A stretch of DNA of 64,000 nucleotides from the NCBI GenBank assembly GCA_028870635.1, contig JAGWPE010000121.1, positions 1-64,000 of the forward strand. Direction: 5' to 3'. Source of the DNA: Gammaproteobacteria bacterium. GTDB taxonomy: Bacteria; Pseudomonadota; Gammaproteobacteria; Steroidobacterales; Steroidobacteraceae. The notes below the pieces were generated by a model. It searched no databases. It had not been told where the DNA came from and saw only the letters and a program-made list of their open reading frames with translations. A program made the position numbers and the translations under genes. This document shows, piece after piece, positions 1 through 64,000 of the stretch; position 1 is the first letter of the stretch, and every line of letters starts with the position of its first letter.

Positions 1-805
1 GCCCCATGGCTTCCAGCATGAAGACCAGGTCTTCGGTGACGATGTTACCGGACGCTCCCGGCGCCCAGGGGCAGCCCCCCAGGCCGGCCAGCGAGCTGTC
101 GAACGTCTTCACGCCCATCTCCAGGCCAGCCATCACGTTGGCGAGTCCCAGGCCGCGCGTGTTGTGAAGATGCAGACCGGCGAACGCGGACTCTCCAATC
201 GCGCCCCGCACCCGCCTCACCAGCGATTTGACCTGCGCCGGATTGGCATAGCCCGTCGAGTCCGAGAGTCCCACCTCGTCGCATCCCGCTTCCACGACCG
301 TCTCGGCGAGACGCACCACTTTGTCTTCCGGGATGGCGCCCTCGTAACTGCACCCGAACGCCGTCGAGATGCCTGCTTCGAATCTCGGTCTGCGATCTGC
401 GGGCTGGCTGCGCAGGAGCGCGACGATGCCGCGCGTCTCCTCCAGCATCTGCTCGGGCGTGCGCCGCACGTTTTTCAGCAGGTGCGTATCCGAGGCGGAA
501 AAAGGCAGCGTTATCTTGTGAGCCCCCGCCGCCACCGCCGCCTGCGCGCCCTTCAGGTTCGGCACCAGCACGGCAACCGTCAGACCCGGGATGGAGCGGG
601 CGTGCGCGACGACCTCCGCCGTGTCCGCAAGCTGCGGCAGCAGCTTCGGCGAGACGAAGCTGCCGACCTCGATCTCGCGCACTCCGGCCGCGGCCTCGGC
701 GCTGATCCACTCCTTCTTGGCGGCGAGCGGCATGACCGGCTTGATGCTCTGCAGTCCGTCCCGCGGGCCCACCTCGCTGACCAGCACGTCGATGTCAGGT
801 TGCAT
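1..805 (-). CDS. HMG-CoA lyase-family protein (3' end runs off the window)
   Basis: Reverse-strand translation starts MQPDIDVLVSEVGPRDGLQSIKPVMPLAAKKEWISA and contains GGCPWAPGASGNIVTEDLVFMLEAMG, the HMG-CoA lyase signature region; not in the ORF track because it is truncated at the window edge. Confidence 0.85.
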   Translation of the reverse strand, partial: MQPDIDVLVSEVGPRDGLQSIKPVMPLAAKKEWISAEAAAGVREIEVGSFVSPKLLPQLADTAEVVAHARSIPGLTVAVLVPNLKGAQAAVAAGAHKITLPFSASDTHLLKNVRRTPEQMLEETRGIVALLRSQPADRRPRFEAGISTAFGCSYEGAIPEDKVVRLAETVVEAGCDEVGLSDSTGYANPAQVKSLVRRVRGAIGESAFAGLHLHNTRGLGLANVMAGLEMGVKTFDSSLAGLGGCPWAPGASGNIVTEDLVFMLEAMG

Positions 806-815
806 GCCGGAATGC

Positions 816-2588
816 TCAGTCCGTCGCGACGTGCGACACGTGCTTGCCCGGGGAATAGATATCGAGAATGTTCCAATGCCCGGTGGTCGGCGTAGGGTTG
901 TTCTTCATTGGCACGTCGATGAGATACGGGCGGCCGGATTGCAGCGCGCGCCGCAATGCGGGGGCGAATTCCGCCGCCGAGCCGATGCGCTCGGCCTCGC
1001 AGCCGTATGCACGCGCGATGTCGGCGTATTTCGGGCGCATCTCGCTCCACCCGCGCTCATCGCCCGGAAACACCGTGCCCAGCGTGAGCCCATAATGGGC
1101 TTGCTGCAGACCGGCAATGGTTCCGAAGGCATTGTTGTTCATGACCACCCAGACGATCGCCAGCCCGTGCTCCACCGCCGTCGCGAGCGCGGCAGGATTC
1201 TGTCCGAAGCCGCCGTCGCCGACGAGGGAAATCACAGTGCGGCCGGGAGCGGCGAGCTTGGCGCCGATCGCCGCCGGGGGTCCGAAGCCCATGGTCGCGT
1301 AGCCGCCGGGGGTCAGTACGCTTCCGGGAGTGTGAATGGGAAACTGCTGGCCGACTCCGTTCTTGTTCCAACCGACATCGGTGGTCAGAATGGCATCGCG
1401 CGGCAGCAGCTCCCGCGTCTCGGCGAGAATGCGCTCGGGCATCATCGGAAACGCGTCGCTGAGCTGCATCGCGCGGTTGGACTGCGCGAACTGCTGGCGG
1501 AACCGCGCGATCCGCGCGGCCGTCTCGGGATCTTTCCGTCCCTGCGGATACAGCTCCCGCGCCACCTCGCAAAGCGTCGCGAGCGCAGATTTCACGTCCG
1601 CAACCACGCCTATCTCGGTCGGGAAATTACGGCCGATCTCACTCGGCTCGATGTCGATGTGCGCAAGCCGCGTCGGCGGTATGTTGAAGGTGAAGTCCCG
1701 GTACCAGGAGCTGCTGTCGGCCTCCTTGAAGCGCGTCCCCAGCCCGAGCACCCAGTCAGCCGCCATGCATGCGTCATTGACGAGGCGCGTGCCCCAGAAG
1801 CCGCTCATGCCCAGCACCAGAGGATGATCGTCGGGCAGCGCGCCCTTGCCCATGAGGCTGTGGGCGACGGGGATGCCCATGTGATCGACGAGCTCGCGCA
1901 GCTCCTCGGACGCGCGGGCGAGCAATACTCCCCCGCCGGCGTAGATCACCGGGCTGCGCGCCTCTGCGAGTGCCTTGACGATGGCTCTCGCAGCAACGAG
2001 ATCGATGGCCGGAGGACTGAGGGCGGGCGTTACGGCGTCGAAGCGTCCGTGGAATGCGGGATCGAGCGAAGCTGAAAAGACATCCATCGGAACGTCGACC
2101 AAAACAGGACCCGGTTGACCGCTCTCGGCGAGCTGGAATGCCTTGATCAGGGTCTCGGGGAACAGGTCCGCCCGGTCGACGCGCCAGGCCCGCTTGACGA
2201 AAGGCCGGTAGATCTCGAATTGCGAGCCATCGGCATGGAGATTCACCTCCTGGTGCGGATGCTTGCCCATATAGTGCGCGGGGACATCGCCCGCTATCAC
2301 TACCATGGGAATGCAGTCGAGCGCCGCGTTGGCGACGCCGGTCGCCGCGTTGGTCAGGCCGGGGCCCAGATGCGTCAGCAGAACCGACGCCCTGCCGCTA
2401 ACGCGGGCATAGCCGTCCGCGGCGTGGGCGGCGACCTGCTCATGACGCACGTTGACGAAGCGGATACTGCTGCCGGCGAGCGCCGAAAGCACCGCGATGT
2501 TGGTATGTCCGCACAGTCCGAAGATGTGGCGGACGCCGCGCCGCTCGAGGTAGCGAACCAGATGATCCGCAACCGTATTGCCTGCCAC
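816..2588 (-). CDS. Thiamine diphosphate-dependent enzyme (acetolactate synthase / 2-oxoacid decarboxylase / acyl-CoA lyase superfamily)
   Basis: 590 aa; N-terminal RHEQVAAHAADGYARVSG (cofactor-activating Glu) and C-terminal GDGGFGQNPAALATAVEHGLAIVWVVMNNNAFG (ThDP/Mg motif); GTG start directly after the upstream stop. Confidence 0.85.
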   Translation of the reverse strand: MAGNTVADHLVRYLERRGVRHIFGLCGHTNIAVLSALAGSSIRFVNVRHEQVAAHAADGYARVSGRASVLLTHLGPGLTNAATGVANAALDCIPMVVIAGDVPAHYMGKHPHQEVNLHADGSQFEIYRPFVKRAWRVDRADLFPETLIKAFQLAESGQPGPVLVDVPMDVFSASLDPAFHGRFDAVTPALSPPAIDLVAARAIVKALAEARSPVIYAGGGVLLARASEELRELVDHMGIPVAHSLMGKGALPDDHPLVLGMSGFWGTRLVNDACMAADWVLGLGTRFKEADSSSWYRDFTFNIPPTRLAHIDIEPSEIGRNFPTEIGVVADVKSALATLCEVARELYPQGRKDPETAARIARFRQQFAQSNRAMQLSDAFPMMPERILAETRELLPRDAILTTDVGWNKNGVGQQFPIHTPGSVLTPGGYATMGFGPPAAIGAKLAAPGRTVISLVGDGGFGQNPAALATAVEHGLAIVWVVMNNNAFGTIAGLQQAHYGLTLGTVFPGDERGWSEMRPKYADIARAYGCEAERIGSAAEFAPALRRALQSGRPYLIDVPMKNNPTPTTGHWNILDIYSPGKHVSHVATD

Positions 2589-4016
2589 TCAGAGTACCTC
2601 GGTGTCGTAGAACTCGCCGAACAGCTCCTGCTCCGACGGGCGATCCTCGGGAATCGGGCGGCTGACCCAGGTCGTCTGCATGAAATGCTTGAGGTGGATG
2701 TTCTCGTTGGTGATGTTGCCGCCCCAGATGCCGCACCCCAGGCTCGAGGTCATCGGCATCCCGTTGTTGAACGCGCCGGCGTTCGCCTTCGACTGCGGCT
2801 GCCTGACCATCATGCGGCTCACGGGCGCCACGCGGGCCAGCCGGTCGATATGGCCGTCGTCGTGCGAGTAGATGCCGCACGAATGTCCCTTGCCGCCGAC
2901 CTCGTAGATCTGCCGCACCATCTCGAGCGCCTGATCGAAGCCCTCGTAGCGATAGACCGCGAGCGCCGTGGTCAGCTTCTCCCGCGACCAGTTGTGCTGC
3001 GGGCCGATCCTGTCGTTCTTCACCATGATGAACTTGCGGTCGGCGGGGATCCCGAAGCCGGCGAGCTCCGCCAGGCGTTGCGGTGCGCACGCCACGCTGT
3101 CCGGCAGACGATGACCCTCTTCGTCCCAGATCACCCGCTCCAGCGCCTTGGCCTGCGGCTCGCTCGCGAGGAACCCGCCCTCGGCCTCGAGGGCTTTGAG
3201 AAACGGCTCGTAGATCCGCGAGTCGATGAGCAGGTTGCCGTCGGCCGAGCAGCCGGAGCCGAAGTCGGAGGTCTTGGAAACGCGGGTATTGCGCGCCGCG
3301 ATGTCGAGGTCCGCGGTCTCGTCGATCACCATCGTCGAGTTGCCCGCGCCGACGCCGTAAGCCGGACGCCCGGAGCTGTAGGCGGCGCGCACCATTGGCT
3401 GGCCGCCGGTCGCGAAAGTGAGATCGCAACGGGACATCAGATATTGCGTCGAGGCAATGCTCGGGCGCCCGACGCACTGCAGCAGATCCGCCGGCGCCCC
3501 TTGGCGCTCGAGGGTTTCCCTCATGACGCGCACCACCTCGCGGGTGGTGTTCTTCGAGCGCGGGTGCGGCGAGAAGATGACCGCATCGAGGCATTTGACG
3601 GCGTAAATGGCGGTGTAGGGCGGTGTCAGCTCGGGGTTGGTCGTCGGCACGAGAGAGGCAATCACCCCCGCCGGCTTGCCATACTTGACGATCCCCTTAG
3701 CGGGAAGCTCCTCCACGATCCCGATGCTCTTCTGCCGCAACGCATCGCGCAGAACGCCCATGATCTTGAAGCGCTTGGATATGCGGCCCTGCGGATCGCC
3801 GAGCTTGCTTTCCTCGACGCTCATGCGGGCAAAGCGCGTGAAGGTTTTCTCGTTGGCGGTCGCCCAGCCGAGCGCCTGGCAGAGGCGGTCCGCCTGCTGC
3901 TGGCTGTAGCGCTCGACGGCGCGCATCGCCGCGCGGGCGCGTCCGATGATCGCATCGATTTCGGCGCGCTCGGCCTCACCGAGCTCGCCGCGCGCCTCTT
4001 TCACTGCCGTAGCCAT
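2589..4016 (-). CDS. CoA-acylating aldehyde dehydrogenase, SauS (sulfoacetaldehyde DH)/EutE-like
   Basis: 475 aa; aldehyde dehydrogenase-like with AGNSTMVIDETAD, SKTSDFGSGCSADGN and NNGMPMTSSLGCGIWGGNITNENIHLKHFMQTTWVSR, as in acylating ALDHs. Confidence 0.8.
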   Translation of the reverse strand: MATAVKEARGELGEAERAEIDAIIGRARAAMRAVERYSQQQADRLCQALGWATANEKTFTRFARMSVEESKLGDPQGRISKRFKIMGVLRDALRQKSIGIVEELPAKGIVKYGKPAGVIASLVPTTNPELTPPYTAIYAVKCLDAVIFSPHPRSKNTTREVVRVMRETLERQGAPADLLQCVGRPSIASTQYLMSRCDLTFATGGQPMVRAAYSSGRPAYGVGAGNSTMVIDETADLDIAARNTRVSKTSDFGSGCSADGNLLIDSRIYEPFLKALEAEGGFLASEPQAKALERVIWDEEGHRLPDSVACAPQRLAELAGFGIPADRKFIMVKNDRIGPQHNWSREKLTTALAVYRYEGFDQALEMVRQIYEVGGKGHSCGIYSHDDGHIDRLARVAPVSRMMVRQPQSKANAGAFNNGMPMTSSLGCGIWGGNITNENIHLKHFMQTTWVSRPIPEDRPSEQELFGEFYDTEVL

Positions 4017-4085
4017 TCTTCGAACTCCTCGCTCGGCGCCGGTGGCCGCTGGCCGGCCTCACTCGGGCGTCGCCTGATCCGCGCC

Positions 4086-4114
4086 AGTATGGACGAACTG
4101 GATAGTTCAGTCAA
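4086..4114 (-). promoter_or_regulatory. Putative promoter with embedded operator A for the acylating ALDH operon
   Basis: Reverse strand TTGACT-17 nt-CATACT; spacer contains GAACTATCCAGTTC (plus strand GAACTGGATAGTTC, 4095-4108). Confidence 0.6.
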
Positions 4115-4135
4115 ACGCCGCCCGCACCGCGGCAT

Positions 4136-4166
4136 TTGACGTAGTGTACGAACTAGTGAGCATAAT
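4136..4166 (+). promoter_or_regulatory. Putative promoter with embedded operator B for the MFS gene
   Basis: TTGACG-19 nt-CATAAT; spacer contains GTGTACGAACTAGTGAG, matching sites D and E. Confidence 0.5.
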
Positions 4167-4244
4167 AGCATCCTGCGCCGGGAGCCGGCCAAACCCGGCC
4201 ACCGCCGCAGCCGGGACCGGGGGCCAAATCTGGTAGATTGCATC

Positions 4245-5567
4245 ATGAACCAATCGGAACATACGCTCGCTCGCACCCCGGCGCTCACCGTGAGGCCCAC
4301 CCGAGCCCGCTTTCTCGCGCTGGCGCTCGTCACCGCCGGCACGACCATCAACTACCTCGACCGCGCCGTGCTCGGCATCGCGGCGCCGCTCCTCAAGACC
4401 CGGTTGCACCTGTCGCCGAGCGAGCTCGGGTTCCTGTTGTCCGCCTTCTCGTACTCCTACGTTGCCTCGCAGATTCCGGGCGGCATACTCCTCGACCGGC
4501 TCGGCACCAGGATCGTCTACGGCTTCGCGGTCGGCATCTGGTCGATCTTCACTTTCCTGCAAGGGGCCGCTTGGAGCTTCGTGACGCTGCTCGGCTGCCT
4601 GCTGGGCCTCGGCGCGGCGGAAGCGCCCTGCTTTCCCTCGAACAGCCGGGTGCTCGGGGCCTGGTTCCCCCAGGGGGAGCGGGCCCGCGCCAACGGGGTC
4701 TTTTCGCTCGGACAGTACTTCGGACTCGCATTTCTCAGTCCGCCCCTCTATTGGGTGGCCGACACGTGGGGCTGGCGCGCCCTGTTCTTTCTGACCGGCG
4801 CCGCGGGGCTGATTTTCACGGCCTTCTGGTTCGTCTTCTATCGGGATCCCCAACACAGCCGCTCGGTCAACAGTGCGGAGCTGGATCACATCAAAAGCGG
4901 CGGCGGCCTCGTTCGTCCTCCGCCTCCGCCCCGATGGTCGTGGCGGAGCATGCGCCTGCTGCTCGGCAACCGCGCGTTTCTGGGAGCCGGACTCGGCCAG
5001 TTCGCGAGCAACTCGACCCTCGTATTCTTTCTCACCTGGTATCCCACGTACCTCGCCTCGGCTCAGCACCTGAAGCTGGCGACTGCGGGAATCCTCGCCG
5101 CCCTGCCCTACATCGCCGCCTCCGTGGGACTGATGTTCGGGGGCTGGTGGTCGGACTGGCTGATCCGGCGCACCGGCTCCGCCACGATCGGCCGCAAGAC
5201 CCCCCTCGTGACGGGACTCGCCATGGCGAGCACACTGCTGCTCGCCGGCTTCATGCACGACATCACCGCCGTGATCGGCATTTTCTCGTTCGTGTTCTTC
5301 GGCCAGGGCATGTGCAATCTCGGATGGACGCTCATCACCGACCTCGCGCCGCCGGATCTGCGCGGTCTCACCACCGGGATGTTCAATCTGTTCGCCAACC
5401 TCGCGGGCATCCTGATCCCGGCCGTGATCGGCGTGATCCTCGGCAGCACGCGCTCCTTCGTGGGCGGCCTCGCATTCGTCAGCGTGATCGCGCTCCTCGG
5501 CATGCTCTGCTACCTGGTGCTCCTCGGGCCGGTACGGCAGATCGAGTTGCCGGGCGCGCAAGCCTGA
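4245..5567 (+). CDS. MFS transporter, anion:cation symporter-like
   Basis: 440 aa, TINYLDRAVLGIAAPLL in TM1 and about 12 hydrophobic segments. Confidence 0.85.
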   Translation: MNQSEHTLARTPALTVRPTRARFLALALVTAGTTINYLDRAVLGIAAPLLKTRLHLSPSELGFLLSAFSYSYVASQIPGGILLDRLGTRIVYGFAVGIWSIFTFLQGAAWSFVTLLGCLLGLGAAEAPCFPSNSRVLGAWFPQGERARANGVFSLGQYFGLAFLSPPLYWVADTWGWRALFFLTGAAGLIFTAFWFVFYRDPQHSRSVNSAELDHIKSGGGLVRPPPPPRWSWRSMRLLLGNRAFLGAGLGQFASNSTLVFFLTWYPTYLASAQHLKLATAGILAALPYIAASVGLMFGGWWSDWLIRRTGSATIGRKTPLVTGLAMASTLLLAGFMHDITAVIGIFSFVFFGQGMCNLGWTLITDLAPPDLRGLTTGMFNLFANLAGILIPAVIGVILGSTRSFVGGLAFVSVIALLGMLCYLVLLGPVRQIELPGAQA

Positions 5568-5578
5568 ATCGTGGCCGC

Positions 5579-6460
5579 GTGAGCCGGCTCAGCCTCAAGC
5601 AGATCGAGTACTTTCGGGCCGTGATGGAGACCGGCACCGTGAGCGGCGCGGCCGCTCTGCTCCACGTCTCGCAGCCCAACGTCAGCAGAATGCTCAAATA
5701 CACGGAATCGCGGCTCGGACTCGGCCTGTTTCAGCGCGAGCACGGCCGGCTGCTCGCCACGCCGGAGGCGCACGCGCTCTTTCGCGAGGTTCAGTCGCTG
5801 CATCTTCATCTCGAGTCGGTGCAGGAGGCGGTCGATCGCATCGCCAGCGGTCAGCTCGACCGCTTTCCGGTCGGCGCCTCGCCGAGCCTCGGCCGATTCG
5901 TCGTGCCCTCGCTGCTGTCGCGCCTGCGGCGCGACTTTCCTTCCCTGCCGATCAAGCTCGACATCCTCTCGGTCTCGCAGGTGATGGACTACCTCGCCTA
6001 CGGGCAGGGCGAATGCGCGTGCACCATATTTCCGGTTGCCGATCCGCGCATCGAGTCGCAAACCTTCGCGACCGGCGCGCTGGTCTGCGCCGTCCCCAGG
6101 GATCACCGGCTGAGCGGCGCCGCGGCCATCTCTCCGCAGGACATCACCGGCGAGACGCTCATCGCTTTCGACGCGAACACACCGCACGGCAGAGTCGTCG
6201 CGCAGTTCTTCGGTCAAGCGCCGATGCCGAGGATCGCCTGCACGGTGCGGTTCGCCGAGTCGGCGTGCGCGCTGGCCGAGCAGGGGAACGGCATCGCCCT
6301 GGTGGATGAGTTCACGGTCTCGGGGGGCGCATTCCCCAACCTCGTGGCCGTCCCGGTCCGGTTCCGGCGCCCCTTTCGGATCTACTTCCACCGCGCCAGC
6401 GAGCGTCCGTTGTCCGCGGCGGGTGTCAGGCTCCGCGAGCTGCTGAGCCGCTGGCAATAG
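5579..6460 (+). CDS. LysR-family transcriptional regulator
   Basis: GTG start inside the 4238-6460 ORF: VSRLSLKQIEYFRAVMETGTVSGAAALLHVSQPNVSRMLKYTESRLGLGLFQREHGRLLATPEA, LysR wHTH. Confidence 0.85.
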   Translation: MSRLSLKQIEYFRAVMETGTVSGAAALLHVSQPNVSRMLKYTESRLGLGLFQREHGRLLATPEAHALFREVQSLHLHLESVQEAVDRIASGQLDRFPVGASPSLGRFVVPSLLSRLRRDFPSLPIKLDILSVSQVMDYLAYGQGECACTIFPVADPRIESQTFATGALVCAVPRDHRLSGAAAISPQDITGETLIAFDANTPHGRVVAQFFGQAPMPRIACTVRFAESACALAEQGNGIALVDEFTVSGGAFPNLVAVPVRFRRPFRIYFHRASERPLSAAGVRLRELLSRWQ

Positions 6461-6560
6461 TGCCGGGCGCCTATGGGGTCCGAAGCGCTTATGCCTTATC
6501 ATTGTGAGCGGTGGGTTTTGGGAGCCGCATCCATCCGGTGCGGGTGAAAGTCGACAGCGT

Positions 6561-7241
6561 ATGGCCAAGAGAAATCCCGCGGCATCCCCCAGCGAGACGC
6601 TGGAAGGCCTCTCGGACGCCGAGCGGACCAAGGCCGACATCGTGGCCGTCGCCATGGAGGAATTCGCCGAGAACGGGCTTGCCGGCGCGCGGGTCGATGC
6701 GATCGCCGACCGCACGCGCACCTCGAAGCGGATGATCTATTACTATTTCGGCAGCAAGGAGGGGCTGTATCGCGCCGTGCTCGAGCAAGCCTACAACGGC
6801 ATCAGGACCCGGGAGACCCAGACGCACCTGCGGGACCTGCCGCCGCGCGAGGCGCTGCGGCGCCTGGTGGAGATCACCTTCGACTACGACGAGGGCCATC
6901 CCGGCTTCATCCGGCTGATCTCGGTGGAGAACATCCACTACGCCGAGCACTTGAAGAAGCTGACATCCATTCGCGGGATCAATGTCAGCGCGATCGAGAC
7001 CGTGGAGGACATCCTGGCGCGCGGCCGGGCTGCGGGGATATTCCGCGCCGACATCAACGCCTTCGATCTTCACCTGCTGATCAGCTCCTTCTGCTTCTTC
7101 CGCGTGTCGAACCGGCACACGGTCGGCGCGATCTTCAAGCGGGACCTGTCCGAGACGCGAACACTGTCGCGGCACAAGCGCCTGATCGTCGAGACGGTGG
7201 AGCGGCTGGTCCTCCTCAATCCGGCCGGCGCCGGCGATTAG
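6561..7241 (+). CDS. TetR/AcrR-family transcriptional regulator
   Basis: TetR_N signature KADIVAVAMEEFAENGLAGARVDAIADRTRTSKRMIYYYFGSKEGLYRAVLEQAY; ORF could extend to 6504. Confidence 0.85.
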   Translation: MAKRNPAASPSETLEGLSDAERTKADIVAVAMEEFAENGLAGARVDAIADRTRTSKRMIYYYFGSKEGLYRAVLEQAYNGIRTRETQTHLRDLPPREALRRLVEITFDYDEGHPGFIRLISVENIHYAEHLKKLTSIRGINVSAIETVEDILARGRAAGIFRADINAFDLHLLISSFCFFRVSNRHTVGAIFKRDLSETRTLSRHKRLIVETVERLVLLNPAGAGD

Positions 7242-7693
7242 CCGCCGCCCTGGCTCGGGCGGCCCGGGGCCGCCGCAAATCGCCCCGCCCCTTCGCCCGG
7301 CGGAAACACCAGCTCCACGCACAGCCCGGACGGGTCCGCGAGGCGCACCAGTACCTGCCCGGTGACGGAGCTCGGCTGCACCGTATTCGGTATGCGCAGC
7401 GCCTCCAGCCTGCTCAGCACCTCCTCGAGCCCGGAGCATTCGAACGCAACGTGGTCGAACGCCCGAGCCGGTACGGCAGCGGCGGGCGTCTCGGTCCGCT
7501 CGAGCCCCTCGACCAGATGCACGACCGCAGCGTCGCCGGCATAGAGCCATAGCCCCTCGGAGGCGAGCGGCGGCCGATAGCCGATCCTCAGGCCGATGAC
7601 CTGACAGTAGAACTCGCGCAGCGCCGCGAAAGCGCGGCCCGACGCGCGTAGATTGATGTGATCCAGCCGGTGCACAGGCATGGCGCCCTCCAC
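7238..7693 (-). CDS. VOC (glyoxalase/bleomycin resistance) family protein
   Basis: 151 aa; RLDHINLRA...FDHVAFECSGLEEVLSRL...RLADPSGLCVELVFP. Confidence 0.8.
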   Translation of the reverse strand: MEGAMPVHRLDHINLRASGRAFAALREFYCQVIGLRIGYRPPLASEGLWLYAGDAAVVHLVEGLERTETPAAAVPARAFDHVAFECSGLEEVLSRLEALRIPNTVQPSSVTGQVLVRLADPSGLCVELVFPPGEGAGRFAAAPGRPSQGGG

Positions 7694-7703
7694 GTCCGGC
7701 CCC

Positions 7704-7727
7704 TATAATGCACTATCTAGTTAGTGC
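7704..7727. promoter_or_regulatory. TATAAT -10 box and operator C between the VOC and quinate/shikimate DH-1 genes
   Basis: TATAAT 7704-7709 followed by GCACTATCTAGTTAGTGC (7710-7727); core ACTA-TC-TAGT shared with site D. Confidence 0.6.
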
Positions 7728-7732
7728 CTGAA

Positions 7733-8647
7733 ATGCTCAGCCAGGACCTCATGGCGAACCCTCACGGACCTCCCGACGCACCCGCGGATGCGAAAGCGGT
7801 CCTGCGGCTCGGCCTCATCGGCAGCGGCATCCAGGCGTCCAAGGCTCCCGCGCTGCACGAGGCGGAAGCCGCCGCGCAGGGCATTCGCTGCGCGTATCAA
7901 CTCCTCGACCTCGATGCCCTGCAGGCCGGCGTCGAGCGCCTGCCGGACCTGCTCGCGGACGCCGAGCGGCGCGGATTCGCGGGACTCAACATCACCCATC
8001 CCTGCAAGCAGGCCGTCATCCCTCTGCTGCATGAGCTGAGCCCGCACGCGCAGGCCATCGGGGCCGTCAATACCATTCATTTCTACGGCGGCCGGCGCAC
8101 GGGCTACAACACGGATGCCTGGGGTTTCGAGGAGAGCTTCCGACACGACATGCAGGGCGCATCGCTGGCGGCCGTCGTCCAGGTGGGTGCAGGCGGTGCC
8201 GGAGCGGCCACGGCTTACGCCCTTCTCGAGCTCGGTGCCCGGGAGCTGCGGATCTTCGATGCCGATTCCGGCCGCGCGGAGGCTCTGGCGGCGAGTCTCT
8301 CGGAGTGTTTTCCGGACCGTGAGGTGCGCGCCTGGCGCAACCTCTGCGAGGCCGTTGCCGTTGGCACCGCCGACGGCATCGTCAACGCCACCCCGATGGG
8401 CATGGCCAAGCACCCCGGCTCCGCGGTGCCGGCCGAAATCCTGCATCGGGACTTGTGGGTCGCGGACATCGTCTACTTCCCGCGCGAGACGCAGCTGCTG
8501 AGCGCCGCGCGCGCAGCCGGGTGCAGGACGCTCGACGGCGGGGGAATGGCGGTCTATCAGGCTGTCCGCGCGTTCGAGATCTTCACCGGCCGGACTGCCG
8601 ACGCCGAGCGCATGCGGCGGCACTTCGAGCGCATCGCCGCCGGCTGA
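7733..8647 (+). CDS. Quinate/shikimate dehydrogenase (paralog 1)
   Basis: IGSGIQASKAPALHEAEA, NITHPCKQAVIP (catalytic Lys), GYNTDAWGF, GAGGAGAATAYAL nucleotide-binding loop, NATPMGM; start could also be GTG at 7724. Confidence 0.85.
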   Translation: MLSQDLMANPHGPPDAPADAKAVLRLGLIGSGIQASKAPALHEAEAAAQGIRCAYQLLDLDALQAGVERLPDLLADAERRGFAGLNITHPCKQAVIPLLHELSPHAQAIGAVNTIHFYGGRRTGYNTDAWGFEESFRHDMQGASLAAVVQVGAGGAGAATAYALLELGARELRIFDADSGRAEALAASLSECFPDREVRAWRNLCEAVAVGTADGIVNATPMGMAKHPGSAVPAEILHRDLWVADIVYFPRETQLLSAARAAGCRTLDGGGMAVYQAVRAFEIFTGRTADAERMRRHFERIAAG

Positions 8648-8665
8648 TCGAGCGGGAGCACCGCC

Positions 8666-10531
8666 ATGCTCACCTCCATTGCGACGGTATCGCTGAGCGG
8701 GACGCTGGAGGCAAAGCTGAGAGCCATCGCTCAGGCGCGCTTTCACGGCGCCGAGATCTTCGAGAATGACCTGCTCACGGCCCGCAGCACCGCGCGAGAG
8801 GTCGCGGCGCAGTTGCGCGATCTCGGTCTGACCTGCACCCTCTTTCAGCCGTTTCGGGATTTCGAGGGCATGCCGGACGACCTCAGGGTGCGGACCTTCG
8901 ACCGCCTCGAGAGGAAGTTCGACCTGATGCAGGAGCTGGGGGCCGGGTTGCTGCTCGTCTGCTCGAGCGTCTCACCGGCATCGAGCGGGGACAGAAGCCG
9001 GATAGTGACTGATTTCCGCGAGCTCGCGGAGCGCGCGGCCAGGCGCGGCCTGCGGGTCGGCTACGAGGCGCTGGCATGGGGTCGCCATGTGTTCGATCAT
9101 CGCGATGCGTGGTCGGTGGTCAAGGAAGTCGGCCATCCGGCCCTGGGGCTGATCCTCGACAGCTTCCATTCCCTGGCGCGCTCCATACCCATCGAGAGCC
9201 TGCGGGAGATCGATCCGGCGCGCATCTTCATCGTGCAGCTCGCCGATGCTCCCATCGTGCAGATGGACTATCTCTCCTGGAGCCGCCACTTCCGCAACAT
9301 GCCGGGCCAGGGTGAGCTGCCGCTGGTGGACTTCCTCGCCACCCTGCTCGAGATCGGATACGGCGGGCCGCTGTCGCTCGAGATCTTCAACGATCAGTTT
9401 CGCGCAACGTCGTCATCGACCGTGGCGCTCGATGGCCACCGCTCGCTCACCTTCCTCTTCGATCAGGCCGTCCGCCGGCTGGCGCCGCGCTTCTTGCCCG
9501 AGCTGCCGCCACGCGCCACGCCGGGCGGCTTCGAATTCGTCGAGTTCGCCGCCAACGAGGAGGAATCCGGTCAACTCGAATCCATGTTCACTGCCCTCGG
9601 CTTCAGCCGAGTGGGCCGGCACAGGTCGAAAAACGTCGCGCGCTGGCGGCAGAACCGCATCAATTTCGTGATCAACAGCGAGCCGGAAAGCTTTGCGCGG
9701 GCGTATGACGCCGTGCACGGCGCTTCCGTATGCGCCGTGGGCGTGAGCGTGCGCGACATACCCGGCGCGCTTCATCGCGCAGAGGGCCTGCAGATCCCGC
9801 GATTCTCGCAGCCCATCGGGCCGGGTGAGCTGGTGATGCCTTCCATTCAGGCGCTCGGCGGAAGTCTCCTTTACTTCATGCCCGCAGGCAGGGAAGACGA
9901 GATCTGGGACTGCGAGTTCCTCGCCGCAGGCGGCGGCGGTCCCGATGCCGGTCTCGAATCGATCGATCACATTGCCCAGACGATGCCGTACGAGGAAGTG
10001 TCCTCGTGGCTGCTCTACTACGTGTCCCTGTTCGAGCTCGCAAAGACGCCGGTCGCGGAGATCGCAGACCCCCTCGGGCTCGTTCAGACCCGCGCCCTCG
10101 AGTCGCCCGGCGGCGGCCTGCGCCTCGTGCTCAACGCCTCGACCGGATCGCGAACGCTCTCCGCGCGGTTCGTGCAGGGCTACCATGGGGCCGGATTGCA
10201 GCACATCGCGCTCGCCACCGGCGACATCATCGCCACGGCCAGGCGCCTGCGCTCTCTCGGGCTGCCGATCCTGCCCATCCCTCGCAATTACTACGACGAC
10301 CTGGCCGCTCGCTTCGCGCTCGAGCCGGCCCTGCTCGATGAGCTCGCGCAGCTCAATATCCTCTATGATCGCGACGCGGGCGGTGAATACTTCCAACTCG
10401 TCTCGCGGGCCTTCGCCAAGCGGTTCTTCTTCGAGATCGTCGAGCGCAGGGGCTATCGCGGCTATGGCGCCGCCAACGCTCCGATTCGCCTGGCGGCTCA
10501 GTCCCGATACCGCGACGACATCGAGCGCTGA
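8666..10531 (+). CDS. quiC: QuiC-type 3-dehydroshikimate dehydratase: N-terminal xylose isomerase-like TIM barrel fused to C-terminal HPPD/VOC domain
   Basis: 621 aa; AP-endonuclease-2/TIM-barrel N-terminus (FHGAEIFENDLL, LSLEIFNDQFR) and HPPD-like C-terminus (GLQHIALATGDI...EYFQLVSRAFAKRFFFEIVERRGYRGYGAANAPIR); adjacent to a shikimate DH. Confidence 0.75.
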   Translation: MLTSIATVSLSGTLEAKLRAIAQARFHGAEIFENDLLTARSTAREVAAQLRDLGLTCTLFQPFRDFEGMPDDLRVRTFDRLERKFDLMQELGAGLLLVCSSVSPASSGDRSRIVTDFRELAERAARRGLRVGYEALAWGRHVFDHRDAWSVVKEVGHPALGLILDSFHSLARSIPIESLREIDPARIFIVQLADAPIVQMDYLSWSRHFRNMPGQGELPLVDFLATLLEIGYGGPLSLEIFNDQFRATSSSTVALDGHRSLTFLFDQAVRRLAPRFLPELPPRATPGGFEFVEFAANEEESGQLESMFTALGFSRVGRHRSKNVARWRQNRINFVINSEPESFARAYDAVHGASVCAVGVSVRDIPGALHRAEGLQIPRFSQPIGPGELVMPSIQALGGSLLYFMPAGREDEIWDCEFLAAGGGGPDAGLESIDHIAQTMPYEEVSSWLLYYVSLFELAKTPVAEIADPLGLVQTRALESPGGGLRLVLNASTGSRTLSARFVQGYHGAGLQHIALATGDIIATARRLRSLGLPILPIPRNYYDDLAARFALEPALLDELAQLNILYDRDAGGEYFQLVSRAFAKRFFFEIVERRGYRGYGAANAPIRLAAQSRYRDDIER

Positions 10532-10539
10532 GCGCCCGC

Positions 10540-11682
10540 TCATCCGCCCGGCTTCGCGCCTGACAGCGCTCGATAGGCCACCCGGTCCGCCTGGTATGAG
10601 GAGATCCAGAGCCGGTTGTCCACGATGAGTCCCGTCGTCGCACCGTTGAAGGCCGGATTCGGCCCGCCATGCGCGAGTACGGTGTAATGCAGCGTATGCG
10701 GATCCAGCGCTGCCACGACATAGCCCCGATGGCAGAGCATCGGGTCGGCATGCCCGTTGATTATCTTGCGAACCCCGCCGCACGCCGGCTCATCGTAAGT
10801 CATTCCGGCGGCGATGAGCCTGCCCCCCTCCCAGTGAACGTTGTCCGGCATGAATCCCGGAGCGGTGGCCGCCCGAATGGGTCGGCGCGTATCCGACGCG
10901 GAATACATGTAGATCGCATGGAGGCCGAACGCCACGACGTAGAACCTCTTGCCGTCCGGCGCGGCCGTGAGTCCATTGTTTCCGGGTAACCCGGTGCCCG
11001 GCAGCAACCGAAAGCCTTCCGTTCCCGGGCGCCATGCGAATACAGCGCCCGTGGGCCTGCCCCGCATGAAATCGGCTTTGGTGGTGCCGGGCCGATTGAG
11101 CACCGTCGCGATGATCGTGCCGTCCGGATACGAGGAGACGGCATTCGCGGCATCGCCCGCCGGCATCAGCACACAACCCCGCCACCGCGGCACAGGCGCC
11201 CCACCGGCCATGGACACATCGAATATCTCGATGCTTTCACGTCCGCCGTGATTTGCGGCGTACAAGCGATAATGCCCGGAGCTCAAAGCACGCAGACTCA
11301 GGCCCTGAGTGTCGAGCTCACCACCCTCAGGCGAGCCCGGACAATCCGCCGCGCCCGCACGCCTGCCGGCGCCGCGCTCGCCTGGCGAGCCGAGGTACCA
11401 ACGCCGCAATGTCAACGCCCGGGTATCCAGGACCTGCAATCCGCCGCCCGGAACAAATGCGCTGACGATCACCCATCGCGTTCCCGGAATCCGCACCATG
11501 TCTTCCGGATGGTGCGCCCCGCAAACGAAGTGCAGCTCGCCGGCCGGACCGCAGCCGGCTGCGCCATTCGCACTCCCCGCCGGGCCCTGCGCCGCAGCCG
11601 CCGGCACTGGCGCCAGAAGCGCCAGCGCGGCGGCCAAGATCGTCGAGCCTACGGCCGCGCGGGCTGCCGCGCGGCGAATCAC
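10540..11682 (-). CDS. Secreted beta-propeller-like protein of unknown function
   Basis: 380 aa with N-terminal signal peptide (ILAAALALLAPVPAAAAQG); start overlaps the TonB receptor stop (ATGA). Confidence 0.6.
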   Translation of the reverse strand: MIRRAAARAAVGSTILAAALALLAPVPAAAAQGPAGSANGAAGCGPAGELHFVCGAHHPEDMVRIPGTRWVIVSAFVPGGGLQVLDTRALTLRRWYLGSPGERGAGRRAGAADCPGSPEGGELDTQGLSLRALSSGHYRLYAANHGGRESIEIFDVSMAGGAPVPRWRGCVLMPAGDAANAVSSYPDGTIIATVLNRPGTTKADFMRGRPTGAVFAWRPGTEGFRLLPGTGLPGNNGLTAAPDGKRFYVVAFGLHAIYMYSASDTRRPIRAATAPGFMPDNVHWEGGRLIAAGMTYDEPACGGVRKIINGHADPMLCHRGYVVAALDPHTLHYTVLAHGGPNPAFNGATTGLIVDNRLWISSYQADRVAYRALSGAKPGG

Positions 11683-14600
11683 TGCAGACTCATGCGCACG
11701 CCGACGTAGTATGCCCGTCCGATCTGATCGAACACGGCGGGATCGCTTCCGGTCTGAGAGCTCGAAACGGCGACGATACCGTGATTGAGCAGGTTATTGA
11801 TGCCCCCGCGTACCTGCCAGCTGTCGTTGATGTCGTAGCTCGCGAACAGATCGTAGATGTCATACGGCGCCACGCCGAACCCGGGTGACTTCGGGCTGGT
11901 GACCGAGCTGACATCCTTCATCGCGTCTTGATACCGCCAGCGCAAGCCGGCGGTCGCGCCGCCCACGCTGTACGAGACGCTCGTGATCGCCTTCCACTTG
12001 GGATAGCTCGCATTCAGGGTGTTGGTCCCGGAATACTCGGTCCAGGGCGTTCCCGACAGGGTCTGCACTTCCTGGTTGTGGTTGTAGCCGATGCCGCTCG
12101 AGAGCGCGAGCATTCCCGGAACACGCAGTCCGTGAATGTCCGCCAGATCGAACGCCCAGTTGAACTGGAAGTCGATCCCGTCGGTCTTCAATCCGCCCAG
12201 GTTCTCGTAAGGCGTGCGGACCAGGACGAGCTGCCCCGTCGAGGGATCCCGGCTGATGAGCGCGCAGAACGGATTGGTCGGCGAGTAGCTCGGATTCGAG
12301 CCGTCGAGGTTGTAGCACTTGCTCAGCGTGGCCAGCCCCGGGACCACCGAGATCACGTTCTTGATCTCGATGTTGTAGTAGTCCACGGAAGCAGACAGCC
12401 GCCTGAGCATCGGGGAGTCCGAGTGGGATGTCCACACCAGCCCGAAATTGAAGGAATTGGCCTTCTCCGGGGTCAGCTTGAGATTGCCCTCGCTGAGCGC
12501 GCCGGTCGCAGTCGTCGGGAACTCGTACGAATTGATGACGGACGCCGGAACCCCCTGCGCCTCGCACAGTGCCGCGACCTGGGCGCCGCCTGCGCCCGTC
12601 CGGGCGGTCGAGCGCACATCGCACGGATCACCGAGGGAAGTCGGCGGTGTTCCGAAAGCGAGCTGGGACCCCGCGGCCGCCGCGTAGAGCTCGCCGATCG
12701 CCGGCGCGCGCACCGCCCGCTGGTAGCCGCCGCGGACGAGGAGGCTGTCCGCAGGCTGCCAACGGAGGTTTCCCGCGTACGTCGAGACGCCTCCCGAGGT
12801 ATCGTAATCCGAATAGCGGAAGGCGCCGCCGACGTCCAGACGTTTCACCGCCGGCAGGTCGCGCAGCAGCGGAACGTCCAACTGAGCCGCACCCTCCGAT
12901 ACCGAAATGGCGCCTCTGGCCGGAGCAGAGGCGATGACGGCCTCGATATTCTGCGCGGCGAGGTCGGCGTTCGGATGAAACGCATAGCTGTTGGTGCGGT
13001 GATCTCCCAGCAGCGCCATCTGGATGCGGCCGGCCGGCAACCCGGGAACGGAGCCCTGGAGGAGAATCTGCTCCTGGCCCTGGCTCAGCAGCTCCGAGCT
13101 GATCGCCGTAGTCGTCATGTATTGCTGGCATGCCGACGAGATGTTCTGACTGTTGGCCAGGCTGAACGGATCGAATCCTCCGGCGCAGATCGACGCTCCG
13201 CCGTCCGGCGCATTCAGCAGGGTCTGCACGCGGCTCTTCAGCACCGCGTTGTAGTTGGATTGAATGTGATCGGTGTTGCTCCAGCTGGCGTACGCGTCCC
13301 AGGTCCAGTCGCCGAACGGCAGGGCTCCCCGCAGGCCGCCCAGGTACTGATCGACGGTGTAGTGCTCGTCCCATGACTTCGTGGGCAGGCCCACATACCT
13401 GGCGTTCCAGGTGAATGGAGCGGTGGGATTGGGTCTGGACGCCAGCACCGTCGCGAGGTCCGCCGGGATGAACGGGTTGGTCACGGGAACCGTATCCGCG
13501 GCACCGAACTGAGTGAGGCTGCCGCCGCTGTCTGTAACGACGTGCCAGTCGGCGTAGAGCACCTGTCCATACGCCACGAGCCCCGGAGCGATCTTGAAGT
13601 CGAACTTGCTGAACAGGTTGTGCCGGTCGAGCGCGTTCTCCAGCTGCAGCTGAGGACCGACCGGCATGCGCACGTTGCCGCCGATGACCCCGTACCACCA
13701 CCCGTTGCTGTAGGCCATCGGCCCCCTGTAGTTCTTCGCCCCGGTCTCCGTGAACAGCGTGCCGTCGTTGTTGAAGCCCAGCGGGACGGAGTTACTGACC
13801 GCAGAAGTCACTCCGTAACCCTGAAAGAGAGCGTTGACCACGGCCGGGTTCGGCAGGTTGTTCCCCGCCGGCACATACGTGCCCTGGCCTATGTACGATG
13901 ACGGAACCTGATAGTCGTAGAAGCCGCGCTTGCAGCCGCAGAGTGGCGGGTTGTACGTGTACCCGATGGCCACCAGCACATTGCCTCTGCCGTCGTCGAA
14001 CTTCGTGCCGAAGGCGACCGACGCGTCAACCGTGCGGTAGTCGTTCTGGAACGAATTACCGTACTGCACGTCGGCGCGCACGCCCTGGAAGTGGCTGAGA
14101 GTCTTGAAATTGACCACACCCGACATCGCGTCGGAGCCGTACACCGCCGACGCACCGCCGGTGATGGTCTCCACGCTCGAGATGATCGAGCTCGGGATGA
14201 GATTGATGTCCACGTCTCCCGAGATATCGGCAACGGGCAGCCGGCGGCCGTCCAGCAGGACGAGGTTCCGGTTCGCTCCAAGGCCGTGCAGATTGATGGT
14301 GGCATGACCACCGGTGCCTTGCCCGCCCGTCGCCGAAGTTCCCGCCGGCGTGAAGTCCGGCAGCTGGTTCAAGGCGCTCTCGATGTCGACCTGGCCCGAC
14401 TGCCGGATCTGAGCCGCGCTCGTCACGACGATGGGGCTCGGCGATACCTGATTGGGCTCGCGCAGCAGCGTTCCGGTGACGACCACTTCCTGGAGGGACA
14501 GCGTGGGCGCCGCAGCGTCCTGCGCGCCTGCCGGCGGGTCGGAGGGCTGATTACTCTGCGCGCTGGGCTGCGGCGCATTGACGGCCGAGTCCTTCGGCCA

Positions 14601-14705
14601 GGCGGGCCGCGCCGCGATCACCAGCAGCGACACCGCGGATATCCCCGCCAGGTAGTGCGGCCACGCGGCAGTGGCCCGTGACCCGTTTTTTGCTCGAGAC
14701 ATCAT
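11679..14705 (-). CDS. TonB-dependent outer membrane receptor
   Basis: Plug domain LQEVVVTGTLLREPNQVSPSPIVVTSAAQIRQSGQVDIESALNQLPDF, INLHGLGANRNLVLLDGRRL, ASAVYGSDAMSGVVNF; C-terminus ends in aromatic/hydrophobic YYVGVRMSLQ; start MMSRAKNG preferred over the 14765 ORF start. Confidence 0.9.
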   Translation of the reverse strand: MMSRAKNGSRATAAWPHYLAGISAVSLLVIAARPAWPKDSAVNAPQPSAQSNQPSDPPAGAQDAAAPTLSLQEVVVTGTLLREPNQVSPSPIVVTSAAQIRQSGQVDIESALNQLPDFTPAGTSATGGQGTGGHATINLHGLGANRNLVLLDGRRLPVADISGDVDINLIPSSIISSVETITGGASAVYGSDAMSGVVNFKTLSHFQGVRADVQYGNSFQNDYRTVDASVAFGTKFDDGRGNVLVAIGYTYNPPLCGCKRGFYDYQVPSSYIGQGTYVPAGNNLPNPAVVNALFQGYGVTSAVSNSVPLGFNNDGTLFTETGAKNYRGPMAYSNGWWYGVIGGNVRMPVGPQLQLENALDRHNLFSKFDFKIAPGLVAYGQVLYADWHVVTDSGGSLTQFGAADTVPVTNPFIPADLATVLASRPNPTAPFTWNARYVGLPTKSWDEHYTVDQYLGGLRGALPFGDWTWDAYASWSNTDHIQSNYNAVLKSRVQTLLNAPDGGASICAGGFDPFSLANSQNISSACQQYMTTTAISSELLSQGQEQILLQGSVPGLPAGRIQMALLGDHRTNSYAFHPNADLAAQNIEAVIASAPARGAISVSEGAAQLDVPLLRDLPAVKRLDVGGAFRYSDYDTSGGVSTYAGNLRWQPADSLLVRGGYQRAVRAPAIGELYAAAAGSQLAFGTPPTSLGDPCDVRSTARTGAGGAQVAALCEAQGVPASVINSYEFPTTATGALSEGNLKLTPEKANSFNFGLVWTSHSDSPMLRRLSASVDYYNIEIKNVISVVPGLATLSKCYNLDGSNPSYSPTNPFCALISRDPSTGQLVLVRTPYENLGGLKTDGIDFQFNWAFDLADIHGLRVPGMLALSSGIGYNHNQEVQTLSGTPWTEYSGTNTLNASYPKWKAITSVSYSVGGATAGLRWRYQDAMKDVSSVTSPKSPGFGVAPYDIYDLFASYDINDSWQVRGGINNLLNHGIVAVSSSQTGSDPAVFDQIGRAYYVGVRMSLQ

Positions 14706-14773
14706 CTCTCCCCCTACGCGCAAGTTGCATCGAGATCGGTAAAGCTCTGGTGCGTTTCGTCTCAAGAGTAGAC

Positions 14774-14787
14774 GAACTAGATAGTTC
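14774..14787. promoter_or_regulatory. Operator D upstream of the TonB receptor
   Basis: GAACTAGATAGTTC, inverted repeat with 6-bp arms and 2-nt centre; reverse strand TTGACC lies just upstream as a candidate -35. Confidence 0.65.
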
Positions 14788-14840
14788 AGGTCAACGCAGC
14801 ACTCTCCTCGTGAGGCATCGGCCGAGTTGCGGGCGCTGCC

Positions 14841-16376
14841 TCAGCGGGCGGCGAACGTGAAGGCCGAAAGAGGCGCCCGGCCGAGCCAGACGCCCTGGAA
14901 GCCGGCGCGGTTGTCCGCCCACACGACGTAGAGATCGTTGGGCCCGAGCGCCAGATCCTGTATGTCATCGCCGAAGAGGCCCGCATTCCGATACGGATCG
15001 ACGGCAGGCGAGCGGGCATGGCTGATGCGCAGCGGCGTGCTGAAGGAATGCCCCCCGTCCTTCGACACCGCCGCCCAGATGTTATAACTGAAAGACTTCG
15101 GGTAGATCGCCCGCCAGGCCAAGGCGAGCGCGCCTGCGGCCGAGTACTGGAACGTCGGGCGCGTGAATGCGGCGGCGCCGGCAGTGGCCGCGGCGAGAAT
15201 GGGCGCGGACCAGGTTCTGCCGTAGTCCTCGGTGAGGATCACTTCGTAGCGCGGCCCGGAAGGATCGTACTCGAGCACCGCGTAGTGCCCCGCCTTGGAG
15301 GGGTCGGCGGCGAGCGCAGTGGGCCCGGGCGCATCGCGCTGCGGCCGGCCGAGCGCGCTCGCCGGCGCGAATGACATCGGCGGCAGCAGACGGTACTCAA
15401 AGTCGCGTCCCTGGCTGCGGCTCAACCCGAACACGCCGCAGGGACACGCCGATCGCGCGCCGGGCGCGCTCGCTGCCACGTAGATGACGGCGAGAGCGCC
15501 GTGGCCGGCGGCCATGCCGATTCCACGGCTGAGCTGCGGGTATTGCGGGGAATCCCACGGGTAGATCGTGCCGAACGAGTGCCCTCCATCCGTCGAAGCC
15601 GTGACGTACGCCTGCCAGCGGAACTTCCCCGGCGGGGCGCCGACCCTCGTGAGTCCACCGCCGGCCTGGCCGTAGATCGTTCCGGTCGAATCGTCGATGA
15701 AGAGGAAGGGTCTGTCCCAGGGCGAGGCGCGGCCATGCCCGGAAAGCGGCTGCACGCCGCGGGCGAAACGGCCGAGCTGATAGTCGCTGATGATGGATAC
15801 CGGCTTGCTCCAGGTCCTGCCCTTGTCGGTCGAGATGACGAGCGCGGATTCGCCGAGGAAGCCTCCCGAAGTTTCCCGCGGCTCGCATCCGGCGAGGAAC
15901 TCCCCCCGTTGCGTGACAGCGACGAACGCATCCGGACATCGGGTGAATCGCCCGCTCAGAATGGGCAGGTTGTCCAGCTTCCAGGTGACACCGCCGTTCC
16001 GAGTGACGGCGATACGGGTCACCGTCGAATACGGCGCGGCGTGGAATGCGTCCGTGCCGTTCTCATGCAGCGGCTCACCCCCCAACTCCTGCACGTTGGC
16101 CATCGCCACGACGACGATGTTCTTCGGATCGGTGGGATTGACGGCGATCATCGGCTCGCCGCCGCCGCGCATCGAATCACCGATGAGCAGGTATTCCTCG
16201 GTCTTCCAATGGGGCACCACCGCCGCGAACTCTGCCGGAGTCGGCGGACTTATCAGCGGTTGCGCCTGGGCGAGAGCGCCCGCCGGACCGGCCAGAGCCG
16301 AAACGGCCAAACCCGAAACGGCCAGACCCGAAACGGCCAGGGCCGCAATCGCGCAGATTCCGGGTATCCGATTCAT
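14841..16376 (-). CDS. Secreted BNR/sialidase-fold beta-propeller protein
   Basis: Signal peptide MNRIPGICAIAALAVSGLAVSGLAVSALAGPAGALAQ; repeated Asp-box-like S-x-D-x-G-x-T-W (TRNGGVTWK, STDKGRTWSKP, TEDYGRTWSAP, SKDGGHSFS). Confidence 0.75.
   Translation of the reverse strand: MNRIPGICAIAALAVSGLAVSGLAVSALAGPAGALAQAQPLISPPTPAEFAAVVPHWKTEEYLLIGDSMRGGGEPMIAVNPTDPKNIVVVAMANVQELGGEPLHENGTDAFHAAPYSTVTRIAVTRNGGVTWKLDNLPILSGRFTRCPDAFVAVTQRGEFLAGCEPRETSGGFLGESALVISTDKGRTWSKPVSIISDYQLGRFARGVQPLSGHGRASPWDRPFLFIDDSTGTIYGQAGGGLTRVGAPPGKFRWQAYVTASTDGGHSFGTIYPWDSPQYPQLSRGIGMAAGHGALAVIYVAASAPGARSACPCGVFGLSRSQGRDFEYRLLPPMSFAPASALGRPQRDAPGPTALAADPSKAGHYAVLEYDPSGPRYEVILTEDYGRTWSAPILAAATAGAAAFTRPTFQYSAAGALALAWRAIYPKSFSYNIWAAVSKDGGHSFSTPLRISHARSPAVDPYRNAGLFGDDIQDLALGPNDLYVVWADNRAGFQGVWLGRAPLSAFTFAAR
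16291..16350. repeat. Four tandem copies of an approximately 15-bp unit (GCCAGACCCGAAACG) inside the signal-peptide coding region
   Basis: gccagagccgaaacg / gccaaacccgaaacg / gccagacccgaaacg / gccagggccgcaatc read directly; encodes AVSGL-type pentapeptide repeats. Confidence 0.85.
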
Positions 16377-16380
16377 GGCA

Positions 16381-17484
16381 TCAGCCGCCGCTGCCCCGAC
16401 CGAGAGTGGCTTCGAAGAACTCGAAGGTTCTCTGCAGCGCCTGCAGGCTCGCCGCGCGGGTCGCAGCCGGAGTCTTGCCGACGAAGCTGTGGTTGACGCC
16501 GGGGATGATGACCAGTTGCGCCTCATCACCCTTGGAGCGCAGGAGATGATAGAAATCGCGCGACTGCTGCGGCCCCACGACCGTATCAGCCCCGCCGACG
16601 ATGAGCAGAGCCGGCGGCTCCCCGGCCTTCACGTAGGTCGCGGGACTGGCAACCGCCCGCTGCTGCTGCGTGCACGCGGTGCGGGGGCAGCCCAGAAAGC
16701 GGTCGACCATCGAGCCTGACTTCGCTGCCCGCCGCTCGCTCGGTACGGGCTGGCTGAAATCGAACACTCCATACCAGGTGGCGAAGGCCTGCACGCAGTC
16801 TCCCTGCGCGCCCGCCGGCGCAATGTTCGCCTCCCCGATACCCGGTCCGGCGACCGGCCCCCCGGAGGTGCTGGGACTCAAGGCCGCCACGGCGCAGGTC
16901 ACCGCATCGAGTGCGGCAAGATGACCGCCGGCCGAGCCGCCCCAGACTCCGACGCGGCGTGCATCGATGCCGTATTCCCCCGCATTTGCGCGCAGCCAGC
17001 GGATCGAGGCCTTGACGTCCTGGATGGCCGCGGGAAACGGCGCCTCGCTGCTCAAGCGATAGGCGACTGAGGCGACCACGTAGCCGCGCGAGGCGATCAG
17101 CGCCAGGACGTCGGGCCAGTTCGAAAACGCGCCCGACTGCCGCGGCTGACCGAATGCCCAGCCGCCGCCGTGAATGTAAACGATGAGCGGATGCGGCACC
17201 CGAGGACCCGGCGGCACGTACAGATCGAGATGAAGCGGCTGATATCCCGGAATGCTGGCGTACGTCAGGTTGGGATAACCGACGACGCCGCCCGGGAACG
17301 GCACGCGCACCGTGGGATAGTGATCACCCAACACCGCCTGGCTGGCTGTCGGGATCGAATCGAGCACTGCGCGCGAAAACCCCTGGGACGCCGCGCAGGC
17401 CGACCCCGCCGCGAGCAGCGCCGCCAGTGTCCCGGCGGCCAGCCCCGCACGATGCAACCGCCCAACCGCAATGAATCGCTTCAT
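16381..17484 (-). CDS. Secreted alpha/beta hydrolase (BD-FAE/carboxylesterase-like)
   Basis: IVYIHGGGWAFG oxyanion motif, GGSAGGHLAALD nucleophile elbow, N-terminal signal peptide. Confidence 0.8.
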   Translation of the reverse strand: MKRFIAVGRLHRAGLAAGTLAALLAAGSACAASQGFSRAVLDSIPTASQAVLGDHYPTVRVPFPGGVVGYPNLTYASIPGYQPLHLDLYVPPGPRVPHPLIVYIHGGGWAFGQPRQSGAFSNWPDVLALIASRGYVVASVAYRLSSEAPFPAAIQDVKASIRWLRANAGEYGIDARRVGVWGGSAGGHLAALDAVTCAVAALSPSTSGGPVAGPGIGEANIAPAGAQGDCVQAFATWYGVFDFSQPVPSERRAAKSGSMVDRFLGCPRTACTQQQRAVASPATYVKAGEPPALLIVGGADTVVGPQQSRDFYHLLRSKGDEAQLVIIPGVNHSFVGKTPAATRAASLQALQRTFEFFEATLGRGSGG

Positions 17485-17500
17485 CGTTCCCCCAAGAGCG

Positions 17501-17520
17501 TAATGTACGGACTAGTGCGT
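17501..17520. promoter_or_regulatory. Operator E between the esterase and quinate/shikimate DH-2
   Basis: TAATGTACGGACTAGTGCGT, nearly identical to site B (GTAGTGTACGAACTAGTGAG). Confidence 0.5.
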
Positions 17521-17588
17521 GACTTTGGTAAAGAATATACCATTGCGGTGCCCGCCGCCAAGTGGCGGGCTTTGACTCGGTGAAAGGC

Positions 17589-18464
17589 ATGACGGATCAA
17601 TCCAGCGATCTCACTACCGCACAGTGTCTGCTCGGGCTCATCGGCAGCGGAATTCAAGCCTCCAAGTCGCCCGCGCTCCACGAGGCGGAAGCGGCCGCCC
17701 AGGGGTTTCAGTGCCGTTATGAGCTGATCGACCTCGATCGGCTCGGGGTGGGCATCGAGCACCTGCCGGTGCTGCTCGCCGAAGCCGAGCGCCGCGGGTT
17801 TTCCGGGCTCAACATCACCTACCCGTGCAAGCAGGCGGTGATTCCGTTCCTGCACGAGCTGAGTCCGCAGGCTCGAACCATCGGAGCGGTCAATACCGTT
17901 CATTTCAACGGGGGCCGCCGGATCGGATACAACACCGACGCGTGGGGCTTCGCCGAGAGCTTTCGCCAGGACATGAAGGGCAGCTCGATCGACACGGTGG
18001 CGCAGGTGGGCGCCGGTGGCGCCGGCGCCGCGACGGCCTTTGCGCTCCTCGAGCTCGGCGCCCGGCGATTGCGGCTCGTCGACAGCGAGTTCTCCCGGGC
18101 CGAAGCGCTGTCGGCGAGCCTCAGCGCGCAGTTCCCCGAGCGCGACATCCGCGCCTGGCGGCGTCTCGATGAGGCCGTCGGCGGCGCTGATGGAATCGTC
18201 AATGCGACGCCGATGGGGATGGCCCGGCATCCGGGCTCCGCCATTCCGGCTCACCTGCTCGCCCCGGGCCTGTGGGTTGCCGACATCGTATACTTCCCCC
18301 TGAAGACCGAGCTGCTGCGGGCGGCCCGGGCGGCCGGCTCGAGGACGCTCGATGGGGGTGGGATGGCGGTCTATCAGGCCGTGCGCGCCTTCGAGATCTT
18401 CACCGGCCGTGCCGCCGATGCCGTGCGCATGCGGCGCCATTTCGAGCGGATTGTCGGCCACTGA
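17589..18464 (+). CDS. Quinate/shikimate dehydrogenase (paralog 2)
   Basis: Collinear and highly similar to 7733-8647 (IGSGIQASKSPALHEAEAAAQGF, NITYPCKQAVIPFLHELSP, GYNTDAWGFAESF, NATPMGMARHPGSA). Confidence 0.85.
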   Translation: MTDQSSDLTTAQCLLGLIGSGIQASKSPALHEAEAAAQGFQCRYELIDLDRLGVGIEHLPVLLAEAERRGFSGLNITYPCKQAVIPFLHELSPQARTIGAVNTVHFNGGRRIGYNTDAWGFAESFRQDMKGSSIDTVAQVGAGGAGAATAFALLELGARRLRLVDSEFSRAEALSASLSAQFPERDIRAWRRLDEAVGGADGIVNATPMGMARHPGSAIPAHLLAPGLWVADIVYFPLKTELLRAARAAGSRTLDGGGMAVYQAVRAFEIFTGRAADAVRMRRHFERIVGH

Positions 18465-18477
18465 CGGTGGAGGAGCC

Positions 18478-19350
18478 ATGTGCGACCAAGACGACTTCGA
18501 TCGGTTGGACTACGCGCGGCGCGTCGCGCTGTCACGTCGGCAGTTTGGCCTGTTGACGGTAGGGGCGGGACTCGCCTCACTGCTGCCCCCGCCCGCTGAT
18601 GCGGCGCAGGTCACCGGCAGGTCCGTCGACATCCGGACAGCGGAGGGGGTGTGTGATGCCTACTTCACTCACCCGACGTCCGGAGCCCATCCGGGTGTGC
18701 TGATGTGGCCGGACATCTTCGGGTTGCGCCCGACGTTCCAGCACATGGCGGACCGCCTGGCTCAGTCGGGCTACGCAGTGCTGGTCGTCAATCCGTTTTA
18801 CCGGATCAGGAAAGCCCCGACATCCCCGCCCCACCCGGATTTCAACGACCCGGCCACCCACAAGGAGCTCATGGGAATGATGGCGTCTCTCACTCCCGAG
18901 GTCACAGTGACGGACGCGCATGCGTTCGTTCCATGGCTCGATGAGCAGACGGCGGTGAGCAGAACACGGAAGATGGCGAGCACGGGCTACTGCATGGGAG
19001 GGCCCTTCACGCTGCGGGCGGCCGCGGAATTCCCCGAACGCATCGGCGCGGGCGCCACCTTCCACGGCGCGGCGTTGGTGACCGACAGACCCGACAGCCC
19101 GCATCTGCTGATCCCGCGGATCAGGGCGCAGTACCTCATGGCCATCGCCGAGAGTGACGACAAGAAGCAGCCCGAGGCAAAGTCGATGCTGCGGGACGCG
19201 TTTGCCAGAGCGCATCTTCAGGCCGAGATCGAGGTCTATCACGGAACGATGCACGGCTGGTGCGTGCCCGACTCCAGCGTCTACGACCATGATGAGGCCG
19301 AGAAGGCCTGGGCCCGTCAACTCGTTCTGCTGAAAAGGGCGCTCGCTTAG
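18478..19350 (+). CDS. Dienelactone hydrolase family protein with Tat-type signal
   Basis: LSRRQFGLLTVGAGLASLLPPPADA leader; WPDIFGLRPTFQHMADRLA; STGYCMGGPF Cys nucleophile elbow; YHGTMHGW. Confidence 0.8.
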   Translation: MCDQDDFDRLDYARRVALSRRQFGLLTVGAGLASLLPPPADAAQVTGRSVDIRTAEGVCDAYFTHPTSGAHPGVLMWPDIFGLRPTFQHMADRLAQSGYAVLVVNPFYRIRKAPTSPPHPDFNDPATHKELMGMMASLTPEVTVTDAHAFVPWLDEQTAVSRTRKMASTGYCMGGPFTLRAAAEFPERIGAGATFHGAALVTDRPDSPHLLIPRIRAQYLMAIAESDDKKQPEAKSMLRDAFARAHLQAEIEVYHGTMHGWCVPDSSVYDHDEAEKAWARQLVLLKRALA

Positions 19351-19377
19351 CGTCCGCGCCGCCCGAAGAAGGCTCTA

Positions 19378-19403
19378 GCGCTTCCTCCACGTGAAGGAAG
19401 CGC
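19378..19403. terminator. Hairpin downstream of the DLH gene
   Basis: GCGCTTCCT-CCACGTGA-AGGAAGCGC, 9-bp perfect stem; no T-tract. Confidence 0.35.
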
Positions 19404-19562
19404 ACAATCCGCGCTCACCCGCCGAGAACTGCGTCACGCGGGCGGAGTTGCCGCTCGCAGACACGGCCAGGTTGCCGTACATTCGCCTCAGCAGCCTCCA
19501 CATCGATCGGAGCCGCGCCTGCGCCTGGACCTGTGCCCGAGGCATGCACACAGACAGCAGAC

Positions 19563-22313
19563 ATGGACACCGCAGTAGTACCTGCCCGCTCGCTTCGGCT
19601 GCCGGTCGTGCCGACCTGGGTGAACCGGCTCATCGTCGCCTTCGCCATCTACGTCGCCTTCGGCGCGGCCTGGATGCTGAGCGGCGCCGGCGGATCCGAG
19701 GTTACCTTCTATGTCGGGCTGACCTACAAGCTGCCGCCGGAGATCGCCTTCATCTGCATTGCGGCGGCTACCGCGCGGCGCATGGACGCGGGGCCGCTCC
19801 GTTCGGCCTGGTGGTCCCTCACCGCCGCACTCGCGCTCTATTTCATCGGTGATTTCATCGGCCTCGTCTCCTGGATGCTCGGCCGGGATCCGTTCCCGGG
19901 TCCTTCCGACTTTCTTTACTGCGTTTTTTATCTGCCGCTCGCGGCCGCTGCCCTGTGGTTGATCCGGGCCGCCGCGATGCGCGTGCCGTGGGTCCAGCTG
20001 TTGCTGGATACGACCATTTTCGTCGTCGGCTTCGGTGCGTTCTTCTGGTACCTCGTGGTCGAGCCTGCGGCCATGCATGCGCAGCTCGGAATATTGAAGG
20101 AAGCGCTGAGCGAGGCGTATCTGGCGCTCGACAGCTTCTGTCTCCTGGTGTTCGGCGTGCTGCTTCTCACCGGCTCGGCCAATGCCGGCGGGTGGCGCGT
20201 TCCGCTGCTGCTGCTCACCGGCTTCGCCACCATGTTTCTCGCCGACATCATCTGGTCCCTCGGCAAGGTACGCGGTTACTACGTGCCGGGAGGCGTTCAG
20301 GATGTCCTCTACCTCTCCTGTTGTTTGCCGATGGCTGCCGCCGGCCGGGAGCAGATGCGGGCGGTTGCGATCACCGCCCGCGAGACCTCGCGCACCTCGG
20401 GCGCGCTGGCGAGGTCGCTGCCTTATGCGCCGATGGCGGCGGCATTCCTGGTGCTCATCTATCTGAGTCGCGGAGGTCTGGGCAGTCAGGCGACTCTGAT
20501 GATCGGCGTCGTATTCGTCCTCACCCTGCTGCTGATGTTCCGTCAGGCGGTCGTGCTCCGCATGGCGGAGGAGCATTACGCATCGCTCGTGGCAAACGCC
20601 TCCGACGTCATCATGATCATCGGCGCCGGCGGGATGGTACGTTTCGCCTCACCGGCCACCGTGCGCACCCTCGGCCTGAAGCCCGAGGAGATCACCGGCA
20701 AGAGCCTCCCCGAGCTCTGGGGCGGGGAAGACGGCGAGCGATTGCGCAGCTTCCTCGAGGAGATCGCACGGACTCCATCCGGGGTGGTGGGACCGGTCGA
20801 GCTGCGAATCGAGCGCGCCGCCCGGGTGATCGAGGGAGTGGGCAGCAATCTCACCGACGATCCGGCGGTGCGGGGCCTGGCACTCAACTTCCGCGATATC
20901 AGCGAGCGCAAGGTGCTCGAGGAGAAGCTGCGGCAGCTCGCCTTCCACGATCCGCTCACGCTGCTCGCCAACCGCAACCTGTTCCGCGATCGGGTGCAGC
21001 ACGCGCTCTCGCGCGCTCAGCGCACCGGACATTGGGCAGCAGTCATGTTCCTCGACGTCGACAACTTCAAGAACATCAACGATTCCCGCGGGCATGACGC
21101 CGGGGACCGGCTGCTGCAGGCGGTCGCGCAGCGTATCGTCCAGACGGCCCGCTCTTCCGACACGGTTGCGCGGCTCGGCGGTGACGAGTTCGGCGTGCTG
21201 CTCGAAGGCGGTGTCGGGGCGGCTGCGGCAGTGGAGCGCGTCGCCGATGCGCTGATACAGTCCCTCGGGGCACCCTTCTCGCTCGACGGCCGCGACGTTC
21301 GCGTGACGGCAAGCATTGGCGTCGCGTTCTCCGCAGTCGACATCACTGCCAAGGAGCTGCTCAGCAATGCGGATCTGGCCATGTACCATGCCAAGGCAGC
21401 CGGCAAGAACCGCCACGTGACCTTTCAGCCGCAGATGCAGAAGCTGCTGCACGAGCGCCTGCGGCTCGAGGCCGACATCGGCCGCGCGCTCGCCGGCGAG
21501 GAATTCTTTCTCGAGTATCAGCCGATCGTGGACCTCGGTACCCGCACGCTTCTCGGTGTGGAGGCGCTGGTTCGCTGGCGCCATCCAGAGGCGGGTGTGC
21601 TGATGCCCGCCAGCTTCATTCATGTGCTCGAGGAGTGCGGCCAGATCGCGGCCCTGGGGCGCTGGGTGCTGAAGCAGGCGTGCCGCGATGTCTGCGCCTG
21701 GCGCGATTCGATCGCAGGCGGCTCGGGATTGCGGCTCTCCGTGAACATCTCGGCCCGTCACCTCCAGCATGGCGAGCTGGTGCACGATGTGCTCGCGGCC
21801 CTCGAGGCTTCAGGGTTCGAGTCCGGCAATCTCGTCATCGAGCTGACCGAGAGCACCATGATGTACGACACCGAGGTCAACCTCGAGCGCTTCCACCGCC
21901 TCAAGGCGCTCGGAGTGAAGGTAGCGATCGACGACTTCGGCACCGGCTACTCGTCGCTGTCCTACCTGCACCGCTTTCCCATCGACATCCTGAAAATCGA
22001 TCGTTCGTTCGTCAACGGATTGACCAGCTCCGGTGAGGGGCCGGATCTTGCGCGCGCGGTGATCACGCTGGGAGAGACGCTGGGCCTCGACACCGTGGCC
22101 GAGGGGATCGAGCTCGAGCCGCAGGTCGAGGCTCTTCTGTCATTGGGCTGCGTCGCCGGGCAGGGATTCCTGTTCGCCCCGGCCCGCTCGCTCGAGCAGT
22201 TGTCGAGCAGCTCCTTCGTGGCCCGCCGCAATACACTCTGGACCGCGCAGACGCTCCACGAGCAGCTCTCGGCGACCGGCCGATTCAAGGCATTGCAGGG
22301 GAAGCGCTCTTAG
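19563..22313 (+). CDS. Membrane PAS-GGDEF-EAL cyclic-di-GMP signalling protein
   Basis: Multiple N-terminal TM segments; RLGGDEFGVLL; FLEYQPIVDLGTRTLLGVEALVRWRHPE; DDFGTGYSSLSYL. Confidence 0.9.
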   Translation: MDTAVVPARSLRLPVVPTWVNRLIVAFAIYVAFGAAWMLSGAGGSEVTFYVGLTYKLPPEIAFICIAAATARRMDAGPLRSAWWSLTAALALYFIGDFIGLVSWMLGRDPFPGPSDFLYCVFYLPLAAAALWLIRAAAMRVPWVQLLLDTTIFVVGFGAFFWYLVVEPAAMHAQLGILKEALSEAYLALDSFCLLVFGVLLLTGSANAGGWRVPLLLLTGFATMFLADIIWSLGKVRGYYVPGGVQDVLYLSCCLPMAAAGREQMRAVAITARETSRTSGALARSLPYAPMAAAFLVLIYLSRGGLGSQATLMIGVVFVLTLLLMFRQAVVLRMAEEHYASLVANASDVIMIIGAGGMVRFASPATVRTLGLKPEEITGKSLPELWGGEDGERLRSFLEEIARTPSGVVGPVELRIERAARVIEGVGSNLTDDPAVRGLALNFRDISERKVLEEKLRQLAFHDPLTLLANRNLFRDRVQHALSRAQRTGHWAAVMFLDVDNFKNINDSRGHDAGDRLLQAVAQRIVQTARSSDTVARLGGDEFGVLLEGGVGAAAAVERVADALIQSLGAPFSLDGRDVRVTASIGVAFSAVDITAKELLSNADLAMYHAKAAGKNRHVTFQPQMQKLLHERLRLEADIGRALAGEEFFLEYQPIVDLGTRTLLGVEALVRWRHPEAGVLMPASFIHVLEECGQIAALGRWVLKQACRDVCAWRDSIAGGSGLRLSVNISARHLQHGELVHDVLAALEASGFESGNLVIELTESTMMYDTEVNLERFHRLKALGVKVAIDDFGTGYSSLSYLHRFPIDILKIDRSFVNGLTSSGEGPDLARAVITLGETLGLDTVAEGIELEPQVEALLSLGCVAGQGFLFAPARSLEQLSSSSFVARRNTLWTAQTLHEQLSATGRFKALQGKRS

Positions 22314-22340
22314 CGCGCCGCGCCTTAGAATGCTGCCGAC

Positions 22341-22754
22341 ATGACCATCGCTCATCCCCCGATTGAAGTCCAATGGGCCGGCGGCCTCGAGTTCGATGCC
22401 GGCCGGACGGACGGTCCCAAGGTACGCATCGATGGAGATGCGCGGACCGCGACGAGCCCGTTCGATGTGCTGCTCGCAGCCATCGCGACGTGCGCCTCGG
22501 TGGACGTCGTGACCATTCTGGAAAAGCAACGCACGCCCGCACAGGCGCTCAGGGTGCGCGTCGAGGCGAATCGGGTCGAGTCGACCCCGCGCCGGCTGGC
22601 GTCGGCCGTCTTGCACTTCAGCATCGCTGCGCCCGGGACGACGATCGAGAAAGCCACGCGGGCCGTGGAGCTCTCGGTCAGCAAATACTGCAGCGTTCGC
22701 TCTTCTCTGATCGCGGATGCGGCGGTGAGCTGGACGGTGGAGCTGAGAGCTTAG
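22341..22754 (+). CDS. OsmC family protein
   Basis: 137 aa; TSPFDVLLAAIATCASVDVVTILEKQR and KYCSVRSSL cysteine pair. Confidence 0.75.
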   Translation: MTIAHPPIEVQWAGGLEFDAGRTDGPKVRIDGDARTATSPFDVLLAAIATCASVDVVTILEKQRTPAQALRVRVEANRVESTPRRLASAVLHFSIAAPGTTIEKATRAVELSVSKYCSVRSSLIADAAVSWTVELRA

Positions 22755-22826
22755 CGGCTACCGGCGCGGGGCCGCGCGCACCTTGCCGCGCCCGCTGGGG
22801 GGCAGTGCCACGCTCACAGCCGCCGG

Positions 22827-23261
22827 CTAGGCCAGCTGCTTGGCCATGCAAATCGCGGAGCTTGGACAGAGAGAGCGAAACTCCTCACTTGCCTGAAGCT
22901 CCACCGGCGCCTCACTGCGCTCGATCACCTGGTACCCGTGACGCGCGAAGAATGGCCCGGCGGTCTCGGTAAGGAGAATCAGCCGCTCGACCCTCGCTTC
23001 TCTTGCCGCGCGCTCGAGCGCGAGCACGATCGCATCGCCGAGGCCCTGCCCGCGGTGGCCGGCGGACACCGCCATGGAACGCAACAGCGCCGAAGTCCCG
23101 AAGCGCTGCAATGCGCCGGCGGCAACCAGAGCGCCGCCCTCGCGGACCGCGACGAACTCCGGCTGCGCGGACGGGAGATCGCCCGTCGGCAATCCCGCAC
23201 TCTCGAGGAGCGCACGAATCTCGGACAAATCTTCCGCAGAGGCTGCCCGGACCGGCGACAT
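22827..23261 (-). CDS. GNAT N-acetyltransferase, ArsN2-like
   Basis: LRSMAVSAGHRGQGLGDAIVLALERAARE acetyl-CoA motif; LLTETAGPFFARHGYQVIERSEAP; LCPSSAICMAKQL tail. Confidence 0.65.
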   Translation of the reverse strand: MSPVRAASAEDLSEIRALLESAGLPTGDLPSAQPEFVAVREGGALVAAGALQRFGTSALLRSMAVSAGHRGQGLGDAIVLALERAAREARVERLILLTETAGPFFARHGYQVIERSEAPVELQASEEFRSLCPSSAICMAKQLA

Positions 23262-23830
23262 CAGCGCAGTCCCGCCTCCATTCCTGTCTTCTCGCCCGTC
23301 CCGCTCGCGGTCGTCTTCCAGTGAGTGCCATCCTCGGATTGCTGGAAGAGCACCGTCACCGTGTTGGCGGAAGCGAACTTGTAGACGATCCGCTGATGAA
23401 CGGTCTTGCCGTCGTGCTTCTCGGTCCACGACTCGATCCGCGTGGGTCCCTCGATCCGCATGCGTGCCGCGAACGGCTTGTCGGCGGAACGAGCGTCGTC
23501 GAATATCTCGTAGTGCCAGAATGTCTCGTCCCGGCGGTTGTAGGTGTCCGCCACCACCGAGTCCACGTGCCGCCCGGCCCAGGTATTGGAGAAGCTGCAG
23601 AGCATGAACGCGCGGTTGGCGGACCAGCGGCAGTCCTCGTGCCAGGTCCAGGCGCCCGGCCGCGCTCCCGCGCCGATGAAGCGTCCGTGATACACCCACC
23701 GGCCGGCCGATATGTCGAGCTGGCTGAGCTCGGCGCCCCCGCCTGCGGTCGCGGACTGCGCGAGCGCCGCCGAAGGCATGCACGATGCGAGGAACAGCAG
23801 GAACCCGGGCAGGAGATGACGATTGGGCAT
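23261..23830 (-). CDS. Secreted hypothetical protein
   Basis: Signal peptide MPNRHLLPGFLLFLASCMPSAALAQ; DISAGRWVYHGRF; stop overlaps start of 22827-23261. Confidence 0.55.
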   Translation of the reverse strand: MPNRHLLPGFLLFLASCMPSAALAQSATAGGGAELSQLDISAGRWVYHGRFIGAGARPGAWTWHEDCRWSANRAFMLCSFSNTWAGRHVDSVVADTYNRRDETFWHYEIFDDARSADKPFAARMRIEGPTRIESWTEKHDGKTVHQRIVYKFASANTVTVLFQQSEDGTHWKTTASGTGEKTGMEAGLR

Positions 23831-23917
23831 CTGCGAACTCCGCGTGGACTTCCTCGCCGCCAATTATAGCGGCGCATGCAACTTTATCCCTGACACCGGT
23901 GTTCTGGGGTCTGCGGC

Positions 23918-24166
23918 TCATTGCCGAAGGAGCTCATCATGGCCACATCCGCTGATGTTGGTCCCCCAGATGTAAGAAGCGCCCACGCCCGGCCACTGCA
24001 CTTTCCAGAGCTGGTTCAGGAAGTCCAGGACGATCCGGCCGTGAAGCTCGTTGAGGTGCTGCAGCTCGGGCAACGTCAGCACGCGCGCATCCGCAGTTCG
24101 CTTCTGCAAGCCCGCACCGGCGTTGACAACCCGGAGTGCCCGTGGACGGGAACCGCGTGCGGTCAT
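23918..24166 (-). CDS. Small hypothetical ORF possibly translationally coupled to the CDF transporter
   Basis: MTARGSRPRALRVVNAGAGLQKRTADARVLTLPELQHLNELHGRIVLDFLNQLWKVQWPGVGASYIWGTNISGCGHDELLRQ; start overlaps the CDF stop by 1 nt (TGATG). Confidence 0.35.
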   Translation of the reverse strand: MTARGSRPRALRVVNAGAGLQKRTADARVLTLPELQHLNELHGRIVLDFLNQLWKVQWPGVGASYIWGTNISGCGHDELLRQ

Positions 24167-25134
24167 CAGTGCGCGGGACCGCAGGCCGGCGTTTCGCAAG
24201 AATCGGGCTCCTCGATCTGCACGGTCGTGTCCTCGACGTGCAGCCGCTCCCGCAGCCGCTCGTGGATCAGCTTCGGGACGCCGTAGCCGCGGGCGCCGGG
24301 CGCCACGCAAGCATGCAACGTGATCGTGGGACGCTCACCGGTCATCGACCATACGTGTATGTGATGGACCTCGAGAAGTCCCGGAACGTGACCGATCAGC
24401 TCGGCCTCGATGTGCTTGACATCGAAGCCGGGCGGGACGGTCTGCAGGAGCACGTCGGCAGACTCGCGGATGAGTGCCCAGGCGGAGCGAAGGATGAGCG
24501 CGGACACCAGGAGGGAGAGCAGAGGATCGACCACGGTCCATCCCTTGATGAGGATCAGCAGCGCTGCCACGGATGCCGCCCCCGAGCCCACCAGGTCGCT
24601 CAGCACATGTGCCCGCGCCCCGCGCTCGTTGAGGGAGCGGGCGCCGGAAAGCGCCACGAGCGCCGCCAGGTTGGCGAGGCCACCGACGAGAGCGATTGCG
24701 AGCATCCACCGGCCGTCGACGTGCGGCAAGTGCATCAGGCGCCGGCTCGCCTCGTACACCACCCCGATCGTCAGCAGCAAGAGCGCCTGCCCGTTCATGA
24801 ACGCGGCGAGCGGCTGGTACCGCCGGTGGCCGTAAGTGCGCCGCTCATCGGCCGGCCGGCGGCCCCAGCGGATTGCGACGAGGGCCAGCACCAGCGAAGC
24901 CGAATCCGCCAGCATGTGGGCCGCTTCGGCGAGGAGGGCGATCGAGTTGGCCAGGTATCCGCCAACGGCCTCCACCACAGTAAAGCTTCCGAGAATCACG
25001 AGCGCGATGAGAAGCCGCCGCTCGCCGGCATCACGCCCATGGCCATGCGCGCCATGGCCGTGCCCGTGCTCGTGACCCGGATGCGCGTCGTGGTCCGCGT
25101 GATGATCGCCGTGATGCTCGTGCGAGTGCGGCAT
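24166..25134 (-). CDS. CDF-family cation efflux protein (CzcD/ZitB-like)
   Basis: His-rich N-terminus HSHEHHGDHHADHDAHPGHEHGHGHGAHGHG; NSIALLAEAAHMLADSASLVLALVA; ARAHVLSDLVGS. Confidence 0.9.
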   Translation of the reverse strand: MPHSHEHHGDHHADHDAHPGHEHGHGHGAHGHGRDAGERRLLIALVILGSFTVVEAVGGYLANSIALLAEAAHMLADSASLVLALVAIRWGRRPADERRTYGHRRYQPLAAFMNGQALLLLTIGVVYEASRRLMHLPHVDGRWMLAIALVGGLANLAALVALSGARSLNERGARAHVLSDLVGSGAASVAALLILIKGWTVVDPLLSLLVSALILRSAWALIRESADVLLQTVPPGFDVKHIEAELIGHVPGLLEVHHIHVWSMTGERPTITLHACVAPGARGYGVPKLIHERLRERLHVEDTTVQIEEPDSCETPACGPAH

Positions 25135-25170
25135 GGATTCGAAGCCTCTGATTCGGCTGGTATACTTGAA

Positions 25171-25191
25171 ACCCTGTAACCGCTTCAGGGT
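25171..25191. promoter_or_regulatory. MerR/CadR-type operator-promoter
   Basis: ACCCTGTAACCGCTTCAGGGT inverted repeat; on the minus strand TTGACC-19-TCAAGT with a long MerR-type spacer, ahead of the CDF gene. Confidence 0.7.
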
Positions 25192-25199
25192 CAAGGCCG

Positions 25200-25676
25200 A
25201 TGAATCGCTCGCTCACCATTGGGGTCCTGGCTCGCGATACGGAGTGTCCGCCGGAGACGATCCGCTACTACGAGCGCGAGGGCTTGCTTCCGCCGGCTGC
25301 ACGCTCTGCCGGCAATTACCGGCTTTACACCCGCGCACACCTGGAACGCCTCGTGTTCATCAGGAACTGCCGCTCGCTGGACATGACCCTCGATGAGATC
25401 AAGCAGCTGCTGCGGTTCCGTGACGTACCGCAAGCGGAGTGCGGCGCGGCGCACGCGCTCATCGACGAGCACATCGTGCACATCGGCCAGCGCATCGCGG
25501 AGCTCGAGCAGCTACAGCTGCAGTTGCAGGGTTTGCGCGGCCAATGTCAGCCGATCGGCGATGCAAGGAAATGCGGCATTCTCGATAGCCTGGAGCAGAA
25601 GCCGCCGAGCCCGCCGCAGAGGAATGTCAAGGCCCATCTCTGCGGGACTCACCATCCGGCCACACGCGGCCGGTGA
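25200..25676 (+). CDS. cadR: MerR-family metalloregulator, Cd(II)/Pb(II)-responsive CadR-like
   Basis: IGVLARDTECPPETIRYYEREGLLPPAARSAGNYRLY; ECGAAHALIDEHI...; KCGILDSLE. Confidence 0.75.
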   Translation: MNRSLTIGVLARDTECPPETIRYYEREGLLPPAARSAGNYRLYTRAHLERLVFIRNCRSLDMTLDEIKQLLRFRDVPQAECGAAHALIDEHIVHIGQRIAELEQLQLQLQGLRGQCQPIGDARKCGILDSLEQKPPSPPQRNVKAHLCGTHHPATRGR

Positions 25677-25702
25677 GGTCCCTCTCCCCTTACGAGGCGC
25701 CA

Positions 25703-26329
25703 TCAATATCTGGAGCTGACGTGAGCTGCCCAGCCTTCTCCGGCCAGCATTCCGGCTGACACGCCGAGAAACGCCCCCGCGATCACATCGCTGACGAAGT
25801 GCCAGTCTCCTACGACCAACAGAGCCGCGGCGAGCGCCAGGAGGGCCGAAAGCAGCCGGATGCTGCCGCTGTAGAGCCGCATGAAGACCCCGGCGAACGC
25901 TCCTGCCAGAACCATGTGGCCGGAGGGAAAGCTGCTATATGCGAAACCCATCGCGATATTGAGGGTATGCCTCGCGCCGTGCACGACCTCGGCAGGGGTC
26001 GGAACGCCGAAGAATGGCTTCAGTACCTGATCGTTCATGCCGTAAGCGCATATCGAGGCGAGGCAAGCTATCGCCAAGGCTTCCGCGAATCGCGAGATGT
26101 GTCCGCGCATGAGGCGCGCGAGGACCAGGCCCAGGACCACAGCCGATTCCAGAGTCAGGATCACCGTGGCACCGAAGGCGGCGTTGAGCGAGCTGAGGCG
26201 ATGACCGTATCTCCACACACGATGCGCCACCGGCACGTCTATCCCTGCAAAGCAAAGGGCTGCCAGCGCGGCGCAAGCGACGAATGACAGAAGCCAGATC
26301 CTCAGAACGACGGAAAAGCTCTTCACCAT
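25703..26329 (-). CDS. PAP2-superfamily membrane phosphatase
   Basis: LKPFFGVPTP, SSFPSGHMVLAGAFAG, GDWHFVSDVIAGAFLG. Confidence 0.8.
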   Translation of the reverse strand: MVKSFSVVLRIWLLSFVACAALAALCFAGIDVPVAHRVWRYGHRLSSLNAAFGATVILTLESAVVLGLVLARLMRGHISRFAEALAIACLASICAYGMNDQVLKPFFGVPTPAEVVHGARHTLNIAMGFAYSSFPSGHMVLAGAFAGVFMRLYSGSIRLLSALLALAAALLVVGDWHFVSDVIAGAFLGVSAGMLAGEGWAAHVSSRY

Positions 26330-26347
26330 CCCAGACTCCCCAGATTC

Positions 26348-27316
26348 TCAATGTTTGCCCGATGCACGGGACCGCTTGCGCTTTGCGCCTCCCGGCGCAA
26401 GGGGCGGCGCGAGGGGCACGCTCGGCGCCCTGATGAAATCGATGAACGCGCGCAGCGGCGCGGGCACGAGACGCCGTCCGGAGTAGTACAAGAACGGGCC
26501 GGAGAAGCGCGGCCACCAGGGCTCGAGAATGGGCTCGAGCGCGCCGCTCTCGAAGTGCGGCCGCAGCCAGTCGTCGAAAAGGGAGATGATGCCGATTCCG
26601 GCTATGGCCGCCTCGACGGCGAGATCGGTCGCCGTGCCGCGGCTCACGAGCAGCGGCCCTGTGGGCTCGATGCGCACGACCTCGCCGTTGCGCTCGAATT
26701 CCCATGGCGGCAGCGAGCGGCCGCTGAACCGGCCCAGCAGGCACGCGTGCCCGAGGAGCTCTCGTGGATGCTGCGGCCTGCCGTGCCGATCGAGGTAGGC
26801 GGGAGCCGCGGCAACCGCGAAGCGCTGGGTGCGCGGGCCGATCGGTACGGCAATCATGTCCTGCTGCAATCGCTCGTCATAGCGGATACCCGCATCGAAC
26901 CCGGCGGCGAGCACATCGACGAAATTCTCCTCGGCAACCACCTCCAGGCGAATCTCCGGATAAGCGGTCAGGAAACGCGGCACGATCCCGGGTAGCACGA
27001 GCCGCGCCGCGCTGACCGGAACATTGAGCCTGAGGGTGCCTGCGGGTCTGTCGCGAAAGCCGTTCACCACATCGAGAGCCGACTCGACCTCGGCCAACGC
27101 CGAGCCTAGCCGCTCCAGCAGGCGCCTGCCCGCCTCCGTGGGCGCGACGCTGCGCGTCGTTCGGTAGAGCAGCCGGACCCCGAGCCCTGCTTCCAGCCGG
27201 CGTACCGCTTCACTGAGGCCGGACGCGCTCTTGCCGCTGACGCGTGCAGCATCCCGAAAGCCTCGGGAGCGTGCCACCGCCACGAATGCCCTCAAGTCGC
27301 CGAGATCGGTCGCCAT
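26348..27316 (-). CDS. LysR-family transcriptional regulator
   Basis: MATDLGDLRAFVAVARSRGFRDAARVSGKSASGLSEAVRRLEAGLGVRLLYRTTRSVAPTEAG. Confidence 0.85.
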   Translation of the reverse strand: MATDLGDLRAFVAVARSRGFRDAARVSGKSASGLSEAVRRLEAGLGVRLLYRTTRSVAPTEAGRRLLERLGSALAEVESALDVVNGFRDRPAGTLRLNVPVSAARLVLPGIVPRFLTAYPEIRLEVVAEENFVDVLAAGFDAGIRYDERLQQDMIAVPIGPRTQRFAVAAAPAYLDRHGRPQHPRELLGHACLLGRFSGRSLPPWEFERNGEVVRIEPTGPLLVSRGTATDLAVEAAIAGIGIISLFDDWLRPHFESGALEPILEPWWPRFSGPFLYYSGRRLVPAPLRAFIDFIRAPSVPLAPPLAPGGAKRKRSRASGKH

Positions 27317-27410
27317 TGTTCTGATTTTCGTACAGCCCATGCGGATTGTGCCCCATTATCGCGCAGGCGGACAGCGGCTACATTGGCCTCACCTGCAGAG
27401 GAGATCAGTC

Positions 27411-28292
27411 ATGCCCAGCATCGATGAGTCAGACACTTACAGGCTCGGCAATCGCACCGTCAACAGGCTCGGCTACGGAGCGATGCAGCTGGCCGGCCCC
27501 GGCGTGTTCGGTCCGCCCAGAGATCGTGACGCGGCGCTTGCCGTTCTGCGGGAGGCGGCGGCGAGCGGCGTGAATCACATGGACACCAGCGATTTCTACG
27601 GCCCGCATGTCACCAATCGTCTGATTCGCGAAGCGCTCCATCCCTATCGCGACGATCTCGTCATCGTGACAAAGGTCGGTGCCCGGCGCGGCGCCGACGC
27701 GTCGTGGCTACCCGCGATCTCCCCGCAGGAGCTGACCCAGGCCGTGCACGACAATCTGCGCAATCTCGGCGTGGATTTCCTCGAGGTGGTCAATTACCGC
27801 AACATGGGCCGCATCCACGGGCCGGCCGAAGGCTCCATCGAGGCACCGCTCAACGCACTGGCCGAGCTGCAGCACAGGGGACTCGTCCGTCATGTCGGAT
27901 TGAGCAACGTCACGCCGGCGCAGATCGAGGAAGGCCGGCGGATCTGTGAGATCGTCTGCGTGCAGAATCATTACAACCTGGCGCATCGTACGGACGATGC
28001 GCTGATCGGGGCGCTGGCGCGCGACGGCATCGCCTATGTGCCGTTCTTTCCTCTTGGAGGCTTCACCCCGCTGCAGTCGTCGATCCTGTCCGATGTGGCT
28101 CTGGGCCTCGGCGCCACGGCGATGCAGGTTGCACTCGCCTGGCTGCTTCGGCGGGCGCCCAACATCCTCCTGATCCCGGGCACCTCATCGATCGGCCATT
28201 TGCGGGAAAACCTCGCCGCATCCGCGCTGGATCTGCCGCAGGAGGCGATGATGGCGCTCGACGGCATTGCGGCGAGCGCAAGCGCCGCCTGA
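27411..28292 (+). CDS. Aldo/keto reductase
   Basis: MDTSDFYGPHVTNRLIREALHPYRDDLVIVTKVG; GLSNVTPAQIEEG; LLIPGTSSIGHLRENLAA. Confidence 0.85.
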   Translation: MPSIDESDTYRLGNRTVNRLGYGAMQLAGPGVFGPPRDRDAALAVLREAAASGVNHMDTSDFYGPHVTNRLIREALHPYRDDLVIVTKVGARRGADASWLPAISPQELTQAVHDNLRNLGVDFLEVVNYRNMGRIHGPAEGSIEAPLNALAELQHRGLVRHVGLSNVTPAQIEEGRRICEIVCVQNHYNLAHRTDDALIGALARDGIAYVPFFPLGGFTPLQSSILSDVALGLGATAMQVALAWLLRRAPNILLIPGTSSIGHLRENLAASALDLPQEAMMALDGIAASASAA

Positions 28293-28319
28293 TGCGAGGG
28301 AGCGGCGCGCCGCAACGCC

Positions 28320-29090
28320 TCAGCGGGCGAGGAAGCGGCATCCTCCCGCCTCGCATTGGAAGCGTCCGACGGGCCGCACCCTGGATCGCCACTCGGTGAC
28401 GCTGCGCAGAATCCTTGCCTTTCGAGCTCCTGAGATGCCGAGGACATAGCGGTTGTTGAGCGGATCCCAGGGACTGTGGAATCCATCCATCTCGGAAATC
28501 GCCTTCTGCGCGCTCCAACCCTGGACCAGCATGCGATATGCCGCCGCAATGACACCCGTGCGGTCGACTCCGGCACGGCAGCTGATGAGCACGGGTTTCG
28601 GCGCCTTCTGGATGATTGCCAGAACCTCCGCCACATGCTCATCGAGGTGCCGGTGCGTCAGTACCTGTACCGCGCTGAAGTCTCCTACGCGAAAGTAGAC
28701 GACCGAGCGCACCTGGGCGGGATCGAGGTGTACCGATTCGAACGAGCGCCGCACGTCGAGCTGCAGGCTGACGACCGTCGCGACGCCGTGCGCCACCAGC
28801 CAGTGGGCATCCGAGCGGGTCGGCGCCTCGGCCCGCCAGAGTACCCCCGGGGTGACCACGCAGAAGTTGCGCACCGGGGAGCCGAGATCGTCCGCGCAGG
28901 CGCCGGGAAGAGTACGGCGCGAAAGATAAACGCAGCCGGCAAGGAGCAGTGCCACGGCATAAAGAAGCAGACGCCCTGCCCTGCGCCCACGGCCGTTCGT
29001 GAGCACCGGATGCCGACTCCCCCTTTTCCGCAATCTCATCATGCAGCCCATGGTAGTGCACCGGCGCAGCGCGCGGACGGCGGGAGCCCG
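28320..29090 (-). CDS. Membrane-anchored tyrosine/dual-specificity phosphatase-like protein
   Basis: N-terminal hydrophobic segment; CRAGVDRTGVIAAAYRM = CX5R phosphatase loop; exact start uncertain. Confidence 0.7.
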   Translation of the reverse strand, partial: RAPAVRALRRCTTMGCMMRLRKRGSRHPVLTNGRGRRAGRLLLYAVALLLAGCVYLSRRTLPGACADDLGSPVRNFCVVTPGVLWRAEAPTRSDAHWLVAHGVATVVSLQLDVRRSFESVHLDPAQVRSVVYFRVGDFSAVQVLTHRHLDEHVAEVLAIIQKAPKPVLISCRAGVDRTGVIAAAYRMLVQGWSAQKAISEMDGFHSPWDPLNNRYVLGISGARKARILRSVTEWRSRVRPVGRFQCEAGGCRFLAR

Positions 29091-29233
29091 CAGGGATTGT
29101 GCCGAAAGAAACACACCTTCAGCGCAGCCTTCACGGCCTCGCTCGACGCCTTGGCGGACTTCCGTGCTTCGGCTATACAATCCGGGAGCCGGTCCCGGGC
29201 GCATTCGCGATCATCAGCTCGAGGAGTCATCGC

Positions 29234-29716
29234 ATGGCCGTGCCGATCGAACTGACTGTCAACGGCAAAACCGTCGCAGCGGAGGTCGAAGCCGACACCT
29301 TGCTGTCGAGCTTTCTGCGCGAGCATCTGCGCCTGACCGGCACGCACATCGGCTGCGACACCTCGAGCTGCGGTGCGTGCACGGTCCACGTGGGCGGGCG
29401 CGCCGTGAAGAGTTGCAATGTCCTCGTCGCGCAACTGCACGGCAGCGAGGTCACCACCATCGAAGGCATCACCCCGCGCGATGGCTCTCTGCATCCCATG
29501 CAGGCCGCCTTCAAGGCCTGTCACGGCCTGCAGTGCGGCTTTTGCACGGCCGGCATGGTCATGAGCGCGATAGACCTCCTCAGGCACCACCCGCATACGA
29601 CGGATGAGGAGATCCGCGCGGGGCTCGAGGGCAACCTGTGCCGCTGCACGGGTTATCAGAACATCGTCAAGGCGGTCGCCATGGCCGCGAAGGCGATGGG
29701 GAGGCAGAGGCCATGA
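29234..29716 (+). CDS. Molybdenum hydroxylase [2Fe-2S] small subunit (CoxS-like)
   Basis: [16 protein letters not shown] and [12 protein letters not shown]...[17 protein letters not shown]. Confidence 0.9.
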
Positions 29717-32076
29717 ACGCCGCGCGCGCACCACTCATCGGCCGATCCGTCGAGCGCAAGGAGGACCATCGCTTCCTCACCGGTGTCGGACAGTACACGG
29801 ACGACATCGTCCTCCCCGGACAGAGCTACGGGTTCTTCCTCCGTAGTCCGCACGCACACGCGCGGATTCGCTCGATCGATGCCGGGGCGGCGCGCGGGGC
29901 ACCGGGAGTTCTCGCCATATTCACCGGCGAGGACCTCGCCGGCATCGGCGGCCTTCCCTGCGGCTGGCTGATCAAGTCCGTCGACGGCACTCCGATGAAG
30001 GAGCCGAAGCACCCCGTGCTCGCCGAAGGCAAGGTACGCCACGTCGGCGAGCAGGTGGCTCTCGTGGTGGCGGAATCCGCCGCGCAGGCCAAGGCGGCCG
30101 CGGCTCTGATCGAGGTCGATTACGAGATCCTGCCGGCCGTCGTCGAAACGGCCGCCGCCGCCGCCAGCGGCACCGCCGTCCACGATCTTGCTGCCGACAA
30201 CGTCTGCTATACATGGTCGATAGGTGACGAGGGTGCGGTGACGGCGGCTTTCGCCAGGGCGGCGCATGTCACCACTCTGAGGCTCGTCAACAACAGGTTG
30301 ATTCCCAATGCGCTCGAGCCGCGGGCCGCCAATGCCGCGCACTCGCCGGGCGATGATTCATATACTCTCTACGTCACGAGCCAGAACCCGCACGTCGAGC
30401 GGCTCCTGATGACGGCATTCGTCCTCGGGATTCCGGAACACAAGATGCGGGTCGTCGCGCCCGACGTGGGCGGCGGCTTCGGGTCGAAGATCTATCTGTA
30501 CGCCGAGGAGACCGCCCTCGTCTGGGCCAGCAAGCGCGTCGGCCGCCCGATCAAGTGGACGGCCGAGCGCAGCGAGTCCTTCCTCACCGACGCCCACGGA
30601 CGCGATCACGTCTCGACCGCGGAGCTGGCCCTCGACGCGCAAGGGCACTTTCTCGCCCTGCGGGTGCATACGACCGCCAACATGGGGGCGTACCTTTCCA
30701 CCTTCGCATCGTGCATTCCGACGATCCTCTACGCCACCCTTCTCGCCGGCCAATACGCGACCCCGCACATCTACTGCACGGTGCAGGCCGTCTTCACCAA
30801 CACGACGCCGGTCGACGCCTACCGCGGCGCCGGCCGTCCGGAGGCCACCTACCTCCTGGAGCGCATCGTGGAGCGAGCGGCACGTGAGCTGCGCATCGAT
30901 CCGGTGGAGCTGCGCCGGCGCAACTTCATCCGCAAATTCCCGCATGCCACGCCGGTCGGACTCACCTACGACACCGGCGACTACGATGCGACCCTGAGCC
31001 GGGTCATCGATCTGGCGGACGTCGCCGGTTACGCCGCGCGCAAGCAGGCCAGCGCCGCCAAGGGGCTCCTCAGAGGGCTCGGCTACTCCTGCTATATCGA
31101 GGCGTGCGGCCTCGCTCCGTCGAATATCGCCGGCGCCCTCGGCGCACGCGCGGGACTGTTCGAGGCCGCGGAGGTGCGCGTCCATCCCACGGGGAAGGTG
31201 ACGGTGTTCACCGGCTCGCACAGTCACGGCCAGGGCCATGAGACGACTTTCGCCCAGGTCGTGGCGGACAGACTCGGCCTTTCGCTCGAGGATGTGGACA
31301 TCCAGCACGGGGACACGGGCAAGGTGCTGTTCGGCATGGGCACCTACGGCTCGCGCTCCCTGGCGGTCGGGGGGTCCGCCATCGTCAAGGCGCTCGACAA
31401 GATCATTTCCAAGGGGAAGAAGATCGCAGCTCACCTCCTCGAAGCCAGCGACGCCGATGTCGAGTTCGAGCACGGTGAGTTCCGGATCGCGGGGACCGAC
31501 CGCAAGAAGGCCTTCGCGGAGATCGCCCTCGCGGCTTACGTACCGCACAACTATCCTCTCGGCACCCTGGAGCCGGGACTCAACGAGAACGCCTTTTACG
31601 ATCCGACCAACTTCACCTACCCGGCAGGCTCTTACGTATGCGAAGTGGAGGTCGACCCCCTGACCGGGAAGGTGCGGGTGGACCGCTTCAGCGCCAGTGA
31701 CGACTTCGGCAACGTCATCAATCCGATGATCGTCGAAGGTCAGGTGCAGGGCGGCATTGCCCAGGGCATCGGGCAGGCGTTGCTCGAAGGCTGCCGGTAC
31801 AACGAGGACGGACAGCTTCTGACGGGCAGCTTCACCGATTACGCCTTGCCGCGCGCCGATGACATGCCCGCGCTCGCCATCGAGCTCGCTCCGGGAACGC
31901 CCTGCACGCACAATCCCCTCGGAGCCAAAGGCTGCGGGGAAGCGGGTGCGATCGGCACGCCGCCCGCGGTGATCAATGCCGTGCTCGATGCGCTGGCGCC
32001 GCTCGGCGTCACCGACATCGACATGCCCGCCACCCCTCACCGGGTATGGGAAGCGATACGGAGGCACGCACGATGA
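29713..32076 (+). CDS. Molybdenum hydroxylase large subunit (CoxL-like, form II type motif)
   Basis: [66 protein letters not shown]; start overlaps coxS-like stop. Confidence 0.9.
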
Positions 32077-32858
32077 GCGCCATGGCCTATCACCGCCCCT
32101 CCTCCCTGGCCGAGGCGGCAAAGCTCGCCGCCGGCGACCCCGATGCCAGAATCCTCGCCGGGGGTCAGTCGATCCTGCCGTCCATGAAGCTCGGGCTTCT
32201 CGCGCCGAGCGCGTTCATCGATCTCGCGGCCCTCGGCGAGCTGCGCGGCATCCGCGCGGACCGCAAGTCCGTCACCGTGGGCGCGATGACGACCCATGCC
32301 GCGGTCGCCGCATCGCCGGAGGTCATGGCGGCGATCCCCTCGCTGGCAAAGCTTGCCGCGGGCATCGGCGATCCCCAGGTCCGCAACCGCGGGACGATCG
32401 GCGGCTCGTTGGCGAACAGCGATCCCGCCGCCGATTATCCGGCCGCCGTGCTCGCGCTCAATGCCACCATTCGCACCAACCGGCGGGCTCTGCCCGCGGA
32501 TGGCTTCTTCAAGGGTCTGTTCGAGACGGCGCTCGCTCCGGGGGAGATCATCACGGCGGTGGAGTTCCCGGTGCCCAACACCGCCTCCTACGTGAAGTTT
32601 CCTCAACCGGCGTCCCGCTTCGCCCTGGTCGGCGTGTTCGTTGCCCAGACGTCCACGGGCGTGCGTGTCGCCGTCACCGGAGCCGGCCCGTGTGCCTTCA
32701 GGGTCAAAGTCCTGGAAGATGCCCTCGCCCGGCGGTATGCCCCGCAAGCCTGCGAGGGGATCTCGCTTCCGTCCGGCGATCTCAACACCGACATCCACGC
32801 GAGCGCGGAGTACCGGGCCCATCTGATTCCCGTGCTCGCGCAGCGCGCTCTCGCCTAG
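32073..32858 (+). CDS. Molybdenum hydroxylase FAD-binding medium subunit (CoxM-like)
   Basis: [39 protein letters not shown]. Confidence 0.9.
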
Positions 32859-32886
32859 CCGGGGCCGGGCACGCCCGCGAGCTCAT

Positions 32887-33810
32887 GTGACATCCGCTCC
32901 AGGCCGGCCGCATTCGATCGATGAGACGCGCGAGCGGCTGCTGGCGCAGGACTACGTGGCCGACCGCCGGCTCGCGACCGCGGTCTTCCTCGCACTCAGT
33001 CTGGAGCGCCCGCTGTTCCTCGAGGGAGAGCCCGGCACCGGCAAGACCGAAGTCGCCAAGGCACTCTCGCGCGCCTTGTCCGCCGAGCTGATCCGCCTGC
33101 AATGCCATGAGGGCCTCGACGTCAACCTCGCGGCCTACGAGTGGAACTACGCCCGGCAGATTCTCGAGATCCGCCTCGGCGAGGCGGCGCACGAGTCGCG
33201 CGAGCAGATCGCGGCAGGCCTGTTCTCGGAGCGTTTCCTCATCGCGCGGCCCCTCCTGCGGGCGCTGCTGCCGCAGCCGGTGCGGCCGGTGCTGTTGATC
33301 GATGAGCTGGATCGTGCGGATGAGCCCTTCGAGGCCTATCTGCTGGAGGTGCTGGCGGAGTTCCAGATCACCATTCCGGAGCTGACCACCATCCGGGCGC
33401 AGTTCGCCCCGATCGTCATCATCACTTCGAACCGGACACGGGAAATCCACGACGCCGTCAAGCGGCGCTGCATCTATCACTGGGTCGACTACCCCGATGC
33501 CGCCCGCGAGCTCGAGATCATCCGCCGCCGTGTGCCGCACGCGCAGGAGTCCTTGGCGCGGCAGATCGTGGCATTCGTCCGCGAGCTGCGCGGTCTCGAT
33601 CTCTACAAGCTGCCGGGACTCTCGGAAACGATCGAGTGGGGGCGCGCGCTGCTTGCGCTCGATCGCACGGCCCTCGACCCGCAGACGATCGACGACACGC
33701 TCGGAGTGCTCCTGAAATATCAGGACGATCTCGCCCGGGTGAGAGGATCCGAGGCCGCGAGGCTCCTCGACAGCATCGGGCACGCAACGGCTGCCGCCGA
33801 GCGGGACTGA
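32887..33810 (+). CDS. MoxR-type AAA ATPase (CoxD-like)
   Basis: GEPGTGKTEVAKAL Walker A; VLLIDELDRADEPFEAYLLEVLAEFQITIPE. Confidence 0.85.
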   Translation: MTSAPGRPHSIDETRERLLAQDYVADRRLATAVFLALSLERPLFLEGEPGTGKTEVAKALSRALSAELIRLQCHEGLDVNLAAYEWNYARQILEIRLGEAAHESREQIAAGLFSERFLIARPLLRALLPQPVRPVLLIDELDRADEPFEAYLLEVLAEFQITIPELTTIRAQFAPIVIITSNRTREIHDAVKRRCIYHWVDYPDAARELEIIRRRVPHAQESLARQIVAFVRELRGLDLYKLPGLSETIEWGRALLALDRTALDPQTIDDTLGVLLKYQDDLARVRGSEAARLLDSIGHATAAAERD

Positions 33811-33811
33811 C

Positions 33812-35035
33812 GTGCTCGCGGAGCCGACATCCCAGGTCCCTGGAGCAGGCCAACTCGCCGGGAACGTCGTGCACTTCGCCCGGGTGTTGCGCAAGGCAGG
33901 CCTGCCGGTCGGCACCGATCGGGCTCTGCTCGCACTGCAGGCGCTCGAGCTCTCGGGGGTCGGCGGCCGGGGCGAGCTGCATGACGTGCTCGAGGCCTGC
34001 CTCACCAGCCGAGTCGAGCACCGCCCGCTCTTCGATCAGGCCTTCCATGTCTTTTGGCGCAATCCGCACCTTCTCGAGGAGATCATGCGGATGAGCCCGC
34101 CGGCGGGCCGCCCGGCCCAAGAGCCGCGCCGCTCGATGGCGAGTCAACGCCTGCTCGACGCCCTGCTCGACTCCCGCCGCGCGGGGCCACACCGCCTCGA
34201 GCCACTCGGCGGCCCGCAACCGAGCCCGCAGCCGAGCTGGTCGGACCGCGAGCGGCTGCGCGCCATGGACTTCGAGTCGATGAATTCCGAGGAATCCCGC
34301 GCCGCACAGCGTGTAATCGCCGCTTTCGTGCCGCACCTCGCGCGGCTACGCACGCGGCGGCACGCACCATCCAATGCGGGGGCGCGCCTGAACCTTCGCC
34401 AGCTGCTTCGGGACTGCGGCCGGCGCGGCGGCGAAATCGGTGAGATTCCGCGCCGGAGGCGCCGGACGAAGCTCGAGTCACTGTGTGTCATCGTCGACAT
34501 CTCCGGATCGATGTCGCGCTACTCGCGCATGTTCCTGCACTTCATGCATGCCCTCATGAGCGGAGCGCGCTCGGGGGAGCTTCGCATGAGCGCTTTTGTG
34601 TTCGGAACGAGACTGACGCACATCACACGGCTCCTCAGGGGTTGCGACCCGGATGAGGCCCTGAGCCGCGTCGCGCGAGCCGTGGAGGACTGGTCGGGCG
34701 GCACGCGGATCACGCTCTGCCTGAAGGAATTCAACCATCGCTGGGCGCGGCGAATGCCGCTGGCAGCCTCTACCGTGCTTCTGGTGACCGACGGACTGGA
34801 GCTTGCGGAGATCGACACTTTGAGCGAGCAGGCACAACGGCTCTCGCGCTCGTGCCGGCGCCTGCTCTGGTTGAATCCCCTCTTGCGGTATGAGGCGTTC
34901 GCGCCGAAAGCGCGAGGCGTCCGTGCGTTGCTTCCGCACGTGGACGAGATGCTGCCGGTACACAACATCGAATCGCTGGAGCGCCTGGCATTGACGCTCC
35001 AGCAAACCTCTCGGGAGTGCGCGACATGGAAATGA
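33812..35035 (+). CDS. VWA-domain protein (CoxE-like)
   Basis: VIVDISGSMSRYSRMFLHFMHAL (MIDAS DxSxS); cluster position. Confidence 0.85.
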   Translation: MLAEPTSQVPGAGQLAGNVVHFARVLRKAGLPVGTDRALLALQALELSGVGGRGELHDVLEACLTSRVEHRPLFDQAFHVFWRNPHLLEEIMRMSPPAGRPAQEPRRSMASQRLLDALLDSRRAGPHRLEPLGGPQPSPQPSWSDRERLRAMDFESMNSEESRAAQRVIAAFVPHLARLRTRRHAPSNAGARLNLRQLLRDCGRRGGEIGEIPRRRRRTKLESLCVIVDISGSMSRYSRMFLHFMHALMSGARSGELRMSAFVFGTRLTHITRLLRGCDPDEALSRVARAVEDWSGGTRITLCLKEFNHRWARRMPLAASTVLLVTDGLELAEIDTLSEQAQRLSRSCRRLLWLNPLLRYEAFAPKARGVRALLPHVDEMLPVHNIESLERLALTLQQTSRECATWK

Positions 35036-35577
35036 AAGGTGAGCGAATTCTGCCGGCCGACCGCGCGACGGTCTGGTCGCTCCTGAACGATCCGCAGATC
35101 CTGCGCCAATGCGTCCCCGGCTGTGAGAGCCTGGTGGCCACGGCAGAGCACTCCTATGACGCGGTCATGACCGCCGCCATCGGTCCGGTGAAAGCCCGCT
35201 TCAAAGGCAAGCTCTCCCTCGCCGACATCGAGGCGCCGGCGCGCTACCGGCTGCTGTTCGAGGGCCAGAGCAGCCAGGCTGGATTCGCCCGCGGGGAAGC
35301 GCGCATCGAGCTGCAGGAGCTTGCGCCGGAGCAGACCCGCCTCGTCTACTCGGCGACGTCGCAGGTGGGCGGCAAGCTCGCGCAGATCGGCGGCCGGCTG
35401 ATCGATGCGGCGGCGGCCGCGACGGCCGACAAATTCTTCGAGGCATTTGCCGGACAGCTGCCCGCTCGAGTCAGTGCCGTCCCGGAGGCGGCGCCGCCCC
35501 CTGCCAAGGCTCCTAGCTCCGGAGTGTGGCGCTGGCTTCTGGCTTTCTTGCGACACCTCTTCGCACGAAAGGCCTGA
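35026..35577 (+). CDS. CoxG/SRPBCC-family protein
   Basis: MEMKGERILPADRATVWSLLNDPQILRQCVPGCESL with C-terminal hydrophobic anchor. Confidence 0.85.
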   Translation: MEMKGERILPADRATVWSLLNDPQILRQCVPGCESLVATAEHSYDAVMTAAIGPVKARFKGKLSLADIEAPARYRLLFEGQSSQAGFARGEARIELQELAPEQTRLVYSATSQVGGKLAQIGGRLIDAAAAATADKFFEAFAGQLPARVSAVPEAAPPPAKAPSSGVWRWLLAFLRHLFARKA

Positions 35578-35613
35578 GCCTCGAGCCCAACGGGCTCGCT
35601 GAGCCGGCAGTGC

Positions 35614-35643
35614 TTGACCAATTAGTTGCGCGAATGGTTAAAT
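35614..35643 (+). promoter_or_regulatory. Putative promoter/operator of the VOC-ArsR-SRPBCC operon
   Basis: TTGACC-18-TTAAAT; imperfect inverted repeat ACCAATT...AATGGTT (35617-35639). Confidence 0.45.
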
Positions 35644-35678
35644 ATTTCGTACTCGGAGAAGCTCTCCAGGAGCCTGCC

Positions 35679-36143
35679 ATGACCAGCCCCGCATCTCCCC
35701 GGCCCTCCTTCATTCCATCCCTCGCCTACAAGGACAATCGTGCCGCGCTCGAGTGGCTGCAGAAGGCCTTCGGTTTCGAGCCGAGCGAGGTCCTCACCGA
35801 CGCGCAGGGCAATATCGTCCATGCCGAGATGACACATGGCGACGGCGTCGTCATGATCGGCAGCGAGTGGGCGGACTGGACCCGAAGCCCCGCCTCGCTG
35901 GGCGGCAAGAACACGCAGCGCGTCCACGTACGCATCGAGCGTGGACTCGACGAGCATTGCGCCCGCGCGCGCCACGCCGGCGCAAGGATCGTGATGGAGC
36001 CGGCCGACCAGTTCTACGGTGACCGCACCTACATCGCCACGGACCCGGAGGGCCATTACTGGACGTTCTCGCAACCCCTCCGGGACGTTTCCAGGCAAGA
36101 AATGGAGAAGGCCACCGGCTTCAGGTTCGAGCGGCTGAGTTGA
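35679..36143 (+). CDS. VOC/glyoxalase family protein
   Basis: SLAYKDNRAALEWLQKAFGFEPSEVL; DRTYIATDPEGHYWTFSQP. Confidence 0.8.
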   Translation: MTSPASPRPSFIPSLAYKDNRAALEWLQKAFGFEPSEVLTDAQGNIVHAEMTHGDGVVMIGSEWADWTRSPASLGGKNTQRVHVRIERGLDEHCARARHAGARIVMEPADQFYGDRTYIATDPEGHYWTFSQPLRDVSRQEMEKATGFRFERLS

Positions 36144-36472
36144 GCGCACCTGCCCTAGACCGGACGCTCGCGGCCCTCGCCGACCCGCATCGCAGGCGGG
36201 TCGTCGAGCTCCTGCGTGAGCGGCCGCACAGGGCCGGAGAGCTGGCCGAGGCGGCGCGCATTTCCTTTCCGGCGATGAGCCGGCATCTGAAGACACTGCG
36301 CAGGAGCGGCCTCGTCGAAGAAGCCCGTGATGAATTCGACTCGCGGGTCCGCATCTACCGGCTGCGGCCGCAGGCCATGGGGGAGCTCAGGACGTGGCTG
36401 GCGGAAACGGATGCCCTGTGGGCCCGGCAGCTCCGCGCGCTCGAGGCGCACCTGCAGAAGACCAGGAAATGA
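36140..36472 (+). CDS. ArsR-family wHTH regulator
   Basis: LAALADPHRRRVVELLRERPHRAGELAEAARISFPAMSRHLKTLRRSGLVEEARD. Confidence 0.85.
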   Translation: MSAPALDRTLAALADPHRRRVVELLRERPHRAGELAEAARISFPAMSRHLKTLRRSGLVEEARDEFDSRVRIYRLRPQAMGELRTWLAETDALWARQLRALEAHLQKTRK

Positions 36473-36939
36473 CATCACGGGTGTTCGTTGCGCTGCGCGT
36501 GCCCGCCGATCCGGCGCGGGCTTTCGCGGCATTCACCGCCGAGATCGCCTCCTGGTGGCAACCGAATCAACTCTTTCGGATCACTCCGGGCGGCGACGGC
36601 GAGCTGGCGTTCGAGCCTGGAGTTGGCGGCCGACTCCTCACGCGCCTTGCGAACGGCGACACCTTCGAGATCGGCCGCATCTCGGTGTGGGAGCCGGGCA
36701 AGCGCCTCGTCTTCGGCTGGCGTCAGGCGAGCTTCTCACCCGGGCAAGCCACGGAAGTCGAGGTTCTCTTCGAGCCCGTCGGCGAGGAGACGCGTGTGTC
36801 GATCGAGCACCGGGCGTGGGACACGATTCCCCAGGACCACGTTGCCCGACACGGCTTCCCCGAGACCGTCACGCTGCAGCGGGTCGCCGACTGGTGGCGC
36901 GCCTCGCTCGGGGCGCTGAGAGCGCGGCTTTCCGGCTGA
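36469..36939 (+). CDS. SRPBCC/AHSA1 domain protein
   Basis: VFVALRVPADPARAFAAFTAEIASWW...; overlaps ArsR stop. Confidence 0.8.
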   Translation: MTSRVFVALRVPADPARAFAAFTAEIASWWQPNQLFRITPGGDGELAFEPGVGGRLLTRLANGDTFEIGRISVWEPGKRLVFGWRQASFSPGQATEVEVLFEPVGEETRVSIEHRAWDTIPQDHVARHGFPETVTLQRVADWWRASLGALRARLSG

Positions 36940-37013
36940 CAGTTGGACAGCCGTTGCGCAAGGCTTCGGAATATCCTCCTCGATGAGCCGCCACGGCGGC
37001 GGGAGAGTTTACG

Positions 37014-37406
37014 ATGGCGCGACGCAGGAAAACCCTGGAGCAGTTGTTTCGTCCGCTCGCTCGAGCGACCCGCGAGCCGCGCGCCGGATCGGGCGAGAGT
37101 GGCGCCCTGGAGGCAATCTGGCAGGTCGTCTGCGCGATCCCCCGGGGGCGGGCTTCGACCTACGGCGCGGTGGCGCGCGCAGCCGGCCTTCCGGGACGTG
37201 CGCGGCTGACCGGATTCGCGCTCAGAGTGGCGCCGAGGGGATTGAGCCTGCCCTGGCATCGTGTCGTCGGCGCGGGCGGACGAATCGTTTTCCCGAGCGC
37301 CTCGCGCGAGCACCGCGAGCAGGCGAGACGCTTGCGCTCCGAGGGTGTCCCGGTCACGGCCGGGCGTGTCCCGCGCTCGGCCCTCACGGAACTGGACGAG
37401 ATCTGA
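37014..37406 (+). CDS. Alkyltransferase-like (ATL) protein: MGMT fold with Trp replacing the catalytic Cys
   Basis: IPRGRASTYGAVARAAGLPGRAR...LPWHRVVGAGGRI; PWHRV in place of PCHRV. Confidence 0.75.
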   Translation: MARRRKTLEQLFRPLARATREPRAGSGESGALEAIWQVVCAIPRGRASTYGAVARAAGLPGRARLTGFALRVAPRGLSLPWHRVVGAGGRIVFPSASREHREQARRLRSEGVPVTAGRVPRSALTELDEI

Positions 37407-37583
37407 CCGGGCGGCTCACAGATCGTCTGCAATGCTGGCGATCTTAAATCGAGCCGGCGCGCCAGCCGCTCGGCCGGACGCGTCTCACCCCGCCTGCCGC
37501 CGCGCCCCATTGCAGAGTCGTCCACGACTTGAGACGCTAGCGCTGCGGCGCATCAGGGCGCCGGAACGCGCCGGAGATCAGCG

Positions 37584-37982
37584 TTGGGCGAACGCCTGGA
37601 GCTCGGACCGCTCGAGCTCAAAGTGCTCGAGGTATTGTGGCAGCGCAACCGCGCCGCGACGGTGCGGAACGTGCAGCCGTCGTTCCCCCGGCTCGCCTAT
37701 ACCACCCTGATGACGACCCTCGACCGCCTGTACCGCAAGGGAGTGCTGCGGCGTTTTCGGCTCGGCCGCGCCTTCGGCTACGAGCCGCGCTGCTCCCGGG
37801 ACGAGCTCTTCGGACAAATGGTTTCCGGGCGCGTCGCCGAGCTCCTGGCGGCGTGCGGCGACAGCACGGTGCTGCTCTCGACGCTGGTGGAGGCCGTCGG
37901 CCATGCCGACGCCGAGCTCCTCGATGAGCTCGAGGCACTGGTGCGCGCCGAGCGGGCGCGGCTCAAGTGGGAGGAAAAGTGA
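37584..37982 (+). CDS. BlaI/MecI-family repressor
   Basis: LGPLELKVLEVLWQRNRAATVRNVQPSFPRLAYTTLMTTLDRLYRKGVLRR; TTG start. Confidence 0.8.
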   Translation: MGERLELGPLELKVLEVLWQRNRAATVRNVQPSFPRLAYTTLMTTLDRLYRKGVLRRFRLGRAFGYEPRCSRDELFGQMVSGRVAELLAACGDSTVLLSTLVEAVGHADAELLDELEALVRAERARLKWEEK

Positions 37983-38917
37983 GCTTCGATGTGACCTTCC
38001 CGCTGGTGTTGCTTGCGGCCTACGGCCTCTTCAATCTGCTGCTTTCGGCGGCGGTCGTACTCTCGTGGCGCGCGGGCCTGCGCCGCCACTTGACGGACGC
38101 GGATGCGGTGCTGGGCGTTCGGCTCCTGCCCGCGATGGGATCCGCAGCCCTCGTCCTGACCGTCGTCCTGCCGGCGTTCCTCATGTACGAGCCGCGCCAC
38201 GCGCATGATCAGCCGGGGCCGCTGCTCGTCGTATCCGCGCTGTTTGCGCTGCTCGTTCTCGGGGATGGGATTCGCCGCGGCCTGCGGGCATCGCGGGCGA
38301 CACGGGCGCTGGTGCGCGGCTCGCAACCGCTCCCCGCCCGGCCTGCGGCCGGGGGTCCGCAGGTGACCGTCATCAACGTCAAGGAGCCGCTCGTGGGAGT
38401 GGTGGGAGGCTTGAGACAGCGAATCGTCGCGGCCCGGTGCGTCGCCACCGCCTGTGACGATGAGGAATTTCGCCAGGTGCTCGCCCATGAGGCGGCGCAC
38501 ATGGATGCCCGGGACAACCTCAAACTGCTCTTGCTGCTGACGATGCCCGACGCGCTGGCCTGGTCATCGACCGGCAGCGCCTTGACGGAGCACTGGCGGG
38601 CCGCGACCGAGCTCGAAGCGGACGAGCGCGCGAGCGGCGCCGATCCGCGCAAGCGCATCGCGCTCGCCTCGGCGCTGATCAAGGTGGCGCGCCTCTCCAT
38701 GGCGAGCGGGCGGCCGCGCAGGGCCTCCCGGGTGAGCACCCAACTCAGCGGGCTGGAGCATCGCGTGCGGCGCCTGCTGGCGCCGTCGGCGGCCATGCGC
38801 CGCAGTTTCCCCGCACGGCGGCTGCTCACCTGTGCGCTGCTCGTTCCCCTGCTCGCCGTGCCGCTCTATGCCTCGGTTCACCGGCTCATCGAGGCGCTCG
38901 TCGCCTTCGGGCGCTAG
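37979..38917 (+). CDS. M56-family (BlaR1-like) membrane metallopeptidase
   Basis: Membrane segments; [14 protein letters not shown] (HExxH); overlaps BlaI stop. Confidence 0.75.
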
Positions 38918-38927
38918 GAATCTCCAC

Positions 38928-39371
38928 ATGCAGGCTTTGACGACGAATCCGGGACTCCTCTCCCCCTTCCATGTTGCCTTTCCCGTGCATGACCTGAAGG
39001 CCGCCCGCACATTCTACGGCGAGACGCTGGGCTGTCCTGAGGGACGCAGCTCGGAGGAATGGGTGGATTTCAACTTCTACGGCCACCAGATCGTCGCCCA
39101 TCTGGCTCCGGAGGAGACCCATCAGGTGCGGCGTAACACGGTCGACAGACACGGCGTACCCGTACGCCACTTCGGAATAGTGTTGCCGATGGCGGAGTGG
39201 GAGGCGCTGGCGGGCCGCCTGCGGGCAAAGGGCGTGCGATTCCTGATAGAGCCCTACATCCGCTTCGAGGGACAGCCCGGCGAGCAGGCCACGATGTTCT
39301 TCCTCGATCCATCGGGCAATGCGCTCGAGGTCAAGGCCTTTTCCGACATCACACGACTCTTCGCCAGGTGA
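38928..39371 (+). CDS. VOC family protein
   Basis: [62 protein letters not shown]. Confidence 0.85.
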
Positions 39372-39482
39372 ACGGCCGCTGAATGTCAGCTGGGGCGTGG
39401 CCGCCTGCCAAGCCTTCGACTGCGGAACCGCAGAGCGCCGCCGCCCGTTGATCGAGCTGAGCTTTCTGCGTGAGGAGTGTTT

Positions 39483-39779
39483 ATGCGCAAATATGTCGTA
39501 GCGCTCGCCGCCCTGTCGCTGACCAGCGCCGCTGCCTGGGCCGATACTCATGGCAGCCATCAGCCGATGAAGGACTCGTACATCACCACCAAGGTGAAAG
39601 CTGAGCTTGCAGCCGATCATGACACCAAGGCGCGCGACATACACGTCGCCACCGTCAACGGTGTCGTGACGCTGCGGGGCGTTGCCTCGTCGGCGGCTGA
39701 GAAGGACCGAGCCGAGCAGGACGCAATGAGGATCAAAGGAGTCCGCGCGGTGCAAAACCAGATCAAGGTCCCCGAGTAG
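39483..39779 (+). CDS. BON-domain periplasmic protein (OsmY-like)
   Basis: Signal peptide; DSYITTKVKAELAADHDTKARDIHVATVNGVVTLRGVASS. Confidence 0.8.
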   Translation: MRKYVVALAALSLTSAAAWADTHGSHQPMKDSYITTKVKAELAADHDTKARDIHVATVNGVVTLRGVASSAAEKDRAEQDAMRIKGVRAVQNQIKVPE

Positions 39780-39903
39780 CATCGCTCTGCGCCCCAGCCT
39801 GCCCGGGCCCTGCGCTCTCAGCGGGGTCCGGGCGCTTGCGATAGCTTGTACGGCAGCGGATCATAGGCGGCAGGGGATCCGCCCCGGAAGCCGACAGCCC
39901 GCC

Positions 39904-40734
39904 ATGAGAATGCTCAGACCCTGGCTCCTTGCCGCCTCGCTCGCGCTGTGCGCCCTGCCCGTCATCCCGCCCTACGCCGGGGCGGCGGACGCGCAGCTGC
40001 AACACGCCATAGACGGCTCATGGCGATCCGCCGCCAACAGGGCGCGCGATCGCTACCGTCATCCGCTGCAGACCCTCGACTTCTTCGGCTTGCGTCCGCA
40101 GATGACGGTCATCGAGCTCGCCCCGGGGGGCGGCTGGTACACGGAGATACTGGCGCCGGTGCTGCACGACGGCGGCCACCTGATCGAGGCCGCTCCCCCG
40201 GCCGATGGCAGCAGTCCCTTCATGCGCCGGATGGCCGCCGCGTTCGACAACAAGCTCAAGTCCGACCCGGCGGTATACGGCAATGTCAGGACCATTCCCT
40301 TTGCACCGCCTGCACAGGTGAATCTCGGTCCGCCGGGCTCCGCGGACATGGTGCTGACTTTCCGCAATCTCCATGACTGGCTCAACGACGACCCCGCCAC
40401 TCTCGCGGCCGTGTTCCGGGCCGCGTACCAGGTGCTGAAGCCCGGCGGCGTGTTCGGCGTCACCGAGCATCGGGCTCGCCCTTATGAGAACGCGGATCAG
40501 TCCTCACGCACACTGCACCGTATCCCCGAGGACTACGTCATCGAGCTCGGCCTGAAGACCGGCTTTCAGCTCGCCGGGGTGTCCGAGGTCAACGCCAACC
40601 CGCAGGACACGGAAAGCGTGAACGTGCACCGCCTCCCGCCCGACCTGGCCGGACCTCCCGCCGAGCACGCGAAGATGCGACAGATCGGTGAATCGGACCG
40701 GATGACGCTCAAGTTCGTGAAGCCTGAGCATTGA
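39904..40734 (+). CDS. Class I SAM methyltransferase-like protein with signal peptide
   Basis: MRMLRPWLLAASLALCALPVIPPYAGAA leader; VIELAPGGGWYTEILAPVL; AYQVLKPGGVFGVTEHRA. Confidence 0.7.
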   Translation: MRMLRPWLLAASLALCALPVIPPYAGAADAQLQHAIDGSWRSAANRARDRYRHPLQTLDFFGLRPQMTVIELAPGGGWYTEILAPVLHDGGHLIEAAPPADGSSPFMRRMAAAFDNKLKSDPAVYGNVRTIPFAPPAQVNLGPPGSADMVLTFRNLHDWLNDDPATLAAVFRAAYQVLKPGGVFGVTEHRARPYENADQSSRTLHRIPEDYVIELGLKTGFQLAGVSEVNANPQDTESVNVHRLPPDLAGPPAEHAKMRQIGESDRMTLKFVKPEH

Positions 40735-40770
40735 GCATCGGGCTGCCGGTAGGAGTGCACCCGCCGATCC

Positions 40771-41685
40771 TCAGTGATCGCAAAGGGATATTCCGCCGCT
40801 CAGGCTCTTGAGCCGCACGCGGCCGCTGCCGCCGCCCCGCGTGCCCTCGAGGCGGCTGCCCGGCCCATACTCGCTCTTGTCGGGCTGCTGTCCGAAGCAG
40901 TCCTCGATATCGCCGCTGAATGACCTCGCCTCGTAGGAATATCCCGCCGCGGCCGACACGCCGACCTTCTGATCGCCGCTCACAGTCTCGGACTCGATCG
41001 TTCCGCCGCTGGCGAGCCGTGCGCTGAGGCCGATCTCGCCCGAGGTGGTGTTGAGCCGCACGAGGCGAGCGGGCGCAACCTCAGCTTGCAACCTCCCATT
41101 GACGGTTCTCGCCTCGAGCTCGCCGGCCGCGTTGGTGACGCTCAAATCGCCACTCACGCTCGTCACGTGAAGCGCGCCGTCCTGGCCGCTGCCGTGCAGG
41201 TCGATGGTTCCGCTCACGGAGGTCACCTCGTCATCCCCCGACCCGAGCTCCGCGTCGATATCGCCGCTCACCGTATGCAGGTGTTGGCTGCCTACGACGC
41301 TGCTGGATCTGATGCCAGCGCTGACTCCCGCTACATCGAGCTCGCTGCCGCGCGGCACATGAACCTCGAGGCGCACCGGAGTGTGCTCGCCGAAGGCGCC
41401 GGACGAATTGCAGCGATCCGAGTCGTTGTATGTGACGCACACGTTCGTGCGACCGTGCCCGCTCGTCACCTTCACCCGCTGCGTGTCGCTCGGCAGATCC
41501 GCCGTGACCGAGACCACGGATTTGTCCCATCCGCTGATCACGATGCGTCCGGCGATATTGCTGACATCGACCTCGCCGCGCGGGTCTGCGGCGACCTGCC
41601 GTTGGAAGGTGCTCGCGTGCGCCGCCTCGGCCGCCACAGCGAGAGACGCCGCCAGGATTGCCATGCGAAACAAGGATGTGCTCAT
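40771..41685 (-). CDS. DUF4097-type beta-helix/adhesin-like protein
   Basis: Signal peptide plus repeating VSGDIDAEL/VSGTIDLHG/VSGDLSVTN/VNGRLQAEV units. Confidence 0.7.
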   Translation of the reverse strand: MSTSLFRMAILAASLAVAAEAAHASTFQRQVAADPRGEVDVSNIAGRIVISGWDKSVVSVTADLPSDTQRVKVTSGHGRTNVCVTYNDSDRCNSSGAFGEHTPVRLEVHVPRGSELDVAGVSAGIRSSSVVGSQHLHTVSGDIDAELGSGDDEVTSVSGTIDLHGSGQDGALHVTSVSGDLSVTNAAGELEARTVNGRLQAEVAPARLVRLNTTSGEIGLSARLASGGTIESETVSGDQKVGVSAAAGYSYEARSFSGDIEDCFGQQPDKSEYGPGSRLEGTRGGGSGRVRLKSLSGGISLCDH

Positions 41686-41687
41686 AC

Positions 41688-42284
41688 TCAAGTCTCTCCG
41701 CTGCCGCCGCTCGCTTCCGCAACGGTCGTCAGCAATTGCATTTCGTTTTGACAGGTATCGATCAGCAGCTCTTGCAGCAGCGCATTCCCCGGCTCGCGGC
41801 CCAGGGCCTGCTGGATGTCGCGCATCGACTGCTCGATGGCGCCCAGGCTGTTCAGCACTTTCTTGCGGGTGGGCGGCGGAAGTTTCGCGAGCCGCGAGTT
41901 CAGCGAGCGCAGCAGAGCCGCTCTTTCCCTCAGATAGCGCGGATCGGTGAGGAAGGACACGGGGACTGCCTCTGCCGCGCTGCCGCCGCTGTGAGCCGCG
42001 GCAACCGGCGGCGGCAGAGGAGCGGGGGAGAGGATCCACCGGTCGATGGAGATACCGACGACGACCGCGGCGAGAATGGCGGCAAGCATCGCGACGTGCA
42101 TCGTGCGCGGCCGCCAGTGCCGTGCCGGCTTCGCCCCGCCGCGCTGTTCCACGCTCGCCTGTGCCTGCGGCATGCTGCTCTCACGCAACATCGCCTCCAG
42201 CGCCGGCCAGCCGTCATGCGGCGGCGGGATGTCACGGGGCAGGTCGCCCAGACGTCTGATCTTGGAAAGCGCAGGATCGTTCAT
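41688..42284 (-). CDS. Putative anti-sigma factor (single TM)
   Basis: TM HVAMLAAILAAVVVGISI; overlaps and follows an ECF sigma gene. Confidence 0.55.
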   Translation of the reverse strand: MNDPALSKIRRLGDLPRDIPPPHDGWPALEAMLRESSMPQAQASVEQRGGAKPARHWRPRTMHVAMLAAILAAVVVGISIDRWILSPAPLPPPVAAAHSGGSAAEAVPVSFLTDPRYLRERAALLRSLNSRLAKLPPPTRKKVLNSLGAIEQSMRDIQQALGREPGNALLQELLIDTCQNEMQLLTTVAEASGGSGET

Positions 42285-42877
42285 GACTGATGACTCTCAG
42301 GCTCGAGCCGGGCGCGCAGGAGCGCACGGGCGCGGTGCAGTTGCGCCTTGCAGGTGCCTTCGGCGACGCCGAGCATTTGCGCCGCCTCGGGATGCGAGTA
42401 CCCATAGATTCCGCAGAGCACGAGTGCATCTCGCGCGCCATCAGGCAGTGCGGCGACAGCCGCTTCGATCTCACGTACCTCGACCGGGGTATCAAGAGTC
42501 CACCTCCCCGGCGCGTCGGCCGGCTCCTCATCCGGGTCCGCAGGCAGTGGCGGCATATCGGCCCGCGCCGCGGCCTTGCGGCGCCGGCTCAGCACCACGT
42601 TTACCGCGATGCGGTGCAGCCAGGTGCCGAAGCTGCTCCGCGTCTCGAAGCGCTTCAGCGCCCGCCAGGCGTTGAGGAACGCCTCCTGGGCGCAATCTTC
42701 CGCGCCTGCCCGGTCCCGCGTCATCCGCAGGCACAGTCCGTACACGCTGCCAATGTGGTGGCGATACAGACGCTCGAACGCGCGCATATCCCCACCGGAA
42801 GCGCGCTGTACGAGCGCTGGCTCCCATTCGATCGACTCAATTGGCGCAGCCGAGACCATGCACTCCGTTGGACTCAT
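42281..42877 (-). CDS. ECF RNA polymerase sigma factor (RpoE-like)
   Basis: FERLYRHHIGSVYGLCLRMTRDRAGAEDCAQEAFLNAWRAL; YGYSHPEAAQMLGVAEGTCKAQLHRARALL. Confidence 0.9.
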   Translation of the reverse strand: MSPTECMVSAAPIESIEWEPALVQRASGGDMRAFERLYRHHIGSVYGLCLRMTRDRAGAEDCAQEAFLNAWRALKRFETRSSFGTWLHRIAVNVVLSRRRKAAARADMPPLPADPDEEPADAPGRWTLDTPVEVREIEAAVAALPDGARDALVLCGIYGYSHPEAAQMLGVAEGTCKAQLHRARALLRARLEPESHQS

Positions 42878-42931
42878 TCGCAGGCGGAACCGTTTAAAGG
42901 CGCGTCGCAGTGCCCGCGGCCGCGCCGGCGT

Positions 42932-45760
42932 CTATTTCCGGGCAGCGGAGAGGAGCCCCGCCCGACCGCTGCTGAGGTCCGCGCCCGAGCGCACCCTCGG
43001 GTAGGCTACACCGGGGTTGAGGCCCTCCCAGTAGAGGCGCTCGATGAGCGGCGCCGGGTTCTCGTCCTCCTTGCCCCAGCGCATGCCCCGCGTCACCCTC
43101 GCCCAGTAGGCGGGGCTCCGCTTGAAGTGGAATGCCGCCGGGTCGGCCGGCGTCGTTCCGCCGGTGAATGCCGCGGCGAAGGGCGCCGGCTCTACCGCCC
43201 GATAAGTCCACTGCTTGCGCTCGAGGTCGAACACCGCGGACATCGGCCGTTGATAGGCATCGTAGATCGACAGATGCCCGATGCCGAGAATGTCCTCGAT
43301 CGTCGCGAGGACGTTTACGGTGGAATAGCGCTCGCTGACCACGGCGTGATGCCTGAGATAAGGACCCGCCAGGAAGCATACGCTGCGGTGCGCATCGACA
43401 TGATCGGCACCATCCTGGGCATCGTCCTCGATGACGATGATGAGCGTGGTGCCGGCATACGGGCTGTGAGCCACCGCCTCGACGAGCCGGCCGACGGCAT
43501 AGTCGTTGTCCGCGACCTGCGCCTCCGGCGTATCGAGCCCGTCGATCGACTCGGAGAAATCGCCGAGGTGATCGCGCATCAGCCGCACGAGGCTGAGCGC
43601 CGGCAGATTGCCGTGAGATACGTACCGCTCGAACTCGCGGCGCCACTCGGCTTCCCGGTAATAATCCGGGAATCTCGTGTCGAAGCCGCGGAAGTACGGG
43701 TCGGTGACTGGCGCGAGCTGGCGGTTCGCGGCAAAGGCGACGCGGATGCGGCTCGCATAGGGCAGCGCGACCAGAGGCGGCGAGTGGATCGGGTTGTCAT
43801 ACGGCTTCAGGTCCAGCATGAAGCCGTAGTTGCGCACGGGAAGTCCGGCCCGCATGGCCGCATCCCAGAGATAACCCTGCTGGTACTCGCCCTCGGGACC
43901 ATCGGGCGCGGCCACATCAGCGGTTCCGGGCAGAAGATCGGCGTCCTTCGGATAGCCCGGCTCCTCCTTCATCCTTCCGGAGAGCGACCCGATGGCGACA
44001 TCGGCGTCGCGATTGGTCCCCTCCCAGTCATACGAGAGACCGCGGTCGGCGTAGTTCACCGGCAGGTTCTTCGCACCCACATCGGATTCCATCGCCGATG
44101 TGCTCCACGGCCAGCCATTGCCGCTCACCTCGCCCGTGTCGTAGAAATTGTCGAGTGTCACGAAATCCAGCGCGAGCGCGTGCGCGTTGGGCGTGATCAG
44201 GCGGCCGAACTCGGCGAGGCGCGGATCTCCGTTGCCCACCGGCAAGTCGCCGAGAAGCTGATCGTAGGTCCGGTTCTCGCGCACGATGTAGATGATGTGC
44301 TTGATTCGCCGGTGCAGCGCGCTCATCAACCGCTGATCGTTCGCGTCTTCGCGCACATACAGGTGATCGTTGGCGGCGACCGTGCGGGTGAGCTCCGCCA
44401 GATCGTGCGCGGAAGGCGCGGGCAGCGAGAGGAAGCCCGCCTTGGACTGCTGCAGGACATATTGGTTGGATGCGGTACAGTGCGCGTGCCGCGCAGCGTC
44501 GTACTTGTTGTCCGCGCACCACCCGGCATTGGGTCCCGGGATGCTCTTGCCGTTGACGACATAGAGCATCCTCCCGTCGGCGCTCACGCTCACCGAATTC
44601 GGCCAGTACCCCGTGGGGATCAACCCGGCAACGCGCGGCGCACCCTTCCCGAGCGTGAGGATTGCGACGGCGTTCTCTCCGCCGTTGGTCACGTAGAGCC
44701 GGCTCTCATCGGGAGACAGCGCCAGACTGTTCGGATCGACGCCGTGGAAGTAAGCGCCCGGCGCCATCAATTCAGGCGGAGCGATGGTGCGGACAGTCTG
44801 CAGCACGCGATCACTCGCCGTGCCGATCACCGAGACGACATCGGCGTTGTCGCTGGCCACGTATAGCCGCGAGCCTGCGCGGTTCAGCACCATCCGGTTG
44901 GGATTTCCCTTCACCGGGATACGCGCGAGCACCGCAGGCGCAGGGGCCGCGAGATCGATGACATCGATCTCGCGGTCGCGCATGCTGGAGACATAGGCCT
45001 TACCGGTTCCCTTGACCGCCACCCAGTAGGGGTAGGTGCCGCCGGGACGGCCCCGACCCGGCTGCAGCGAGAGCTCCCTCGAACGGCCATCGGGCAGACC
45101 GCCGGAGAGCGTGACGATCGAGACGGAGTCGTTGTAGAAGTTCGCGGCGACCAGCTTCCTACCGTCGGCTGACAGCGCCAGTCCGGCAACCTCCGGTTTG
45201 GCCCCGAGTCCCTTGCCGGCGTGATGCCCGAGCCTGATGAGCGCGGCAGCGTCTTCGCGCCAGACGCCTCCCTTGCGCGCGAAAACGTGCACTGCATCGT
45301 CCACACCTCCGGAGACATAGAAGTGCCTGCCGTCCGGCGCGAAAGCGATTCCCATGTATGTGTTCGGCACCCGCAGTACCTGCCGGCGCTCGGGTCGGCC
45401 GTGCCGGATGTCGTAGACGAATACGTACTCTTGCGAGTCGGCCGGGATCTTGTTTCCCGAGCGGTCGAACAGCCGGTTATAGCCGCTCGTGAGGATGAGC
45501 AGCGTCCTGCCGTCGGGGCTGGTTACCGTCGTCACTGCCTGGCCGGCGAAGTAGCCCGGGAATGCACGCAGCCCGGGATTCAACCGCGAGAAGCTCGCTC
45601 CCGCCGCCGCGGTCGGCGTGAGCCTGATCCCGGACGGCGCGACGGACGGGTGAGTGGCGCGCGCAGCTGGCGTGGCGGCGCACGCCCACCGGATTGCCGC
45701 AACCGCCAGCGCCGCGGACAGGAAAAAAGGCAAACCTCGAAAGCATCTCCAGGACGGCAT
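42932..45760 (-). CDS. Secreted YncE-like beta-propeller fused to alkaline phosphatase/phosphoesterase domain
   Basis: 942 aa; LALSPDESRLYVTNGGENAVAIL propeller repeats; IKHIIYIVRENRTYDQLLGDLPVGNGDPRL phosphoesterase motif. Confidence 0.8.
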   Translation of the reverse strand: MPSWRCFRGLPFFLSAALAVAAIRWACAATPAARATHPSVAPSGIRLTPTAAAGASFSRLNPGLRAFPGYFAGQAVTTVTSPDGRTLLILTSGYNRLFDRSGNKIPADSQEYVFVYDIRHGRPERRQVLRVPNTYMGIAFAPDGRHFYVSGGVDDAVHVFARKGGVWREDAAALIRLGHHAGKGLGAKPEVAGLALSADGRKLVAANFYNDSVSIVTLSGGLPDGRSRELSLQPGRGRPGGTYPYWVAVKGTGKAYVSSMRDREIDVIDLAAPAPAVLARIPVKGNPNRMVLNRAGSRLYVASDNADVVSVIGTASDRVLQTVRTIAPPELMAPGAYFHGVDPNSLALSPDESRLYVTNGGENAVAILTLGKGAPRVAGLIPTGYWPNSVSVSADGRMLYVVNGKSIPGPNAGWCADNKYDAARHAHCTASNQYVLQQSKAGFLSLPAPSAHDLAELTRTVAANDHLYVREDANDQRLMSALHRRIKHIIYIVRENRTYDQLLGDLPVGNGDPRLAEFGRLITPNAHALALDFVTLDNFYDTGEVSGNGWPWSTSAMESDVGAKNLPVNYADRGLSYDWEGTNRDADVAIGSLSGRMKEEPGYPKDADLLPGTADVAAPDGPEGEYQQGYLWDAAMRAGLPVRNYGFMLDLKPYDNPIHSPPLVALPYASRIRVAFAANRQLAPVTDPYFRGFDTRFPDYYREAEWRREFERYVSHGNLPALSLVRLMRDHLGDFSESIDGLDTPEAQVADNDYAVGRLVEAVAHSPYAGTTLIIVIEDDAQDGADHVDAHRSVCFLAGPYLRHHAVVSERYSTVNVLATIEDILGIGHLSIYDAYQRPMSAVFDLERKQWTYRAVEPAPFAAAFTGGTTPADPAAFHFKRSPAYWARVTRGMRWGKEDENPAPLIERLYWEGLNPGVAYPRVRSGADLSSGRAGLLSAARK

Positions 45761-45928
45761 GCGGGAATCTCGCTCCGGACTCGGCAGTGGTTGCCGGCAG
45801 AGCCTACAGGTTTTCCCGCCCTGCGCGCTATGGCGAGCCCGCGCTGTAACGTGCGCGCAATCAGCCTGAAACCATGGCCGATCTACATCGGGTTGCGCCC
45901 CGTCGTCAGTGCGCCATCACTCCTTCCC

Positions 45929-47173
45929 TCACTTCCCCGCGGTTGGACACTTCGGCGCGCTACCCGCCGTCGTCTGCTTCCGCGGCTCGAGCTTCCAGTC
46001 GGCCGGGATCTCGAACTGATCCGATGGGATGCTCGCCGTGTCGATCGACGTCGTCTCGGTGGTGAGTGAGACGACCCGAACCAGAGGTCCGGATGCCGGC
46101 GCGGGCGCCTTCGAGCCATCCGAGGAAGACTGCGCGGTCATGGAGCTGGCCGCGGCACTGGCGGCAGGGTCTGCCGCCTCGTTCGCGGCACTGGACGCCG
46201 CCTCCCCGCCCGCCGAGTCGGCATGGATGGCGGAAGCTCCGCGATGAAACAGGCTCGACAAGCCGCCGGCGAGCGCGTTGGAGGCAATGTTGTGCATGCT
46301 GAACCGGCTGCTGCTGCTTGCTTGCTGCTCCTGTGCCTGCTTCGCCTTGCCGCAATGCGGGCCGCCGAACGCCATGTAGAAGGTCGTGCGCAGCGGATAA
46401 CCCTTGAGATCGGCCGCCCTGCTCTTCAGCTGCTTGAGCTGATCCGCGTACGGCGCCATGAATTGCGTGACCGTGCGCTGCAGCTGCGGGTTGTTCGGGT
46501 CCAGGCCCTGCGCCTGCAGATACTTTTTCAGGAAGGCATTCCGCCCCTCCGTTCCCGGAATCTCATCCGTGGTGAGCCAGGTGTCGAAAGCATAGTCGAC
46601 CTCGCACACATCTCCGGTCTGAGTGTCCGTGCAGGTCTGCGAAAGCACCACGCTCGTCTTGCGCGCATCGTGCCCGAGGATCGTGGCGTGCTCGTCGGTG
46701 GCGTTCACGTTGAGCACCGGGGAGCTCAACTGGCAGTGCGAGGTGTCCGGCGCCGAGGTCCGCGAGACGTTCTGCGACTGCGGCATCGGGCACTTCTTCA
46801 TCTCCTCCATCGCGGCCTCGAGCCGCTGCTGCGCCTCGGCGCGCTGCCCGGCCGTGGGGAACGGGGTCTCGGTGTAGAGCTTCTTCTTCGGCTGCAGCTG
46901 CCACTCGACCTGTTTGTCGAGGCGCACGATGCGTCCGCTCTCCACGTTGTGGCAGAAGAGCGAAAGGAATCCGTGGCAGGTCACGGTCGAATCGCTGCGC
47001 TGCTTGTCGGCGCTCGTGTGCTCCACCGAGTCGATGTCGATGTTGATTCCAGCCAGACTCATCGAAGTCTTCTGGCTGATGCTCACGTCGGCGCGCGCGG
47101 GCAGCACCGCAAGAGCCGCCGCGGCGGAGAGTGTCAGAGTGAGGGCGGTCCGGGCTCGGCTGCGCATGGTCAT
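45929..47173 (-). CDS. Secreted hypothetical protein
   Basis: Signal peptide MTMRSRARTALTLTLSAAAALAVLPARA; no family recognised. Confidence 0.6.
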   Translation of the reverse strand: MTMRSRARTALTLTLSAAAALAVLPARADVSISQKTSMSLAGINIDIDSVEHTSADKQRSDSTVTCHGFLSLFCHNVESGRIVRLDKQVEWQLQPKKKLYTETPFPTAGQRAEAQQRLEAAMEEMKKCPMPQSQNVSRTSAPDTSHCQLSSPVLNVNATDEHATILGHDARKTSVVLSQTCTDTQTGDVCEVDYAFDTWLTTDEIPGTEGRNAFLKKYLQAQGLDPNNPQLQRTVTQFMAPYADQLKQLKSRAADLKGYPLRTTFYMAFGGPHCGKAKQAQEQQASSSSRFSMHNIASNALAGGLSSLFHRGASAIHADSAGGEAASSAANEAADPAASAAASSMTAQSSSDGSKAPAPASGPLVRVVSLTTETTSIDTASIPSDQFEIPADWKLEPRKQTTAGSAPKCPTAGK

Positions 47174-47327
47174 GTCGGCTCTCTCCCCTTTTTTCGGAAT
47201 GGGACGTCGCCTTTTGTAGCGGCCGAGTGTAATTCTCCGCCTTCGCCCCGCGCCTGTCGATGCCCGGCCGCGCCCCGCAGCGGCCGCTCTGCCGGAGAGA
47301 CTCAGGCCTTGGGTTCAGGCCTTGATT

Positions 47328-48323
47328 TCAGGCTACCCGGGCCAGGTACGCGAAATCCGCGCGCGCCGCATCCATCCGCGGCCCGGCGAACGGCGGCTCC
47401 TGCTCGACGTAGTAGTACCTCACTCCCGCCTCATAGGCGATCGGCAGGATGGTCTTCCAGTCGAGAGTGCCCGACCCGACGTCGGCCGGATCCATCCTGA
47501 ACGCGTTGTTGGGCACGGTGCTCGCCTTGAGGTCCTTGACGTGCATCAGCCGGAAACGGCGGCGGCGCGCCCGCAGCAGCGGAATCGGGTCGACCCCAGC
47601 GGCAGCGACCCAGCCGACGTCCATCTCGAACCAGACGGCATCGGGATCCGTGTTCTCGAGCAGCAGGTCGTATGCGGTCTTCGATCCGTGCGCGGAAAAC
47701 TCGGCGTTGTGGTTGTGGTAGGCCAATTTCAGCCCTTCGCGCTTCAAGGCGGCCCCCTTCTCGTTGAGCCGTGCGGCCGTGCGCCGCCAGTCATCGGCGG
47801 TCATCTCCCGGCCCGCGCGGCCGAGGAATTCCACGCCATCCTCTCCCTTGCGGGCGCGCAACCGGCGCGGAATCGGGAATATCGGCACCACGACGCAGCT
47901 GGCGCCGAGGCGATGCATGTCGGCCGCAAGCTCGCCCACATCCGCCGCGAGCGTCGGGCCGCCGCCCGCGTCCGGCTGCAGCGGCACGTGTGCGCTGGGG
48001 CACGTGAGCCCGGCTCTTTCGAGCGCCGCCCGAAACTCCGCCGCCGTGCGCTTCATGAAGCCGACGCTCTCCACCGTCCGATAGCCGATCTTCGCGACCC
48101 CCTGCAGTGTCCCGTCGAGGTCACGGTACGGTGCCTCCCCCAGCGTGTAGAGCTGCAGGCCGATCGGCAGGTCATGGCCGGCAAAGAAGCGGCGCGAGCG
48201 GGCTGGCGCAGGCAATCCGGCCGTCGCGGCCATGCAGCTCACCGCCGCTGCCGTGCCCAGGAATGCCCGCCGGCTGAGGGCAGGGGTCTCCCGCGACTCT
48301 AGGATCGGTGCTTTGTCCATCAT
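47328..48323 (-). CDS. Tat-exported sugar phosphate isomerase/epimerase-like (xylose isomerase-like TIM barrel) protein
   Basis: [26 protein letters not shown] Tat signal; [33 protein letters not shown]. Confidence 0.8.
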
Positions 48324-48423
48324 CGCGCTCCTCCGATTCGACTGGAGTCTGATTCTAATCCGCGGACTTGGCCGCGGCACTGCACCGGTAGTTCTCGCCG
48401 ATCCGCCGGCGTACGATGACCGC

Positions 48424-49341
48424 ATGAGCGTACTCCCCGACATCGAGCCCGCCTCGGCGCCCTGCCCTGCGACTCCACAACTGCTCACCGTGATCGACGC
48501 CCGCCCGCGCGACCTCGGCGGCTTCAGCGTCGGCCGCGTCCTGCCCTCGGCGGCCCGCAAGCTGATCGGCCCCTTCATCTTCTTCGATCACATGGGACCT
48601 GCGGCTTTTCCGCCCGGCCGCGGCATCGATGTGCGCCCTCATCCGCACATCGGCCTTGCCACGGTCACCTATCTGTTCGAGGGCGAGATCGTCCACCGTG
48701 ACAGTCTCGGCTCGCACCAGCCGATCCGGCCGGGCGATGTCAACTGGATGACTGCGGGGCGCGGCATCGCTCATTCCGAGCGCACCGGGCCGGAGCTGCG
48801 GCAGACGGGCTCGCGCCTGGACGGACTGCAGCTCTGGGTCGCGCTGCCGCTCAGGCACGAGGAGACCGATCCCCAGTTCCATCACCATCCCTCCCGCGAT
48901 CTCCCGGCCCTCGAGGTCGCCGGCACGCGCGTCCGCCTGCTCGCCGGCAGTGCCTTCGGTGAGACATCGCCCGTCAGGACGTTCTCGCCCCTCTTCTACG
49001 CCGATGCGGCGATGCCCGCGGGCAGCGAGCTGCCGGTTCCCGACGACCACGAGGAACGCGCCGCTTACGTCGTCAACGGCTCCATCGAATGCGGTAACGA
49101 GCGGGCTGAGCGTGGCCGGATGCTGGTATTCACGCCAGGGGCTCCCGCAACTCTGCGCGCCGTCAGCGATGCGCGCGTGGCGCTCATAGGGGGCGCACCG
49201 ATCGATGGCGAGCGCCACATCTTCTGGAATTTCGTCTCCAGCTCGCAGGCAAGAATCGAGCAAGCCAAGCTCGATTGGCGGGACGGCCGGTTCCCCAAAG
49301 TGCCCGGCGACGAGCGGGAGTTCATCCCGCTTCCGGACTGA
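48424..49341 (+). CDS. Pirin family protein
   Basis: [65 protein letters not shown]. Confidence 0.9.
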
Positions 49342-50518
49342 GCTCGCCTTCGCGCGGCATCACATCGCGCATCCGATCGACGGTTCTCAGAGGCGGAAAG
49401 ATTCGCATCCAGACCGCGACCACGACGAGGGTTCCCACACCGCCCAGCACGACGGCAGGCACCGTTCCAATGAGCGCCGCGGTCACGCCGGACTCGAACC
49501 CACCGAGCTCGTTGGAGGCGCTGATGAAAAGCGTATTCACCGCGCTCACCCGCCCGCGCATCGCATCGGGCGTGGCGAACTGCACGAGCGCGGAGCGGAT
49601 GTACACGCTGATCTGATCCGCTGCGCCGGTGACGGCGAGGGCGGCAAGTGACAGGCCGAAACTCCTCGACACACCAAACACGATCGTGCCGATGCCGAAG
49701 ACGACGACGGAGGCGAACATGGCACGGCCCACGCCACGCTCGACCGGCCGGCGGGCGATATAAAGCGCCGTGACGGCCGCGCCCGCGGCCGGGGCGCTGC
49801 GCAGGAGGCCGAGACCTGTCGGGCCGGCGTGCAGGATGTCGCGGGCATAAACAGGCAGCAGCGACGCCGCGCCACCCAGAAGCACGGCGAAGAGATCGAG
49901 CGAGATCGCTCCGAAGACCACCGGGCGCGAGCGCACGAATTCGATGCCCTCGCGAACCCTTTCGAGGCGGCTCGCGCGTGCCGCGCCATCGGGCTCGAGG
50001 CGCCTGCCTTTGAGAAACGGCATTCCCCCGGCGCTCACGAGGGACGCCAGGAGTGCGCCGCCGTACGCGATGGCCGGCCCCAATGCGTACGCGAATCCTC
50101 CCAGCGCCGGGCCCGCGATGATCGCGAGCTGAGTGACGGACGAGCCCCAGGCAAGCGAACGCGGCAGCTTCTGCGGCGGCACGAGGAAGGGCAGGAGCGA
50201 CCGGCTGGCCGGTCCGGAAAAACCGCGCGCGGTGCCATAGAGCAGGATCACGGCGTAGAGGGGCCAGACGGAGGTCTGGTGGGTGAGGACGAACGCGAGC
50301 AGCAGGGCGCTCGAGGCCGCCTCGAGCAGGCTCGCCAGCGTGATGATGCGCCGCGGATCGAACCGGTCGGCCAGCTCGCCGGCAGGCAATGCGAGCAGGA
50401 ACATCGGCACGAACTCGATGAGACCCACGATCCCGAGCGCCAGCGGGCTGCGCGTCAGGTCATAGACCTGCCAGCCGACGCAAACCGACTGTACGAGCAC
50501 CGCGATCCGCGCCAGCAC
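49322..50518 (-). CDS. MFS transporter, EntS/DUF894-like exporter (start uncertain)
   Basis: [47 protein letters not shown] may begin upstream of the listed start. Confidence 0.8.
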
Positions 50519-50564
50519 ACGGATGCACAGATAGAGCGGAAGATCGCTGTCGCGGTAGACGCTG

Positions 50565-51545
50565 TTAATTGCCGCAGCCCGCCCGCGCGTGCAGATAACT
50601 CACCGCGGCAAGGTCCTGCACGATGTGGCCGAGCGACTTGTAGACGGTGATCTCCTCGGAGGAGCTGCGGCCGGGAACGCGGCCGAGCAGCACCTCGCCG
50701 ATCTCGGCGGCGAGGTGCCCATCGTCGATGAGTCCCGCCTCCCTGGCCAGGAGGAACTCGGAAGCCGCCGCCAGTGCCGAGCGCCGGCTGTCCACGATGT
50801 AGCGGCTCGCCTGGACCAGCGCATGGTCGATCTCCACCGGTCCCGCGTAGCTGGATCCGACGGCATTCACGTGAGTTCCCGCCCGCACCCACTCGCCAAA
50901 CAACACCGGAGTCCGCGATCCGGTCACCGTGCAGATGATGTCGGCACCGGCGGCCGCCTCACGGCCCTCGGCGACGGCCGTGACGGGGATTCCGACTTCG
51001 GCCTGCATCCGCTGCGCGAATCGGCCGGCCCGCTCCACGGAGCGTCCCCAGACGAGGATCCTCTCCAGCCGGCGGACGCGGGCGAGCGCCCGGATGTGCG
51101 CTGCCGCCTGCGCGCCGCAGCCGAATATCGCGAGCGTGCGCGCGTCCTGCCGGGCCAGCACATCGGTTGCAACGGCCGATGCGGCGGCGGTGCGGATCTC
51201 GGTCACCTCGCCCGCATCCGCGATACATGAAAGCTGCCCGCTCTCGCGCTCGAAGAGCACTACCACGCCGCGATGCGCGGCGCGGCCGGGCTGCGCCGGA
51301 TCGGCGAATACCGACAGGACCTTGGCTCCGAAGCCGTGCGGCGCGCAGAGCGTACCCGGCATGAGGCCGAAGAATTTCTCGGGAGCGATCTCCACGATGC
51401 TGCGCAGGGGCTGCGGCTTGCCGTCGGCGCTGAAGTCGGCCATGGCGTTGCGCACGGCCGCAATGCAGCCATCGTAGTCGAGCGCGGCCCGCACCTCGGC
51501 CGGACCATAGAAGCGAACGCCTCCCGAGGAGCCGGCCGCCGTCAC
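50565..51545 (-). CDS. Ornithine cyclodeaminase / mu-crystallin family protein
   Basis: AIFGCGAQAAAHIRALARVRRLERILVWGR; GTHVNAVGSSYAGPVEID. Confidence 0.85.
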   Translation of the reverse strand: MTAAGSSGGVRFYGPAEVRAALDYDGCIAAVRNAMADFSADGKPQPLRSIVEIAPEKFFGLMPGTLCAPHGFGAKVLSVFADPAQPGRAAHRGVVVLFERESGQLSCIADAGEVTEIRTAAASAVATDVLARQDARTLAIFGCGAQAAAHIRALARVRRLERILVWGRSVERAGRFAQRMQAEVGIPVTAVAEGREAAAGADIICTVTGSRTPVLFGEWVRAGTHVNAVGSSYAGPVEIDHALVQASRYIVDSRRSALAAASEFLLAREAGLIDDGHLAAEIGEVLLGRVPGRSSSEEITVYKSLGHIVQDLAAVSYLHARAGCGN

Positions 51546-52564
51546 ACCCGCTGGATCCAGCCGTGCGTGTCTCGCGACTCGCCGCGCTGGATGGACACGA
51601 GCCGCTCGCGGAGCTTGCGCGTATGAGGCCCGACCTCACCGCTTCCGACCCGGTGCTCCTCACCATGGTGCACGAAGGTGCCGACACCCGCGAGCACCGC
51701 TGCAGTGCCGGAAAGCGCGGCCTCGCCGTCACGAGCCCACTCCAGCATCTCGGCGACGTCGAAGACCCGCTCCTCGACCCGGTAGCCGTCCTCCCGCGCC
51801 AGCGTCAGCACCGAGTCGCGGGTCACACCGTGAAGGAACGTCGAGTCGAGGCTGCGCGTGAGCACGCGCCCCTCGCCGAGCAGCAGGAAGTTGGAAGCGC
51901 CCGTCTCCTGCACCGAGCCGCCCGGACAGAACAACACCTGGTCGACGTTGTACTTGCGCCGCGCCTCGAGGGTCGGGCCGAGAGCCGCGGCGTAGTTGCC
52001 GCCGGTCTTCACCTTGCCGGTCTGCGAGGCGGTCCGCGCGTTGACGTCCTCGATGTAGATGCGCAGCGGCTTCATTCCCCCGGCGAAGTAGTCCCACACC
52101 GGGCTCGCGAGCACGATGAGAGTCGCCTCGGTGGCCGCGGCCCCGGCGGCGCCGATGTTGGGCGTGGTGCCGAAGAGGATCGGCCGCATGTAGAGCGCGC
52201 CCGGCGCCTGCGGCACCGCCTCACGGTTGCGGTCGATCGCGGTGCGGATCATCTCCTCGAGTTGCCGCGGATCGGGCTCCGGCAGCACGAGCGCCCGCGC
52301 GCTCTGGCGCATGCGCTCGATGTGACGGTCCATCCGGAACACGTTGATGCTGCCGTCGGCCCAGCGATAGGCCTTGAAGCCCTCGAAGCAGGTACTGGCA
52401 TAGTGCAGTACGTGCGCGGCCGGATGCAGCTCGATGGGCGCGCAAGGCTGGGCCTCGAAGCGCCCCCATTGTCCGTTCTGGAAGCGGGCCAGGGTCATCG
52501 TCGGCGCCAGCACGGTCCCAAACGCCGGGCGCGGCTCTTGCGAAGGCTTCGGCATGGTGTTCAT
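51542..52564 (-). CDS. ilvE: Branched-chain amino acid aminotransferase
   Basis: HYASTCFEGFKAYRWADGSINVFRMDRHIERM; KTGGNYAAALGPTLEARRKYNVDQVLF; stop overlaps downstream OCD start. Confidence 0.85.
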   Translation of the reverse strand: MNTMPKPSQEPRPAFGTVLAPTMTLARFQNGQWGRFEAQPCAPIELHPAAHVLHYASTCFEGFKAYRWADGSINVFRMDRHIERMRQSARALVLPEPDPRQLEEMIRTAIDRNREAVPQAPGALYMRPILFGTTPNIGAAGAAATEATLIVLASPVWDYFAGGMKPLRIYIEDVNARTASQTGKVKTGGNYAAALGPTLEARRKYNVDQVLFCPGGSVQETGASNFLLLGEGRVLTRSLDSTFLHGVTRDSVLTLAREDGYRVEERVFDVAEMLEWARDGEAALSGTAAVLAGVGTFVHHGEEHRVGSGEVGPHTRKLRERLVSIQRGESRDTHGWIQRV

Positions 52565-52660
52565 GCCCGCCAGTTTAAGCTGCGCGCGCTCGCGGCGCAT
52601 CGTTGTTGCACCCGTGCAACGAGCGCCCTCCCGGCAAGGTATGCGGCTAGGATAGCCGCC

Positions 52661-55600
52661 GTGGGTGCAGCCGCGAAAATCGTGACCAGCCGCTCCGGCC
52701 TTCGGGCCGAGATCAGCGCGGGCGGCGCGGTGCGGCGCCTCGACTGCGGCCCGACGACCCTCACCCTCTTCACCGGCAACGAGGTCGAGTGCGGGCCCGC
52801 CAATCTTTTCCTGCGGCGCCGCGCCGGCATCCCCGATTGGACGCCTCTTCTCGGCCCCGGGAGCCCGACGCGGTTCGGTCCACCGGCCGGCGGCCGGCTC
52901 GAGGGGCGTGGCACCTGGGACGGCATCGACTACGGCATCTCGCTCGTGCTCGCAGCGGAGGCATCCGTCTGGTTCTGGCACGTGCGCTTGAGGAATGTCT
53001 CGGCGGAGGCGCGGGAGCTCGACCTCACCTACGCCCAGGATGTCGCACTCGCCCCCTACGGGGCGGTGCGGATGAATGAGTACTACGTGAGCCAGTACGT
53101 CGATCACACGCCGCTCGCTGATCCGCGGCACGGAACCCTGATCGCCTCCCGGCAGAATCAGGCGGCGGATGGGCGCAACCCGTGGTGCCTGATCGGATCA
53201 CTGCGGCGGGCCGTCTCCTTCGCCACCGACGCGCTCGATTTTCACGGACTCGCCGGCCGCACGGGCGAGCCGCCCGCCGGGATGCTCGGCGAGCTTCCGG
53301 GACGGCGCCTGCAGCACGAGCATTCCATGGCGGTGCTGCGCGATGAGCCGCTGCGTCTGGCTGTCGGAGAGAGCCGGGATGCAGGCTTCTTCGGTATCTT
53401 CATCGCGGACCATCCGCAGGCCACGTCCCAGGCGGACCTCTCCAGGGTGAGCGGCGTGCTGGCGCTGCCCGAGGCCGCGCCAGCCGCGGTTTCGCCGGGC
53501 CCGGCTCCCGCGGGCGGCACCGGCCAAACGCTCTTCGCTGCGGCGATGCCTCTGCAGGCCGACGATCTCGATCGCGACGCGCTCAGCCGGCTCTTTCCGC
53601 CGCCGTGGCGACACGAAGAGACCGGCGAGCGGGGCGGTCTCCTCTCGTTCTTCCATAGCGCCGACAGTCACGTGGTGCTGCAGGCCAAGGAGCGGCGCGT
53701 GCTGCGCCCTCACGGCCAGCTGCTGCGCACCGGGCGCCATCTGACTCCGGATGAGAGCGCCCTGACATCCACCGTGTGGATGACCGGCGTGTTCCACTCC
53801 ATGCTGGCCCAGGGGCATGTCAGCATCAACCGTTTCCTGTCGGCGAATCGCAGTTATCTCGGCTTCTTCCGCTCGCAGGGCCTGCGCGTCTTCGCCAGGC
53901 TCGCCGGCGAGTGGCGGCTCCTCGGCGTGCCCTCCGCCTTCGAGATGACTCCCGACAGCTGCCGCTGGATCTACCGGCACGCCGAGGGCGAGATCCAGCT
54001 GCGCTCCGCTGCCCGGACGGGACTCCACGCGCTGACCCTCGATGTCGAGGTAACCGCCGGACCTGATACGGCGTTCCTCATCTCTCAGCACGTCGCGCTG
54101 AATGGCGACGACGGCAATGGACCGGAGCCTCTAGACTGGCGGCGCATGGGCGATACGCTCGTGGTCACAGCGGCGCCGGGGTCGGATGTCGGCCGCAGAT
54201 TTCCGCGCGGCGAGTTCCGGATTACCGTCAGCTCCGAAACGGCCGTGCAGCGCGTCGGAGCGGATGAGCTGCTCTTCCCGGACGGACGCTCGCGACAGGA
54301 GCCCTACCTCTGCATCGAGACGTCGGCCACGCGCCGCGCGGGACTGAGCATCCGCGGCTTTCTGATTTCCGAGGAGAGCCAGAAGCCCTGGCGCCTGCCG
54401 GACACAGAGCCGCTGACGCCGAGCCTGACGGTCGAGCCGGCCGTCGCCGGCGAGCCTGGCGAGCGCGCCGCGCGCCTCGCCGCGATGGTGCCGTGGTACG
54501 CACAGAACGCTCTCGTCCACTATCTGTCGCCGCGCGGCCTCGAGCAGTACTCGGGCGGCGGCTGGGGCACTCGAGACGTCTGTCAGGGACCGGTCGAGAT
54601 GCTGCTCGCATTGGGACGCACGGAGCCGCTGCGTGACGTCGTGCTCCGCGTCATGGCCAACCAGACCCCTGACGGGGACTGGCCCCAATGGTTCATGTTC
54701 TTCGAGCGCGAACGTGGGATCCGCGCTGGCGACTCACACGGTGACATCGTCTTCTGGCCGCTCGTAGCGCTCGCACAGTACATCATCGCCTCGGGCGACG
54801 CCGGCATCCTCGACGCTTCAGTCCCATTCTTCGACCCCAAGGGCCCGGACGCTGGTGAGCGCGCAACAGTCTGGCAGCATGTCGAGCGGGCTTTCAGCGT
54901 CATCGACAAACGGCGCATTCGCGGCACGACACTCGCCGCCTACGGTCACGGCGACTGGAACGACTCCCTGCAGCCCGCCGATCCGGCGCTGCGTGAGCAT
55001 ATGTGCAGCGCATGGACGGTGACGCTTCATTACCAAGCATTGACGACACTGGCGCTCGCATTGCGATCCCTCGGGCGCGCCGCGCAGGCGGAGCCCCTCG
55101 AGCAGCAGGCGCAAGCCGTTCGCGCCGACTTCCAGCGTCTCCTGCTTCCGGACGGAGTGCTCACCGGCTACGCCGTGTTCGACGGCGCGGACGTTCGCTA
55201 TCTCCTGCACCCGCGGGATGCGACGACCGGGGTTCGCTACAGCTCTCTTGCCATGATCCACGCGATCCTGGAGGACATGCTGACGCCGGATCAGACACGC
55301 GCGCACCTCGAGATCATCGGCAGAGAGCTCTCCGGTCCCGACGGTGTGCGCCTGTTCGACCGGCCCATGCCCTACCACGGCGGCCCGCAGCACATCTTCC
55401 AGCGCGCGGAGAGCGCGACGTTCTTCGGCCGTGAGATCGGCCTCATGTACATGCATGCGCACCTGCGCTACGCGCAGGCCCTGGCGCATGTCGGACGGGC
55501 GGAGGATTTCTTGCACGCGCTCTGTCAGGCCGATCCCATCGGCATCCGCTCCGTGGTCCCGGCGGCGACCCTGCGGCAGGCGAACTGCTACTACTCGAGC

Positions 55601-56026
55601 TCCGATGCGGCCTTCGCCGACCGCTATCAGGCGCGCACGGAATATGCGCGCATCCGCAGCGGCACGGTCCCGCTGGACGGCGGCTGGCGCGTATATTCCA
55701 GCGGCGCCGGTATCGCGCTCGCCCTCACCCTGAGGCGCTTCCTCGGACTCACCTGGGAATCCCGCGCGCTCTGCGTCGATCCCGTCATGCCCGGCGTGCT
55801 GGACGGGTTAAGGGTCATGACGTCCGTGCGCGAATATCCGCTCGAGGTGACATATCGGGTCGGTGTGGCGGGCAGCGGCGTCAACGAGATCGTACTCAAC
55901 GGTGAGCAGCTGCCGTTCACGCGCACAGCCAATCCGCACCGCCGTGGGGCGGTCCGGGTAGCCGCCGCAGCAGTGCTCGATCGCCTCACCCGTAACCGGA
56001 ACATCCTCGCCATCGACCTCGGCTAG
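52661..56026 (+). CDS. Glycoside hydrolase/phosphorylase family 94-like protein
   Basis: GTG start; SGGGWGTRDVCQGPVEMLLALGR; NQTPDGDWPQWFMFFE; YGHGDWNDSLQP (GH94 catalytic Asp region). Confidence 0.8.
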   Translation: MGAAAKIVTSRSGLRAEISAGGAVRRLDCGPTTLTLFTGNEVECGPANLFLRRRAGIPDWTPLLGPGSPTRFGPPAGGRLEGRGTWDGIDYGISLVLAAEASVWFWHVRLRNVSAEARELDLTYAQDVALAPYGAVRMNEYYVSQYVDHTPLADPRHGTLIASRQNQAADGRNPWCLIGSLRRAVSFATDALDFHGLAGRTGEPPAGMLGELPGRRLQHEHSMAVLRDEPLRLAVGESRDAGFFGIFIADHPQATSQADLSRVSGVLALPEAAPAAVSPGPAPAGGTGQTLFAAAMPLQADDLDRDALSRLFPPPWRHEETGERGGLLSFFHSADSHVVLQAKERRVLRPHGQLLRTGRHLTPDESALTSTVWMTGVFHSMLAQGHVSINRFLSANRSYLGFFRSQGLRVFARLAGEWRLLGVPSAFEMTPDSCRWIYRHAEGEIQLRSAARTGLHALTLDVEVTAGPDTAFLISQHVALNGDDGNGPEPLDWRRMGDTLVVTAAPGSDVGRRFPRGEFRITVSSETAVQRVGADELLFPDGRSRQEPYLCIETSATRRAGLSIRGFLISEESQKPWRLPDTEPLTPSLTVEPAVAGEPGERAARLAAMVPWYAQNALVHYLSPRGLEQYSGGGWGTRDVCQGPVEMLLALGRTEPLRDVVLRVMANQTPDGDWPQWFMFFERERGIRAGDSHGDIVFWPLVALAQYIIASGDAGILDASVPFFDPKGPDAGERATVWQHVERAFSVIDKRRIRGTTLAAYGHGDWNDSLQPADPALREHMCSAWTVTLHYQALTTLALALRSLGRAAQAEPLEQQAQAVRADFQRLLLPDGVLTGYAVFDGADVRYLLHPRDATTGVRYSSLAMIHAILEDMLTPDQTRAHLEIIGRELSGPDGVRLFDRPMPYHGGPQHIFQRAESATFFGREIGLMYMHAHLRYAQALAHVGRAEDFLHALCQADPIGIRSVVPAATLRQANCYYSSSDAAFADRYQARTEYARIRSGTVPLDGGWRVYSSGAGIALALTLRRFLGLTWESRALCVDPVMPGVLDGLRVMTSVREYPLEVTYRVGVAGSGVNEIVLNGEQLPFTRTANPHRRGAVRVAAAAVLDRLTRNRNILAIDLG

Positions 56027-56049
56027 GCGCGGGGATATGATCGGCACGC

Positions 56050-57846
56050 ATGCGCCGCGCCCTGCTCTCAAGCCTGATCGCACTGGCGCTCTGCGCCTGC
56101 CAATCGGGTGACGATTCGTCCGCTCCGGCCGCCGCGCGCGTGATCAGCGCGCCGGCCGCCATTGCGACCTCCGCCACGCCTCCGCCGATGGCCGTTGCCC
56201 TGGCCCCGCAGATCAACGACGCCGATTTCCTGCAGTTTGACAGAACCCTGTCCTCCGACGCCTTCGGCGGCCGCAAGCCAGGTACGCGCGGCGAGGTGCT
56301 CACCATCCGTTACCTGGTCGATCAGTTCCGCCGCATGCACCTCACGCCGGGCAATCACGGTTACTGGCTGCAGAGCGTCCCTGTGCTGACCACCACCTTG
56401 CAGAACACCGGCGCGAAACTCGAAGTCCGCAGCCCGGGTGGCGGCCCGCAGAGCTTTGTCTACGGGACGGACATGATGGCATTCACACAGGATGCCCGCC
56501 CGGTCGTCGCACTGCGAAACTCGCCCGTCGTCTTCATGGGCTACGGAATCGATGCGCCCAAGTGGCAGTGGAACGACTACCAGGGCGTAAACGTCAAGGG
56601 CAAGACGGTGATCGTGCTGGTCAACGACCCTGGCTATGCCACGGGCGACCCGCAGCTCTTCGACGGCAAGGCGATGACCTGGTACGGGCGCTGGGTGTAC
56701 AAGTATCAGGAGGCGGCGCGCATGGGCGCCGCCGCCTGTTTCATCGTTCATACGAGCGACGATGCGGCCGGTTATTCCTGGACGGTGGTCAGGAACAGCA
56801 ACAGCGGCCCCTTGCAGAGCCTGCCCGCCGCCGTCGCTCCGGGTCCACGGCTCCCCGTCGCGGGCTGGCTGACACGGGCGGCCGCGCAGCGCCTGTTCCA
56901 CTCGGCCGGACTGGATTTCGACAGCCTCGCCGCGCAGGCGGCCAAGCGCGGCTTCACGCCCGTGCCCCTGAAGGCCACCGCCTCCATCGTCCTCAGGAGC
57001 ACCATCACCCACGGCCGATCCTACAACCTGCTGGCCCTCGTGAAAGGCAGCAAGCACCCCGAGCAGGTCGTGATCTACAGCGCGCACTGGGACCACCTCG
57101 GCACGGCGGGCGCGACTCGCGGGCACAGGGAGGTCTTTCACGGCGCCATCGACAACGGCAGCGGGCTTTCGGCGCTGCTCGAGATCGCCGATGCGTTCGC
57201 TCACCAGCAGACGCCACCGGAGCGCAGCGTTCTCTTCCTCATGCCGACGCTCGAGGAGGCGGTGATGCTCGGTTCGCAATACTACGTGGACCACCCGGCG
57301 TTTCCGCTCGACAAGACGGTGGCGGACCTCAACATCGACGCCTGGCCCATCATCGGCCGCGCTCGCGACATGACGGTCATCGGCGCGGGACAGTCGCAGA
57401 TCGAGGATGACCTCAAGCAGGTGCTCTCGCTGCAGGGCCGCGTGTTGACTGCGGAAGCGACGCCGCAGTACGGGTTCTATTTCCGCTCCGATCATTTCAG
57501 CTTCGCCAAGGCCGGCGTGCCGGCGCTGATCGCCGGCCCCGGGCTCGACCTCATCGAGGGCGGGCGCGCCGCCGGTCTCACGGCCTCCTCCGACTACACC
57601 GCGCACCGCTACCACACGCCGAGCGACGTCTTCGATCCCAACTGGGACCTCAGCGGCACGCTCGAGGACATTCAGACGCTCTATCTGCTCGGCCGCAATC
57701 TCGCCGATGGCAATGACTGGCCGGACTGGTACGCGGACAGTGAATTCCGTGCGCGCCGCGACGCCATGATGGCGAAGGCGCAGCAACCCGCCCGCGCGGG
57801 TAAATCACCCCGAGCCGCCGGGGCCCACAGCGGCGGCGCGCCTTGA
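56050..57846 (+). CDS. M28-family metallopeptidase, putative lipoprotein
   Basis: Lipobox-like LIALALCACQSG; VIYSAHWDHLGT; GAIDNGSGLSALLEIADAF; FLMPTLEEAVMLGSQYYVDHP. Confidence 0.85.
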   Translation: MRRALLSSLIALALCACQSGDDSSAPAAARVISAPAAIATSATPPPMAVALAPQINDADFLQFDRTLSSDAFGGRKPGTRGEVLTIRYLVDQFRRMHLTPGNHGYWLQSVPVLTTTLQNTGAKLEVRSPGGGPQSFVYGTDMMAFTQDARPVVALRNSPVVFMGYGIDAPKWQWNDYQGVNVKGKTVIVLVNDPGYATGDPQLFDGKAMTWYGRWVYKYQEAARMGAAACFIVHTSDDAAGYSWTVVRNSNSGPLQSLPAAVAPGPRLPVAGWLTRAAAQRLFHSAGLDFDSLAAQAAKRGFTPVPLKATASIVLRSTITHGRSYNLLALVKGSKHPEQVVIYSAHWDHLGTAGATRGHREVFHGAIDNGSGLSALLEIADAFAHQQTPPERSVLFLMPTLEEAVMLGSQYYVDHPAFPLDKTVADLNIDAWPIIGRARDMTVIGAGQSQIEDDLKQVLSLQGRVLTAEATPQYGFYFRSDHFSFAKAGVPALIAGPGLDLIEGGRAAGLTASSDYTAHRYHTPSDVFDPNWDLSGTLEDIQTLYLLGRNLADGNDWPDWYADSEFRARRDAMMAKAQQPARAGKSPRAAGAHSGGAP

Positions 57847-57859
57847 TGCGACGGGTCGC

Positions 57860-58651
57860 CTAGCCGGTACTGCGGTATGGGAGGACATCGACGGTGCGCT
57901 CCCAGCTCAACGGGACAACTTCACGTACGGTGATCCGCGGCGACTCGCTGTCCTGATTGCCGTCGCCGCTGAAGGCCGCGCAGACCGCCGCCAGGTAGTC
58001 GCAGCGAAGCGTGAGCTGCCAGAGCCGCCAGCGGTCCGGGGAGTCAGCAAGCTCGGGCCGCATGCGCAGTATCAGCCCCCGCTCCCCGGCAAGCTCGAAG
58101 CGAAACGCGTCCAGCGGGATCGCGAGACCCATTCCCCTCGCCTTGATGTACGACTCCTTCAGCGTCCACAGCTCGAAGAATCGCCGCCGCCGCTCGCCCG
58201 CCGGCAGCGAGAGCAGCGCCGCGCTCTCCTCCGGCGCGAAGTAGCGGTCGAGCCCGTCGATGTCGGCTTCGCGCGCCGCGATGCTTTCGGTGTCGATGCC
58301 GAGCGTTCTGCCTGATGTGACCCCCAGCATCACGAGATCGGCGGAGTGCGAGATGTTGAATTCCAGTGCGGGAGTGATGCGCGGCGCGCGCAGCGCCGGA
58401 CGTCCGTGCCGTCCGGTCGAGAAAGTCCAGTCCTCGGGCCGCACGGACGCGTAGCGTGACAACGCGGTGCGCACCAGCGCGCGTGTCACGAGGAAGCGCC
58501 GCTGATCCCGCGCAAACCGGAAGCGGGCCCGCCTGGCGCGCTCCTGCGCGCTGAGCAGCGCATCGTAACGGGACAGGAGCGAGTCATCGCCGATGTCGCT
58601 GATGTAGGTACACCAGATGTCGATCCTGCGGCTGTCGGCGGCGATGTCCAT
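57860..58651 (-). CDS. 4'-phosphopantetheinyl transferase (Sfp-type)
   Basis: FNISHSADLVMLGVTSGRTLGIDTES; FFELWTLKESYIKARGMGL. Confidence 0.85.
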   Translation of the reverse strand: MDIAADSRRIDIWCTYISDIGDDSLLSRYDALLSAQERARRARFRFARDQRRFLVTRALVRTALSRYASVRPEDWTFSTGRHGRPALRAPRITPALEFNISHSADLVMLGVTSGRTLGIDTESIAAREADIDGLDRYFAPEESAALLSLPAGERRRRFFELWTLKESYIKARGMGLAIPLDAFRFELAGERGLILRMRPELADSPDRWRLWQLTLRCDYLAAVCAAFSGDGNQDSESPRITVREVVPLSWERTVDVLPYRSTG

Positions 58652-58660
58652 GGCTTGCCG

Positions 58661-59875
58661 CTACGTGCCGGGCTCACGCACCGGGCGGACATCCTGTGCC
58701 CTGCCCTTCCACTTCCCGCCGCGTCCCAAGGCGTATTCGATGGCGGAATGAACCGTGGCGGCCGCATAAAAGAGCGCCACTGCCGGCAAAGTCAGCGCGA
58801 AGGCCGGTGAGAGGCGATAGAGCCGGACCATCGGCAGATAACAGGCGGTCATCAGCAGCCACGCGGCGGCGCCGAGGGCAACCACGGCGCGCTCGCGCGC
58901 CAGCAGCAGGAGCGGAGGCGCCAGATAAGTGACGATCAGTCCGAGAAGGGTCCCGGCGAGCGCCAGGTACGAGTGCCGCAGCTGGTTGAAGGCGGTGCGC
59001 GAGATCATGGCGCCGATCTCGGCGAGCGAGCCATACACCCGCAGGCTGCGCGTCTGCCGCGCGAGCCCCAGCCAGATCCGCCCGCCGCTCGATTTGACCG
59101 CGCGCGCCAGAGCACAGTCGTCGATGATGCGGCCGCGGATCGCGGCGAGCCCGCCGGCACGGGCGAGCGCGGCCGGCCGGATCAGCATACAACCGCCTGC
59201 GGCGCCCGCGACCGAGGACCGAGGCGATGCGATCCAGGCCGGCGGATAGAGCTTGAGAAAAAAGAAGACGAAGGCCGGGATCAGGAAGCGCTCGGCGAGC
59301 GTCGCCGTCGAGAGCCGCACCATGAGCGATACGAGATCGAGGTGCTCAGCCTCGGCTTTGTCGGCGAGCGCCGCAACCTCACCGGGCACGTACTCGATGT
59401 CGGCATCGGTGAGGAGCAGAAAATCCGGATCGCGGGCGGCCGAAGCGGCAACACCCTGCGACATGGCCCAGAGCTTGCCCGTCCATCCCGGCGCAGGCGG
59501 CGTGCCGCCGAGCACCGTCAATCGCTCGCCCGCACCCGCGGCCTCGGCCGCCCTTCTCGCCTCCTCGGCGGTCCCATCCGTGCTGCCGTCATCGACGACG
59601 ATCAAGTGAAGCGGCGGCACCAGTGTCTGCGCCAGCAACGAGCTCACGGCCTTGCCGATGCCACCGGCTTCGTTGCGCGCCGGGACGACCGCGACCACGC
59701 GCCTGCCTGCCGCGCCTCCCGAGGATGAGGGCCGCGGGCTCAGTACGCGCGAGACCCGCCAGAAGCCGCCGCGCGCAGTCAGCAGATAGAGCCAAATGGC
59801 GAGCGGTGTGCCGGCCGCTACATACGCGAACGTCACAGCGTCAACCGCAACTGGGGCAAGATCGTGCTCGAGCAT
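58661..59875 (-). CDS. hpnB: Hopene-associated glycosyltransferase HpnB
   Basis: VVPARNEAGGIGKAVSSLLAQT; VVDDGSTDGTAEEA; GWTGKLWAMSQG; location beside hpnA/hpnG/shc. Confidence 0.85.
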   Translation of the reverse strand: MLEHDLAPVAVDAVTFAYVAAGTPLAIWLYLLTARGGFWRVSRVLSPRPSSSGGAAGRRVVAVVPARNEAGGIGKAVSSLLAQTLVPPLHLIVVDDGSTDGTAEEARRAAEAAGAGERLTVLGGTPPAPGWTGKLWAMSQGVAASAARDPDFLLLTDADIEYVPGEVAALADKAEAEHLDLVSLMVRLSTATLAERFLIPAFVFFFLKLYPPAWIASPRSSVAGAAGGCMLIRPAALARAGGLAAIRGRIIDDCALARAVKSSGGRIWLGLARQTRSLRVYGSLAEIGAMISRTAFNQLRHSYLALAGTLLGLIVTYLAPPLLLLARERAVVALGAAAWLLMTACYLPMVRLYRLSPAFALTLPAVALFYAAATVHSAIEYALGRGGKWKGRAQDVRPVREPGT

Positions 59876-59916
59876 GCGGGCAGGGCCGGGAGACCGATAT
59901 AATCGGCGGATCTATA

Positions 59917-61374
59917 TTGCCAACTGGCCATTCCGGCTTCCTTCCGCAACCGAGGCCGCGGCCCAAAGCCGCGGAGAGCATACTGATTGCCTCGAAAGAC
60001 ACGAGCGGGCCGCCGTTCCGCAAGCATAGCCCAAGGCGCTTCACCCGTGCAGCGCCCGGGCTGATCGCCGCGGCAGCGCTCGGTCTCGCCCCGGGTGCCG
60101 CAGTGGCGCAGGGGACGTCCGCCGCCGCGCCGGCCTCCACGCCCGCGCGAGCGCCGAAGGTCACCGGTCCGATTCCGGGGGCCGTGCACAAGCCGGCGAA
60201 GCCTCGCCACAAGGTCAACTGGCTCAATCCCACCACCTGGCCGGTGCTGCCGGTTCCACTCACCGCGGTCGACCCCAACAGCGGCACCACCCTCGGCATC
60301 ATTCCGACGATGCTGGTGACCAATTCCCGCAGCGAGATCACGGACATCATCGCGCCGGACATCATGCACAATCCGTATTTCGGCTGGGGCGCGCACGGCC
60401 GCATCCTCGCCTTCCCCTCGAAGGACACACAGTGGTCGATCGTCGCCGGCGGTGAGCAGCACATCGAGAGCACGTTCGATGCGCTCTTCCAGACAGGGTT
60501 GCTGCGCGCGACGCCTTATTCCCTGACGGTCGAGGGCCTCTACGACCGCAGCGGCACGCCGCGGTTCTACGGGATCGGCAACAACTCCTTCAAGATCAAC
60601 CAGACCGTCTACACCGATCAGCAGCTCGGCGTCACGGCCACGTTGGGCTGGAACATCACCCACGCCTGGCAGCTGGCCTATACCTTCGCCGCAAAGAAGG
60701 TCAAGGTGTTGGCCGGAGATCTCCAGGGCATCCCGCCGATCACCGCACGGTTCGCGGACATCATCGGCATCGGCACGACGCACGAGCTGCTGAACCGCGT
60801 CGCGATCGTCTATGACACCCGTGACGACATCACCATCCCCACGCGAGGCATGCAGGTGGTCGTCTACGGCGGCATCGCGAGCCGCAATGTTCAGCTCGAC
60901 GATTCGCTGTTCACGGAAGCCGGCGGCGACGGGCGGTTCTACTGGTCCCCGTTCAGCTCGCTCGTGGTGGCGACCCATGTGGATCTGCGTTATGAGCCGA
61001 GCGCGCGCCACGTGCCCTTCTGGGCGCTGAGCAGCCTGGGCGGCGATGAGACTATCATCGGCGGGTCGCAGACGCTGCGCGGCTACGGCACCTCGCGCTT
61101 CTACGACCGCAACTCCTTCTCGGCCAACATCGAGCTGCGCGAGAACGTGCTGTCGATCGATGCGTTCTCGACGCACATCGACCTGCAGATCGCCCCCTTC
61201 TTCGACACCGGGCGGGTATTCCACCGTCCCGGGATCTGGCCGATCACCCACCTGCACAATGTGTTCGGCGTGGGATTTCGCGGGATCGCACCGCCATCCG
61301 TCGTCGGCTACGTCGACATAGGCAAAGGCCACGAAGGCATCGCCGTCTTCACCGGCATCGGATACCCGTTTTAA
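59917..61374 (+). CDS. BamA/TamA-family (Omp85-like) outer membrane barrel protein without POTRA domains; start uncertain
   Basis: Signal-like AAPGLIAAAALGLAPGAAVAQG; GGDETIIGGSQTLRGYGTSRFYDRNSFSANIELRENV; terminal Phe. Confidence 0.65.
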   Translation: MPTGHSGFLPQPRPRPKAAESILIASKDTSGPPFRKHSPRRFTRAAPGLIAAAALGLAPGAAVAQGTSAAAPASTPARAPKVTGPIPGAVHKPAKPRHKVNWLNPTTWPVLPVPLTAVDPNSGTTLGIIPTMLVTNSRSEITDIIAPDIMHNPYFGWGAHGRILAFPSKDTQWSIVAGGEQHIESTFDALFQTGLLRATPYSLTVEGLYDRSGTPRFYGIGNNSFKINQTVYTDQQLGVTATLGWNITHAWQLAYTFAAKKVKVLAGDLQGIPPITARFADIIGIGTTHELLNRVAIVYDTRDDITIPTRGMQVVVYGGIASRNVQLDDSLFTEAGGDGRFYWSPFSSLVVATHVDLRYEPSARHVPFWALSSLGGDETIIGGSQTLRGYGTSRFYDRNSFSANIELRENVLSIDAFSTHIDLQIAPFFDTGRVFHRPGIWPITHLHNVFGVGFRGIAPPSVVGYVDIGKGHEGIAVFTGIGYPF

Positions 61375-61453
61375 ATTGGCGCAAAGTGCGGCATCCTGCC
61401 GCGTTGCTCGGCTCCGTCCCTGCGCCGAGCCCTTCGGGCCGGCCTTCGCCGTC

Positions 61454-61475
61454 CAAAATCGCTCCTGCGATTTTG
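61454..61475. terminator. Strong hairpin between convergent genes (terminator or REP-like element)
   Basis: CAAAATCGC-TCCT-GCGATTTTG, 9-bp perfect stem. Confidence 0.5.
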
Positions 61476-61574
61476 TGCGCGGCCAGCCGTGTGACAGGGA
61501 TTCATCCCGCGGCCCAGGGAGCGGCCCCTCTGAGATCCGCTACCGCCGGAGGAAGCGCCCCAGGAAACGGCCGC

Positions 61575-62588
61575 TCACTCACTTGCTTTCGGACGGTGCT
61601 GGGTAGTTAGGTAGCCCTGTTCTTCGAACCAGCGCAGCGCGTCCGAGAATGCCTCTGACGGGGGGCGCCAGCGGTAGCCGAGCTCGCGCACGGCTTTTTC
61701 GCTGGAGAAGAACATCCGCTTGCGCGCCATGCGGACACCCTCCACGGTGATGCGGGTCGGCCGCCCCGTGAGCCTGGCGTAGAGCTCCGAGACATACGCG
61801 ACGGGGAGCACGGCGGCGTGAGGCAACCTGATGCGCGGCGGGCTCCGCCCGGCGAGCTGCGCGATGAGCGTCAGGATCTGACGCAGCGTCATATCGTCGC
61901 CGCCCAGAATGTAGCGCTCGCCCACCCGCCCGCTATGGAACGCCAACAGATGGCCGGCCGCGACGTCGTCCACGTGCGCGATGTTGAGTCCCGTATCGAC
62001 ATAGGCGGGCGTTCGGCCGCCGGCCGCATCGAGCACGATCTGGCCCGTGGGTGTCGGCTTGACGTCGCCCGGCCCTATGGGCGTCGAAGGGTTGACGATC
62101 ACGACCGGCACGCCCCGGGCCGCCGCAGCGCGCGCCCGCTCTTCCGCGAGGAACTTCGAGCGCTTGTAGTGGCCGATCATGTCCGCGAGGCCCACGGGAG
62201 TATCCTCCGTGCCCGGCCGGCCATCCGCGGGCAGACCCATCGTGGCGACACTGCTCGTGTAGACGATGCGCCGCACTCCTGCGCGCTGCGCCGCATCGAG
62301 CAGATGACCCGTTCCATCGACGTTCGTGCGGTAGAGCTCCTGCGGGCGCGGGGCCCACAGCCTGTAATCGGCGGCCACATGGAAAGCCGCCTCGCAGCCT
62401 TCGAGCGCCCGCTCGAGAGAGTCGGTATCCGTGAGGTCGCCCACTACCTGCTCGACCGCGAGTGTCGAGACGTTGCGGCGGTCGGACCCGGCGCGCACGA
62501 GCGCACGCACCTGCCAGCGCTCCGCCAGGAGCGCGCGGACGACGGCAGCGCCGACGAATCCGGTCGCGCCCGTCACCAGCGCCTTCAT
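61575..62588 (-). CDS. hpnA: Hopanoid-associated NAD-dependent sugar epimerase HpnA
   Basis: MKALVTGATGFVGAAVVRALLAERWQVRALVRAGSDRRN; ADYRLWAPRPQELYRTNVDGT; YKRSKFLAEERA. Confidence 0.9.
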   Translation of the reverse strand: MKALVTGATGFVGAAVVRALLAERWQVRALVRAGSDRRNVSTLAVEQVVGDLTDTDSLERALEGCEAAFHVAADYRLWAPRPQELYRTNVDGTGHLLDAAQRAGVRRIVYTSSVATMGLPADGRPGTEDTPVGLADMIGHYKRSKFLAEERARAAAARGVPVVIVNPSTPIGPGDVKPTPTGQIVLDAAGGRTPAYVDTGLNIAHVDDVAAGHLLAFHSGRVGERYILGGDDMTLRQILTLIAQLAGRSPPRIRLPHAAVLPVAYVSELYARLTGRPTRITVEGVRMARKRMFFSSEKAVRELGYRWRPPSEAFSDALRWFEEQGYLTTQHRPKASE

Positions 62589-63334
62589 GGCATCCGCGCC
62601 TCTGCGCCGCCGACGAGCGCGCGCCGCGCGGGCGACCCTGGCCGGGCCACGGCCGCGAGCACGCGGCGTGCGACGCGGTACCGTGCGGAGAGGCGTATCA
62701 ACATCCCAACTTCCCCCGGCGCGCGCAGCAGACCCGCGAGCAGCCTCGCAACCTGCAGTTGCCCGCCGCTGCTCGCGGCGATCACCGCCGCCGGCAGCTC
62801 ATCCGAGGCGGTATCGACGATGACCCGCAGCGCGATGAAAGGCAGCCCGGCCTGTCCCGCGACTTGCGCAATCGCGGCGCTCTCCATGTCGACGGCGGCG
62901 GCGCGCGAACGGTGCCAGGCCGCGGCCTTGGCATCCGGACGGCCGATCGGCCGCGCGCTGCTCAAGAGCTTGCCTCCACAGACGATGCAGGAGGCGGGCA
63001 GAGCGGCGCGCAGCCGCTGCCGCCACTCCCCTGAGGTCGCCGAGCCCGCCGCTGCGCAGTCGCCGCCCTCAGCGGCCGCGACCTCCTCCGGCAGCAGCAC
63101 GACGCCGCAAAGCAGTGTCGGGTCGAGCCCACCGGCCATGCCGAAGCTCGCCAGGGCCGTAGCGCCGGCAAGCACGAGGCGGCGCGCGGCGGCGGCCGCG
63201 GCGCTTTCCCCGATGCCGCTCACCGCCAGCAACGCGCCATCGCCGAGCTGGCTCAGCCCGGCGCCGTGACGAGCGGCAGGCCCGAGAGTGCGCGCCTCGG
63301 CGGTGAGCGCCGAGACGATGCCGATCGGCTTCAA
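62585..63334 (-). CDS. hpnG: Hopanoid-associated nucleoside phosphorylase HpnG
   Basis: TTG start LKPIGIVSALTAEARTLG; VSGIGESAAAAAARRL; AAAVDMESAAIAQVAGQAGLPFIALRVIVDTASDELP. Confidence 0.8.
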   Translation of the reverse strand: MKPIGIVSALTAEARTLGPAARHGAGLSQLGDGALLAVSGIGESAAAAAARRLVLAGATALASFGMAGGLDPTLLCGVVLLPEEVAAAEGGDCAAAGSATSGEWRQRLRAALPASCIVCGGKLLSSARPIGRPDAKAAAWHRSRAAAVDMESAAIAQVAGQAGLPFIALRVIVDTASDELPAAVIAASSGGQLQVARLLAGLLRAPGEVGMLIRLSARYRVARRVLAAVARPGSPARRALVGGAEARMP

Positions 63335-64000
63335 GGGGCGGGGGACTCGGTGCGGCGGCGGTAGGCGGCGAGCGCCCAGAGCGGAAAGAAGGCGCAGTAG
63401 CCGTGGTACTTGAGATAAAACACCCGTGGAAATCCGGGGGACGTGTAGCTCGGATGCGACCAGAGCCCGCCGCCCTCCTGAGTGCGCAGCAGGTAGTCGA
63501 CGCCGCGCGCCGCCGCCGGCGATCCGCCCTCGCCCGCGGCGATGAGGGCCAGCACCGCCCATGCCGTCTGATATGGCGTGCTGGCGAAACTCGTATCCGG
63601 ATGGGTTTCGCGATCGTAGCTGTCGTTGCTCTCGCCCCAGCCGCCGTCATCGTTCTGGCGCGAGAGGAGCCAGGCCACGGCGCGGCGCACTGCCGGATCG
63701 TCGGACGGGATGCCGGCAAGCTCCAGTGCCACGAGCACCGACCAGGTGCCGTAGATGTAGTTGGTGCCCCACCGGCCGAACCACGATCCGTCGGCCTCCT
63801 GCTCACGCCTGAGGTACGCGATCGCGCGCTCGGCCGCATCGCGGTCCCGGGGCCGCCTCACGCGCGACAGCAGCGCCAACACCCGCGCCGTCACGTCGCT
63901 CGTCGGCGGATCGAGCAGCGCGCCGTGGTCCGCGAACGGGATGTAGTTGAGGTTGTAATGGGTGTTGTCGGCATCGAACGCGGCGAATCCCCCGTTCTCG
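63331..64000 (-). CDS. shc: Squalene-hopene cyclase, C-terminal part (5' end beyond window)
   Basis: QW motifs QEADGSWFGRWGTNYIYGTWSVLVAL and QNDDGGWGESNDSYD; upstream in-frame ENGGFAAFDADNTHYNLNYIPFADHGALLDPPTSDVTAR up to the window edge. Confidence 0.95.
   Translation of the reverse strand, partial: ENGGFAAFDADNTHYNLNYIPFADHGALLDPPTSDVTARVLALLSRVRRPRDRDAAERAIAYLRREQEADGSWFGRWGTNYIYGTWSVLVALELAGIPSDDPAVRRAVAWLLSRQNDDGGWGESNDSYDRETHPDTSFASTPYQTAWAVLALIAAGEGGSPAAARGVDYLLRTQEGGGLWSHPSYTSPGFPRVFYLKYHGYCAFFPLWALAAYRRRTESPAP

Follow-up and report, generated by a model that had tools for sequence, protein, structure and literature searches.

Which regulator, acting at which DNA sites, controls a block of plant-acid genes carried by a gammaproteobacterial contig of the Steroidobacteraceae? 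We examined this in a window of 64,000 nucleotides (the whole stretch of DNA analysed, positions 1 to 64,000 of contig JAGWPE010000121.1), in which the genes between 816 and 19350 read, from their predicted products, as a quinate/shikimate catabolic cluster. Two of them, SDH1 (7724-8647, + strand; 423 bits) and SDH2 (17562-18464, +; 420 bits), exceed the cut-off of 235 bits of the quinate/shikimate dehydrogenase family profile NF009201. SDH1 is followed by a QuiC-like 3-dehydroshikimate dehydratase composed of a TIM barrel and an HPPD-like domain (8666-10531, +; 671 bits over its full length to NF042435, whose cut-off is 1200). No catabolic 3-dehydroquinate dehydratase was found among the annotated genes of 816-19350. 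Domain and profile searches identified, in addition, a ThDP-dependent acetolactate-synthase-like enzyme (816-2588, −), a SauS-like CoA-acylating aldehyde dehydrogenase (ALDH; 2589-4016, −; 444 bits, under the 600-bit equivalog cut-off), an MFS transporter of the galactonate/anion symporter type (4245-5567, +), a VOC/glyoxalase-fold protein (7238-7693, −), a TonB-dependent receptor (11679-14765, −), a BNR-repeat, sialidase-like propeller protein (14841-16529, −), a BD-FAE-type feruloyl/acetyl esterase (16381-17484, −; PF20434, 169 bits) and, as the final gene of the block, a dienelactone-hydrolase-fold protein (DLH; 18352-19350, +). A protein without any Pfam match (10540-11682, −) is co-conserved with the receptor gene in genomes G216 and G344-G348. 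Two regulators are encoded between transporter and VOC genes: a LysR-type protein (5576-6460, +), which is a local addition, and a TetR protein (6561-7241, +) with both PF00440 (TetR_N, 52 bits) and PF17938 (TetR_C_29, 154 bits) above cut-off. The ThDP-ALDH pair (816-4016) also occurs in the TetR locus of G335, G374, G276, G296 and G207, and homologues of the BNR-repeat protein sit in the corresponding cluster of G335, G354 and G207. The first gene after the block is a long ORF (19533-22313) with GGDEF- and EAL-like motifs recognised by eye and no operator ahead of it.

An earlier note on this DNA had proposed that five related sequences form an operator family across this block. Read directly, all five were present where it had placed them: operator A (TGAACTATCCAGTTCGT; 4093-4109, −), B (TGTACGAACTAGTGAGC; 4145-4161, +), C (GCACTAACTAGATAGTGC; 7709-7727, −), D (14772-14788, −) and E (TGTACGGACTAGTGCGT; 17504-17520, +), all regarded as candidates. 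The 16-mer ACGAACTAGATAGTTC, of which D is an exact copy, had three matches at up to three mismatches (A, C and D) against 0.10 expected, whereas the B/E pattern TGTACGAACTAGTG was not significant by itself (2 matches against 1.02 expected). Since the B/E form did not rise above chance alone, we asked whether a motif learnt without the genome of the window would find B and E. The training set consisted of regions upstream of homologues of the window genes, drawn from the TetR-homologue loci of further genomes in this order. Palindrome-constrained expectation-maximisation (EM) with a zero-order background yielded only codon-periodicity motifs, and simple palindrome enumeration ranked G+C repeats and the like at the top, so that an unconstrained EM model with a fourth-order (Markov-4) background, applied to promoter regions, was needed. 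Its best de novo motif was ..AcgaACtAacTaGTtcgT..a., and the five best scores of this relatives-only position weight matrix (PWM) in the 64 kb were those of C (19.7 nats), B (15.0), E (14.7), D (13.3) and A (13.1), in this order. The next scores were 10.75 and 6.05 nats, and the simulated null gave maxima of 8.1-11.8 per 64 kb. The five sites are real and beyond chance, and the impression by eye that the window holds no further copy proved right. The 10.75-nat match, within the null range, is a weak sixth candidate that covers the MFS start codon (4241-4264, −) and may be a coincidence of coding sequence; the MFS start of G335 bears a sequence resembling it.

The architecture of the motif is less simple than a single palindrome. 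Operator D is a perfect GAACTA-GA-TAGTTC inverted repeat, as previously described, but in the motif two dyads overlap, their axes separated by 2 bp, which offers a second possible axis of symmetry; with two axes, either one dimer or two may bind. The two axes also led us to drop the idea that B and E had been read in a register wrong by 4 bp relative to A and D: in the unconstrained model all sites line up on ACKAACY, in agreement with the original common alignment.

The position of the sites is far from random. With operons predicted from gene spacing alone, all five fall inside four operon-head gaps that add up to 419 of 18,535 bp, and every predicted operon head within 816-19350 has a site, in line with a regulon covering the promoters of the block. 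Operator A lies ahead of the ALDH-ThDP operon, between two promoter-like boxes (TTGACT-17-CATACT) that pass a consensus scan; B, which heads the MFS-LysR-TetR unit, had likewise been placed between −35 and −10 boxes, but these are 19 bp apart, off the optimum, and fail the scan. Operator C is located between the VOC gene (−) and SDH1-QuiC (+), directly 3' of a TATAAT (7704-7709), and covers the listed GTG start of SDH1 (7724), so that the true start of this gene is probably the ATG at 7733 or 7751. D is found upstream of the TonB receptor operon, and E in the gap between the esterase (−) and SDH2 (+). Operator A clearly overlaps a core promoter; for B, C and D such overlap is suggested, and for E it is unclear, in a setting where promoter-like matches hardly exceed those of shuffled sequences (3 against 1.8, no clear excess).

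Additional sites were searched in the rest of the assembly (3.55 Mb, 83% complete) by pattern matching only. At up to one mismatch, this genome had four matches, namely A, D, E and one further exact copy of the site. This copy, on contig C265, precedes by 63 bp a PQQ/cytochrome-c dehydrogenase gene of the glucose/quinate/shikimate family (TIGR03074; L040:1428-3650, −). The gene encodes a 740-aa PQQ propeller protein that carries a CxxCH cytochrome-c motif at its C-terminus, which is unusual in a quinate dehydrogenase. A large sortilin/Vps10-type propeller protein (L040:3773-6931, −), whose gene has the orientation of the PQQ gene, ends just past the C265 operator. Homologues of the PQQ dehydrogenase are linked to the regulator in other genomes: the sister genome G335 has one (77% identical) within the cluster, preceded by two sites, and in G115 one (73%) adjoins the TetR gene, with a site. 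Allowing two mismatches recovered B, C and ten other matches; pattern matches outside the regulon scored at most 10.9 nats, the best being C15:4055, against at least 13.1 for the regulon sites, and were dismissed. Thus, the pattern scan of the own genome revealed no equally good match at unrelated genes, the outcome that would have spoken against a dedicated regulon. In G335 (4.5 Mb), all seven matches to TGWACKAWCYRGTNCGT at up to one mismatch lie in this cluster. Like operator A, a site is present between the MFS and ALDH genes of G335. G115 had a third perfect match to the pattern (C6:10334), which lies inside a glutamyl-tRNA-synthetase-like ORF and was discarded as a chance coding match. 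The G335 cluster also contains two more TetR paralogues (within L042:11455-16817), which are 57% and 51% identical and each lie close to a candidate site; one of them has a TGA within its match.

Conservation was assessed in 77 named TetR loci outside the training set, from Rhizobium, Bradyrhizobium, Azospirillum, Pseudomonas, Streptomyces and others. The motif was present in 69 of these independent loci, distributed over Alphaproteobacteria, Pseudomonas and Actinomycetes, against 7-14 for reversed or permuted control matrices; the remaining eight had no motif match. It was 28 times denser upstream of TetR, QuiC and SDH genes than at other places, and in five Bradyrhizobium loci with no QuiC or SDH match (L077, L079, L080, L089 and L101) it still occurred about 110-150 bp before tetR. 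Together with the relatives of the same order, these loci provide the conservation at orthologous positions expected of functional operators. They also bear on the idea that the sites arose by chance or shared ancestry and are devoid of any regulatory role: the motif is short, and operator D and the C265 site are identical over about 31 bp, but recovery of the motif de novo from other species and its maintenance across two phyla ahead of the same gene families make this explanation extremely improbable.

Two regulators could own these sites, the TetR protein, formerly considered the obvious candidate, and the LysR protein, its alternative. Among 396 genomes of the order, QuiC and this TetR occur together in all 19 genomes with QuiC, none has QuiC without it, and five have the TetR only (Fisher p about 4e-28, not corrected for phylogeny); five further QuiC matches near E 1e-61, covering the HPPD-like half only, were left out of this count. 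The rival idea that the sites belong to the LysR protein and serve to activate the locus gains some weight from the presence of the LysR gene in one predicted operon with the TetR gene, and from the control of quinate use by LysR proteins in other bacteria (QsuR of Corynebacterium, QuiR of Listeria). However, a close LysR homologue exists in just 2 of the 396 genomes, no homologue at E<1e-5 was detected in 68 of the 77 named TetR loci, 60 of which nonetheless bear the motif, and the sites seem to overlap core promoters, whereas the boxes of LysR activators are usually found around −60. We consider LysR ownership very unlikely and strongly favour the TetR protein, towards which the co-occurrence, a correlation, points consistently. 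Its recognition helix, TSKRMIYYYF, is nearly invariant. As KRMIYYYF served as a search bait, this conservation is partly circular in the named set, and a homologue set collected without this peptide as bait was therefore read separately, with the same result. Among solved structures, no close homologue with a known ligand was found, the best match being an unnamed regulator (3npi, 102 bits).

From the motif, its placement and conservation, and the TetR co-occurrence, we infer that A-E and the C265 site are very probably operators of the TetR protein 6561-7241, which would act as an autoregulated, ligand-released repressor of a quinate/shikimate regulon. One dimer, or two together, would bind TGNACKANCYRGTNCGT-type sites overlapping core promoters and repress the ALDH-ThDP, MFS-LysR-TetR, VOC, SDH1-QuiC, TonB receptor, esterase-BNR and SDH2-DLH units, as well as the distant PQQ/cytochrome-c dehydrogenase. 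Since site B heads MFS-LysR-TetR, read as one operon, the protein would repress its own gene along with its targets. Release might be triggered by quinate, shikimate, the downstream dehydroshikimate or protocatechuate, or the source ester, upon which uptake across the outer membrane, cleavage of the ester, transport across the inner membrane, oxidation and aromatisation to protocatechuate would start together. The ester fed into the pathway would probably be of the chlorogenate type.

It is possible, if rather unlikely, that the real substrate is another plant compound of which quinate is one part, a reading compatible with TetR control of the regulon. Examples would be a hydroxycinnamoyl-quinate ester, or an aldehyde or 2-oxo acid for the ThDP enzyme and the acylating ALDH. 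The BD-FAE-type esterase and the TonB receptor would suit such substrates, and so would the recurrence of the ALDH-ThDP pair in the five TetR loci mentioned above, with PWM-supported sites preceding the ALDH gene in G335 and G276. Against this reading, the genes that most widely accompany the TetR gene are SDH (68 of 80 loci) and QuiC (58 of 80).

In its general features, the proposed TetR repressor resembles the local repressors of the TetR/AcrR family: TetR_N and TetR_C_29 domains above their gathering scores, predicted autoregulation and clustering with its targets. RutR, the nearest known regulator by NCBIfam profile, has an operator layout, 7-2-7, that matches the motif dyad TGTACTA-NN-TAGTACA, but its genes and half-site sequence differ, and the window protein scores 53.6 bits against an equivalog cut-off of 368. 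The known regulators of quinate/shikimate catabolism belong to the LysR (QsuR, Listeria QuiR) and IclR (PcaU/QuiR of Acinetobacter) families; they act on the genes of this pathway too (SDH, QuiC/QsuB) but differ in protein family and operator. In the open-licence papers covered by our literature search, no TetR regulator was assigned to quinate/shikimate catabolism, which is weak evidence of novelty since only such papers were searched. The system thus appears ordinary in kind, with a regulator-operator pairing for which the open-licence literature searched yielded no published assignment.

The Pseudomonas loci L112, L134 and L140 have the order quiC-tetR-SDH and contain the motif. PA0243 of P. 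aeruginosa, which we take to lie likewise between quiC and an SDH gene, is by this gene order perhaps an orthologue. TetR proteins are also capable of activation, and at its sites the window protein might chiefly activate, or act in both ways. PA0243 appears in one paper as a TetR with no known function or targets (PMC5175280) and in another, under the name Pip, as involved in the positive regulation of pyocyanin genes (PMC9736018), the latter being consistent with activation; Pip of P. chlororaphis increases phzI/phzR expression (PMC3684763). Against this, the arrangement of the window sites is of the repressor type, with A flanked by putative −35 and −10 boxes and a TATAAT directly next to C, and we regard a mainly activating or dual role as improbable. 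Pip/PA0243 shares with the window protein its family and, presumably, its quiC and SDH neighbours, and differs in having been published as pyocyanin-related. If PA0243 is orthologous, QuiC derepression could, speculatively, drain the shikimate pathway; the link is rated as speculative because such a drain would not by itself account directly for the effect on phzI/phzR. We therefore advance only tentatively, as somewhat doubtful, the wider proposal that one orthologous TetR and operator code governs the catabolism of quinate/shikimate and linked plant esters across Proteobacteria and Actinomycetes, taking the role of the LysR and IclR regulators of model species, with Pip/PA0243 as its Pseudomonas version and a phenazine phenotype due at least in part to deregulated diversion of the shikimate pathway.

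For the family as a whole, these results suggest a likely role and a DNA code for a widespread TetR of soil bacteria that use the plant acids quinate and shikimate, offering a testable function for what has been an orphan group. The predicted regulator-operator pair is specific and transferable within a widespread pathway for plant compounds, and it would extend the regulon to the PQQ/cytochrome-c dehydrogenase on a second contig and to the unexplained ALDH-ThDP pair. The operator could also be used as a biosensor element for whichever compound of the pathway acts as inducer.
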